Source of the DNA: Flexibacter sp. CG_4_10_14_3_um_filter_32_15
GTDB lineage: Bacteria > Bacteroidota > Bacteroidia > Cytophagales > Bernardetiaceae
Assembly: GCA_002784125.1 (NCBI GenBank)
Contig: PFKD01000287.1
Span: 1-41,890, forward strand
Reading direction: 5' to 3'
Length of the DNA stretch: 41,890 nucleotides
The notes beneath the pieces are model-generated. The model searched no databases, was not told the DNA's origin, and was given only the letters and a program-made list of their open reading frames with translations. Below are positions 1 through 41,890 of the stretch, piece by piece (positions within the stretch are counted from its first letter, which is position 1; every line of letters starts with the position of its first letter). Both the position numbers and the translations under genes were made by a program.

Positions 1-555
1 TATTTCTAATGCAACCTGTTGTTGTACTGCTGGTTTTTCTAATTTTATATCTTTTTTAGAAGCATTTTTTGTTTTTACAAGCCAATACAACCTTCCTGTC
101 ATATTATTAAAACTGTCTTTATTTTTATGTGCTAAACTATTTAAAAGAAGTTGAGCTAAATGGCGACTTTGCATTATATCTAAATCATTCTGATATTTTT
201 CTTTAGTTTCCTTTATTTTTATCTGATTCCGTTTCAACTCTCCTTTTGCTATTTCCTTTAGTTGGTCTATTATTTCAAATTCGTTTTCTTCAGTTTTTTC
301 AAATAATACGTAAAAGTGACCTTTACCTTTAACATTCTTTGCATGAATTGTAGCTTTAGCAAATTTTATATTTTCATAAATCTTGTCTATAAAAGGAGAA
401 TAATAGGTGTCTTCATTTTCAAAATCAAATCTATAAATTGAAAATTTTTCATCTATTTTCTTTAGATTTTCTCTTGTAAATAACTTATCTACATTGATTT
501 CATTTGTTCTAAATGAATTAGGAATTTGTTCAATATGTTCATTTTGAATTTGCAT
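1..555 (-). CDS. Partial hypothetical protein, downstream partner of the helicase
   Basis: Reading frame open from an ATG at 555 to the left edge of the window, giving the first 185 residues; the C-terminus is outside. It begins MQIQNEHIEQIPNSF. The protein is charged and hydrophilic, with a helical, Lys/Glu-rich middle (about residues 80-125) and no signal peptide or membrane segment. The start lies 12 bases after the stop of the helicase gene, so the two are almost certainly one transcript. I do not recognise the family. From its position beside a helicase-nuclease it could be the effector or sensor half of a two-gene defence module, but nothing in the visible residues proves that. Confidence 0.8.
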   Translation of the reverse strand, partial: MQIQNEHIEQIPNSFRTNEINVDKLFTRENLKKIDEKFSIYRFDFENEDTYYSPFIDKIYENIKFAKATIHAKNVKGKGHFYVLFEKTEENEFEIIDQLKEIAKGELKRNQIKIKETKEKYQNDLDIMQSRHLAQLLLNSLAHKNKDSFNNMTGRLYWLVKTKNASKKDIKLEKPAVQQQVALEI

Positions 556-567
556 AACAATATTTTT

Positions 568-3500
568 TTATTTTGTGAGTAAGAGTTTGGATATTTTGGA
601 AAGTTGAGAAGTAGAGATTTTATAACTAGAATTTTCTTCTTCTATAAGAAAAGGAATTTCTATTATTCTTTTGTCTAAACTTGTTGTATTTTTATATGAA
701 GTTTTAGCAAATATATTTATGATTATTACTTTTTCAACTTCTTTGTTTTTTTCTTCTAAAAATTTTATTTTCCTATGGATTTTATCTATTTGCTTTTCCC
801 TACTTTGCTCATTTTTTTCTGACCAAAATTTAAAATCTATAAATATATTCTCATTATAAACATAATCAAATTTTTCAAAAATACTTTCTGATAATTCTTT
901 TAGCGTATTTTTGGGTAAAACATCCTTTTCTAAAATAAATTTACCTACTATTTCTCCCAACGCTCCCTTATAAATGTTATTGAAAATAATAGGAGAAAGG
1001 ATATAACTGTTTTCTTGAAATGAAGTTGCATAATCATTTAGTTCAAACATTTCTCTAAGAAAATCAATTTGCATAAGGTCTTTTAAACGTGCTTCGTTTT
1101 GAGAAACTTCTTTCCAATTTCTATTTGAAATACTAATTTCTATATCTTCAAATTCATTGCTTCCATTATTTTTAAAAAAATAGGTGTCTTTTTTGATAAT
1201 TCTTCCTTCTTCTGAAATAGGAACATAAGCAAACTGACAACTGCTAAAAGGTTTTTCAGATTGATATTCTTCCAAATCAATAGTTGGATATTTTAATACC
1301 ATTTCTCGTAATTGCTGCCATTCTTCAATATCGTTTTGTCTAGTAAATTGTCTTGCTATTTTGCCATCAATCCAGCTTTTTGCTTGAAGAGTAGTGCGTT
1401 TCATTTGTTTATCATAAAAGCTATCATCTTCTTTTACTTCTTTTACAGCTATTAATTTTGCTTTAGTTACTAATTTTTCAAATTCTTTCAAGTATAGCTT
1501 TTCTTCAATATTGATATTTTGAATAAATGGAACAATTTGTTCGTCTGCAAATACATAAACTGTACTGTTTTTATAAGTAGCTCTGCTTATTCTACCAATC
1601 GCTTGTACAATTTCTTTTATCAAAAATTCTCTAAAATCGGTTAAAGTAGAAAACTTGACACCACTATTTTCATAATATCCTTTAAAACTCAATGTATTCT
1701 TTACTTCTTGCTTGAGTTGTTTTTTATCTATTTTATCAGATTCATGAAGCATTTCTAAATGAAAAATACGTTTTGCCTTTTGTTCTTCACTTAAAGTTTC
1801 TTTATTGTTTACTATTAAATTAGTTGGTTTATCTAAATAAATTGCATCAAAATCTTTTTCAAGTTTATCATCTGAACTTCTAGTAAATACTTTTTTTGTA
1901 TAACTCTCTGATTGTAAATTTTCTGGAATAGAATATTGTAAATTTTGTCCTGCACCTAAAGTCTTATAGGTTGTAATTACAAATATTTTTTCTCCTCTAC
2001 TAAGTCTTTCTAGTATGAGTTTTTTCTCATCTTCAAAATTTGTAGAGTCTAAAATAATATAATGATATTGTATTCTATCTTCATGATTTTGAGCTTTTTC
2101 TATTTGTTCAAATAAAGTTTTCAGAATATTCTCATTACATTCTATACTATTTGATTTTGGTAAAATAGTGAGAAAACATAAAAAGGATTTAATATCAGTA
2201 TATTTTACAAAATTCTGATATGCTTTTGCTATTCTAAGATAACGTTCTACAATGTAATAGCTCTTATCATCATATTTCTCTAATTCTGTAAGCATTTTAT
2301 TTTTACTGATACCTTCAAAACCTAAGCTCTTCAATTCTGTTTCTAAACCTCTATTTGTATTTATAAAACTTGTTTCTATACCTACATAATTCTTATTTCT
2401 TTCATCAAAAATTTCTTTTAGTTTTGATTGTTCTTCCTTACTGATTTTAAGTAATTTTTCTTTTGTAAGATTTCGTCTTAAATAACTCAAATCATAATTT
2501 CCCAATACAGTTTCAATAGTTGCTGTTGCAGATAAGCCTACTACAAAATTAGTTTGTGAAATATCTAGCAATAATTTTTCAGGTGTTCTATTAAAATCGG
2601 TAGAATAAACATGAGATTTAGTATTGTGGTTCTCATTGTCTTCAAATTCATAGTATCTAACTCCTTTTTCATAGAAAGTTTGATTTTCAAAATTATCAGC
2701 TTTTTGTTTTCTTTTATTTTCTCTAAAAACACCTTCACTCAAAATACTTTCTACCAAGTAATCTATATTTTCTTTTGATATCTTTAACTGATTAAAGAAA
2801 GACTTTAGAGCATTTTCATAGGAAAAATGAATTTCTTGAATATCATTTTTTTCTTCTCGTTCTTGATTAACTAAATATTGATAATTTTCTGCTATAATTT
2901 TTGAAGATGATTTGAAATGATTTATGAAGCCTCGTAACTGATTTATAAAATCAATAATACTAGGATTTTCTTCAGACTTTTGCTCTGAAATTATAATTTG
3001 ATTCAATTTTTTGTCTATATCAGTTTTTAGATGAATAAACCTTTTTTCTTTATCTCCTGTAATGGTTGAATATCTCTCATCATGAAAAAGGAAAGTGCGT
3101 TTTTTTTCTATCCCTATAGTTTTGAAAGAGTAATTAAAATTATATTTTTTATGCAACTCTTGGGTTGCTTTAATTAGTTTTTCTATTATCTCTCTTGGAG
3201 TTTCTGCTCTTTTATTATTCTCCTTACGCCACTTATTTTCATCTTTACTTCTTTCAGACTCTTCATAATAATCTTCTGGCAAATCTAAAGAAATAAAGCT
3301 ACTGTATATTTGACTAAACAAATTAATAAGACTAATACGATGTTGTAATTGCTGCTGTATTATATGTTCTAATATAACCTCTTTACTAGCATCAAATTCG
3401 TCAATTATAATGATTGCATTTTGTAAAAAATTTTCATCTATAAATGAATGAGAAGAACCAACAATAGTAGAATTTTTGACAAGAAACTTTTTTATACTCA

Positions 3501-4107
3501 TGAAAAATATTCGTTTTTCACTTGTAAATACAGCAGGATATAATTTTCCTATCCAATTATATTTTGGAAAATTTTTGATTGCTTCAATTTTATCCTTTCT
3601 AATCGTAAAGTTATCATTTAGAAACTTTATTACTTCATTTCTAAATATTGGTTCATACTTTTGACGAATTTCATTTTTTGTAAAATCTGTAAAATCCTTT
3701 TGATATTTGTTCTCTTTACTTCTGTTGTATGTATTTATTTGATAATCTAAATTTTTAAAAGCACTAGAGTTTAGAATATCATCTGTTATCTCATCTCTTA
3801 CTTTTTCTAAATTTTCAATTACAGAGTCACTATTAGAGTCTAAGAAAATCACATCTTTTTCGTACTGTTCAATTTCATCATTTGCTTCAAAAAACTTCTG
3901 TAAAGAGTTTTTATCTAAATTCTTTTTTAAATTGGTTAGAAAGATAATATTCTTATCGTGGTTTCTATATGTTTTATATATGAATTCCATTATAGAATAG
4001 GTTTTGCCAAATCCAGTAGGTAAGTCTAGCAAAAGCAATCCAGAAGCATCTCCTTCTTTTGTAGGAATATATTTTTGAAATAGGTCAGTTAGGATATTTT
4101 TTTGCAT
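568..4107 (-). CDS. Large SF2 helicase with PD-(D/E)xK-like C-terminal nuclease domain
   Basis: A 1179-residue superfamily 2 helicase if read from the ATG at 4107. The frame stays open up to 4167, but that part overlaps the aceA terminator and a TATATTTA promoter-like box, so starts at 4134 or 4107 are more likely. Visible motifs: Walker A LPTGFGKT (about residue 30), Walker B IIIIDEFD (about 230), motif III GLSATA (about 526) and motif VI QAIGRISR (about 836). The stretch between Walker A and B is unusually long. Near the C-terminus, GALGEIVGKF followed by FDYVY and IFIDFKFW (about residues 1045-1090) has the spacing of a PD-(D/E)xK nuclease core with a DxK. The order helicase then nuclease is common in antiviral proteins. 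The helicase assignment is firm; the nuclease is probable; a defence role is inferred. Confidence 0.85.
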   Translation of the reverse strand: MQKNILTDLFQKYIPTKEGDASGLLLLDLPTGFGKTYSIMEFIYKTYRNHDKNIIFLTNLKKNLDKNSLQKFFEANDEIEQYEKDVIFLDSNSDSVIENLEKVRDEITDDILNSSAFKNLDYQINTYNRSKENKYQKDFTDFTKNEIRQKYEPIFRNEVIKFLNDNFTIRKDKIEAIKNFPKYNWIGKLYPAVFTSEKRIFFMSIKKFLVKNSTIVGSSHSFIDENFLQNAIIIIDEFDASKEVILEHIIQQQLQHRISLINLFSQIYSSFISLDLPEDYYEESERSKDENKWRKENNKRAETPREIIEKLIKATQELHKKYNFNYSFKTIGIEKKRTFLFHDERYSTITGDKEKRFIHLKTDIDKKLNQIIISEQKSEENPSIIDFINQLRGFINHFKSSSKIIAENYQYLVNQEREEKNDIQEIHFSYENALKSFFNQLKISKENIDYLVESILSEGVFRENKRKQKADNFENQTFYEKGVRYYEFEDNENHNTKSHVYSTDFNRTPEKLLLDISQTNFVVGLSATATIETVLGNYDLSYLRRNLTKEKLLKISKEEQSKLKEIFDERNKNYVGIETSFINTNRGLETELKSLGFEGISKNKMLTELEKYDDKSYYIVERYLRIAKAYQNFVKYTDIKSFLCFLTILPKSNSIECNENILKTLFEQIEKAQNHEDRIQYHYIILDSTNFEDEKKLILERLSRGEKIFVITTYKTLGAGQNLQYSIPENLQSESYTKKVFTRSSDDKLEKDFDAIYLDKPTNLIVNNKETLSEEQKAKRIFHLEMLHESDKIDKKQLKQEVKNTLSFKGYYENSGVKFSTLTDFREFLIKEIVQAIGRISRATYKNSTVYVFADEQIVPFIQNINIEEKLYLKEFEKLVTKAKLIAVKEVKEDDSFYDKQMKRTTLQAKSWIDGKIARQFTRQNDIEEWQQLREMVLKYPTIDLEEYQSEKPFSSCQFAYVPISEEGRIIKKDTYFFKNNGSNEFEDIEISISNRNWKEVSQNEARLKDLMQIDFLREMFELNDYATSFQENSYILSPIIFNNIYKGALGEIVGKFILEKDVLPKNTLKELSESIFEKFDYVYNENIFIDFKFWSEKNEQSREKQIDKIHRKIKFLEEKNKEVEKVIIINIFAKTSYKNTTSLDKRIIEIPFLIEEENSSYKISTSQLSKISKLLLTK

Positions 4108-4164
4108 AGTTTGTCTTATTTTTATATTGTTCATAAATATAGCAAAATCTAATAATAATACCAA

Positions 4165-4207
4165 CAAAAAAACGAACCACCCCCAAAAAAAAGAGATAGT
4201 TCGTTTT
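4165..4207 (-). terminator. Rho-independent terminator of aceA
   Basis: A 9-bp perfect stem (4169-4177 with 4199-4207, AAAACGAAC/GTTCGTTTT) separated by an A/C-rich loop. Read on the minus strand it is followed by a run of T. It lies 27 bases after the aceA stop codon, in the direction of aceA transcription, and before the helicase gene. Confidence 0.8.
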
Positions 4208-4233
4208 CAGAAATTCTAAAAAATAGTTATAGC

Positions 4234-5553
4234 TTATACTTTAGCTTCATTGAATTGCTCTTCTTCTGTTGAGCCTTTCAAGGCAGCCGTTGATAAGCCT
4301 TCACCTACGATAGCTTGAGCTACTTGGTCGAAATAACCAGCACCTACAAAACGTTGGTGTTTCGTTCCTGTATAACCTTTTTCTTCGTAATCAAACTCTT
4401 TGTCTTGAAGACGAGAATAAGCAGCCATTCCTTCCGTTTTATATTTCAATGCAAGTTCGAACATTCCCATATTTAAGCTGTGGAAACCTGCAAGCGTTAC
4501 GAATTGGAATTTGTAACCCATTTTTCCTAATTGCTCTTGGAAATTAGCGATGGTATCAGCATCTAAATTTGCAGTCCAGTTGAACGAAGGCGAACAGTTG
4601 TAAGCCAATAATTTACCGGGAAATTTTTCATGAATTTTTTCAGCAAAATAACGAGCCTCCTCTACATCAGGCTTAGACGTTTCACACCAAACTACGTCAG
4701 CATAGGGAGCATACGCCAAACCACGAGCAACAGCAGCTTCAATTCCACCTTTCAAAACAAAAAATCCTTCTGTTGTACGAGGTTCATCAGAAATAAATGG
4801 AGCATCCGTTTCATCGATATCACTTGTAATCAAAAATGCACCGTTTGCATCTGTACGAGCAATCAAAACAGTAGGAACATCCAAAACGTCAGCAGCCAAA
4901 CGAGCAGCTTTCAATTTTTGAACAGCTTCTTTAGTGGGAACTAATACTTTTCCTCCCATATGGCCACATTTTTTGGCAGAAGAAAGTTGGTCTTCGAAGT
5001 GAACACCTGCTGCACCTGCTTCAATCATGCCTTTCATTAATTCAAAAGCATTCAAAACGCCACCAAAACCAGCTTCTGCATCAGCAACGATTGGAGCTAA
5101 CCAATGTACAGAATTTGCATCTTCTGCATTTTCGATTTGGTCGGCACGCATAAGTGCATTGTTTACACGAGTTACCATTTTTGGAACACTATCAGCAGGA
5201 TACAAACTTTGGTCTGGATACATTTGTCCAGCGTTGTTTCCGTCTGCTGCAACTTGCCAGCCACTCATATAAATTGCTTTCAAACCAGCTTTTACTTGCT
5301 GTACGGCTTGATTTCCTGTAATTGCACCCAGAGAATTTACATACGGCTCATTGTTCATAAGTTCCCACAAACGCTCTGAACCCATACGTCCTAATGTATG
5401 TTCTACTTTTACCGAACCACGTAACTTGGCTACATCTTCTCCTGTATAATCCCTAGTAATTCCTTTCCAACGTGGCGATGTTTTCCACTCGTTTTCTAAT
5501 TCTGATGCGCTTCTGTGAGCAAATTTGTTTGGAGTTCCGTTTGTCTTAGACAT
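4234..5553 (-). CDS. aceA: Isocitrate lyase
   Basis: A cytoplasmic enzyme that splits isocitrate into glyoxylate and succinate, the first step of the glyoxylate shunt. The 439-residue length matches the bacterial family (about 430). The catalytic signature KKCGHMGG is intact at about residue 193 with the active cysteine. Other conserved blocks are present: WQVAADGN and [10 protein letters not shown] in the first third, and ARTDANGA after the signature. The start [11 protein letters not shown] gives a normal N-terminus. It is preceded by malate synthase on the same strand (189-base gap) and followed by a strong terminator, so the pair forms a compact aceBA unit. The gene looks visibly richer in GC than the cluster at 14-34 kb, as expected for a highly expressed core gene. 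Confidence 0.98.
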
Positions 5554-5709
5554 ATAATTTTTTTTTACAGTTACGAATAATTATTTACCAGTAACCAGTT
5601 TTTGAATTGTTTTTTTATAATTAATTTATAGAAAGAGCGTGTGTTTGTGCTTGTCGATTTATTTTATTGTGTGTCCAGTTAAGGATTTTGGTTTTTCTTT
5701 ATAGTAAGA

Positions 5710-5725
5710 ACGATGCATGCATCGT
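5710..5725. repeat. 16-bp perfect palindrome in the aceB-aceA gap
   Basis: The sequence acgatgcatgcatcgt is its own reverse complement and is followed by ccctaca. It sits 18 bases after the aceB stop. It may be one arm of a dispersed palindromic repeat, an operator-like site, or an mRNA hairpin between aceB and aceA. There is no second copy in the window. Confidence 0.55.
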
Positions 5726-5742
5726 CCCTACAAATGCCATTT

Positions 5743-7380
5743 TTATATTAAATGATAGGCTTCTGTTGTCAAAAAGTCTTTGTATTCTTGTGTGAAAACT
5801 AATTGTTCCATAAGCTCTTTTGCTTTTGGAAATTTTGAGTTTGCGAAGTCAAAGTTTGGATATTGAGCAGCTTCATCTTTTATAGATTGATACTCTTCTT
5901 CCATACATTTTCTCAAGTATTCTTCTGTAATTGGCTTACTACTATCTCCATCTAATACAGCATTTGGATTATTGAGCCATTGCCAAAGTTGCGTTCTTGA
6001 AATTTCGGCAGTTGCTGCATCTTCCATCAAATTAAAAATAGCTGCTGCACCTACTCCATCCAGCCAAGAAGCGATATAACGAATACCTACATTAAAATTC
6101 ATTCTGATACCTGCATCGGTGATTTTCCCACCTTCGATATCAAAATTAGTAAGGTCTTTTGCCGTTTCTTCAATATTTACATCTTCTCTTAAACGGTCTT
6201 TTTGGTTTGGTTTGTCGCCAAATTTAGCATCAAAAACATCTTTTGCTACTTTTACCAAATCTGGATGCGCTACCCAAGAACCATCAAAACCATCGTTGGC
6301 TTCACGTTCTTTGTCCTTTCTGACTTTTTCGAAGGCTTGTTTGTTGATTTCTTCATCATGACGAGTAGGAATAAAAGCAGACATTCCACCAATAGCGTGT
6401 GCTCCTCGTGTATGACAACCTTTTACCAAAAGTTCGGTATAAGCTCTCATAAATGGAACTGTCATTGTGATTTGACTACGGTCAGGAAGTGGATTTTTGA
6501 CTACATTTCTGAATTTTTTGATAGCCGAAAAAATATAATCCCAACGTCCTGCATTGATTCCTGCCATGTGGTCTTTGAGTTCGTATAAAATTTCCTCAAT
6601 CTCAAAAGAAGCCATAATTGTTTCTAAAAGAACAGTTGCTTTGATTGTTCCTTGAGGAATTTCAAGGTAATTTTGAGCAAAAACAAATGCTTCATTCCAA
6701 AGACGAGCCTCCAAATGAGATTCTATTTTTGGAAGATAAAAATAAGGTCCAGAACCACGAGCAACAAGTTCTTTTGCATTATGGAACATATACAATCCAA
6801 AGTCAAAAAGACCTCCAGAAATTGGTTTTCCATCAATGAGTAAATTCTTTTCATTCAAATGCCAACCACGAGGACGAGCCAATAAAACAGCTACATCTTC
6901 ATTCAACTTGTAATCTTTACCTTTTTTTGCATCATGAAAAGTAATCGTACGACGAATAGCATCATAACAATTTATCTGACCTTGAACGGCATTTTCCCAC
7001 GTAGGCGAATTAGAATCTTCAAAATCTGTCATGAAAATATTTGCACCTGAGTTTAGGGCATTTATCATCATTTTTCTTTCCACAGGTCCCGTAATTTCTA
7101 CTCTTCTGTCTTGTAAGTCTTTCGGAATTGGGGCAACTTTCCATGTTTTGTCTTCTCTGATATGCTTCGTTTCGGATAAGAAAGTAGGCATTATTCCATT
7201 ATTGATGTCTTCTTGTCTTTTATTTCTTTTTTCTAATAATTCGTGGCGACGAGCATCAAATTTCTGATGTAATTCTGCCAAAAACGATAGAGCTTCAGGC
7301 GTTAATATTTTTTCAAATTCGGGCGTAACTTTTCCCTTTACTTCTAGGTTGGCTAGAGGTTCAGATTTTGTATTGGACAT
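5743..7380 (-). CDS. aceB: Malate synthase A
   Basis: Condenses glyoxylate with acetyl-CoA to malate, the second step of the glyoxylate shunt. Length is 545 residues, close to the 530-540 of form A enzymes and far shorter than form G. Conserved blocks are intact: TGPVERKMMINALNSG, MTDFEDSNSPTW, LLARPRGWHLNEK, and the late DGSWVAHPDLV containing the catalytic aspartate region. The start MSNTKSEPLANL is used because a longer overlapping frame upstream is out of phase and has no family similarity. The gene lies upstream of aceA in the same direction. The 705-base upstream gap holds a TATATTTG promoter-like box at 7759-7766, which would give a leader of about 370 bases. Confidence 0.97.
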   Translation of the reverse strand: MSNTKSEPLANLEVKGKVTPEFEKILTPEALSFLAELHQKFDARRHELLEKRNKRQEDINNGIMPTFLSETKHIREDKTWKVAPIPKDLQDRRVEITGPVERKMMINALNSGANIFMTDFEDSNSPTWENAVQGQINCYDAIRRTITFHDAKKGKDYKLNEDVAVLLARPRGWHLNEKNLLIDGKPISGGLFDFGLYMFHNAKELVARGSGPYFYLPKIESHLEARLWNEAFVFAQNYLEIPQGTIKATVLLETIMASFEIEEILYELKDHMAGINAGRWDYIFSAIKKFRNVVKNPLPDRSQITMTVPFMRAYTELLVKGCHTRGAHAIGGMSAFIPTRHDEEINKQAFEKVRKDKEREANDGFDGSWVAHPDLVKVAKDVFDAKFGDKPNQKDRLREDVNIEETAKDLTNFDIEGGKITDAGIRMNFNVGIRYIASWLDGVGAAAIFNLMEDAATAEISRTQLWQWLNNPNAVLDGDSSKPITEEYLRKCMEEEYQSIKDEAAQYPNFDFANSKFPKAKELMEQLVFTQEYKDFLTTEAYHLI

Positions 7381-7703
7381 AATTGAATGTGTTGATTTTT
7401 TGAATGAAATATATTTATTTCTGTATTGTAATTTTCTAAAATAGAATTTTTCAGGAGAAAATTAATTGTGATAGGATTTGCTACAAATAAAGCGACAAAA
7501 AAATAATAGAGTTTGGAAACCAAACTACAAAGTGGCTTGTAAAATAGCACCGTAAAAGAATTTTTATCTATTTTATCTAGGTAGATAGTTTTTTTCTTTA
7601 GTTGTTTTGAATCTAAAACGTGTATCACAAAACGGTTGATTAGTGATCAATTAGCAATAAATCAGATTATTAAATTAAAATAATTCTGAAAATATAAATT
7701 AAA

Positions 7704-7733
7704 ACTAGAACAAGACTAGAACAAGACTAGAAC
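7704..7733. repeat. 11-bp tandem repeat, 2.7 copies
   Basis: The unit actagaacaag is repeated at 7704-7714 and 7715-7725, then broken off as actagaac at 7726-7733, followed by a near copy (actaagaac). An 11-bp period puts each copy on nearly the same face of the helix. It lies just upstream of the promoter-like box for aceB if that promoter is real. Confidence 0.75.
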
Positions 7734-7758
7734 ACTAAGAACCCTAAATCGCTTTTCC

Positions 7759-7766
7759 CAAATATA
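7759..7766 (-). promoter_or_regulatory. Possible minus-10 box for aceB (TATATTTG)
   Basis: Read on the minus strand the bases TATATTTG match the Bacteroidota consensus TAnnTTTG exactly. No clear TTG sits at the expected distance upstream, so this is only a candidate. Transcription from here would give aceB a leader of roughly 370 bases. Confidence 0.3.
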
Positions 7767-8066
7767 AGAAAATAAAACGATTTTTTATTACAGTAAAGCT
7801 AATTTAGAAAAGGATTAACTTTGTTAAGAACAAGTTAAATAATTACGATACTTTTCTAAATTGTTATGCGTGCAGCGTATTTATTGGTATTTTGTTCAAA
7901 GAACGTCAATAATTTGGAAAAAAACAAATTTGACTTGTGATAAAATTGGAATTTTGTTAAAAGTTAGATTTTAATTCTTTTTTGGTTTGTCATGTTTATA
8001 CAATTCATTTTTCTACTTACCCTTCCACCAACAAGATTAATAGAATTTATCAATAAATTGTTTTTT

Positions 8067-8088
8067 CACAGAAAGGAAGTCTGTGCTA
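8067..8088 (-). repeat. Single arm of the GTAG hairpin repeat, overlapping the glycosyltransferase stop
   Basis: On the minus strand the arm reads GTAGCACAGACTTCCT and folds as CACAGA/TCTGTG (8067-8072 with 8080-8085). It matches the arms of the double-hairpin elements at 35837, 36489 and 41122. Its first bases supply the TAG stop codon of the glycosyltransferase gene, so the gene ends inside the repeat. Confidence 0.55.
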
Positions 8089-9195
8089 CTCGAATAATTC
8101 CAAAAAATTCTCTGTATTAGATTTTACAGAATATTCATTTTGGATAGTTTTTAAAGCTAGAGTTCCCATTTCTTGTCTTTTTTGTGGATTTTCTAAAAGA
8201 AAAGATAGATATTCTTTCCATTCAGTTTCTGTATCAGCTAAAAAACCATTTTCATTTTGATTAATGATTTTTTTATTGACACCAATCGGAGAAATCACAG
8301 CAGGAATACCCAAAGCCATATATTGCAAGGCTTTAAAACCACACTTTCCCTCTGCCCACGCATCCGCCGTAAGTGGCATCACTCCAATATCTAATTCTGA
8401 TAAATCTTTTATTTCTGTTTCTTTATTCCATTTTACAAATTCAAAACTTTTTAACTGATTTTCTGTGTCAAGATTTGGGTTTTGATTGCAGATAACACGA
8501 AAAACAAAATCATATTTCTGTTCTAATTCCTTCAAAATAGGAATTATCATTTCTAAATAAATTAGCGTAGAATGCGAACCTGTCCAGCCAATAATCGGTT
8601 TTTTATTTGGATTGTGTTCGTGTAGAATATTGTGTTTTTTTTCTAAGTCAATCGTGGTTGGATTTAAGATGGCTTTTGTAGTGGAATTTGCAAACGTATT
8701 CAAAAACTCAATGGCATTTTTTTGTAAATATTCATTTCCTACACTTATTTTATACGACCAATTACAAATCTGTTTTACTTTATCAGGCGATTTGAAAAAA
8801 GCAGCTAATTTATTTTGAGAAGAAGTCGCATGAATCCATATCGCATCATCAAAATCATAGATAATCTTTCTATTAAAAACCTTTACCAAAATCCATTCAA
8901 AAATAGGAAACCCTACTGGCGTAGCTTCACGAAATAAAAACACAAAATCTGCATTTCTAGCCTTCCAAATATGAACAAAACGCCTTAAAAAGCCTTTCAA
9001 AACTCCTATTATTTTCTGAATAGTGTGTCCTTTTTTGTAGAGAATTTTGTTGGTTCCTTCGTCTAAAAAAGACAATAATTCATACTCAAAATTATTTTCT
9101 GTGAGAATATCCAAATACTGTTCGTAACGAAATCGCTGACCAGGGGCAATGTCGTAAGGATAAGGAACAAGAAATTTGATTGTCTTTTTTTTCAT
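8086..9195 (-). CDS. Glycosyltransferase, GT-B fold (group 1 type)
   Basis: A probable cytoplasmic transferase that moves a sugar from a nucleotide donor to a surface polysaccharide or other acceptor. From the ATG at 9195 it has 369 residues, starting MKKKTIKFLVPYPYDIAPGQ. The open frame reaches 9258 but those extra codons do not look like family sequence. The N-terminal half has RFRYEQYLDIL and IIYDFDDAIW (about residue 113). The C-terminal half has the donor-site pattern PIIGWTGSHST, then AEGKCGFKALQYMALGIPAV with the conserved acidic and Gly residues of group 1 enzymes. The last codons overlap a hairpin repeat, so the natural C-terminus may have been slightly changed. It lies 118 bases after sixA; the gap holds three TTCGTAATT copies. 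Substrate unknown. Confidence 0.85.
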   Translation of the reverse strand: MKKKTIKFLVPYPYDIAPGQRFRYEQYLDILTENNFEYELLSFLDEGTNKILYKKGHTIQKIIGVLKGFLRRFVHIWKARNADFVFLFREATPVGFPIFEWILVKVFNRKIIYDFDDAIWIHATSSQNKLAAFFKSPDKVKQICNWSYKISVGNEYLQKNAIEFLNTFANSTTKAILNPTTIDLEKKHNILHEHNPNKKPIIGWTGSHSTLIYLEMIIPILKELEQKYDFVFRVICNQNPNLDTENQLKSFEFVKWNKETEIKDLSELDIGVMPLTADAWAEGKCGFKALQYMALGIPAVISPIGVNKKIINQNENGFLADTETEWKEYLSFLLENPQKRQEMGTLALKTIQNEYSVKSNTENFLELFE

Positions 9196-9313
9196 TGATT
9201 TTTGGAATGCAATTTTAAACAGAAAATGAACTGTAAAGTCAGCAAAGCTAAAATACAATTTTCAAATACAAAAAATGATTTTCGTAATTCGTAATTTTTA
9301 ATTCGTAATTGAT

Positions 9314-9817
9314 TCAGCTCATTTTATACTTTTTAGGATATTCAAAAAAACGAACTCTTCCCGAATGTCTTGCTACTTCACTCCACGAATTTACATCAAA
9401 ATCCAAACAATATACTCCACTTGTAGGCATTTCTTCGACAGGTTCTTCTGCCAAAAAATCTACCAAACCACTAAAATCAGGATTATGTCCGACCAAAGCA
9501 ACTGTGTTTTTTGTGTCTAAAAGTGTATTAATAATTCTCATGTGAAAGGGAAGACCAGTAAAATAAAGATCGTCCGTTAAATGAACTTGACTTTCCATAA
9601 ACCCATAAACATCAAAAAAAATCTTTTGGGCTGTCTTTTTTGCTCGTTTGGCAGAACTAGACAAAACTAAATCTGGAATAATATTTTTTTCAAACAAAAT
9701 TTGTCCCATCAAAGGAGCGTCATTTTTTCCTCTTGTATTTAATGGTCGTTCACGGTCTGGCAAGGTTTCGTCTTTCCACGAAGATTTGGCGTGTCTGATA
9801 AGTATAAGTGTCTTCAT
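9314..9817 (-). CDS. SixA-type histidine phosphatase
   Basis: A 167-residue member of the histidine phosphatase (phosphoglycerate mutase-like) superfamily of SixA type, which remove phosphate from phosphohistidine on signalling or carrier proteins. The nucleophile motif LIRHAKSSW is at residues 5-13, the RERPLNTRG block follows at about 23-31, and the second catalytic histidine is in VGHNPDF at about 108-114. There is no signal peptide, so it is probably cytoplasmic. It is the first gene of a minus-strand pair with the glycosyltransferase, and is divergent from the sigma factor gene across a 438-base gap that contains a palindromic element. The fold assignment is firm. The substrate is not shown, so no gene name is given. 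Confidence 0.9.
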   Translation of the reverse strand: MKTLILIRHAKSSWKDETLPDRERPLNTRGKNDAPLMGQILFEKNIIPDLVLSSSAKRAKKTAQKIFFDVYGFMESQVHLTDDLYFTGLPFHMRIINTLLDTKNTVALVGHNPDFSGLVDFLAEEPVEEMPTSGVYCLDFDVNSWSEVARHSGRVRFFEYPKKYKMS

Positions 9818-9918
9818 TAACTTCTGATTCTATTATTATTATTTTCTATAAAACTGAATTCAATAAAATTTATACAAAGATAAGAGTTTTTTGAATGAAG
9901 GTTTGTATGGCAGACTTC

Positions 9919-10030
9919 TATTTTGATTTGGTCTGTACTGGAAGTCTGACCAAATTAAAATAAGTATTTCTAATTCCGAAAGGCTTATTTTATTCAAGTC
10001 AGACCTAAAGGTACAGACTTGAACAAAATA
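9919..10030. repeat. 112-bp double-palindrome element, copy 1
   Basis: Ends are TATTTTG and CAAAATA. Arm 1 (9926-9955) pairs ATTTGGTC with GACCAAAT; arm 2 (9993-10023) pairs TTCAAGTC with GACTTGAA; a central stem pairs AAAATAAG (9957-9964) with CTTATTTT (9984-9991). The two arms are also reverse complements of each other, so either two hairpins or one long cruciform can form. It is the same length and layout as the copy at 14619-14730. It fills much of the 438-base sixA/sigma gap; the remaining bases (10031-10255) show nothing I can name. Confidence 0.8.
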
Positions 10031-10255
10031 CAAAATAATATCAATCGCTAAAAAGTCGGAAGATCTATTATTTTTTGATTTCTTTCTCTTTTTTTTCAGA
10101 TTGTTGCAACCTTTGATTTTTTGTCTTGTCTTTCATAGCATAAGAGATAACAAAAACGATTTGAATATCTCTAACAACAACTAACGAAAAAATAGTATTT
10201 TTATTCAAAATAATAATAACAATAAAGATACAATCAGAACAATAGAATTACTTAA

Positions 10256-10858
10256 ATGTCTAACCCAACTGTTGATACCAATTACGAAGAACCTAATTCC
10301 GAACTTATTAAGAAAGTTCGATTAGGAAGTCAGAAGGCGCAATACCAACTCTACGAAAAGTACGTCAGAGCGATGTATCATGTTTGTGTCAGAATTGTGG
10401 GCAAAGGACACGAAGCAGAAGAAGTAGTGCAAGATGCTTTTGTGAGGGCATTTATGCGAATTGAAGAATATCGTGGTGATGCAGCTTTTGGAACTTGGCT
10501 CAAACGCATTGTCATAAATACTTCAATTAATTATCTTCAAAAAAAGAAGGTTGATTTGGTTTCTTTGGATGAAATGGTTGTCGAACCAGCTATTGAAGAA
10601 GATGAAAATTCTGAAAATGACTTTGCAGAAATGAATATTCAAACAGGAATTTCTGAAAAAGTTACCAAACACAATTCGGAAGTCAGCCGAGTAAAAGATG
10701 CTATCAATAAGCTATCCGACGGTTATAGAATCGTCTTGAGTTTATATCTTTTTGAAGGTTACGACCACGAAGAAATTGGAGAAATATTAGGAATTTCTAG
10801 TTCTACTTCAAAATCACAATACAGTAGAGCAAAAAAGAGATTACGAACCATGTTATAA
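10256..10858 (+). CDS. RNA polymerase sigma factor, ECF subfamily
   Basis: A 200-residue extracytoplasmic-function sigma factor. Region 2 is clear at about residues 25-95: YQLYEKYVRAMYHVC, then EVVQDAFVRAF and FGTWLKRIVINTSINY. Region 4 is at about 143-200: AINKLSDGYRIVLSLYLFEG followed by the helix-turn-helix EEIGEILGISSSTSKSQYSR. The linker carries an acidic stretch (about 110-125). No region 1 or 3 is present, as expected for ECF factors. It is the first gene of a plus-strand set with a one-pass membrane protein and an exported protein, the usual layout of a sigma factor with a membrane-bound partner and a target gene. The regulon is unknown. Confidence 0.95.
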   Translation: MSNPTVDTNYEEPNSELIKKVRLGSQKAQYQLYEKYVRAMYHVCVRIVGKGHEAEEVVQDAFVRAFMRIEEYRGDAAFGTWLKRIVINTSINYLQKKKVDLVSLDEMVVEPAIEEDENSENDFAEMNIQTGISEKVTKHNSEVSRVKDAINKLSDGYRIVLSLYLFEGYDHEEIGEILGISSSTSKSQYSRAKKRLRTML

Positions 10859-10860
10859 AA

Positions 10861-10938
10861 GTCGTCAGTGGGGACACCGACAACGGCTTAAAATTTCATA
10901 AAAAAATACTTACCGTTGTTGGTGTCTTTACCAACGAC
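10861..10938. repeat. Inverted pair of GGTGTCC-type hairpins
   Basis: Left arm 10861-10887 and right arm 10913-10938 are imperfect reverse complements (GTCGTC..ACAACGG against CCGTTGT..ACGAC). The left arm itself can fold around the GGGA loop of GTGGGGACAC. The pair lies between the sigma factor and the next gene and starts two bases after the sigma stop codon, so it may reduce read-through. A single related arm is at 13670-13696. Confidence 0.75.
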
Positions 10939-10966
10939 AAAAACAATACTAAAACAGCATGTAAAA

Positions 10967-11965
10967 ATGGACAATAAAAATAAAAATACAGAAGAAAGAC
11001 AGCTTGATGAGCTTGAAAAATTCTTACTTACTCATCGTAGCAAACTTCAAAAAGAAGAAAAAAAATCAATCAATCAGCAGTTTGATGCTTCTTTTTCTAT
11101 GGAAAAAAACTTTTTAGCTATTCAAGCCAAAATGAAAAACGAACAAGCAAGTCGTTTAGAGCCTAGAAATATCATAGAAGAAAGAGCAAAAAAACTGATA
11201 GAAATTGAATCAGAAGAGTCAGAAAAAGAAGAAACCAAAAACTGGGTCAAACCTGCTCCTATTTCGTCTGAAACAGAAAAGACTGCCAAAAGTATCAAAA
11301 TAGGTTACGCAGAAGTAAAAAGAGATGTAACAAATTGGGTCAAACCTGCTCCAATAACTTCTCAATATTCTTCTCATGCTACCTCTTTAGAAACAAGAAA
11401 TCAAAAGAATATGCCAACAACAAAAACAGTTTCTCTTCGAAAATTTTGGACAGTTGCAGCTTCTCTGACGGCACTTTTGATTACTACTTTTATGTATCAA
11501 GCTGACACTATAAGTATGCTGACAGCAGAAAATGAAGAACTGATTTCTATGTACGAAGAAAATGGAATGAGAGGTTTTGATGAAAACTTTGAAGGAAATA
11601 ATAGACAAAATTATGCTCAAAATGCGTCTTTACCTGCCGAGCTTTTAGAAGCTGAAAATTATTATACTTCTATTATCGCAAAAGACAAAAAAGAACTCAA
11701 AAAAAAAGATACTCAAAACTGGATAACTCCAGAAACTATCCAAACTTTAGATGAGCTGGATGAAGTCTATAAAGTAATGAAAGCAGACCTTTTGGAAGAG
11801 CAAAATCCAAAAAAACTTGTCGATGAAATGCTTAATAATCTAAAACTACGTAAGCAGATTTTAGATGAAAGTATTCAAATCTTAGAAAAATCAAACACAG
11901 AAAAATCAAACTCATCTGATTCAAAATCCAACACAACTAATAATTCAAATGAAAAATCTATATAA
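10967..11965 (+). CDS. One-pass membrane protein with W-x-P repeats, possible anti-sigma factor
   Basis: From the ATG at 10967 the product has 332 residues, starting MDNKNKNTEERQLDELEKF; the longer frame would begin inside the hairpin repeat. The cytoplasmic N-terminal half is charged and helical. It contains two copies of NWVKPAPI about 38 residues apart (11239-11262 and 11335-11358), with a looser third, NWITPETI, after the membrane segment. The single membrane helix is RKFWTVAASLTALLITTF. The remaining C-terminal part is helical, ends in a Ser/Asn-rich tail, and would be periplasmic. There is no zinc-binding HxxxCxxC motif of classical anti-sigma factors. Position directly after an ECF sigma gene is the main reason to suspect anti-sigma function. 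Its last 17 bases overlap the next gene. Confidence 0.75.
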   Translation: MDNKNKNTEERQLDELEKFLLTHRSKLQKEEKKSINQQFDASFSMEKNFLAIQAKMKNEQASRLEPRNIIEERAKKLIEIESEESEKEETKNWVKPAPISSETEKTAKSIKIGYAEVKRDVTNWVKPAPITSQYSSHATSLETRNQKNMPTTKTVSLRKFWTVAASLTALLITTFMYQADTISMLTAENEELISMYEENGMRGFDENFEGNNRQNYAQNASLPAELLEAENYYTSIIAKDKKELKKKDTQNWITPETIQTLDELDEVYKVMKADLLEEQNPKKLVDEMLNNLKLRKQILDESIQILEKSNTEKSNSSDSKSNTTNNSNEKSI

Positions 11966-13073
11966 TACTTCTCTCGCCATTTTCTTTTCTATTTTACTGG
12001 TTTGTCTAGGAGTTTTGATTCCCATTTCAAATGCAAAAGCTGAAAAGTATAATTCTGTCAAAAATCCTACTTACGAACCAAAATCAGAAAAGCAAAAAGT
12101 AGTAAAAGCGACCTTTAAAGTCAATTCGACAGACTTACTTAGTATTTCTAATAAATATGGAAATGTCAATTTTACCAATCATGATAAAAGTGAAGTTACT
12201 ATTCAAGTTACGATTTTAGCTTGGGCAAGAAGTGATAAAGACGCACAAAATATTTTGGATAGAATTGAAATAGACCAAGATAATGACTCTAAAAGTATTC
12301 ATTTCGTAACTGAAATTGAAGAATCAAGAGGAGGATATAACTCTTCAAATAGAGAAGGTTTTGAGATAAACTATGAAGTCAAGATTCCAAAAAACCTGAA
12401 TATAGATGTAAAGAACAAATTTGGTTCTGTAACAATCGGCGACCTCAATGGAAAATTAAATCTTGAACTAAAACATGGTAATTTTAATGCTCATAACTTG
12501 ACAGGAATGCGTCATGCAATTAGTGTGAGTTTTGGAAATCTTTCTATCAATGAAGTAGCTTCGGCAGATATAGAAGTGGCTCATGGAAGTATCAATATTG
12601 ATAAAAGTAGTACGGATTTGAAGATTGAAAGTAAGCATTCTAATGTCAGAATTGATGAAGCAAATGTATTACAGATAGAAGTCAAACACGGAAATATGAG
12701 AATAGGAACAGTTTCTAAAATTATAGGAGAAAATAAATTTGGAAGAATAGAAATCAGAAAAGTACTAAAATCTGCTATTCTACAACTTGCACATGGAAAC
12801 TGTGAAATTGAACAAATAGCAAAAGGATTTGATAAAATAGAAGTAGAGAATGCTCATGGATCGATAGAATTACGTTTTGATTCAGATGCCAAATTTCAAT
12901 TTGAAGCAAGAACAGAACACGGAAGTATCAGAAATTCAATGCCCAATACAACTATCCAAAGGCAACAAGATGATGACTATGACAAAATAGTAGAAGGCAA
13001 AACAAACGGAGGTGGAAGTGGAAAAGTACGTATAAATAACCGACATGGAAGCATTCGTTTAGAAGAGCGTTAG
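11949..13073 (+). CDS. Exported DUF4097-like beta-repeat protein
   Basis: A 374-residue protein with an N-terminal signal peptide (about residues 1-31, hydrophobic core SLAIFFSILLVCLGVLIPI). After it comes a run of short beta-strand repeats, each with a HGN, HGS or FGS/FGN turn: NKFGSVTIGDL, LKHGNFNAHNL, VAHGSINIDK, VKHGNMRIGT, LAHGNCEIEQ, ENAHGSIELRF, NRHGSIRLEE. This matches the DUF4097/adhesin-head beta-helix type found in many Bacteroidota envelope proteins. No lipobox, membrane segment or type IX sorting tail is visible, so periplasmic or surface location is inferred. It overlaps the preceding gene by 17 bases, which suggests translational coupling with it, and is followed by a strong terminator. 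Confidence 0.85.
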   Translation: MKNLYNTSLAIFFSILLVCLGVLIPISNAKAEKYNSVKNPTYEPKSEKQKVVKATFKVNSTDLLSISNKYGNVNFTNHDKSEVTIQVTILAWARSDKDAQNILDRIEIDQDNDSKSIHFVTEIEESRGGYNSSNREGFEINYEVKIPKNLNIDVKNKFGSVTIGDLNGKLNLELKHGNFNAHNLTGMRHAISVSFGNLSINEVASADIEVAHGSINIDKSSTDLKIESKHSNVRIDEANVLQIEVKHGNMRIGTVSKIIGENKFGRIEIRKVLKSAILQLAHGNCEIEQIAKGFDKIEVENAHGSIELRFDSDAKFQFEARTEHGSIRNSMPNTTIQRQQDDDYDKIVEGKTNGGGSGKVRINNRHGSIRLEER

Positions 13074-13136
13074 TTTGAAGTAAGAAAAGAATAGTGAAAT
13101 AATTTTATTTTCTCTACTTTCTCTTCATAGAGATTG

Positions 13137-13173
13137 AAAATCGTTAGACACTTTGTGTTTAACGATTTTTTTT
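13137..13173 (+). terminator. Terminator of the sigma factor operon
   Basis: A 10-bp perfect stem AAAATCGTTA/TAACGATTTT (13137-13146 with 13160-13169), extended inside the loop by ACAC/GTGT. It ends in a run of eight T. It is 63 bases after the stop of the DUF4097-like gene. Confidence 0.88.
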
Positions 13174-13347
13174 GTTCGAATTATTCCATTCTCTATTTTA
13201 TTCTGACAAATTCAAAATATGAAATATTAATCAAATCAAAATCAGTTCTAGTTTTTTTGCTTTCTTATAATTTATTATCTTTAGAAGTCCTTGCTTTTCT
13301 GCGTTTTACATAAACAAAATATTCTATCTTATCTTAATTCTTATTAA

Positions 13348-13659
13348 ATGCTTCTTTCTATTCCTTCTATTCTAACAGATGTAGTTGTTATTTTGGCACT
13401 TGCTATTCCTGTTATTTTAGTTTTGTATAAAATGCGCTTGCCTAGTATTGTCGGTTTTTTGGTAACAGGTGTCATTGCAGGGCCTTATGTTTTAAAACTC
13501 GTTACGAGCCAAGAACACATTGATATTTTGGCAGAAATTGGAGTTATTTTGCTCCTTTTTACTATTGGAATGGAATTTTCGCTTCCCAATCTTTTACGTA
13601 TTAAAAAAGCTGTTTTTTTAGCAGGTTCGCTAAAAACGCTTAAAGAATATGGAAAGTAG
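13348..13659 (+). pseudogene. CPA2 cation/proton antiporter, N-terminal fragment only
   Basis: The first about 94 codons match the start of KefB-type CPA2 monovalent cation:proton antiporters: a first membrane helix VVVILALAIPVILVLYKM, then LPSIVGFLVTGVIAGPYVL and ILAEIGVILLLFTIGMEFSL. Intact members have 380 to over 600 residues with about 12 helices. Here the similarity stops after FLAGS (about 13630). A short unrelated tail (LKTLKEYGK) leads to a stop codon, and a dispersed hairpin repeat begins 11 bases later. The rest of the gene is absent from the window. It cannot form a working transporter. Deletion between repeats, or replacement of the 3' part at the repeat, is the likely cause. Confidence 0.85.
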
Positions 13660-13669
13660 ATAGTTTTAT

Positions 13670-13696
13670 GTCGTCGGTGGGGACACCGACAACGGC
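13670..13696 (+). repeat. Single GGTGGGGACACC hairpin repeat at the antiporter breakpoint
   Basis: It differs by only one base from the arm at 10861-10887 over 27 bases. GTCGGTG pairs with CACCGAC around a GGGA loop. It lies 11 bases after the stop of the truncated antiporter. Confidence 0.8.
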
Positions 13697-13704
13697 AAGA
13701 GAAA

Positions 13705-13755
13705 GTATTTATCTGTATTTTCAAATCCTATTAATCCTAAAAATCATTTACCAAT
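13705..13755. repeat. AT-rich dispersed repeat (copy before coaE)
   Basis: Reads gtatttatctgtatttt, then aaatcctattaatccta, then taaaaatcatttaccaat. The last 18 bases recur exactly at 36762-36779. The first part recurs in reverse orientation at about 38645-38688 inside the MITE-like element. It probably forms the leader of coaE. Confidence 0.6.
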
Positions 13756-13775
13756 AAGCCCTAGTATTTCTCATT

Positions 13776-14411
13776 ATGAAAAAACAAATCACTAAAAAAA
13801 ACAAAATCCTTCAATTGGGAATAACTGGAGGCATAGGAGCAGGAAAAAGCACCGTTTGTAAAATCTTCGAAACGCTAGGCATAGCCGTTTACGATGCTGA
13901 TACTCGTGCAAAACTCGTCATGACAACGGATAAAATATTAAAACAAGAACTCAAAAAAGCCTTTGGAGAAGAGGTTTATTTAAGCGAAAATGAGATTAAT
14001 AGAGATTTTTTAGTAAAGACTGTTTTTTCAAATCAAGATAATAACGAAAAAGTAAAACTACTCAATTCTATTGTCCATCCAGCCGTAGGAAGAGATTATC
14101 AAAATTGGTACAATGAAAATGCAGCCAAAAGTCCGTATCTTTTGAAAGAAGCTGCCTTGATGTTTGAGTCGGATTCGTACAAAGTTTTAGATGCCATTAT
14201 TGTTGTTCATGCACCATTGGAGGAGCGCATAAAACGAGTTTTGCAGAGAGATTCCCACCGAACCGAAGAACAAATAAAAGCCATTATTTCCAAACAACTT
14301 CCCGAAAGTGAAAAACTAAAACGTGCCGATTTTGTGATTTATAATGATGCTTCTCATTCGTTGATTAAGCAGGTTTTGGAATTGCATGAGGGGGTTGTGG
14401 AAAGAATGTAA
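13776..14411 (+). CDS. coaE: Dephospho-CoA kinase
   Basis: Transfers phosphate from ATP to dephospho-CoA, the last step of coenzyme A synthesis, in the cytoplasm. Length is 211 residues, normal for the family (about 200). The P-loop LGITGGIGAGKSTVCKIF is at residues 14-31, and the substrate-binding AVYDADTRAK follows at about 38-47. The lid and CoA region contain LLKEAALMFES and the RVLQRDSHRTEEQI block. The first 12 residues (MKKQITKKNKIL) are Lys-rich, but no other ATG precedes the P-loop. It lies directly after the antiporter stump and repeats, and converges with the decayed gene at 14420, whose original stop is only 8 bases away. Confidence 0.97.
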   Translation: MKKQITKKNKILQLGITGGIGAGKSTVCKIFETLGIAVYDADTRAKLVMTTDKILKQELKKAFGEEVYLSENEINRDFLVKTVFSNQDNNEKVKLLNSIVHPAVGRDYQNWYNENAAKSPYLLKEAALMFESDSYKVLDAIIVVHAPLEERIKRVLQRDSHRTEEQIKAIISKQLPESEKLKRADFVIYNDASHSLIKQVLELHEGVVERM

Positions 14412-14573
14412 TTTTTTAGTTAATTTATTTTTCGTAATTCAACTTTTGGAGAACGCAAAATAATAGTATTTCCTTCTTTATAAATGATAAACTCCCTTAA
14501 ATCTTTACTGAGAAATTTAGAAAAATTTATTTGATTTGTTTTTTCGTAATGAAAAACTGTACGAATACTATTT

Positions 14574-14787
14574 GGTTATCTGACAATTTTTGTGATAATT
14601 TTATTTTTGGTAACACCTAATTTTAACTTGGTCTGTACCGAAGGTCTGACCAAGTTAAAATAAGCGCTGAAACAAGTAAAAATGCTTATTTTGTTCAAGT
14701 CAGACCTTCGGTACAGACTTGAACAAAATAGAAAATACATTTTAAAAATACCTACTAGTGATTTTCCACAAAAATTGTCAGATAACC
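14574..14787. mobile_element. 214-bp MITE with 21-bp inverted ends and 8-bp target duplication
   Basis: The ends are perfect 21-bp inverted repeats (14574-14594 and 14767-14787, beginning GGTTATCTGACAATTTTT). The flanks carry a direct 8-bp duplication, tactattt, at 14566-14573 and 14788-14795. There is no transposase inside. GG-started ends with an 8-bp duplication are compatible with mobilisation by an IS1595- or IS66-like transposase supplied elsewhere, which is inference. The central half is a second repeat (14619-14730). The insertion interrupts the gene at 14420-15159. Confidence 0.92.
14619..14730. repeat. 112-bp double-palindrome element, copy 2 (nested in the MITE)
   Basis: Arm 1 pairs AACTTGGTC (14625-14633) with GACCAAGTT (14648-14656); arm 2 pairs GTTCAAGTC (14693-14701) with GACTTGAAC (14716-14724). 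The inner 20 bases of the arms are exact reverse complements. Its layout and length equal the copy at 9919-10030. The stems here are more perfect than in copy 1, so this copy is probably younger. Confidence 0.85.
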
Positions 14788-15206
14788 TACTATTTTTATT
14801 TTCTGAATAGGTATATTTTTTTGATGTTCCTTCTAAAAAAATAGTAATTGTAATTTCCTTATCATCTATATTTCCTTTGTATTTCCCTAGTAGTTCTTCA
14901 AATAGAATTTCTTGGATTTTGGAAGATGGAGTTATAGTTTCTGAAGTTGCTGTTTCATTTTGTGAATTAGGTTGTGAAGTTGATTTTGTATTGAAATTAA
15001 AAGCATAAACCACTCCTATTATCAATAGAATATTCCTAAAACTCCTAGTATTGGATATAGATAATTTTTTTTAGTAGCTTCTTCTTTATGAGTGGTTTCT
15101 ATCTTATTTTCTACTTTTTCGGAAGTAGCTTGGCTTGTTTCACTTGGTCTATCAAACATATTGCTGTCTTTAAAGTTTTATTTTTGAACGAAAGTGAGAA
15201 AAATAT

Positions 15207-15923
15207 CTATTTTTTCTTTTTTCTTGTAAACCAATCTTTTATTTTTTCTCTCCAATTTTTTTCACATTTTTGGGCAACTCGTTTTGAATTTTCTTCTGTG
15301 TTTGATATATACTTCTTTTCATCTTTAATATAAAAAAATAATTCTTCTTTTTCATCTATTTTTATTTTATCAAAAAAAGCATTAATATCTAAATTTTTTT
15401 CTAATTTAAGAAAGTAGCTATAAGTAGAATCACTCAATAATTTACACATTCTAGATACTTCTATTTCTTTCTTTTGCTCTTTATAGGAAATCACTAGATG
15501 GTATTTTATATCTTCAACTAATGTAGTATCTTTTATTAATTTTTCTGAATGAAGGACTATATTAATATCTATCTTTAATGTATTTTTATTTTTGCAGCAT
15601 TTAACTATATCATCATTATTGTCAGATAAAGGATAAAGAATAATTTTGTTCTTTCCTATAAGTCTATTTTCAGGGTTTTGCTCACTAGTTACAATACTTG
15701 TTGTATCGTCTTGTATAGGGTTTTCGTCTGTTTCACTTTTACCTTCTGGAGAAATAGTAGTTGCTTGTTTAGGTTCTACTATATCTTCCGAAGAAGATGC
15801 TATTACATCTTCTTCGGAAGATATAGTTATCTTTCTTATAGCATCTCGTATGTCTACTAGAGTTTCCTTAGTACAACTACAAGTAAAAAATATCAATAAG
15901 ATAAACAGAGTATTTTTTTTCAT
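15207..15923 (-). CDS. Hypothetical lipoprotein, last intact gene of the cluster
   Basis: A 238-residue protein with a lipoprotein signal: MKKNTLFILLIFFTCSC, with the acylated Cys near residue 17. After it comes an acidic, low-complexity Ser/Glu/Thr linker (about residues 30-85) that contains the near-repeat SSEEDVIASSSEDI, encoded by a perfect inverted repeat in the DNA. The C-terminal half (about 90-225) is a mixed alpha/beta domain with KIDINIVLHSEKL and a very basic end (RKKKK). It starts 14 bases after the stop of the multi-pass membrane gene and is followed by the decayed gene. I do not recognise the family. It is probably anchored in the periplasmic face of a membrane and works with its neighbours. 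Confidence 0.8.
   Translation of the reverse strand: MKKNTLFILLIFFTCSCTKETLVDIRDAIRKITISSEEDVIASSSEDIVEPKQATTISPEGKSETDENPIQDDTTSIVTSEQNPENRLIGKNKIILYPLSDNNDDIVKCCKNKNTLKIDINIVLHSEKLIKDTTLVEDIKYHLVISYKEQKKEIEVSRMCKLLSDSTYSYFLKLEKNLDINAFFDKIKIDEKEELFFYIKDEKKYISNTEENSKRVAQKCEKNWREKIKDWFTRKKKK
15778..15827. repeat. 21-bp perfect inverted repeat inside the lipoprotein gene
   Basis: Left arm 15778-15798 and right arm 15807-15827 are exact reverse complements with an 8-base loop; the core is atatcttccgaagaagat. It lies in the low-complexity linker of the lipoprotein and codes for the similar peptides SSEED and SSSED, which can partly explain the symmetry. Confidence 0.85.
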
Positions 15924-15937
15924 TTTAGCTTTTAGCT

Positions 15938-17065
15938 TTAAGATTCTTTAATAGCTTTTACTAAATCGACAAGCTTATCCAGGAGAAAACTTGGATTTTC
16001 CTTCTCATCTTTTTGAATAATAGATTGTAATTTGGTACTTACTGTATTTTGACCTTGTTGCAAAATAAAATTTCGTTCAATACTTACTAATCCCTTTACT
16101 AATTCAGTAATGTCAATTTCTTTTAGTTCTTCCTCCATTAGAGAATAGAAAACTAACTTTTGCTCTATATTATTTAACTCATTCTGAATATATTTTACCG
16201 TTAATATGTTGTGTCTATATTGGTTAATAAAGGTTCGTATGATTAATGAGGTAGCGACAATTAGAGCTGTTTTTGGGAAAATTAGCCTTATTATTGTTAT
16301 TGTAGTATTGTCTGTTGCTGTTATACTTGTTTCGTTATAAAGCAGAACACAAAATACTGCAAATCCTACTGTAAATGAAAGATAGGCTGCTAGTTGGGCG
16401 TTATGTGCATCTTTTAGAAGTTGTTTTACCTCATCATAAAATCTAGACCTTACTGATTCTGTATAATAATGTACGACCTTTTTGCAATCACTAGAAGTTA
16501 CAAATTCATCTATCTCAAGATGATTCTCATTCAATTTTCCAAATATAGGTTTCCAACTTTGAGATTTTCCAGAAACAAAATAAGACAAGAAAATACCTAA
16601 ATACAACAATGCGCCACTAGCTAAAAGTGCATATACTACTATTTCAGTATTTATGACAGATGTACCTCCTTTTGGGTTTTTATAAAGATATGGATCAAGA
16701 ACAAAAAGCCAAGTGATTATAAGAGCAAAAAATATTAATAAAATAGGTAAAAAATATTTTAAAATAGATTGAAAATAGATTGAAAATAGATTGAAAAATT
16801 TGGGAGTATACTTAAATATATCTATTTGTATTCTGTTTGTGGCTGTATTTCCTTCATTTATAATTGTATTTCTTTTGTTTATAAATACATTGAAGAAAAA
16901 TAGTGCTAAAATAAAAAAACATAGAGAAGTCCATTTTAAAAATGAATATTCTGAAATAGTAAAAGAATACATAAATCCGATAAGACTTACTACTAAAAAG
17001 CCTATTCCTAAATATAAATATAAAACTGAATTTGAAGTGTTAGTATTCATAATTTTAATTATCAA
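15938..17065 (-). CDS. Multi-pass membrane protein with six predicted helices
   Basis: A 375-residue protein, or 370 from the second ATG at 17050. Hydrophobic segments lie at about residues 15-34, 43-62, 102-122, 140-163, 225-243 and 255-277. Between helices 4 and 5 is a soluble segment containing YYTESVRSRFYDEVKQLL, and after helix 6 a helical, charged tail of about 95 residues. A paired-helix block preceded by an R-F-x-E-type helix is seen in membrane domains of some bacterial conflict proteins (for example TRADD-N-associated two-helix domains), but the resemblance is weak and by eye. Its start overlaps the stop of the coiled-coil lipoprotein by 11 bases, or follows it by 4 if the second ATG is used, so the two are probably translated together. 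Confidence 0.8.
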   Translation of the reverse strand: MIIKIMNTNTSNSVLYLYLGIGFLVVSLIGFMYSFTISEYSFLKWTSLCFFILALFFFNVFINKRNTIINEGNTATNRIQIDIFKYTPKFFNLFSIYFQSILKYFLPILLIFFALIITWLFVLDPYLYKNPKGGTSVINTEIVVYALLASGALLYLGIFLSYFVSGKSQSWKPIFGKLNENHLEIDEFVTSSDCKKVVHYYTESVRSRFYDEVKQLLKDAHNAQLAAYLSFTVGFAVFCVLLYNETSITATDNTTITIIRLIFPKTALIVATSLIIRTFINQYRHNILTVKYIQNELNNIEQKLVFYSLMEEELKEIDITELVKGLVSIERNFILQQGQNTVSTKLQSIIQKDEKENPSFLLDKLVDLVKAIKES

Positions 17066-17867
17066 TGTTTTTAATTTCTAAACCTGCTTTATTAGCTTTG
17101 TATGCAGCTCCTGTGTGTCCCAATTCGTTGGCTTGGATGTAAAGTTTTTGGGCTTCTTGAAGGAGTTTTTTCTTTTCTTCTTTTTTTTCTGTTTTGTTTT
17201 TGGTAAAAACGCCTGTTGTTTTGATACCCATTGCCTTATTGTATTTGTCTTCTGCTTGTTTGAATATTTTCTCGGCTTGAAGACTTTGTTCGCTTTTTTC
17301 GGCTTTTAGTTTGTTTTGTTCGGCTATTTCTAAAGCTTCTTGTTTTTGTTTTTCTATTTCAGAAATAGTTTGTTCTTTTTCCTCTATTGTCTTGGTAGCC
17401 ACTCGGTACTTTCCTGTCAGAATTTCGTTTTCTTTGTTAGCTTTCTCTAGTTTGGTATAAAGCACGCTCATTTCTCTTTTTTTACTTTCTAGAGCTGCTT
17501 TCATAGAATTTAGGTAAGAAATAAGTGCATCAACTCCTTTTACACCTGCTAAACTTTCTATTTTTTGATTGATTTGATCTATTTGATTTTCTGCTAATTT
17601 TCTGCGTGAATCAACTTGTTCTAGATACTCTGTTATTTTCTCAGTATCAAAACCTGTCAAATCATCGATAGTACTAAGTGAATCCGAATCATTCAACGAT
17701 TTCATCACACTAGAAATTTGAAGAGCTTGACTACTAAGCTCATCCATTACTAGGCGAACCTGTGCTAATTCGTCTTGACACGGCTTGCAGCTATCTTCAC
17801 TTGAACAAGAAGTGAAGATAACAACTACGAAAAGCAACAAAAAAACTTTAAATTTTATAATTAACAT
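17055..17867 (-). CDS. Coiled-coil lipoprotein with Sel1-like C-terminus
   Basis: From the ATG at 17867 the product has 270 residues; the open frame reaches 17894 but would place nine charged residues before the signal. The signal is MLIIKFKVFLLLFVVVIFTSC with the lipid Cys at residue 21, followed by SSEDSCKPCQDELAQ, a CxxC pair. Most of the protein (about 30-215) is heptad-rich helix typical of a long coiled coil. The last 55 residues (KLLQEAQKLYIQANELGHTGAAYKA read in two parts) resemble one Sel1/TPR-like repeat. It starts two bases after the stop of the preceding gene and overlaps the next, so it sits in a tight operon. It may act as a periplasmic spacer or scaffold. I do not know a named family. 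Confidence 0.82.
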   Translation of the reverse strand: MLIIKFKVFLLLFVVVIFTSCSSEDSCKPCQDELAQVRLVMDELSSQALQISSVMKSLNDSDSLSTIDDLTGFDTEKITEYLEQVDSRRKLAENQIDQINQKIESLAGVKGVDALISYLNSMKAALESKKREMSVLYTKLEKANKENEILTGKYRVATKTIEEKEQTISEIEKQKQEALEIAEQNKLKAEKSEQSLQAEKIFKQAEDKYNKAMGIKTTGVFTKNKTEKKEEKKKLLQEAQKLYIQANELGHTGAAYKANKAGLEIKNIDN

Positions 17868-17869
17868 AG

Positions 17870-18343
17870 TTAGTTTTCTTTTTTTACTGTCCAAAAATCA
17901 TTTTTTATAAAAATAGTATTATCTTTTTTATCTAGCAAAACATTTCCTATTATTTCTTTATTAAAATTAATAGAATTAGAAGAAGGTATGTAAGTTCCTG
18001 TTCCAACGTCCAAAGGTTTTTGAGTAGTAGAAAAATTATACTCAAAACTATAAGTGATACTATCTTGTGTAGTAAGAGAAGTAATATTTATGTTTAGTAC
18101 TTTTCCACCTCCTGTATATTTTCCTTTTATATCTACAAATGGATTACTTGCAGAATTTTCTATATTATTTTTAGGAGAGTTAAAAACAAATAAAGCCAAA
18201 ACCACAATAAGGACTACAATACCACTACCGATACCTATAAATAGAAATGTTTTGTTGTTCTTAGGTGAACTGCTAGGTAAATCCTTTGCTTCATTTTTGG
18301 GAGAATTTGGTATTTGTGGACTTTCGCTTGTTCTATCAAACAT
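17870..18343 (-). CDS. Small single-pass membrane protein (MFDR family), intact paralogue of the pseudogene
   Basis: 157 residues, starting MFDRTSESPQIPNSPKNEAK. A cytoplasmic Pro/Ser/Asn-rich tail of about 30 residues is followed by a membrane helix (FLFIGIGSGIVVLIVVLALF, about 33-53). The outer domain of about 100 residues is rich in beta strands, with a KGKYTGGG motif and alternating hydrophobic residues (KVLNINIT, SITYSFEYNF). The pattern resembles small lipocalin-like or DUF-type beta-sheet domains, but I cannot name one. The decayed gene at 14420-15159 begins the same way and shares GKYKG and the beta pattern. It lies 30 bases downstream of the soluble paralogue gene and 2 bases before the coiled-coil lipoprotein start. 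Confidence 0.82.
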   Translation of the reverse strand: MFDRTSESPQIPNSPKNEAKDLPSSSPKNNKTFLFIGIGSGIVVLIVVLALFVFNSPKNNIENSASNPFVDIKGKYTGGGKVLNINITSLTTQDSITYSFEYNFSTTQKPLDVGTGTYIPSSNSINFNKEIIGNVLLDKKDNTIFIKNDFWTVKKEN

Positions 18344-18373
18344 AATTTTAGTATAAAAAGAAAGTAAAAAGAT

Positions 18374-19111
18374 TTATTGAAATTTTATTTTTGCTTTTTG
18401 TTTGACTTCCCAAACTTCTCCATTTTTGATTAAGAAACCTTTTTGTATGGTCTTTACATGAGTGGAAGAAAGAGAAGATAAACCGATTACCTCAAAGGCA
18501 AAATCAAAATCAGATAGCGAACGATAAAATGAAGTGAAAAAATTACTTGTTATGTCTCGATATGTACTAAAAATAGCTTCTGTTGCAGAAATAAGTTGAA
18601 TAACGAATAGGGTATTACTCATCGCTCTTTCTCTTCCTGTTTTTAAAAAGCTTTTTACTTTCGTATTTTCTTTTGTAATTACTTCTACATCTTTTATAGA
18701 AAGGTAACTTTTTGGATAATTTGATTCAGCTTCTATATATTTTTCTTCTAAATAGTCATTTTGATATTGGTCTGTTTTTGGTAATTCTATTTCTTCTGTA
18801 TCAATTTCTATTTCTTTCTGAATTACGATATTATCCGTTTTGACTTCTGTTTTAATTTGTTTTTCAATGATTACAGGTTTTTCCTTAGTTGCTATCATGA
18901 TTTTCATTCCTGTAATTTGAAACATTAAATCCAAAATTTTGGGTTCTTGTTTAGTCGATTTATCAAGTGTTTGATAAAATTTGTTTGCTTCTTTTATTTT
19001 TGTTTCGATGTCATATTTTTGTCCATTAATAAGATTGAGTTGATACAACGCCTTTCCTAAGTTTTGCAGACGAACTCCTTCTTTGAACTTTTGTATCTCT
19101 TCTTCTGTCAT
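18374..19111 (-). CDS. Soluble paralogue with helical module and shared C-terminal domain
   Basis: 245 residues without signal peptide or membrane helix, so cytoplasmic. Residues 1-75 are a variant of the helical module found in the three larger neighbours (here YQLNLINGQKYDIETKIKEA and EPKILDLMFQI). A charged linker follows (about 75-145). The C-terminal domain, about 150-245, matches the tails of the three membrane paralogues: LKTGRERAMSNTLFVI, then NFFTSFYRSLSDFDFAFEV, then VKTIQKGFLIKNGEVWEVKQ. It is closest to the tail of the 810-residue protein just upstream (25-base gap), so it probably arose from it by duplication and loss of the membrane part. It might act as a soluble adaptor competing for the same partner. 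The family is not known to me. Confidence 0.85.
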   Translation of the reverse strand: MTEEEIQKFKEGVRLQNLGKALYQLNLINGQKYDIETKIKEANKFYQTLDKSTKQEPKILDLMFQITGMKIMIATKEKPVIIEKQIKTEVKTDNIVIQKEIEIDTEEIELPKTDQYQNDYLEEKYIEAESNYPKSYLSIKDVEVITKENTKVKSFLKTGRERAMSNTLFVIQLISATEAIFSTYRDITSNFFTSFYRSLSDFDFAFEVIGLSSLSSTHVKTIQKGFLIKNGEVWEVKQKAKIKFQ

Positions 19112-19136
19112 AATTTTTTAGTTTTTTAGTCAAAAA

Positions 19137-21569
19137 TTAGTGAAATTCTATTTTTGCTTTCTCTACTACTTTCCAAACATTCCTTTCTTTGATTAACTTT
19201 CCTTTTTGGATTGTTTTTACAAGCGTAGGAGCTGTAGAAGGTCTTTTCATTACATCAAAAGCAAATTCAAAATTATAGAGTGCATGATAAAATGAAGTAA
19301 AAAAATTGCTTTGCATATTTGGATACGTTTCTAGGGTAGCTTCATTTTCCGAAATCTGTTCAATAATAAAAATAGTGCTACTGACAGATTTGTTACGTCC
19401 TGTTTTCAATTCTTTTACTTTTTCTAGACTATCATTTGAAGATAAATAAAATATTTTTTTCTCAAAATCAGAAGTAATAACAGCTTCGTCTGCCGTTTCT
19501 TTTACTTCTTCCTGCGTTTCTTCAATTTTGCTTTTTTGTTGTTCCTCTACTTCTTTACTTTTTCTTATTTTGAACATCAAATCTTGAATTTGCTCATGTT
19601 GCTGAATTTTTCCGTTATTTTGTTTGTAATATTCATTGGCTTGAGCAAATTTATCTTGTGCTGACTGTTTGCTTGAAATGACAATTTCTAGTGTAGTTTT
19701 TAATTTTTCTAAATCTCTATTAAAAATTATTTCCTCTTCCTGTTCTTTTTTAATTTTTTGTTCAGCTTCTCTTGTTGCTTCTGAAATAACAGTAAATCGT
19801 TTATCATATTCGCTTTTATCCTTGATTTCTTGTTTTTCTTCTACTTCTTTATTTGATTCTATTTTTGCCATTAAAGCCTTGATGTCTTTATGCTGTTGTA
19901 TTTGAGGACTGGCTTTTTGATATTCTGCATTAGCTTGTAAAAACTTATCTTTTGCTGATTGATTTGTATTTATTAGCACTCCCAAAATACTTTTCAATTC
20001 ATATAAATGTTTATTAAATAGTATCTCTTCATCACTTTTCTGTTTTTCTGCTTGATTTGGTTTTTCTTGAATTCTGATAGGTTCAGTTACTTTTTCTATT
20101 TTAGTATTTTTATTTTTTCTAGTAGTAAAAAATACGATTAGAAAAAGGATAATGAAAACAGTTGCTGCCATTGCTATATAAATTATTTTTTTTGAATAAG
20201 GAGAAGGTGTCTCTTTAGGATAAATCTGTATAACACGCTCAAAATTTTGATTGGGAAACTCAATAGTAATTAGTTTAGTTTCTGTTTCCACTTCATAAGT
20301 TATTGATTTTCCTTTTTCGTTTTGATAGATAATTTCGTCTTCCTCTCCTACATCTTTTATTGTATAGACAAATTTAGATCCTTGACTTGATGACCTTTCT
20401 ACGCTGCCGTCTTTTTTAAAATGTTGTACCTCTCCTGTGCTGCTGCTCCTAATTGTGTACTCAAAAATATCTGCTGTAGGTGGTGGTGGTTTTGGAAGTC
20501 CTATTATCTCGACAGTAGATTTACTAATATATTTGCTATTCTTTTTTCCATTCATAAAAGGAGAAACAGTAAATTCTAATAGTGCTTCTACTTCTTTTTT
20601 TGTAGGATCATAAGTAATTCTGTATGTTATATCTTCTTCTTTTGAGTCTTTTATTTTTTTTAAAGAAAAGGCATTATCAATGTCTGTCAAATGTGGCGAA
20701 ATACTTAATCCTACATTTGCATTTTTACTATTGATTTTTACATCAATCTCTTTCTCTCCTTCTTGTAAAGTATAGGTCATACGTGAATTTTTAATTTTCT
20801 CATTATGCTCTCCTTGATTTTGATTATAACCTACTTTATTTTTTATATCATATTTTTTGTTAGGTAACTGAACAGAATAAGAATAATCAATAGAATAATT
20901 TTTAGCTATTTTTTTTAAGTATTTTTCTTTTATACGTATTAGTTTTTGCTCTAATTGCTTAGTTTCTGAATATTTTTCTGTTGCTGGCAAACGATAATAA
21001 TTATGACTTCCATTAAGCTCTTTTTGTATAATACTATTGTATTGCCCTATCTGTGTAATTGCAGTTTGAGTAACATCGCCAAGGAGCGTTTCGATATCTT
21101 GAAACGTATTTACTTCATTTATGTCTTCTCTATGTTCATAGATTTTATCGACAATATTTTTATCTGTTACTCCGTCACGCTTTCTATAATCATCAAAAAT
21201 AGCTGCTACTACTTTTTTTGCAGTTGAATAACCTACTTTAGGTCTTAGTTTTTTTATATCCTTATAAGTTGGGTTTGTCTTCGGGAAAAGATTATCATCA
21301 AGCTGACTTGCTCCATCTAAATTTTTTCTTTCAGAAGCATAATTCAAAATATAATACACCAACTCAAAATCTATTTCTAAAATAGCTTGTTCTAGTTGTT
21401 CATTTATTTCTTGCTTAGAATAGGGGGCTTCATTTTGAGCATAGCAAAAACTTCCTGACCAAAAAAAAATCAAGCTACTCAAAAAGGCTATTACATAAAG
21501 TTTGTTTTTTACTAGATTTTGGATAAACACTAATAAAAACGTCCTTTCATTTTTTGTTCTACTTCCCAT
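19137..21569 (-). CDS. Membrane paralogue 3: signal, outer domain, one helix, two helical modules, shared tail
   Basis: 810 residues. The N-terminus (MGSRTKNERTFLLVFIQNL) precedes an export signal with core YVIAFLSSLIFFWSG ending near CYAQ. The gene start overlaps the previous gene by 40 bases, so translation is probably coupled; no later ATG lies before the signal. The outer part (about 45-455) begins with a helical domain like those of paralogues 1 and 2 and ends with beta-rich segments and a PPPP stretch. The single membrane helix is at about 458-482 (IYIAMAATVFIILFLIVFF). Inside the cell are two copies of the helical module (about 510-570 and 615-670; LKSILGVLI and LKTTLEIVI). The shared C-terminal domain (about 716-810) contains LKTGRNKSVSSTIFII and VKTIQKGKLIKERNVWKV. 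Confidence 0.88.
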   Translation of the reverse strand: MGSRTKNERTFLLVFIQNLVKNKLYVIAFLSSLIFFWSGSFCYAQNEAPYSKQEINEQLEQAILEIDFELVYYILNYASERKNLDGASQLDDNLFPKTNPTYKDIKKLRPKVGYSTAKKVVAAIFDDYRKRDGVTDKNIVDKIYEHREDINEVNTFQDIETLLGDVTQTAITQIGQYNSIIQKELNGSHNYYRLPATEKYSETKQLEQKLIRIKEKYLKKIAKNYSIDYSYSVQLPNKKYDIKNKVGYNQNQGEHNEKIKNSRMTYTLQEGEKEIDVKINSKNANVGLSISPHLTDIDNAFSLKKIKDSKEEDITYRITYDPTKKEVEALLEFTVSPFMNGKKNSKYISKSTVEIIGLPKPPPPTADIFEYTIRSSSTGEVQHFKKDGSVERSSSQGSKFVYTIKDVGEEDEIIYQNEKGKSITYEVETETKLITIEFPNQNFERVIQIYPKETPSPYSKKIIYIAMAATVFIILFLIVFFTTRKNKNTKIEKVTEPIRIQEKPNQAEKQKSDEEILFNKHLYELKSILGVLINTNQSAKDKFLQANAEYQKASPQIQQHKDIKALMAKIESNKEVEEKQEIKDKSEYDKRFTVISEATREAEQKIKKEQEEEIIFNRDLEKLKTTLEIVISSKQSAQDKFAQANEYYKQNNGKIQQHEQIQDLMFKIRKSKEVEEQQKSKIEETQEEVKETADEAVITSDFEKKIFYLSSNDSLEKVKELKTGRNKSVSSTIFIIEQISENEATLETYPNMQSNFFTSFYHALYNFEFAFDVMKRPSTAPTLVKTIQKGKLIKERNVWKVVEKAKIEFH

Positions 21570-23479
21570 ATATCATTTCTTTTTATTAGTTTTCCTTTTT
21601 CAAGTGTTTCGCAGTGTTTAGGGTGTGCTGTGCTATTCAAATCTAAAATAGCAATTCCGTATAAGTAATCTAAAGACCTAAACATAACTTCAAAACCAGT
21701 AGGTCTAATATCATCATGAAGAAAAAGTTCTCCATATTCTACTCCGTTTTTTGTAAAAGACTTTATTACAAAAATAGTATTGCTTGCTGGTCTCTTACGT
21801 CCTTCCTTTATTCCTCCATCGTTGGTAATATCTCTTAGAGAAATATAAGAATCATCATGATAAACAATAACAGGCTCTGCTTTCGTTTCTTTTTTAGTTT
21901 GGTTTGATACTTCTTTCTTTTCATTTGGAATAAAATTAAACTCACTATCAGTTCCACCAAAAAAAGAATTTTCTGTTTCTTTTTCTGTTTCTGCAATTTC
22001 ATTTTTAGGTTCTTGTTTTTCTTCTGCTTCTTTATTTGACTTTATTTTTGCTATTAAAGCTTTTACGTCTTCATTCTGTTGTACTTTGCCATTATATTTT
22101 CGGCACTCTTCATTAGCTTGAGAAAATTTATCTTTTGCTGATTGTTTTGTTTTGATTAGCATACCCAAAACAGTTTTCAATTCTAGTAAATCTGCATTGT
22201 AAGACATTTCTTCTTCATTGTGTCGTTGGCTTGTTGTTAGTTCTTGATTCGCAAGAGTATTAACAGCTATTGGTCTTATATTTTCTGTTATTACGTCTTC
22301 CCCTCTTGGATGTTCTTCTTCTCGTTTTTTAGAACCAAGTAACATAAAGGCTGAAACTAATAATAGAACAAACAAAAGACCTATTCCTCCTATCCAATAC
22401 CAAATAGTAGAGTCTTGTTCTCTTGTTATTAATGGAAGACTTTCCTCTGATTTATTTAAGTTTCTGCTATCTATTTTAATATATGATTTCTTTTCTTTAT
22501 TAGCAGAATGAGTATAACCATGGAGAGTCATTGTAACTACTTCTTGATTTCCTTTCTCTGCTTCTACTATAAAAGTTAAAATAGCTTTATCTACTTTTTC
22601 TTTACTGTATTCATATTCAATAGTTCCATAGCGAGTATTTCTATTATCTTTTTGTGCTATTAATTCTGGTCTATCTTTACTACCAATGTATTCTCTAATT
22701 ACAAAATTCGTACTATCAGTTAGAGTTTGAGAAACTAAAGTAATAGGATTATTACTTATGTTTTTGACAAAGAAATAAATTTTTCCTTTTTTTTCATCAA
22801 AAGTGAAATTATTACCTTCTTTAAAAGTGTTGGTTTCTGATAAACCTATTTTATATTTTAATTCTGCTTTTACTTCTTGTTTTGCATCAGTTTCAGTAGA
22901 AGTTGCAGCCTCATCAATAGGTTTAATACTTTTTTCAGCTATATCATTTAAAGCACTAACCAACTGCTTTTTTTGACTTGAATTGATTGTGTATGGATTA
23001 ATTCTATTCTTATCACTTGGCTCTAAAAACTTATTGTATTGGTTTATCTTCTCGCCTATAAATCTAACTAATGCTGATAAAAAAGCCTTCTTTTCTGCAT
23101 TGGTAGTAATTGGATAAGCTCTTCCATCTATTCTGTAATTATTTTTAATATTGTTTATCTGATCTACATAGTTTAAAGGTGTATTATTCTTTGAATCTTG
23201 TTTATTATGAAATATTATATTTAATGCTTGTGATTTTATATTAGTTATGTTCTTTGCTGCTTCATAGTCTTGTTTTGTACCAAACTCTATTCCTTTCAGA
23301 TAAGTACCTTTTGGCGCACTAACTACATTGTGCCTATACATGCTATATGCAAACTTATAATTTATTTTATCTATTGCATTATTTATTATCTCTTTGTCTT
23401 GTGAGGTCTGCCCAAAAACAGCAGAACCCCAAAACAAAGCAGCTAAAAAAAATACCAAAAAAGTATGGACTGGTTTCAT
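21530..23479 (-). CDS. Membrane paralogue 2: signal, outer domain, one helix, helical module, shared tail
   Basis: 649 residues. The signal peptide MKPVHTFLVFFLAALFWGSA ends near VFGQ. An outer helical domain (about 25-190) is followed by a beta-rich domain (about 205-345) containing KKGKIYFFVKNISNNPITLV, identical in paralogue 1. The membrane helix is at about 357-381 (WYWIGGIGLLFVLLLVSAF), followed by GSKKREEEHPRGEDV. The cytoplasmic part has one helical module (about 425-485, LKTVLGMLIKTKQSAKDKF) and the shared tail (about 545-649): YISLRDITNDGG, KRPASNTIFVIK, FEVMFRSLDYL and LEKGKLIKRNDIWEVE. Parts are nearly identical in DNA to paralogue 1, showing recent duplication or gene conversion. 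The orientation (N-terminus outside, tail inside) is inferred from the signal plus one helix and the basic residues after it. Confidence 0.9.
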   Translation of the reverse strand: MKPVHTFLVFFLAALFWGSAVFGQTSQDKEIINNAIDKINYKFAYSMYRHNVVSAPKGTYLKGIEFGTKQDYEAAKNITNIKSQALNIIFHNKQDSKNNTPLNYVDQINNIKNNYRIDGRAYPITTNAEKKAFLSALVRFIGEKINQYNKFLEPSDKNRINPYTINSSQKKQLVSALNDIAEKSIKPIDEAATSTETDAKQEVKAELKYKIGLSETNTFKEGNNFTFDEKKGKIYFFVKNISNNPITLVSQTLTDSTNFVIREYIGSKDRPELIAQKDNRNTRYGTIEYEYSKEKVDKAILTFIVEAEKGNQEVVTMTLHGYTHSANKEKKSYIKIDSRNLNKSEESLPLITREQDSTIWYWIGGIGLLFVLLLVSAFMLLGSKKREEEHPRGEDVITENIRPIAVNTLANQELTTSQRHNEEEMSYNADLLELKTVLGMLIKTKQSAKDKFSQANEECRKYNGKVQQNEDVKALIAKIKSNKEAEEKQEPKNEIAETEKETENSFFGGTDSEFNFIPNEKKEVSNQTKKETKAEPVIVYHDDSYISLRDITNDGGIKEGRKRPASNTIFVIKSFTKNGVEYGELFLHDDIRPTGFEVMFRSLDYLYGIAILDLNSTAHPKHCETLEKGKLIKRNDIWEVEQKMKGRFY

Positions 23480-23494
23480 TGAAATTGATTTTTC

Positions 23495-25714
23495 TTACAA
23501 GAATTGCACTTTTATAGGCTCTACTACTTTCCAAACTTCTCCATCTTTTTCTAATTTTCCTTTTTCTAATTGTTTTACGTTTTTTACATGTTCAGTAAAA
23601 CCTGAAAATTTCATTACTTTCTCTAAAGTTTCTAAAGAACGAAACATAGACTCAAAACCCATAGTCGTAATAGAATCATGAAGATGAAGCTCTGCATATT
23701 CCCCTCCTCTTTGTGTATAAGGTTTTATAACTAAAATAGTATTACTCATTGGTTTGTTACGTCCTTCTTTTAGTGCCGTTTTATCATCAGTAATATCTCT
23801 TAAAGCAATATAAGAATTATCGCCATAATCAATAAAAACCTCTTTCGGAACAACAGGCTCTGCTTTTATTTCATTTTTAGGTTGATTTGCTACTTTCTCT
23901 GAATGTTTTGGAATAGAGTTAAATTGACTATCAGTTCCACCAAAAAAAGGATTTTCTGTTTCTTTTCCTGTTGGTGGTTCTTTGATTTCATCTTTAGATT
24001 CTTGCTTTTCTTCTCTTTCCTTGTGTAATTCTATCTTTTCCATTAAAGCTTTTACGTCTTCATTCTGTTGTACTCTGTAATTATATTTTCGGCACTCTTC
24101 ATTAGCTTGAGAAAATTTATCTTTTGCTGATTGGTTCGTTCTTATTAAGACAGTTAAAACAGCCTTTAATTCTGATACATCTGCATTGTAAGCCATATCT
24201 TCTTCGTTTTGTTGTGTGTTTGTTGTTTCTTGATTGTTTGGTCTATTCATAAGAGTATTAACAGCTTTTGGTTTTATATTTTCTGTTATTACCTCTTCCC
24301 CTCTTGGATGTTCTTCTTCTCGTTTTTTAGAGCCAAATAACATAAAGGCTACAACTAACAAGATAATAGCTAAAAGACTTATTCCTCCTATCCAATACCA
24401 AAAATTTGAAATTGGAGTTGGATTTGGTTCATTCCCTTCTATTTTAATGCGAATATTATGTACTCTATTTACGTTTTCCATAATTTTTATAACTTCTTCA
24501 CGTTCGCCTTCTGTAGTGTAAGAGTCTATCATTTTATCGCCTTCATAAAAGTAGATAGTATCTCTCACTTTTGCTAATATAGTTTGTTCATATTCAGGTT
24601 TGTCTTTGGGAGAGCTTGCACTTTTTGTAAGAATTTCAGCTGTAGATATAGTATCATTTATTTTATAACTAAATTTTATTGTTTCTTCTCTCTCATTTTC
24701 ATCATTATTATCATCTTGGTCACCCTTTGTTGTATAGCCTTTCAATTTGATTTCTACTGTTTTTTCTAATTCATCGGCTCTTAATACTAAAGTTAAAGTA
24801 GCATCATTTTCTTTATTTTCATTGTATTCATATTCAATAGTTCCATAGCGAATATGCTTCTTCTTATCATCTTTAGAATTTTCTTTCACTATTACTTCTC
24901 GTTTTCCTTTCGTACCAATACTTTCTTCTATTGAAAAATTAGAATTACTAGTCAAAGTTTGAGAAACTAAAGTAATAGGATTATTACTTATGTTTTTGAC
25001 AAAGAAATAAATTTTTCCTTTTTTTTCATCAAAAGTGAAATTAGTACCTTCTTTAAAAGTGTTGTTTTCTGATAACCCTATTTCATATTTTAATTCTGCT
25101 TTTACTTCTTTTTTTGTATTAGTTTCAGTAGAAGTTGTAGCCTCATCAATAGGTTTAATACTTTCTTCAGCTATATTATTTAACGCACTAATTAAGGCTT
25201 CTTTTTGCTTCGATTTTATGATATAAGGGTTTATTGTTCCTTTCTCTGGTTCTAAGAACTTATTGTATTGATTTATCTTTTCTTCTATAAAAGTAACCAA
25301 TGCTGATAAAAAAGTTTCTTTTTCTGTATCAGTAGTAATTGGATAAGTTGTTTTATCTATTTTATAATTATTTTTGATTCCATTTATCTGATCTACATAG
25401 TTTAAAGGTACACCCTCACTCACTTGATTATGAAAGATGATATTTAGTGGTTGTGTTTGTATATTAGTTATACCCTTCGTTGATTCATAATCTTGTTCTG
25501 TTTCGTTAAATTGTACTTTCTTTAACCCCCCTTCTTTATCTTTATTTGGATCTCCTAGATATATATAAGAGTACATAGCATGTGCAAACTTATAATTTAT
25601 TTTATCTATTGCATCGTTTACTATCTTTTTATCTTGTGGAGTTTGCCCCCAAACAGCAGGACTACAAAACAGAGCGACTAAAAAGACGACTAAAAAAGTG
25701 TGTAATGGTTTCAT
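23495..25714 (-). CDS. Membrane paralogue 1: signal, outer domains, one helix, helical module, shared tail
   Basis: 739 residues. The signal peptide MKPLHTFLVVFLVALFCSPA ends near VWGQ. The outer region has the same helical and beta domains as paralogue 2, plus an extra beta-rich segment of about 90 residues before the membrane (starting near ETIKFSYKINDTIST). The membrane helix is at about 437-458 (WYWIGGISLLAIILLVVAF), followed by GSKKREEEHPRGEEV. The cytoplasmic helical module is at about 505-563 (LKAVLTVLIRTNQSAKDKF). The shared tail is at about 633-739: YIALRDITDDK, KPMSNTILVIK, FESMFRSLETL and LEKGKLEKDGEVWKVVE. It is the first gene after the terminator-like hairpin at 25742-25783 and may have its own promoter. 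No family name is known to me. Confidence 0.9.
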   Translation of the reverse strand: MKPLHTFLVVFLVALFCSPAVWGQTPQDKKIVNDAIDKINYKFAHAMYSYIYLGDPNKDKEGGLKKVQFNETEQDYESTKGITNIQTQPLNIIFHNQVSEGVPLNYVDQINGIKNNYKIDKTTYPITTDTEKETFLSALVTFIEEKINQYNKFLEPEKGTINPYIIKSKQKEALISALNNIAEESIKPIDEATTSTETNTKKEVKAELKYEIGLSENNTFKEGTNFTFDEKKGKIYFFVKNISNNPITLVSQTLTSNSNFSIEESIGTKGKREVIVKENSKDDKKKHIRYGTIEYEYNENKENDATLTLVLRADELEKTVEIKLKGYTTKGDQDDNNDENEREETIKFSYKINDTISTAEILTKSASSPKDKPEYEQTILAKVRDTIYFYEGDKMIDSYTTEGEREEVIKIMENVNRVHNIRIKIEGNEPNPTPISNFWYWIGGISLLAIILLVVAFMLFGSKKREEEHPRGEEVITENIKPKAVNTLMNRPNNQETTNTQQNEEDMAYNADVSELKAVLTVLIRTNQSAKDKFSQANEECRKYNYRVQQNEDVKALMEKIELHKEREEKQESKDEIKEPPTGKETENPFFGGTDSQFNSIPKHSEKVANQPKNEIKAEPVVPKEVFIDYGDNSYIALRDITDDKTALKEGRNKPMSNTILVIKPYTQRGGEYAELHLHDSITTMGFESMFRSLETLEKVMKFSGFTEHVKNVKQLEKGKLEKDGEVWKVVEPIKVQFL

Positions 25715-25741
25715 TTTAATTTTATGTTAGATAGGTAAGCC

Positions 25742-25783
25742 AAAATACCCTAAGCATCATCAAAAGATAAAATACTTAGGGTA
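25742..25783 (-). terminator. Terminator or attenuator inside the cluster
   Basis: On the minus strand TACCCTAAG (25775-25783) pairs with CTTAGGGTA (25746-25754), followed by TTTT. It lies 18 bases after the stop of the Hsp70/actin-like gene and before paralogue 1. It could separate the NTPase half of the cluster from the membrane-paralogue half, or pass only part of the transcripts. Confidence 0.7.
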
Positions 25784-25800
25784 GTAATTGAAAGTGAGTA

Positions 25801-28800
25801 TTATGCGTTTAATTTTGTTTGTGCCATAGCCAAAGCCCAATCTCTAATAATTACACGCAGAGGATAGAAAAAGAAGGATTCTCTTACAGGCGTATAACCA
25901 CCATCAGAAGCATTTTTACGCTCATAAATCATTCCTTTTGCTAGTTCTTTCTGCTTGATGCTTTTGAATCCTTTTTCAAAATTTGTAAGGTTTGTTTCTA
26001 TGTTGTAGAATTCAAAACGAGTTTCAGGGTTTTTATTCATACTCAAAAAGATTTCTAAAAACTGATCTAAATTTTTATCTATTCTTAGAGCAAGTTCTCC
26101 TCCTTCTTTTGTGAATTTACCATCTTGTTCGATAAGGTCTTCATAAGTAAGCTGACGATTAGGCAACAAATCGCTTTTCTTTGCATCTATTTCTCCTAAG
26201 AATATAGTATTAATATCTTCTCCTAAGTTTATATTTTTATAAGCTGTAGAAAAGCTATGAATTCCTCCAAAACAAGTAGCTTCTTTTGGTTCTTGAGTTA
26301 CATGCAAATTGATTGTTCCATCATACTGATCTTCAATAGAACTACTACCACTTTCGTCCAAAGAGCCATCTAAGAACGGATTGTAATCTTTTTCTTGCAC
26401 CTGCTGTTCTTCTTGATTTTCTTTTTGTTCTTTTGCTTCAATTTTCAAATCTTTGTATTTGTCATACACCTTCTTAGCAAAAATTTCGGTAAACTTTTGT
26501 ATGTTCTTTTTGTCTTTGGTTACATCTAAGAAATTAAGGTATTTCGAACCTGTACCACTAAAACAAAAGTCTTTTGGGTAAGGCATTCCCTTAATAGCCA
26601 AAAGCTGAACGGCATGATAAATACAAGCTGCATAATGCAATAAGAAAAGCAATAATATATCTTGATCTTCACTCAACTGCTTATCAAAGTCTATGTTTTT
26701 GGCAGAATACATAAAACTTGCTTTATCGGAAGAACTAAAGCGACCACTTTCCATAATTTCGTTGAAAATTATTTCTAATCGTGATCCTTCTGCTTGACTA
26801 ATTCCCTGTTTGGTAAGTTCAATTTTATTTTTAAACCAGTTACGGTATCTTGAAACTATACCCCCTTCTGTTTCTAGGCTTGGGTCTTTTGTGTCTTTTC
26901 CTTCGTAGAGTGTATTTGCTCCAAAATAAGCAGAAGTAGCAATTTTAGTTCTTCCTCCATTAGAAACTAAGGCAATATCTGTCGAACCTCCTCCAATATC
27001 TATTGAAACTACGGAAGAACTCTTTTCTACTTTTCCTTTTGCACGATAATAGAAATAAGGAGCTTCTGATTCGTTCATCAAATGGACATCTACTGATTTG
27101 CTTATTATTTCCTTAGATTTATTTTCCCACAAATTATTGAGGTTGTCAGTAAGGCGTTTTGGCAAACTAAGAGGCTTAAACCAAATTAATTTTGTTCGTG
27201 ATAAATCTCCACCATTCAGAAGTATCTTGTTTCTAATCATGTGGAGTAGTTGTTCTATAAAAACTTCTACTAGCTTAGAATTATCAGCCGACCATTTTAA
27301 GTTTGTTGTTACTCTTTGCGAATGTCTATCTATGTCCAAATAATCTTTTTCATATAGAAAACTGATAGATGAATTGAGCAAAGGATCAAACTTGACATCA
27401 GAAGCGTGAATTAAAGCAGTACGAATAGGAAAGGCATTTCGCCAGTTGCCATAGTTGGATTCTTGTGCTGGTGGATTTCCAATAAGATTAGGCATAAACA
27501 TACGATCTTGAAAGAAAGTAGTCGCTAGTCCGATAGCATTATCATCAAAATCATATCTATCTAGCATGACATGGTTTTTGTCAGCCGTAGGTTTGTTGAG
27601 TGTAACAGTTTGCATATCATCTTCCCCTATAAAGAAAGGATAAGTTTGGATATTTCCTTCTGTTGCAGTATTGCTATCTGTAAAAGCAACGAAACTATTT
27701 GTAGTTCCGAAATCTACAGCTACTGTAAACTGTTTTGGATTGCTTCCTTGTTGTATTGGTTTCTTCCATCTAGGCAAAATCCAGCCTTTTGCTCTGCTCC
27801 CTGTTTTTCCTCTGTAAGGAGTTACTATTTCGATAGCATCAAATGCACACCCTGAAACTGAAAATACAGATAAATGTGAACCTTCTACGTTGCGTTCGAA
27901 TCTACTTATTTTCTGAATAGCAGCATCACTTGTTTCAATAGCCTTTTCTTCATTGTAGGCGTTTAGGCTATATGCTTCTACATTATCTAGCTTAGAAGAC
28001 AGAAGCATGATTTTGTACATAGTATCATTAGCTGCATTTCCAGTACGTATAAATGGGTAAATGCTAATAGAAAAAGGCGAAGGAATATCTTCCATAGTTT
28101 CGTCTTTTCCGTCATCTACTAAATTGATTATTTTTCCGTTGTTATCATTTCTAGGTTTTCCATAATCGTAATAACGAGTAAAAGTCAGATACGATTTTCC
28201 TTCTTCCTCTGTTCCTTTTATTGGTACTCTTAATCGTACTCGTATAGCTCCTTCATTAGAATCTGCTGTTTCGATAGTAAGGTTTTCAATGAGTGTCTCT
28301 TCATCAAAAAACTTGAAATACAAATCCGTAACAGGTAAAAGAAAATCTATATTAGAATCGTGTATGTGATTTTTAGGAACTACAAAACGCTCATCATTAA
28401 TACGATACGGCATACGGATAAGATCTTCTGCTAATAAATCTGTCGTTACCAAATACGGATAACCAAATCCAACCTCTGGAAGATTTCTATCCGACCAGTT
28501 TTCTTTTGGTAATGAGAAAGGAACTTTTGTTTTGTTGCTCCATTCTTTATCTCTAAAGTATTTGAAAGCAGGATTTTCATATCCTTCTTGCAAGACTAAA
28601 GGCAATACTTTTTGTCCTCCTTGTGTTTCTAAAAGAGCTGTTTTTTCTTTTGATTTACTTGGTTTTATCAAATAACTACTCTTTAAGTTGCCATCTGTAA
28701 TAATAGGCGCACAACTTTTCCATGCTACCTTTTCTATACGTGGCGTTTTTCCATCAATGATTACATCATTATAATCTGCATTGAAAGCTCCTAAAGTAGA

Positions 28801-29601
28801 AGTTTCCTCATAAATATCTTTTATTATATCCCCCTTTTTACTGTGATACTTATCCCTTTGGATACGCATATATTCATGAACGTTATCCATTTGATTGAGC
28901 ATATTTTTGTGCAAATGGAAAAGACGATGAACATAGATTTGAAATTCTTCTGAACGTTGGTGCAATGCTCTAATTCCTGTAAACATATCCCTGCCATCTA
29001 TCGTCTTGACACCACTTATGAGTTCTTTATCTACCTTTGGCGCAAGGAAAGCAAAGGTAAGAGGAGAAGTTGCTACGATAGGAGTTGTATCATACGTCAA
29101 GATGTACATATTAGGCGTTTTGCGTTCTCCTTGCATATTTTTTGCGAAAGGAGAAAGATCACCTGTAAAGAGTTCGATAGTTTTTCCTAATAATTGGTGT
29201 CCGTCGTTCTCCGAACTTCTTAGTGATTTTATACGCTCATCTATATTCCATTCTATGATAGCAAAATGTTCTTCTTTATCTGCTTGAAGATGCTCTCTAA
29301 GATTATAAATAAGGTCTATCGCATCAAGACATTCAGAAACAAGTTGATTATAAATAGTTTGTCCTTCGTGTCCTAACTCTTTACGGTTTACCATTTTGAA
29401 GGCAATATCGTAAAGGTGCATTTGTGCAAAAGGCGTAGGAATTGAACTCGGTGGAATAGCTACTTTTGAGCCATTTGGATCTTCTATTTCTTCTATACGA
29501 GAAGAATTATAAATAACGGTTTCGTGCCAGCCTTTTTTATCTGTACTTCTTTCTTGGCGTAGCGTAAGTAAATGACGACTTTCTGGAATTTGTAATGCCA
29601 T
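25801..29601 (-). CDS. Actin/Hsp70-fold ATPase with very large N-terminal extension
   Basis: 1266 residues, much longer than DnaK (about 640). Residues 1 to about 620 form a region of unknown fold, starting MALQIPESRHLLTL and containing PTPFAQMHLYDIAF and many aromatic/Pro blocks. The second half has the nucleotide-binding motifs of the actin/Hsp70/sugar kinase superfamily: phosphate 1 VAVDFGTTNSFVAF at about 628, phosphate 2 SIDIGGGSTDIALV at about 867, and adenosine motif CFSGTGSKYLNF at about 1014. A Gln/Glu-rich low-complexity insert follows (about 1050-1085), then a C-terminal domain with TCFGGIHSF. It lacks the Hsp70 substrate-binding domain, so it is probably not a normal chaperone. 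It lies 36 bases after the tubulin-like gene. SrfB-like proteins have a similar layout, but I cannot confirm that family by eye. Confidence 0.9.
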   Translation of the reverse strand: MALQIPESRHLLTLRQERSTDKKGWHETVIYNSSRIEEIEDPNGSKVAIPPSSIPTPFAQMHLYDIAFKMVNRKELGHEGQTIYNQLVSECLDAIDLIYNLREHLQADKEEHFAIIEWNIDERIKSLRSSENDGHQLLGKTIELFTGDLSPFAKNMQGERKTPNMYILTYDTTPIVATSPLTFAFLAPKVDKELISGVKTIDGRDMFTGIRALHQRSEEFQIYVHRLFHLHKNMLNQMDNVHEYMRIQRDKYHSKKGDIIKDIYEETSTLGAFNADYNDVIIDGKTPRIEKVAWKSCAPIITDGNLKSSYLIKPSKSKEKTALLETQGGQKVLPLVLQEGYENPAFKYFRDKEWSNKTKVPFSLPKENWSDRNLPEVGFGYPYLVTTDLLAEDLIRMPYRINDERFVVPKNHIHDSNIDFLLPVTDLYFKFFDEETLIENLTIETADSNEGAIRVRLRVPIKGTEEEGKSYLTFTRYYDYGKPRNDNNGKIINLVDDGKDETMEDIPSPFSISIYPFIRTGNAANDTMYKIMLLSSKLDNVEAYSLNAYNEEKAIETSDAAIQKISRFERNVEGSHLSVFSVSGCAFDAIEIVTPYRGKTGSRAKGWILPRWKKPIQQGSNPKQFTVAVDFGTTNSFVAFTDSNTATEGNIQTYPFFIGEDDMQTVTLNKPTADKNHVMLDRYDFDDNAIGLATTFFQDRMFMPNLIGNPPAQESNYGNWRNAFPIRTALIHASDVKFDPLLNSSISFLYEKDYLDIDRHSQRVTTNLKWSADNSKLVEVFIEQLLHMIRNKILLNGGDLSRTKLIWFKPLSLPKRLTDNLNNLWENKSKEIISKSVDVHLMNESEAPYFYYRAKGKVEKSSSVVSIDIGGGSTDIALVSNGGRTKIATSAYFGANTLYEGKDTKDPSLETEGGIVSRYRNWFKNKIELTKQGISQAEGSRLEIIFNEIMESGRFSSSDKASFMYSAKNIDFDKQLSEDQDILLLFLLHYAACIYHAVQLLAIKGMPYPKDFCFSGTGSKYLNFLDVTKDKKNIQKFTEIFAKKVYDKYKDLKIEAKEQKENQEEQQVQEKDYNPFLDGSLDESGSSSIEDQYDGTINLHVTQEPKEATCFGGIHSFSTAYKNINLGEDINTIFLGEIDAKKSDLLPNRQLTYEDLIEQDGKFTKEGGELALRIDKNLDQFLEIFLSMNKNPETRFEFYNIETNLTNFEKGFKSIKQKELAKGMIYERKNASDGGYTPVRESFFFYPLRVIIRDWALAMAQTKLNA

Positions 29602-29637
29602 AATAATAGTATAATAGAATAGTTAAGGTGTGAAAAA

Positions 29638-31098
29638 TTATATTCTGAAATAGTCTTGATAAATAACATCAGTAGCTTTGTCCATAAGTTCGAGAACTCT
29701 ATCAAAGCCTTTTTCATCTTTTTGTACTTTCCTTATTTGAGAATTAAGAATGACATTGATTTTATCATCAGACAGGCGTTTGGGAATTATCTTATCCATC
29801 AAGCCTTTTTTCATTACCGACCCATGATTTACTACCCATTCATTAATATCTTGACTGACATCAAAAGGCAAAAATTTTCTTTCTTTTACTCCTAGTTCTT
29901 TTATCCAGTTGTTATAATCCTTTAAGAATTTTACTAGAGGTTCGAATTCTCCATTTCCTTTTTTAAAAGCCTGTTCGTGTTGATCCCCTAGAGCTTCTAT
30001 AAACCAAGGCTGGCTAGATGAAGAAGGGCCTAAATTATTATAGATATAAGATAAGAAAAGATTTTTAATTAGAGGTTTGTGGACTAGTGCTTTTGTATGA
30101 TCATCTAAGTCATACAAAGAAAGCTCATTTCTATTTCCATTTATAGCACACTCATGAAAATTTCCATCTCTAAGCGTAGAAGCTACTCCCAAATCATATC
30201 TTTTAGTAGAATCAGCAAAATCAATAATTCCCATAGCAGACATCATTTCTACCAAATGAGAAGCATTTTCTTGTTTTGTTTCATCATTATTGTGCATAGC
30301 CAACTGACTGTCAGCTATATAATAAAGTTCATCTACTCCCTTTAATTGCCCTTCATAAAAAGAAAGTGCTGCCTTTGTTTTGGTAATAAAGGAATTAGAA
30401 TCAATATAGCTTTCGCCATTCTCATTGAGTTTGAAATAAGGCATTACACTAACTGCCCCCTTTACGGCTTTTTGAATATTATCTCCTGCTGTTTGCAAGT
30501 TTTTGAGAAGGAGAGGAAAACCAGATGCTCCTGTTCCACCAAAAATAGAACTCACCATAAAAATTTTGTCGCCTGTATTAAAAACACGTTTGAAGAACTT
30601 AAACTCTTCTGAATCTTCTAGTTTGTTTAAGATAATACTTCCCATACTTGGATTACCACGAAAACCTACTGCCATTTCGCTTTTTCTATCTTTTTCTGAA
30701 AAAAACATAGATACAAAGCTTTGATCTATTGTAGGCATGTCTTTATTGTAGCCTATAAATTCTTCAAAAGTATTTTTGGCATATTTACTAAAACTAAGAC
30801 CAAAAGAATTATCTATATCCTCTGTGTCTTTGATAGTATCGCTGTGAAGTTTTCCTAAAGGTAAAATTTCAGTAGAAAAAAATGAAGCTCTTGTACTTTT
30901 ACTATGTTGATACATCTTTTCATACTGTTCTAACATCATACTTACCTTTCTGTACTCATCGCTTGTTTCATGTGGATCGATAAGAATAGGAATTACCCTT
31001 TCTGCATTTATTTTTACTCCTGAAGAAAGTAGCATAATTAGAGATTTGACTACTCTAGTTCCTGTGCCACCGATTCCAAATATAAAGAGATTTTTCAT
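29638..31098 (-). CDS. Tubulin/FtsZ-like GTPase (Tubulin_2 type)
   Basis: 486 residues. The N-terminal nucleotide site is FIFGIGGTGTRVVKSLIML (residues 4-22), a Rossmann-type loop as in tubulin/FtsZ T1. ILIDPHETSDE follows at the end of the second strand. The tubulin signature appears as SSIFGGTGASGFPLLLKNL at about 180-198, equivalent to the T4 loop GGTG(S/T)G. The remainder is alpha/beta with no membrane segment. This matches the Tubulin_2 class of bacterial tubulin-like proteins rather than FtsZ, which has GGGTGTG and a different C-terminus. Members are expected to bind GTP and may form filaments; that is family knowledge, not visible here. It lies between a small membrane protein (47-base gap) and the actin-like gene (36-base gap). 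Confidence 0.88.
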   Translation of the reverse strand: MKNLFIFGIGGTGTRVVKSLIMLLSSGVKINAERVIPILIDPHETSDEYRKVSMMLEQYEKMYQHSKSTRASFFSTEILPLGKLHSDTIKDTEDIDNSFGLSFSKYAKNTFEEFIGYNKDMPTIDQSFVSMFFSEKDRKSEMAVGFRGNPSMGSIILNKLEDSEEFKFFKRVFNTGDKIFMVSSIFGGTGASGFPLLLKNLQTAGDNIQKAVKGAVSVMPYFKLNENGESYIDSNSFITKTKAALSFYEGQLKGVDELYYIADSQLAMHNNDETKQENASHLVEMMSAMGIIDFADSTKRYDLGVASTLRDGNFHECAINGNRNELSLYDLDDHTKALVHKPLIKNLFLSYIYNNLGPSSSSQPWFIEALGDQHEQAFKKGNGEFEPLVKFLKDYNNWIKELGVKERKFLPFDVSQDINEWVVNHGSVMKKGLMDKIIPKRLSDDKINVILNSQIRKVQKDEKGFDRVLELMDKATDVIYQDYFRI

Positions 31099-31145
31099 GT
31101 ATTATTTTTTTATAATTAATTATATTGACTTAATATTTTTTTTAT

Positions 31146-31553
31146 CTAAAAAGGAGATTTTCTTCCATTTGGAGAAAACCATTTAAAAATCATAGAAAAT
31201 ACAAAGAATAGAATAAAGGCATAGACCAAATTAAGTACTGCATACCATAACGATAAAGTAAGTACTTGCTTAAACATCGCAGGAAAAGCTGCATAGACAA
31301 TAATAAAAGCTACTATTCCACAAATAAATCCATTCAAAAGAAATGTTCTGAACCAGCTTCCCCCACTATTGTAAGAAGAGTACATTTTATTGAAAAAGAA
31401 ATAAAACAGTAGTGTAGAAACTAATGATATAGCAATAATAAGCCATAAAGTAAGTGGAAATACATCGTTTCTCCATGGAGTAACAGTATTAGAGGGGATT
31501 TGAGCTACTTCTCTCAAAAACTTTTCAAAAATGGTCATTACAAAATCTCTCAT
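31146..31553 (-). CDS. Small membrane protein, three helices
   Basis: 135 residues. Membrane helices lie at about 30-52 (LTLWLIIAISLVSTLLFYFF), 68-90 (LNGFICGIVAFIIVYAAF) and 97-122 (LWYAVLNLVYAFILFFVFSM). The N-terminal 28 residues are charged (MRDFVMTIFEKFLREVAQI) and the end is basic (SPNGRKSPF), so the C-terminus is probably cytoplasmic. The gene is tightly placed, 21 bases after the vWA-like lipoprotein and 47 before the tubulin-like gene. It may be the membrane anchor for the cytoplasmic NTPases. The family is not recognised. Confidence 0.82.
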   Translation of the reverse strand: MRDFVMTIFEKFLREVAQIPSNTVTPWRNDVFPLTLWLIIAISLVSTLLFYFFFNKMYSSYNSGGSWFRTFLLNGFICGIVAFIIVYAAFPAMFKQVLTLSLWYAVLNLVYAFILFFVFSMIFKWFSPNGRKSPF

Positions 31554-31574
31554 AAATTTTAATAGTTAGTTGGT

Positions 31575-32951
31575 TTACAAAGTACTCGCAGTAATAATAT
31601 ATTGGTAAGAAAATAAGATTTCGTTTTCATAAGCTTCATTGATACCTGAAAAGATTCGTTTCAAAAGAACGGTTCTTTCGCTTCGTTCTGCATCAGTTTC
31701 ATCAGATTCTGTATTCCAAGTATCTATCCATTTTGGAAGACTACTTTTGAGTTCTAGATTTATGGTAGCTTTACATGGGTCATCTACTGAAACAGTTTTT
31801 ACTTCTACGAAATGTGTATATTTTTTGGCAAGAACAACATCTTCTGGATTAATATTTTTTTTAAATTCGCTATACGTTCTGATAGTTTTTATTTGTGTAC
31901 TTGAATTTGAAGATACTGCTTTCAAGTTATCCTGCAAATAAGTTTTATTTTTGTAATAAGTAGGCAAATTATTCAAATTTAAACCAATTGTATAAGTAAG
32001 CCTTTCTCCATCTCTAATTTTACCTTCTGTAATGATATTTCCACATTCAGCTTTTCGTTGCCATATAGAAGTTTCATCTCTTCCTGATTGTGATAGAATC
32101 TCTCCTTCAATTTTTTTATAAGTTTTGCCTACGTGCAATTCTTTTAAGAAATTTATATTTTTCTCATTAATAATTTTGTCTATTTGTTCTACTAATGATT
32201 GTTCTCCCAAAACCCAAACATAATAAGGGCGTTTGTCAGAACAACAATTTAAAACTGTTTGATTGCTTACAGTATAAAACCTTCCTACAAAATCAGATTT
32301 AAAAGCATAAACAGACAGAGCCATGTTCGGGTGTTTCAAAAACATTTCTCTTAGTCTTACATTTAGAGTTCCTTCTAGATTCATCATATTAGGAGGAGAA
32401 TACAAAAAATCAGAAACAATTATACTTACATCTTCTTTCTTATTTTGATTGATTACATTTTCGACTAAGTCTGGTAATGTAGTAGTAGCTCCAAAACTGA
32501 AGTTTGCACGAGATATTTTCGAGGCTACATCATCTTTAGATTCAAATTCGATAGTAGTTTTATCATCTTTTATTCCATAGAATTTCTTAGAACTAGCATT
32601 TACATTTGTTACTAACCAAGAAAAAAGACTAGCCATATCTTTCTGAAATGAAGTAGATTTTCCTTTTTTTCCAGGCATATACCCTTTCATACTTCCTGAA
32701 ATTTCTAAATAAGTCTTTAAGTTTATTATTTTTTTAGAGGTAGTAGAAGTTGATACTTTCATACAGCCTGTACAAGGATCTATGAATTCTGCATTTTTCA
32801 CAGCTTCATCAGAGATACAGTTATCTATAACGTCAATTACGTTATCATAATCTATATCTTCTTTACTATCACAAGAAACAGATCTGCTATTACTTGAACA
32901 AGAACAAATTAGTGAAAAAATAATAATCCACAAGTAATTAGTTTTAAACAT
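31575..32951 (-). CDS. Lipoprotein with von Willebrand A-like domain
   Basis: 458 residues. The lipoprotein signal is MFKTNYLWIIIFSLICSC with the acylated Cys at about residue 16. A short acidic, Cys-containing stretch (DIDYDNVIDVIDNC, then DPCTGC) looks like a worn thrombospondin type 3 repeat, a calcium-binding element. A vWA-like domain follows. The metal site is YLEISGSMKGY at about 79-89 (E-x-S-G-S in place of the usual D-x-S-x-S), GATTTLPD at about 151-158, and VSDFLYSP at about 177-184. A beta-rich C-terminal region of about 200 residues has no match I can name. The lipoprotein would sit on the periplasmic side of a membrane. It is 12 bases after the hydrolase gene. The vWA call is good; metal binding with Glu in the first position is uncertain. 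Confidence 0.82.
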   Translation of the reverse strand: MFKTNYLWIIIFSLICSCSSNSRSVSCDSKEDIDYDNVIDVIDNCISDEAVKNAEFIDPCTGCMKVSTSTTSKKIINLKTYLEISGSMKGYMPGKKGKSTSFQKDMASLFSWLVTNVNASSKKFYGIKDDKTTIEFESKDDVASKISRANFSFGATTTLPDLVENVINQNKKEDVSIIVSDFLYSPPNMMNLEGTLNVRLREMFLKHPNMALSVYAFKSDFVGRFYTVSNQTVLNCCSDKRPYYVWVLGEQSLVEQIDKIINEKNINFLKELHVGKTYKKIEGEILSQSGRDETSIWQRKAECGNIITEGKIRDGERLTYTIGLNLNNLPTYYKNKTYLQDNLKAVSSNSSTQIKTIRTYSEFKKNINPEDVVLAKKYTHFVEVKTVSVDDPCKATINLELKSSLPKWIDTWNTESDETDAERSERTVLLKRIFSGINEAYENEILFSYQYIITASTL

Positions 32952-32963
32952 GAAAAGGTTTTG

Positions 32964-33896
32964 TTATTTATTTTTATTGAATAATGGAAGAATGTTTTGC
33001 AAAATATCATTTTTTTCTAAAATAGAAAAATGATCAGCATCATTTATTATAGTAAATCTTGCATTTACTAGATTTTTATTTCGACATACTTCTAAAGTTT
33101 GACTGTTTGTACTGGAAACTAAATCGCCTTCGTATTCTAATTCTAATAATTCCTTTGCTATATCACACAAAGAAGAACGAGCTGCAACAAAATGATAGTT
33201 TACGTCAGAAGGGTGTTCTTGCTGATTTAGAGTATGCAAAAGCCCATTATCAGTTTTTACTAAGTCAGAAATAGCTGCGCCATTCATTGCTAATGGAATT
33301 TCTTTTTGTAGTTCTGCTATCATTTCTTTGTAAAGAGTACTTCCCAAAATATTTTCTACTCCGTAGCTAAAGTTAGCCAAGTTAGTACCTTGATGTGGCG
33401 AAGCTATCGTAAGCAAATTTTTGACACAATGATAATCTTTATTATCTACCACATATTTTCTACAAATAATTCCTCCCATGCTGTAGCCCACTAGATTTAC
33501 TTTTTCTACGCCAGTTCGATATAAAATTTCTTGAATACAGTAACCTAGCTGTTCAGATAATTCTGTAATTCCTTTTGTAGAATCAGAAAAAGAAAGCGTA
33601 TAAAAGTCTTCAACACCTGTTGAATTAGTGTAAGGCTCAAAATCTACGGTTTGATTTTTAGCATTTATTGTATAATGTCCACCATACGAATGCCCTTCAC
33701 TTTGTAATTTTCCGATATACCCTACGTCTTTCCATAAAGTACTTTTACTCCCATACCCTGGTACTAGAATAACAGGTTCTGAAACAGAAGTAAACGAAGA
33801 ATCACAAGAAGATAGTAGTACAACTAATAAAATTAGATATAGGAAATAATGCTTTTTGATTTCAAACAGCTTATATGTCTTAGAAAGTAGTATCAT
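32964..33896 (-). CDS. Alpha/beta-hydrolase (lipase/esterase) lipoprotein, first gene of the cluster
   Basis: 310 residues from the ATG at 33896. The frame is open to 34016, but a good promoter (33929-33958) lies inside that stretch, and the shorter form has a clean lipoprotein signal (YFLYLILLVVLLSSC). The oxyanion-side motif is VILVPGYGSKSTLW (about 40-53), the nucleophile elbow is NLVGYSMGG (Ser at about 135), then IASPHQGTNLA, and a late DADHFSILEKND supplies the probable catalytic His (about 288). These features fit secreted triacylglycerol lipases and PGAP1-like esterases. The substrate is unknown; a lipid, lipoprotein or peptidoglycan ester is possible. As the first gene after nuoM's terminator it opens the transcription unit of the cluster. 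Confidence 0.85.
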   Translation of the reverse strand: MILLSKTYKLFEIKKHYFLYLILLVVLLSSCDSSFTSVSEPVILVPGYGSKSTLWKDVGYIGKLQSEGHSYGGHYTINAKNQTVDFEPYTNSTGVEDFYTLSFSDSTKGITELSEQLGYCIQEILYRTGVEKVNLVGYSMGGIICRKYVVDNKDYHCVKNLLTIASPHQGTNLANFSYGVENILGSTLYKEMIAELQKEIPLAMNGAAISDLVKTDNGLLHTLNQQEHPSDVNYHFVAARSSLCDIAKELLELEYEGDLVSSTNSQTLEVCRNKNLVNARFTIINDADHFSILEKNDILQNILPLFNKNK

Positions 33897-33928
33897 GTTA
33901 CAATTAGTTACTTGTTTACAAAGAAAGA

Positions 33929-33958
33929 CAAGTATAGTAAAAAATGCTAAATAAACAA
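33929..33958 (-). promoter_or_regulatory. Bacteroidota-type promoter of the cluster
   Basis: On the minus strand TTG (33956-33958), 19 bases, then TATACTTG (33929-33936). This is one mismatch from TAnnTTTG with ideal spacing. It ends 32 bases before the proposed start codon at 33896. Confidence 0.55.
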
Positions 33959-34126
33959 TGGTAATTTCATTAAAACCAGTATTTTTACTGTCCATTTTAT
34001 AATGAATGCGATACACATTAAACTATTTTTATATAAAATTGAACTATTCACTTTATTTTCAATCATAAAAATTTAGTCCTTTCTTATTTTTTACTTTTGA
34101 GGACTAAACACTACTTTATTTTTGCA

Positions 34127-34159
34127 CAAAAAAACCTTATTCTAATTAAAAGAATAAGG
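34127..34159 (-). terminator. Rho-independent terminator of nuoM
   Basis: A 9-bp perfect stem CCTTATTCT/AGAATAAGG (34135-34143 with 34151-34159), 7-base loop, followed on the minus strand by seven T. It lies 33 bases after the nuoM stop and separates nuoM from the cluster. Confidence 0.92.
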
Positions 34160-34192
34160 AAAATATAGCTTGTCTAAAAAAGTGTTTTTCCT

Positions 34193-35824
34193 CTAAACCC
34201 ACCCAAAAACCAAACTAGGCAAAATCCCCAAAAGAATACTAAAGAAAATCAGAATAATAGCAATGAGTTTGTAAAAAGTAGAAATGTCTTTTAGTTCTGT
34301 ATTTTTTAAATTGTGATGGAGTGAAAAATCGCCTAAAAACATTCGTTTGTACGTCCAAAGAAAATAACTGGCTGTAAAAATAAGCGTTAAGGCAGCCAAA
34401 ATAGATAACCAAATCGGTAAATAATCCGATGAAAAAGCACCTAAAAAAACAGTCAGTTCGGCTACAAAACTAGAAAAAGTAGGAAGTCCCAAACCTGCAA
34501 AAAAAGCAATTCCTACAAAAGCCGTATAACGAGGCATTTTATGAAAAAGTCCACTATAATTTGTGATAGTTAGGTCATTAGTTTGCTCATACAAGACACC
34601 CACCAACAAGAAAAGTAAAGGCGAAATAAGTCCATGACTAAGCATTTGATAAATCGCTCCGTTTGTTCCCTCTGCATTTATGGCAGCAAAACCCAAAAGC
34701 ACAAAACCCATGTGCGAAACCGAAGAATAAGCAATCATGCGTTTGAGGTGCGTCTGTCCAAGTGCTAAAAAAGCTCCATACAACATCGAAAAAACGCCCC
34801 AAGCTCCTATCCAAACTGAAAAATCTATCGCTACATCTGTAAAAACAGAAAAAGGTAAACGCAAAAGTCCATAACCACCCACTTTCAAAAGTACACCAGC
34901 CAAAACCATCGAAATCGGTGTTGAGGCTTCTACGTGTGCAATCGGCAGCCACGTATGCAAAGGCGCAACAGGTAATTTTATCGCAAAACCCACCAAAAGC
35001 AAAAAGAAAACAACTATTCGTGTTGTATTTCCTTCATACGAAAAAAGAGCCGATTGAGGTAAAAAATAATTGGCATCTTTGAAGGCAAGCATATCAAAAG
35101 AATGCACAATTTGAGCAGCATTTTCAGTTAGTAAAGTAGAGTTTTTGAGTTTTGTAATGACTTCTTCTGTCGAAATTCCCAATTCTAAAGCTGTCTTTGT
35201 GATGTCTATTCCAGAATTTACGATGATTATTCCTGCAATCAGAATCAAAACCGAACCAATCAGCGTATAAATAAAAAACTTTATGGCTGCATATTCTTTC
35301 TGTTGCCCTCCCCAAATTCCTATCAAAAAATACATAGGAAGCAACATAAACTCAAAACAGATAAAGAAAAGCAAAAAGTCAAGCGACAAAAAACTTCCCA
35401 TTACTGCCCAAGAAAGCAATAAATATAAGAAAAAATACAAACGAGGACGAATCAATATTTTTTTAGAAAAAACAGAAGCCAAGCCTCCCACCCACAAAAC
35501 AAGCGCAGCAAGAGCAATCAAAAGAATATTATTCTTATCTATTCCCAAAAAATAATCAGCGTGAAGAATCCCAAATTTACCCAAACTGACGTGCCACCAA
35601 CTTAGTTTTTCAGATAAAAGTAAATTCTGACTGTCTAAAAGTGATAAATCTAAATTCGTTTTGGCAAAATAAAGCATCATTGCTACCAAAAACAGTTCGA
35701 TAGAAAGAACGCCTATTCCAATCCATTTGTAAAAATGAGTTTTGTTTTCTCCAAAAGGAATCAAACAAAGAATACTTCCCAAAAGTGGAAACCAAAAAAT
35801 AAGAGAGAGAATGAAATTTTCCAT
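34193..35824 (-). CDS. nuoM: NADH-quinone oxidoreductase subunit M
   Basis: A membrane subunit of respiratory complex I, one of the antiporter-like proton channels. 543 residues, slightly longer than E. coli NuoM (509), with about 14 hydrophobic helices. The channel glutamate lies in FFICFEFMLLPMYFL. The central lysines are in FAIKLPVAPLHTWLP and GVLLKVGGYGLLRLPF, with the conserved HVEASTPISMVLAG between them. Residues 225-275 hold a non-conserved soluble insert (ELGISTEEVITKL onward). No other nuo gene is in the window, unusual because nuoL, nuoM and nuoN are commonly adjacent. It may be co-transcribed with the lipoprotein gene upstream through a repeat-filled gap, and is followed by a strong terminator. 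Confidence 0.95.
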   Translation of the reverse strand: MENFILSLIFWFPLLGSILCLIPFGENKTHFYKWIGIGVLSIELFLVAMMLYFAKTNLDLSLLDSQNLLLSEKLSWWHVSLGKFGILHADYFLGIDKNNILLIALAALVLWVGGLASVFSKKILIRPRLYFFLYLLLSWAVMGSFLSLDFLLFFICFEFMLLPMYFLIGIWGGQQKEYAAIKFFIYTLIGSVLILIAGIIIVNSGIDITKTALELGISTEEVITKLKNSTLLTENAAQIVHSFDMLAFKDANYFLPQSALFSYEGNTTRIVVFFLLLVGFAIKLPVAPLHTWLPIAHVEASTPISMVLAGVLLKVGGYGLLRLPFSVFTDVAIDFSVWIGAWGVFSMLYGAFLALGQTHLKRMIAYSSVSHMGFVLLGFAAINAEGTNGAIYQMLSHGLISPLLFLLVGVLYEQTNDLTITNYSGLFHKMPRYTAFVGIAFFAGLGLPTFSSFVAELTVFLGAFSSDYLPIWLSILAALTLIFTASYFLWTYKRMFLGDFSLHHNLKNTELKDISTFYKLIAIILIFFSILLGILPSLVFGWV

Positions 35825-35836
35825 TAAAAATCAAAA

Positions 35837-35917
35837 GTAGCCGACAGTTTCCAACTGTCGTTTAAAACAAACTGTCATTTAAAATATACTTCTGACAGCT
35901 TGGAAGCTGACAGCTAC
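35837..35917. repeat. GTAG double-hairpin repeat before nuoM
   Basis: Arm 1 (35837-35860) starts GTAGC and folds as a perfect 8-bp stem, CGACAGTT/AACTGTCG, with loop TCC. Arm 2 (35891-35917) folds as CAGCTT-GG-AAGCTG and ends GCTAC. The arms are imperfect reverse complements. It shares its layout with 36489-36550 and 41122-41198. Confidence 0.8.
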
Positions 35918-35933
35918 GTAAAAGACAAATTTA

Positions 35934-36470
35934 CTACTTTTCTTGCTCTTTTCTGTCAAAGGTTTCTTCTAGTTTCTTTTTTTGTCTTTCTTGTGATTCA
36001 GGAGTAGAAATAATATAAACCGTTTTTCCATTTTCTACAAAGACAACTTGGTCAAAATCCTTTTTTTCAATCAAGGTCATTCCTACAAAAGGAGATGTTG
36101 CTTTTGAAGTTATATCGACATCTTCATAAAGCCAAATAATTTCGTTTTGTTCGTAGGTAATGTGTTGAGTAGTGATTTGAGTAGGATTTTTTTCATACTT
36201 GACAACAGCCACTACAATCTGCTGAGAAAAATCTATATCCCCTTTTATCTTACCAAAAGCAGCTTCAAAACTCTCTTTTTCGGTAAAATACATAAAACGA
36301 GTAGTATCATTGGTAGGCTTATAGTCTTTATTTTGGTACTCATAACCACTCAAATCTGCAAACGCCAAACGCTCCAAAGAATCGTAAGAAGTAAAAGAAA
36401 CACAGCTTGATAAAAAAGTAGAACCTACAAAAAGACAAAAAATAGAAAGGGTAAAAAATATTTTTTTCAT
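35934..36470 (-). CDS. Hypothetical lipoprotein
   Basis: 178 residues from the ATG at 36470 (MKKIFFTLSIFCLFVGSTFL). The open frame continues to 36515, but those codons come from a hairpin repeat (36489-36550) and would spoil the signal peptide. The lipobox is TFLSSC, with the Cys at about 23. The mature part begins with VSFTSYDSLERLAF, then alternating strands (QQIVVAVVKYEK, NEIIWLYEDVDI, DQVVFVENGKTVYII), and ends in a charged helix (KKKLEETFDRKEQEK). This fits a small alpha/beta domain with a helical tail; I do not recognise the family. It is on the same strand as nuoM, which follows after 109 bases. Confidence 0.78.
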   Translation of the reverse strand: MKKIFFTLSIFCLFVGSTFLSSCVSFTSYDSLERLAFADLSGYEYQNKDYKPTNDTTRFMYFTEKESFEAAFGKIKGDIDFSQQIVVAVVKYEKNPTQITTQHITYEQNEIIWLYEDVDITSKATSPFVGMTLIEKKDFDQVVFVENGKTVYIISTPESQERQKKKLEETFDRKEQEK

Positions 36471-36488
36471 ATAAAATAGAGAAGTTAA

Positions 36489-36550
36489 GTAGTACAGATT
36501 TCCTAATCTGCACAAAAAATAGTTTTCAAATAGACTAGGAAGTCTGTTAT
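36489..36550. repeat. GTAG double-hairpin repeat upstream of the lipoprotein
   Basis: Arm 1 folds as CAGATT-TCCT-AATCTG (36495-36510) after GTAGTA; arm 2 folds as AGACT-AGGA-AGTCT (36532-36545). The two arms are imperfect reverse complements. Same plan as the repeats at 35837 and 41122. Confidence 0.7.
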
Positions 36551-36832
36551 ACGTTGTTTGATTAACAAACTAAAAAGAATCAAGTTAGTTTTTTTTGATA
36601 AAATTACAACAATTCTTAAAATCAAAATTCGTTTTTGTATTTTTGAGGAATTAAAAACTACTAATTTCATAGAACACCGATTTTACGAATTAGACAGATT
36701 TGAATATAATTGAATTAACAGAAAAAGAAATTTATATTATCTTCATTCATCATATAGATCATAAAAATCATTTACCAATCCTACCCTACAAAAAACAGCA
36801 AGGTAGAGTAATAAACACAGAAATTATATTTT
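36551..36832. other. Gene-free leader region of the phosphohexomutase gene
   Basis: There is no supported gene. It contains an 18-bp exact copy (36762-36779, taaaaatcatttaccaat) of the repeat before coaE, followed by cctaccc, and a worn copy of a repeat of the type common in Bacteroidota (around 36665-36715). No strong promoter was found by eye. Confidence 0.5.
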
Positions 36833-38587
36833 ATGCTAGAATCAACAATCCAACAAAAAGTCAATCATTGGTTAGACGGAAATTATGACGCAGAAACCAA
36901 AGCAAGCATCAAAAAACTATCTGAAACTGACCTTACAGATGCTTTCTATAAAGATTTAGAATTTGGAACAGGTGGACTTCGTGGACTTATGGGCGTTGGC
37001 ACAAACCGAATGAATCGTTACACAGTAGGTGCAGCCACGCAAGGACTTTCAAATTACCTCAAAAAATCATTTCCAAACTACAAAGAAGGAGAAATTAGTG
37101 TTGCTATTGCGTATGATAGCCGTAATAATTCCCCTGAATTTGCTCAAATTGTAGCTGATGTTTTTTCTGCAAATGGCATAAAAGTATTTTTATTTACTGC
37201 ACTACGTCCTACTCCAGAACTTTCTTTTGCTATCCGTTATTTGGGTTGCAAAAGTGGTGTTGTTTTGACAGCTTCACACAATCCGAAGGAATACAATGGT
37301 TACAAAGCCTATTGGGAAGACGGTGGACAAGTCGTTGCACCTCACGACGAAAACATTATTACAGAAGTACAGGCAATAAAAAGTGTAGATGAGATAAAAT
37401 TTCAATCTAATGCTAAATTGATTGAAAAAATAGATGAGCAAGTAGATAAACCTTATCTTTCTCAACTTATCAACTCTCTAGCAGACCCAAAAACAAAGGA
37501 AGTAATCAAAAAACAGAGCGACCTTTCTATCGTTTATACGCCTTTGCATGGAACAGGAATTACACTTATTCCACAGGTTTTGAAGGAATTAGGTTTCGAA
37601 AATCTACATAATGTAGAAGAACAAACTAGCGCAGATGGAAATTTTCCAACAGTAGTTTATCCAAACCCAGAAGAAGCCGAAGCGATGACTTTAGCACTCA
37701 AAAAAGCAAAAGAAGTAAATGCTGATGTTGTTATGGCAACTGACCCAGATGCCGATAGAGTAGGAATTGCAGTAAAAAATAAGGAAGGCGATTTTGTATT
37801 AATGAACGGAAATCAAACGTTTGCTTTGCTCGTGGCTTACAATTTGGAAGCATGGAAAAATGCAGGAAAACTCAATGGCAATCAAATGGTAATCAAAACC
37901 ATTGTTACAACCGAATTGATAAAAGAAATTACACAAAAATATGGTGTAAATATCTATGATACTTTGACTGGTTTCAAACACATTGCAGCACTTATTGAAA
38001 GTAAAAAACAGACCAATCCGAATGAAGAATTTATTTTGGGAGGAGAAGAAAGCTACGGTTATTTGATTGGCGATGAAGTTCGTGATAAAGATGGTGTTGC
38101 CTCGTGTGCAAGTATTGCGCTTTTGGCAGCTTATGCAAAAGACAAAGGTTTTTCTCTTTTTGAATGGCTTATTGAAATCTATAAAGAATATGGTTTTTAT
38201 TTGGAAGAACTCGTTTCTATCACTAAAAAAGGACAACAAGGAGCAGCACAAATCGAAGAGATGCTAAAAACATTTAGACAAAATCCTCCAAAAAAATTAG
38301 CAGGAAGTGATTTGTTATCTGTCTATGATTATCAAAAGCAAACTATTTTAGATGTACAAAAAGGAACTTCTAAACCAATGGAAACAGATTTACCAAAGTC
38401 TAATGTACTTGCTTTTTATACAGAAGATGGAAGTAAAATAAGTATGCGTCCGTCGGGAACAGAACCAAAAATCAAGTTCTATTTTTCTGTAAAAGATACG
38501 TTAGACAGTACAGAAAATTATGAAAAAGTAAAAAAAGGACTTCAAGAGAAGATTCAAAAGCAGATTGCTGATTTGGGGATTAATTAA
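36833..38587 (+). CDS. Phosphoglucomutase/phosphomannomutase family enzyme
   Basis: 584 residues, an alpha-D-phosphohexomutase of the cytoplasm that moves phosphate between C1 and C6 of hexose phosphates. The phosphoserine motif VVLTASHNPKEYNGYKAYW has the active Ser at about 146. The metal-binding loop is ATDPDADRVGIAV at about 302, the sugar-binding loop GGEESYGYLIGDEV at about 402, and the phosphate-binding loop RPSGTEPKIKFYF at about 540. The N-terminal FGTGGLRGLMGVG is typical of the longer PGM2-like group (about 560-590 residues) that act on glucose or ribose phosphates. Domain order and length are complete. Which sugar is preferred cannot be read from sequence by eye. The gene stands alone and is followed 20 bases later by a MITE-like element. 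Confidence 0.93.
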   Translation: MLESTIQQKVNHWLDGNYDAETKASIKKLSETDLTDAFYKDLEFGTGGLRGLMGVGTNRMNRYTVGAATQGLSNYLKKSFPNYKEGEISVAIAYDSRNNSPEFAQIVADVFSANGIKVFLFTALRPTPELSFAIRYLGCKSGVVLTASHNPKEYNGYKAYWEDGGQVVAPHDENIITEVQAIKSVDEIKFQSNAKLIEKIDEQVDKPYLSQLINSLADPKTKEVIKKQSDLSIVYTPLHGTGITLIPQVLKELGFENLHNVEEQTSADGNFPTVVYPNPEEAEAMTLALKKAKEVNADVVMATDPDADRVGIAVKNKEGDFVLMNGNQTFALLVAYNLEAWKNAGKLNGNQMVIKTIVTTELIKEITQKYGVNIYDTLTGFKHIAALIESKKQTNPNEEFILGGEESYGYLIGDEVRDKDGVASCASIALLAAYAKDKGFSLFEWLIEIYKEYGFYLEELVSITKKGQQGAAQIEEMLKTFRQNPPKKLAGSDLLSVYDYQKQTILDVQKGTSKPMETDLPKSNVLAFYTEDGSKISMRPSGTEPKIKFYFSVKDTLDSTENYEKVKKGLQEKIQKQIADLGIN

Positions 38588-38606
38588 ACCTACATTTAGT
38601 ATTTTA

Positions 38607-38800
38607 CTACTGTACCCTACTATTTTTTGTAGTTGTATTATGGGTAAGGATTGGTAGGATTAACAGGATTTAAAATACAGATAAATACAAACAGTACTTA
38701 TTTTAAATAAATAATTTATAAAAAAAAATTTAAATAATATAATTATATTCTCTGTGTTCCTCTGTGAACTCTGTGTTTAAAAAATAGTAGGGTACAGTAG
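38607..38800. mobile_element. 194-bp MITE-like element with 22-bp inverted ends
   Basis: Perfect 22-bp inverted ends at 38607-38628 and 38779-38800 (starting ctactgtaccctactatt). The inside contains a reverse copy of the AT-rich repeat near coaE (about 38641-38690) and the string tctgtgttcctctgtgaact, a type of sequence often found in dispersed repeats. No transposase is inside and I see no target duplication. Its right end lies inside the coding frame that ends at 38730. Confidence 0.8.
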
Positions 38801-39083
38801 GCATTATTCTCAACATAACCAAGCTATCTTCAAAAACAGGTAACTCAACTATAATACTATCTACTTTTGTGTCATCTACACGAAAATACAAATCTTGTAC
38901 AACCTTATATCCAGGGGCAAATTTGTTACTCCAATAATATCCCCAATCACTCATTGCAATACCTGCACAATAAATTGTTTCCTCATATTCAATTTGTTTT
39001 AGAGATTGAGCAAAACTATTAGATGTTATAATTAATAGAAAAGAGAAAGAGAAGACTAAAAACACTTTTTTTGAACTGTTCAT
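38730..39083 (-). CDS. Hypothetical exported protein whose 3' end is supplied by the MITE-like element
   Basis: 117 residues. The signal peptide is MNSSKKVFLVFSFSFLLIIT, ending near SFAQ. The mature part (CAGIAMSDWGYYWSNKF, then YFRVDDTKVDSIIVELPVF) looks like a small beta-rich periplasmic domain with no match I can name. The last 23 residues, beginning PTVPYYFLNTEF, are encoded by the inverted end and interior of the element at 38607-38800. The original C-terminus has therefore been lost or replaced, and the present product may be non-functional. It is preceded on the same strand by the htpG terminator, so it must have its own promoter, which I could not identify. Confidence 0.6.
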   Translation of the reverse strand: MNSSKKVFLVFSFSFLLIITSNSFAQSLKQIEYEETIYCAGIAMSDWGYYWSNKFAPGYKVVQDLYFRVDDTKVDSIIVELPVFEDSLVMLRIMPTVPYYFLNTEFTEEHREYNYII

Positions 39084-39111
39084 ACTTGTTTGTTTTTTGA
39101 TGTGAAAACAA

Positions 39112-39155
39112 GATACAAAAAAGCCTTTTCAAAAATTAATTTGAAAAGGCTTTTT
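39112..39155 (-). terminator. Strong terminator of htpG
   Basis: A 16-bp perfect stem (39118-39133 with 39140-39155, AAAAAGCCTTTTCAAA and its complement) with a 6-base loop and T runs on both sides, so it may work in both directions. It follows the htpG stop by about 100 bases. Confidence 0.92.
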
Positions 39156-39257
39156 ATGTATTCCTAAATTGTATGATAGGAAAAGGCAAGCCATTTTCCC
39201 TACAAATTATGATGAAAATCTAGGTAACTGAAATTAGAAATTTTCATTTCCCAATTC

Positions 39258-41090
39258 CTATTTCATAAAACTCAAACTACGTTCTACAAAATTAGAAAGA
39301 GCTTTTCCTTCTAAAAGATTTTGAGAAAGAAGCGACAAATCATACGCCTGTTGAGCGATTTGCTTTTGTGTTTCTTCATCTTTTGTATCTAAGATTTTCT
39401 GTACTAAAGAATGATTTGCATTTACGATAACATTGTACTGGTCAGGCAGATTCATTCCGTACATTCCTCCTCCTCCAGACATCGCCATTTCTTTCATGCG
39501 ACGCATAAACTCTGAAAGTGTAAGCGTTACAGGCATTTCATCGGTTGGCATTGGTTGTACTTGAACAGTATGATTTTCGGTAACGATTTTCTCAAAAATC
39601 TCTTTTACTTTCGTTTGGTCTGCTTCTGATAAAACGGCTTCTAAAACTTCATCTTTTGCAATAATTTTATCTGCAGTATCCGAGTCAATTCTACGAATAG
39701 AAATATTTTCTAATTTTCCTTCCAAACGCTGAATTAAATGCGAATCGATAATCGAATCCATTACCAAAACATCATATCCTCGCTTTTGAGCAGAAGAAAT
39801 AAATGTATGTTGTTTTTGTACATCAGCAGCATATAACCAAACTTTTTTACCGTCTTTGTCGGTTTGATTGGTTGCAATTTTTTCGTTGTATTCGTCAAAT
39901 GTAAATGTTTTTCCATCTACATTTTTTACTAATGCAAATTTCTCAGCTTTTTCTAAGAATTTTTCATCCGTTATCATTCCGAATTTTACGAAAAGACCTA
40001 TATCATCCCATTTGCTTGCGTAACCTTCTCTATCATTTTTGAAAAGTTCTTGTAATTTATCAGCTACTTTTTTAGTAATATAACTGCTGATACGTTTTAC
40101 ATTTCCATCTGCTTGTAAATAACTTCTCGAAACGTTCAAAGGAATATCTGGAGAATCAATTACACCGTGTAAAAGTGTCAAAAATTCGGGAACAATTTCT
40201 TTTACTTCATCTGTAATAAATACTTGACGGCTATAAAGTTGAATTTTATCTTTTGAAGCTGTAAGCTCTTGTTTTACTTTAGGGAAATACAAAATTCCTG
40301 TAAGCTCAAACGGATAATCTACATTCAAATGAATCCAAAATAATGGATCTTCGCCCATTGGATAGAGTTTTTTATAGAACGCTAAATAATCTTCGTCTTT
40401 AAGCTCAGAAGGAGATTTTGTCCAAAGTGGATTTGTATCATTGATTTGCTCTCCTTCAAATTCGATTGGAATTGGTAAAAATTTAGCGTATTTATCCAAA
40501 ATTCCTTTCAAACGGAAGTTATCTAAAAACTCTTCTGAATCTTCTGCAATGTGAAGAATAATATCAGTTCCTCGTTCTGCTTTAGTTGTTTGTTCTAACT
40601 CAAATGAAGTCGAACCTTCACATTCCCAATGCGCTGCTTCATCTTCTTTAGCCGAAAAAGCACGAGAAATAATTTCTACTTTGGTAGAAACCATAAAAGC
40701 AGAATAAAAACCTAAGCCAAAATGTCCGATTATTTGCTTATTATTTGGAGCATCTTTGTATTTTTCTACAAATTCTGCTGCACCTGAAAAAGCAATCTGA
40801 TTGATGTATTTTTTGATGTCTTCGGCAGTCATACCGATTCCATTATCACTTACTGTAATCGTTTTGGCTTCTTTATCAAAAAAAACTTTTACTTTCAAAT
40901 CGCCTACTGGGCTTGTTGCTTCTTTATCAAAATCAGCCGAAGAAGCTAAGTGTTTTAGCTTTTGAGTGGCATCTATGGCATTGGCTACAAGTTCTCTTAA
41001 AAATATTTCGTGGTCAGAATAGAGAAACTTCTTGATGATTGGAAAAATATTTTCCGTATTTACTGATAAATTACCTTGTTCTACGCTCAT
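39258..41090 (-). CDS. htpG: Chaperone HtpG (Hsp90 family)
   Basis: The bacterial Hsp90 chaperone, an ATP-dependent cytoplasmic dimer that helps late folding. 610 residues, within the family range (about 600-680). The GHKL ATP-binding domain is intact: FLRELVANAIDATQKLKHL (residues 30-48; most homologues have N-A-S/C-D-A here), VSDNGIGMT, and IGHFGLGFYSAFMV. The middle domain has DIPLNVSRSYLQAD with the conserved catalytic-loop arginine. The C-terminal part includes the glycine-rich GGGGMYGMNLPDQYN and a short dimerisation end. The start MSVEQGNLSVNTE is standard. The gene stands alone: a double-hairpin repeat lies just upstream (41122-41198) and a strong terminator downstream. No heat-shock promoter element was recognised. 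Confidence 0.96.
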   Translation of the reverse strand: MSVEQGNLSVNTENIFPIIKKFLYSDHEIFLRELVANAIDATQKLKHLASSADFDKEATSPVGDLKVKVFFDKEAKTITVSDNGIGMTAEDIKKYINQIAFSGAAEFVEKYKDAPNNKQIIGHFGLGFYSAFMVSTKVEIISRAFSAKEDEAAHWECEGSTSFELEQTTKAERGTDIILHIAEDSEEFLDNFRLKGILDKYAKFLPIPIEFEGEQINDTNPLWTKSPSELKDEDYLAFYKKLYPMGEDPLFWIHLNVDYPFELTGILYFPKVKQELTASKDKIQLYSRQVFITDEVKEIVPEFLTLLHGVIDSPDIPLNVSRSYLQADGNVKRISSYITKKVADKLQELFKNDREGYASKWDDIGLFVKFGMITDEKFLEKAEKFALVKNVDGKTFTFDEYNEKIATNQTDKDGKKVWLYAADVQKQHTFISSAQKRGYDVLVMDSIIDSHLIQRLEGKLENISIRRIDSDTADKIIAKDEVLEAVLSEADQTKVKEIFEKIVTENHTVQVQPMPTDEMPVTLTLSEFMRRMKEMAMSGGGGMYGMNLPDQYNVIVNANHSLVQKILDTKDEETQKQIAQQAYDLSLLSQNLLEGKALSNFVERSLSFMK

Positions 41091-41121
41091 AATTCTATTT
41101 TTTTTATGGTTTATTTCTAGG

Positions 41122-41198
41122 GTAGAAGACAGTTTTCAACTGTCTTAAAAATTATCTTTAAAATATTGTATCTCTGACGGTTGAAAACAGTCAGCTAC
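41122..41198. repeat. GTAG double-hairpin repeat upstream of htpG
   Basis: Arm 1 begins GTAG and folds as a perfect 9-bp stem, AAGACAGTT-TTC-AACTGTCTT (41126-41146). Arm 2 (41174-41198) is an imperfect reverse complement ending GCTAC. It occupies the htpG leader or promoter region, 32 bases upstream of the start codon. Confidence 0.8.
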
Positions 41199-41337
41199 TT
41201 TATGATAAAGGAGTTAGCTAGTTTTATTCCAATCGAATTTTTGAGTTTTTAAATAGGTAAAATCGGAAATTTTGTCAGTTTTTTAATCAATAAACAATAT
41301 TGTTCTTAAATTGGAGTCTTATCAAAATCTATTTACT

Positions 41338-41814
41338 ATGAATCATTTCACTAAATTACTTTTCGTTCTAGCTTTTAATATTTTATTCTTTGCTTGTTCT
41401 TCTACTTCTAAAGTTGAGAAAAAAGAACTGACTTTGGAAGAATTGTTAATCAAAACATGGGAATTACATCAAGCAGTAGGAACAAACTCTAAATACGACA
41501 CTAACTCTAACAATCTCCATCACGACAAATATATAGAGTTTGAAAAAAATAATACTTACAACACAAATGCACCAAAATATTTTAAAAAGACAGTAGGGAC
41601 ATGGCATTTCAATGAAACTAGAGACAGCATTTATTTTAATAAAAACACCGAAAAACAAATCATTTTTTCTATTTTCAATATTTATGAACGAGGAATGTCT
41701 TTGTTGTCTTATGAAACAGAAAGCGAAGAAGATATTTATGGACAGCTTTATTCTTTACAGTTTGTAGAAGTTGGTTATTATGGTAGTTCTCAAATTCCTA
41801 AAGATAAAAGGTAA
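41338..41814 (+). CDS. Small hypothetical lipoprotein (lipocalin-like pattern)
   Basis: 158 residues from the ATG at 41338 (MNHFTKLLFVLAFNILFFAC); the frame reaches 41311, but the shorter start gives a normal lipoprotein signal with the Cys at about residue 20. The mature part has LLIKTWELHQAV, then KYIEFEKNNTYNT, VGTWHFNETRDSIYF, and strands at the end. The W-x-L start and the repeated F/Y-x-F strand pattern with GTWxF resemble small lipocalin-like lipoproteins (for example DUF4923/lipocalin_4 type) common in Bacteroidota; this is a pattern impression only. It is divergent from htpG across 247 bases holding the hairpin repeat. The last 76 bases of the window hold no gene. Confidence 0.75.
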   Translation: MNHFTKLLFVLAFNILFFACSSTSKVEKKELTLEELLIKTWELHQAVGTNSKYDTNSNNLHHDKYIEFEKNNTYNTNAPKYFKKTVGTWHFNETRDSIYFNKNTEKQIIFSIFNIYERGMSLLSYETESEEDIYGQLYSLQFVEVGYYGSSQIPKDKR

Positions 41815-41890
41815 AATAGAATTAACATGAGTGACATTTATAAAATCTAAAATAGTCCTTTCCTAGCAACAAAGTTGCGTAACCTTTGTA

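Follow-up and report, generated by a model that had tools for sequence, protein, structure and literature searches.

ZipA crosses the membrane with one helix, which a flexible linker connects to a small C-terminal domain in the cytoplasm. For operons that combine FtsZl1 (Tubulin_2, PF13809) with vWA and OmpA proteins, a membrane function has been proposed (Makarova and Koonin 2010, PMC2875224). The passages of that article that deal with these operons describe FtsZl1 with a long coiled coil, a helical C-terminal domain and an associated GTPase; an actin-like gene or a tail domain is not described in them. DO-GTPase/GAP1-N2 systems combine tubulin and HSP70 themes in Firmicutes and Actinobacteria (Kaur et al. 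2020, PMC7159879).

The window, i.e. the whole stretch of 41,890 nucleotides that was analysed, comes from a Cytophagales genome of the Bernardetia type and contains a unit of 13 genes. Four of its products, T1 to T4, have a C-terminal domain of about 110 amino acids (the tail) in common. As in the FtsZl1 operons covered by the passages mentioned, a divergent tubulin/FtsZ-like protein (TUB) and a vWA protein are encoded in one operon, and an OmpA-domain protein and membrane proteins occur in the window's relatives. Unlike the operons described there, the core includes an actin-like ATPase (ACT) and a tail protein, with a MotA-type motor in most relatives. TUB scores below the PF13809 cut-off, and a Pfam scan of the window's operon proteins found no GTPase of the family described with FtsZl1. 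The combination of tubulin, vWA and HSP70-type genes with variable membrane components is shared with the DO-GTPase/GAP1-N2 systems (PMC7159879), but neither a TRAFAC GTPase nor GAP1 was recognised in the unit by Pfam. With a tubulin homologue, an actin homologue and a ZipA-like arrangement of the tail protein, the locus resembles FtsZ-FtsA-ZipA in layout only, not by homology. The tail matches a solved ZipA domain neither in sequence nor in fold (PDB, E <0.2), the membrane-bound tail proteins carry a signal peptide and a large domain in the periplasm, and the operon, which includes vWA and motor genes, is accessory and separate from the division system.

Gene content of the unit

Intergenic gaps measure between -40 and 86 bp along the unit, which starts with the hydrolase and ends with the last lipoprotein. 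The unit comprises:

32964..34016, (-): alpha/beta hydrolase, in this species the first gene of the unit (PF07819, 1.2e-11)
31575..32951, (-): vWA-like lipoprotein, E-x-S-x-S-M MIDAS-like motif, invariant lipobox Cys
31146..31553, (-): TM135, small three-helix membrane protein, conserved operon member
29638..31098, (-): TUB, tubulin/FtsZ-like GTPase, 486 aa, tubulin loops T1 and T4 conserved
25801..29601, (-): ACT, actin/Hsp70-fold ATPase, 1266 aa, phosphate and adenosine motifs conserved
23495..25714, (-): T4, 739 aa, directly after ACT; signal peptide, outer domains, transmembrane helix, helical module, tail
21530..23479, (-): T3, 649 aa, layout as T4
19137..21569, (-): T2, 810 aa; signal, distinct outer domain, transmembrane helix, two helical modules, T1-type tail
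18374..19111, (-): T1, 245 aa, soluble; diverged helical module and tail
15207..18343, (-): TM157, a coiled-coil lipoprotein, a 375-aa membrane protein and a 238-aa lipoprotein (gaps -25 to 30 bp)

TUB reached 3.8e-6 for PF00091 and 2e-5 for PF13809, both under the cut-off (24.5 bits against 27 for Tubulin_2), and a Tubulin_2 Pfam search of the whole genome at E 0.001 gave no match and missed TUB. The GTP-binding loops are conserved among its relatives, with GGTG in 78 of 78 proteins and the N-terminal loop in 77 of 78; no long coil is obvious in the alignment of the 486-aa protein. ACT matched the profiles of MreB (E 2e-4) and Ppx-GppA (6e-7), and its nucleotide motifs are retained in 73-75 of 81 proteins. 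The vWA assignment is based on the motif, present in 75 of 79 lipoproteins, and on gene position, while Pfam gave no vWA match. The hydrolase was not found beside the operon in six sister Bernardetia loci, and the four genes at 15207..18343 had no clear match in sister loci except for a weak one of TM157.

Domain architecture of the tail proteins

An earlier note on this DNA had described T1 to T4 as paralogues, three of them (T2, T3 and T4) with a signal and one helix and T1 soluble. The coordinates of the reading frames proved exact, all four lie on the minus strand, and hydropathy upheld the layout: T2, T3 and T4 each start with a hydrophobic stretch and contain a single internal helix followed by 4-5 K/R, and no hydrophobic segment was detected in T1. 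For T3, hydropathy and AlphaFold together give a single helix, a flexible linker and a cytoplasmic C-terminal domain. The parts of the proteins are located as follows:

24335..24391, (-): transmembrane helix of T4 (hydropathy)
24020..24190, (-): helical module of T4 (shuffle z)
23498..23827, (-): tail domain of T4 (alignments)
22901..23404, (-): outer helical domain of T3, residues 26-193 (AlphaFold, blocks of pLDDT 53-95)
22337..22393, (-): transmembrane helix of T3 (hydropathy, AlphaFold)
22031..22201, (-): helical module of T3, within residues 417-489 (shuffle z, AlphaFold)
21533..21862, (-): tail domain of T3, residues 540-649 (alignments, AlphaFold)
20130..20186, (-): transmembrane helix of T2 (hydropathy)
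19848..20018, (-): helical module of T2, first copy (shuffle z)
19554..19724, (-): helical module of T2, second copy (shuffle z)
19140..19469, (-): tail domain of T2 (alignments)
18902..19057, (-): helical module of T1, diverged (shuffle z, sister-genome comparison)
18377..18706, (-): tail domain of T1 (alignments; AlphaFold pLDDT 87.8, pTM 0.79)

That all four proteins end in one domain was borne out by pairwise Smith-Waterman comparisons (z 19-50; 0 of 300 shuffles reached the score) and by 20 invariant columns in the alignment of the tails. The motifs proposed for it hold apart from small deviations, namely SST for SNT and YHAL for FRSL in T2, GFLIK in T1 and GKLEK in T4. A fifth copy was not found in the genome. 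The tail had no match in Pfam or NCBIfam and, by sequence and fold, nothing at E <0.2 in the PDB; a weak, lone PDB sequence match to 2k5q (E 0.27) was taken as chance. Foldseek returned nothing at E <0.001 for the tail and T3 against the PDB or for the tail against viral models. As the model lacks a fold match in either set, the function cannot be deduced from the tail fold.

Several indirect lines place the tail inside the cell, as the earlier note had assumed: positive charge follows the helix (K/R in all 58 named tail proteins with a detected helix), T1 is soluble and carries no export signal, and the tail forms the C-terminus of soluble Ser/Thr kinases.

The helical module, said to precede the tail once or twice, occurs once in T3 and T4 and twice in T2 (z 21-36 among these copies), and AlphaFold predicts it confidently in T3 as a bundle of helices (residues 417-489, pLDDT 85-96). 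The copy in T1 has diverged; it reached z 8 with the second copy of T2, was not significant against T3 or T4, and scored z 23-28 against the soluble protein encoded in sister Bernardetia genomes. In a tree, the T2 tail clusters with T1 and the soluble orthologues (support 90/92). T2 was considered as having arisen by simple fusion of one T3-type and one whole T1-type protein. The tail would agree with this, but the second module is nearer to those of T3 and T4 than to that of T1.

The array of four is a local expansion; sister Bernardetia species have exactly two tail proteins, one of the membrane type and one soluble. The extra copies might be recent duplicates with little separate function, and just one membrane-bound and one soluble form would be important. 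The sister genomes, the T3/T4 pair and the T1-type tail on T2 are what duplication and fusion predict. However, all four frames are intact and closely packed, and the outer parts of T2 to T4 have diverged to 27-61% identity without decay. We consider this explanation very unlikely.

Divergence of the outer domains

The outer domains had been called different. This is true for T2, which is 27% identical to T3/T4; T3 and T4, in contrast, are alike, with 61% identity between their outsides. Likewise, a variable outside joined to a constant inside is seen between Bernardetia orthologues (inside 72-80%, outside 51-65%) but not between T3 and T4 (outside 61%, tail 51%). Compared with a sister species, TUB, ACT and TM135 are 74-78% identical and the T3/T4 outsides 23-31%. 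A profile test did not establish an outer domain common to Bernardetia and distant tail proteins.

The faster divergence of the orthologous outsides relative to the tails and the distinct outside of T2 would suit the receptor array of the earlier note or a Zorya-like anti-phage sensor, in which the outsides sense envelope disturbance and the inside signals to ACT/TUB. The near likeness of the T3 and T4 outsides argues against it.

Conservation across Bacteroidota

The four-tail alignment gave no match as a profile against genome contigs, being too narrow, and the loci of relatives were then retrieved with a tubulin alignment. The resulting sample consists of 80 named Bacteroidota loci chosen by the tubulin-like gene alone. 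They typically begin with the genes for a vWA lipoprotein and a small membrane protein, followed by the tubulin-like and the actin-like gene, a gene for one tail protein and the MotA-like and MotB-like genes. The vWA protein is present in 79/80 loci, and a tail protein follows the actin-like gene, directly or past one small ORF, in all 77 loci that extend that far. Most relatives have a single tail protein. A search of 292 Cytophagales genomes gave 85 tail matches, from 76 genomes, that are located downstream of TUB at distances of 4.2-10.9 kb and in the same orientation. The genomic link of the tail to the NTPases is therefore strong. In one genome (G013) the operon is split into parts 235 kb apart, and the tail gene remains with ACT and MotA. 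In another (G505), TUB and ACT are joined in a single open frame (at least 1623 aa), an indication of TUB-ACT contact. The apparent absence of a tail gene in locus L232 was an artefact of ORF overlap. A 491-aa membrane protein after ACT in L090 was rejected as a tail carrier (C-terminus not significant, hhalign E 0.1).

The MotA-type protein of most relatives, with its long cytoplasmic coil, and the MotB-type protein, with a conserved Asp and an OmpA domain, are like those of Zorya (PMC11890865) and other 5:2 proton motors. The motor genes resemble ZorB1 (2e-12) and ZorA2 (3e-7), matches that are distant and below the NCBIfam cut-offs and would again speak for a sensor. Unlike in Zorya, they stand with vWA, TUB, ACT and a tail protein. 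PADLOC gave no match for TUB, ACT, vWA and the tail protein scanned and found no ZorC, ZorD, ZorE or other cytoplasmic effector among the operon proteins scanned; lacking effectors, the label Zorya was rejected. A nuclease or other effector was not recognised in the unit, and the locus is vertical with kept flanking genes in 7/7 Bernardetia genomes, unlike a mobile defence island. A receptor array or Zorya-like sensor appears improbable.

A profile search found no MotA-like gene in seven Bernardetia genomes. The lack, in this window, of the motor that most relatives have was counted against a role of the tail proteins as tethers.

Tail domains outside the operon

The earlier note had asked whether the tail always lies near Tubulin_2/actin-like genes. 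A strict tie to TUB, suggested by 7/7 genomes of the phylum sample, was overturned by a deeper search at the level of the order: at least 16 of the 292 Cytophagales genomes have a tail without a tubulin-like gene, and protein kinases and mobile-element proteins carry it too. These occurrences were likewise counted against the tethering role. They do not support a tail dedicated to binding the NTPases, and its basic function consequently cannot depend on TUB, and probably does not depend on ACT.

Such a spread, over four unrelated protein settings and several times without ACT or TUB, could be expected of a general self-association adaptor. The tails of membrane proteins, T1, kinases and mobile-element proteins would bind each other, and the paralogues would form a mixed membrane oligomer on which ACT/TUB act without being bound by the tail. 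Operon and solo tails have consensus residues in common and no clear operon-only patch; four tail proteins including a soluble form are encoded in one unit here, and three in a row in genome G050. The strict pairing of tail and ACT genes across Bacteroidota exceeds the need of a generic adaptor, and we consider this explanation rather unlikely.

Proposed role of the tail proteins

Our preferred reading, to which we assign a probability of roughly 45%, is that T1 to T4 are the expanded tail-protein part of a conserved Bacteroidota operon and act as inner-membrane tethers of ACT/TUB. T2 to T4 would be single-pass tethers whose periplasmic part meets envelope partners such as the vWA lipoprotein or the wall. 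The disordered linker, the helical module and the tail would extend into the cytoplasm and hold or regulate an ACT polymer or complex, and TUB would be held or regulated through ACT. Binding of the tail to ACT/TUB is inferred. Soluble T1 may compete with, bridge or cap the tethers. In most relatives, one tether would work with the proton motor; in Bernardetia, several tethers with different outsides may take the place of the motor pair. Such tethering can be compared to that of FtsZ/FtsA by ZipA, although the tail protein is not a ZipA homologue on present evidence. As a whole, the interpretation in the earlier note is partly supported.

The conserved operon, with its tail protein beside actin-like and tubulin-like genes, suggests a little-known envelope-spanning machine. 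More tentatively, TUB and ACT may act together as a single unit in the cytoplasm, which the tail proteins fasten to the inner membrane. In most Bacteroidota, they would also connect it to a vWA lipoprotein in the periplasm and to a MotA/MotB-type motor driven by protons; a trans-envelope machine of this kind was not found in the literature searched. The tail would then be a new interaction domain through which kinases and mobile-element proteins join this assembly or one like it. Operons that combine tubulin and actin relatives with a fast-changing membrane protein and a proton motor, found for instance in the common genera Hymenobacter and Pontibacter, would couple two families of cytoskeletal NTPases to envelope energy. 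Being short, confidently predicted, linked to an actin-like gene, expressible and testable for binding, the tail domain is an experimental handle that opens the long-standing question on the role of vWA/FtsZ-like operons to direct testing, and the expansion in this species offers natural variants with a changed outside.

Operon structure and the four tail proteins

The genes from 34016 down to 15207 all lie on the minus strand, with intergenic gaps of -40 to 86 bp. They encode, in this order, an alpha/beta hydrolase, a vWA-like lipoprotein (vWA), a small three-helix membrane protein (TM135), a tubulin/FtsZ-like GTPase (TUB), an actin/Hsp70-fold ATPase (ACT), the four paralogues T4, T3, T2 and T1 and four small lipo- or membrane proteins. 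A terminator-like hairpin (34159-34135) stands just upstream of the unit; such matches are no commoner in the region than by chance. TUB possesses FtsZ-type loops, yet scored under the Pfam cut-offs with 27.7 bits for PF00091 (cut-off 33) and 24.5 for PF13809 (cut-off 27). In ACT (1266 aa), the second half contains actin/Hsp70-type phosphate and adenosine motifs, and the ACT family profile matches MreB (E 2e-4). The paralogues were found where the earlier note had placed them:

23495-25714, minus strand, T4, ORF of 739 aa, first of the four in transcription order
21530-23479, minus strand, T3, ORF of 649 aa, second
19137-21569, minus strand, T2, ORF of 810 aa, third
18374-19111, minus strand, T1, ORF of 245 aa, fourth

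The C-terminal domain that they had been said to share (the tail) was confirmed. It spans about 110 residues with 20 invariant columns across the aligned stretch, and all pairs scored 19 to 50 SD over shuffles, with 0 of 300 shuffles matching the score. A fifth copy was not found in the whole genome of the organism. The helical module, expected once or twice before the tail, is present as one copy each in T3 and T4 and as two copies in T2 (z 21-36). The T1 copy is diverged, with z 8 against the second copy of T2 and z 23-28 against a soluble protein of the sister species (Bernardetia). The N-terminus is hydrophobic in T2, T3 and T4, each of which also contains a single internal helix followed by 4-5 K/R within 15 residues; no hydrophobic segment was found in T1, in agreement with the proposed three signal plus one-helix proteins and one soluble protein.

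Elsewhere in the window, a 149-aa ORF (14576-15025) shows only a partial match to a 170-aa gene located after the tail genes of the sister species and looks decayed or frame-shifted. TM157, a small membrane protein downstream of T1 (17870-18343), may be a relative. At 13348-13659, 96 residues are left of an approx. 576-aa antiporter-like protein of sister genomes, either a truncated gene or an assembly error. A perfect 20-bp inverted repeat with an 8-base loop (15779-15826) lies within the coding region of a 238-aa lipoprotein.

Conservation across Bacteroidota

Named genomes were searched with the TUB alignment, and 80 loci were found in Hymenobacter, Pontibacter, Rufibacter, Adhaeribacter, Larkinella, Flavobacteriaceae, Bacteroidales, Saprospiraceae and others. 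ACT follows TUB in all 80, and in 76 the gene after ACT, or the next one beyond a single small ORF, encodes a tail protein. Three of the remaining loci end at a contig edge and the fourth has its tail protein in an overlapping frame; when the former are excluded and the latter is added, 77 of 77 informative loci carry a tail protein after ACT. This is a fair test since the tail played no part in choosing the loci. vWA was present in 79 of the 80 loci, MotA-like proteins in 70 and MotB-like proteins in 62. The first helix of the MotB-like proteins bears an Asp-containing motif (e.g. YVDLMTSLF; 61 of 64 by pattern, SDLMT in the other three). One member of this family matches ZorB1 (2e-12) and one MotA-like protein matches ZorA2 (3e-7); the MotA-like profile gave no match in seven Bernardetia genomes.

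Motor genes are missing in some families, with a WG-repeat protein after the tail gene (L052, L053, L056); L052 and L053 contain an additional protein resembling, by eye, a retropepsin-type aspartic protease. In a more distant operon (L085), an L,D-transpeptidase (YkuD, 9e-22; 12502-13113) is encoded two genes past the tail gene. An operon-like cluster in genome G459 (L088) has a tubulin-like gene broken by a stop codon; neither an actin-like gene nor the tail was found there.

Comparable themes appear in published work. Makarova and Koonin (PMC2875224) described FtsZl1 proteins associated with vWA, a GTPase and proteins of the OmpA family, for which membrane remodelling was proposed. Kaur et al. 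(PMC7159879) described DO-GTPases together with tubulin, vWA and HSP70 themes, and a 2025 study (PMC12204202) reports vWA proteins adjoining TolQ-like motors. In the passages of this open-licence literature, no description of an actin-like gene with a tail protein or of the tail domain was found; a prior description elsewhere is possible.

In one genome (G013; L049, L173), the operon is split and vWA-TM135-TUB lies 235 kb away from ACT-tail-MotA. The tail stays beside ACT and therefore goes with ACT rather than TUB; from synteny, we infer that it binds ACT. In G505 (L170, contig C157, 3-4871), a continuous open frame of at least 1623 aa covers both TUB and ACT and runs off the end of a single draft contig, where an assembly error is possible. 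This frame suggests that TUB and ACT touch each other.

Local expansion of the tail proteins

The same operon was found in six sister genomes with two tail proteins each, a membrane protein (560-583 aa) and a soluble one (226-267 aa). The locus is vertical, as its flanking genes, named by eye and Pfam, are kept: CoaE in 6 of 6 sister loci and, where the fetched stretch extends, isocitrate lyase/malate synthase and NuoM (one locus each). Identity to one sister species is 78% for TUB, 74% for ACT, 76% for TM135 and 67% for vWA. A tree of the tails places T3 and T4 with the sisters' membrane protein (89/92) and T1 and T2 with their soluble protein (90/92), both with moderate support. A receptor array, as originally proposed, is possible, but its four members are the product of a local expansion. 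The variable outside and constant inside held among sister orthologues, with 51-65% identity for outer parts and 72-80% for tails (one near-identical pair was excluded, as was a tail pair at 94%). For T3 and T4 against one sister species, identity was 23-31% in the outer parts and 35-47% in the tails. Between T3 and T4 the order is reversed (outer parts 61%, tails 51%). An expansion independent of that in the window is present in G050 (L058, 101-3857), where three consecutive tail proteins follow the actin-like gene.

Tails outside the operon

The tail searches covered Bacteroidota, with E-values per genome. With a deeper profile, 100 of 292 Cytophagales genomes yielded the tail, and 90 contained TUB; 84 have both and 16 the tail without TUB. 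Of the 123 placed tail matches, 85 lie downstream of TUB. Among the rest are the ACT-linked cases in G013 and G050 and, in G510, a divergent additional tail gene beside vWA. Further settings, counted from fetched examples, are approx. 400-aa signal-helix-tail proteins with no TUB or ACT nearby (mostly family f14), large mobile-element-type proteins (L161, L162, L163, L164, L165, L166) and Ser/Thr kinases (PF00069 2e-39) that carry the tail at the C-terminus and in which no export signal was seen:

L157, 9523-11694, tail-ending Ser/Thr kinase
L158, 9344-11512, tail-ending Ser/Thr kinase
L159, 9162-11294, tail-ending Ser/Thr kinase

The L157 kinase has a weak lipoyl-like match at its N-terminus and a second kinase gene adjoins. 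The mobile-element proteins scanned contain DUF3945/DUF4099, topoisomerase-repeat or Toprim domains, and the one in L166 adjoins a TraG/TraD-type conjugation coupling protein. Given the kinase and Toprim fusions, the tail lies inside the cell, as predicted, and is kept without ACT or TUB nearby. The refuting outcome set in the earlier note, a common unrelated domain, applies in part. The main rival reading, a self-association adaptor, accounts for the spread to kinases and for the multiple tail copies at least as well as a tether does.

Predicted structure and model

The AlphaFold model of T3 (23 homologues; mean pLDDT 66, pTM 0.35) begins with a mostly helical outer domain (residues 26-193), a beta region that is modelled poorly (225-320) and the membrane helix (359-381). 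Two disordered linkers come after this helix, one on each side of a helical bundle (417-489) that is predicted with confidence, as is the tail (540-649). The T1 tail modelled alone with 30 homologues (mean pLDDT 87.8, pTM 0.79) is predicted to be built of beta strands into which a short helical segment is inserted. For the tail, neither Pfam nor NCBIfam gave a family match, a sequence search of the PDB gave no relative, and fold comparison with the PDB and with viral models gave no match.

In the simplest model consistent with the evidence, the tail proteins tether the ACT/TUB pair to the membrane. The outside domain would sit in the periplasm, the flexible linker and then the helical module would reach from the membrane to the tail, and the tail would bind ACT or an ACT-bound complex. 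The set of TUB, ACT and tail protein would thereby resemble FtsZ, FtsA and ZipA in layout.
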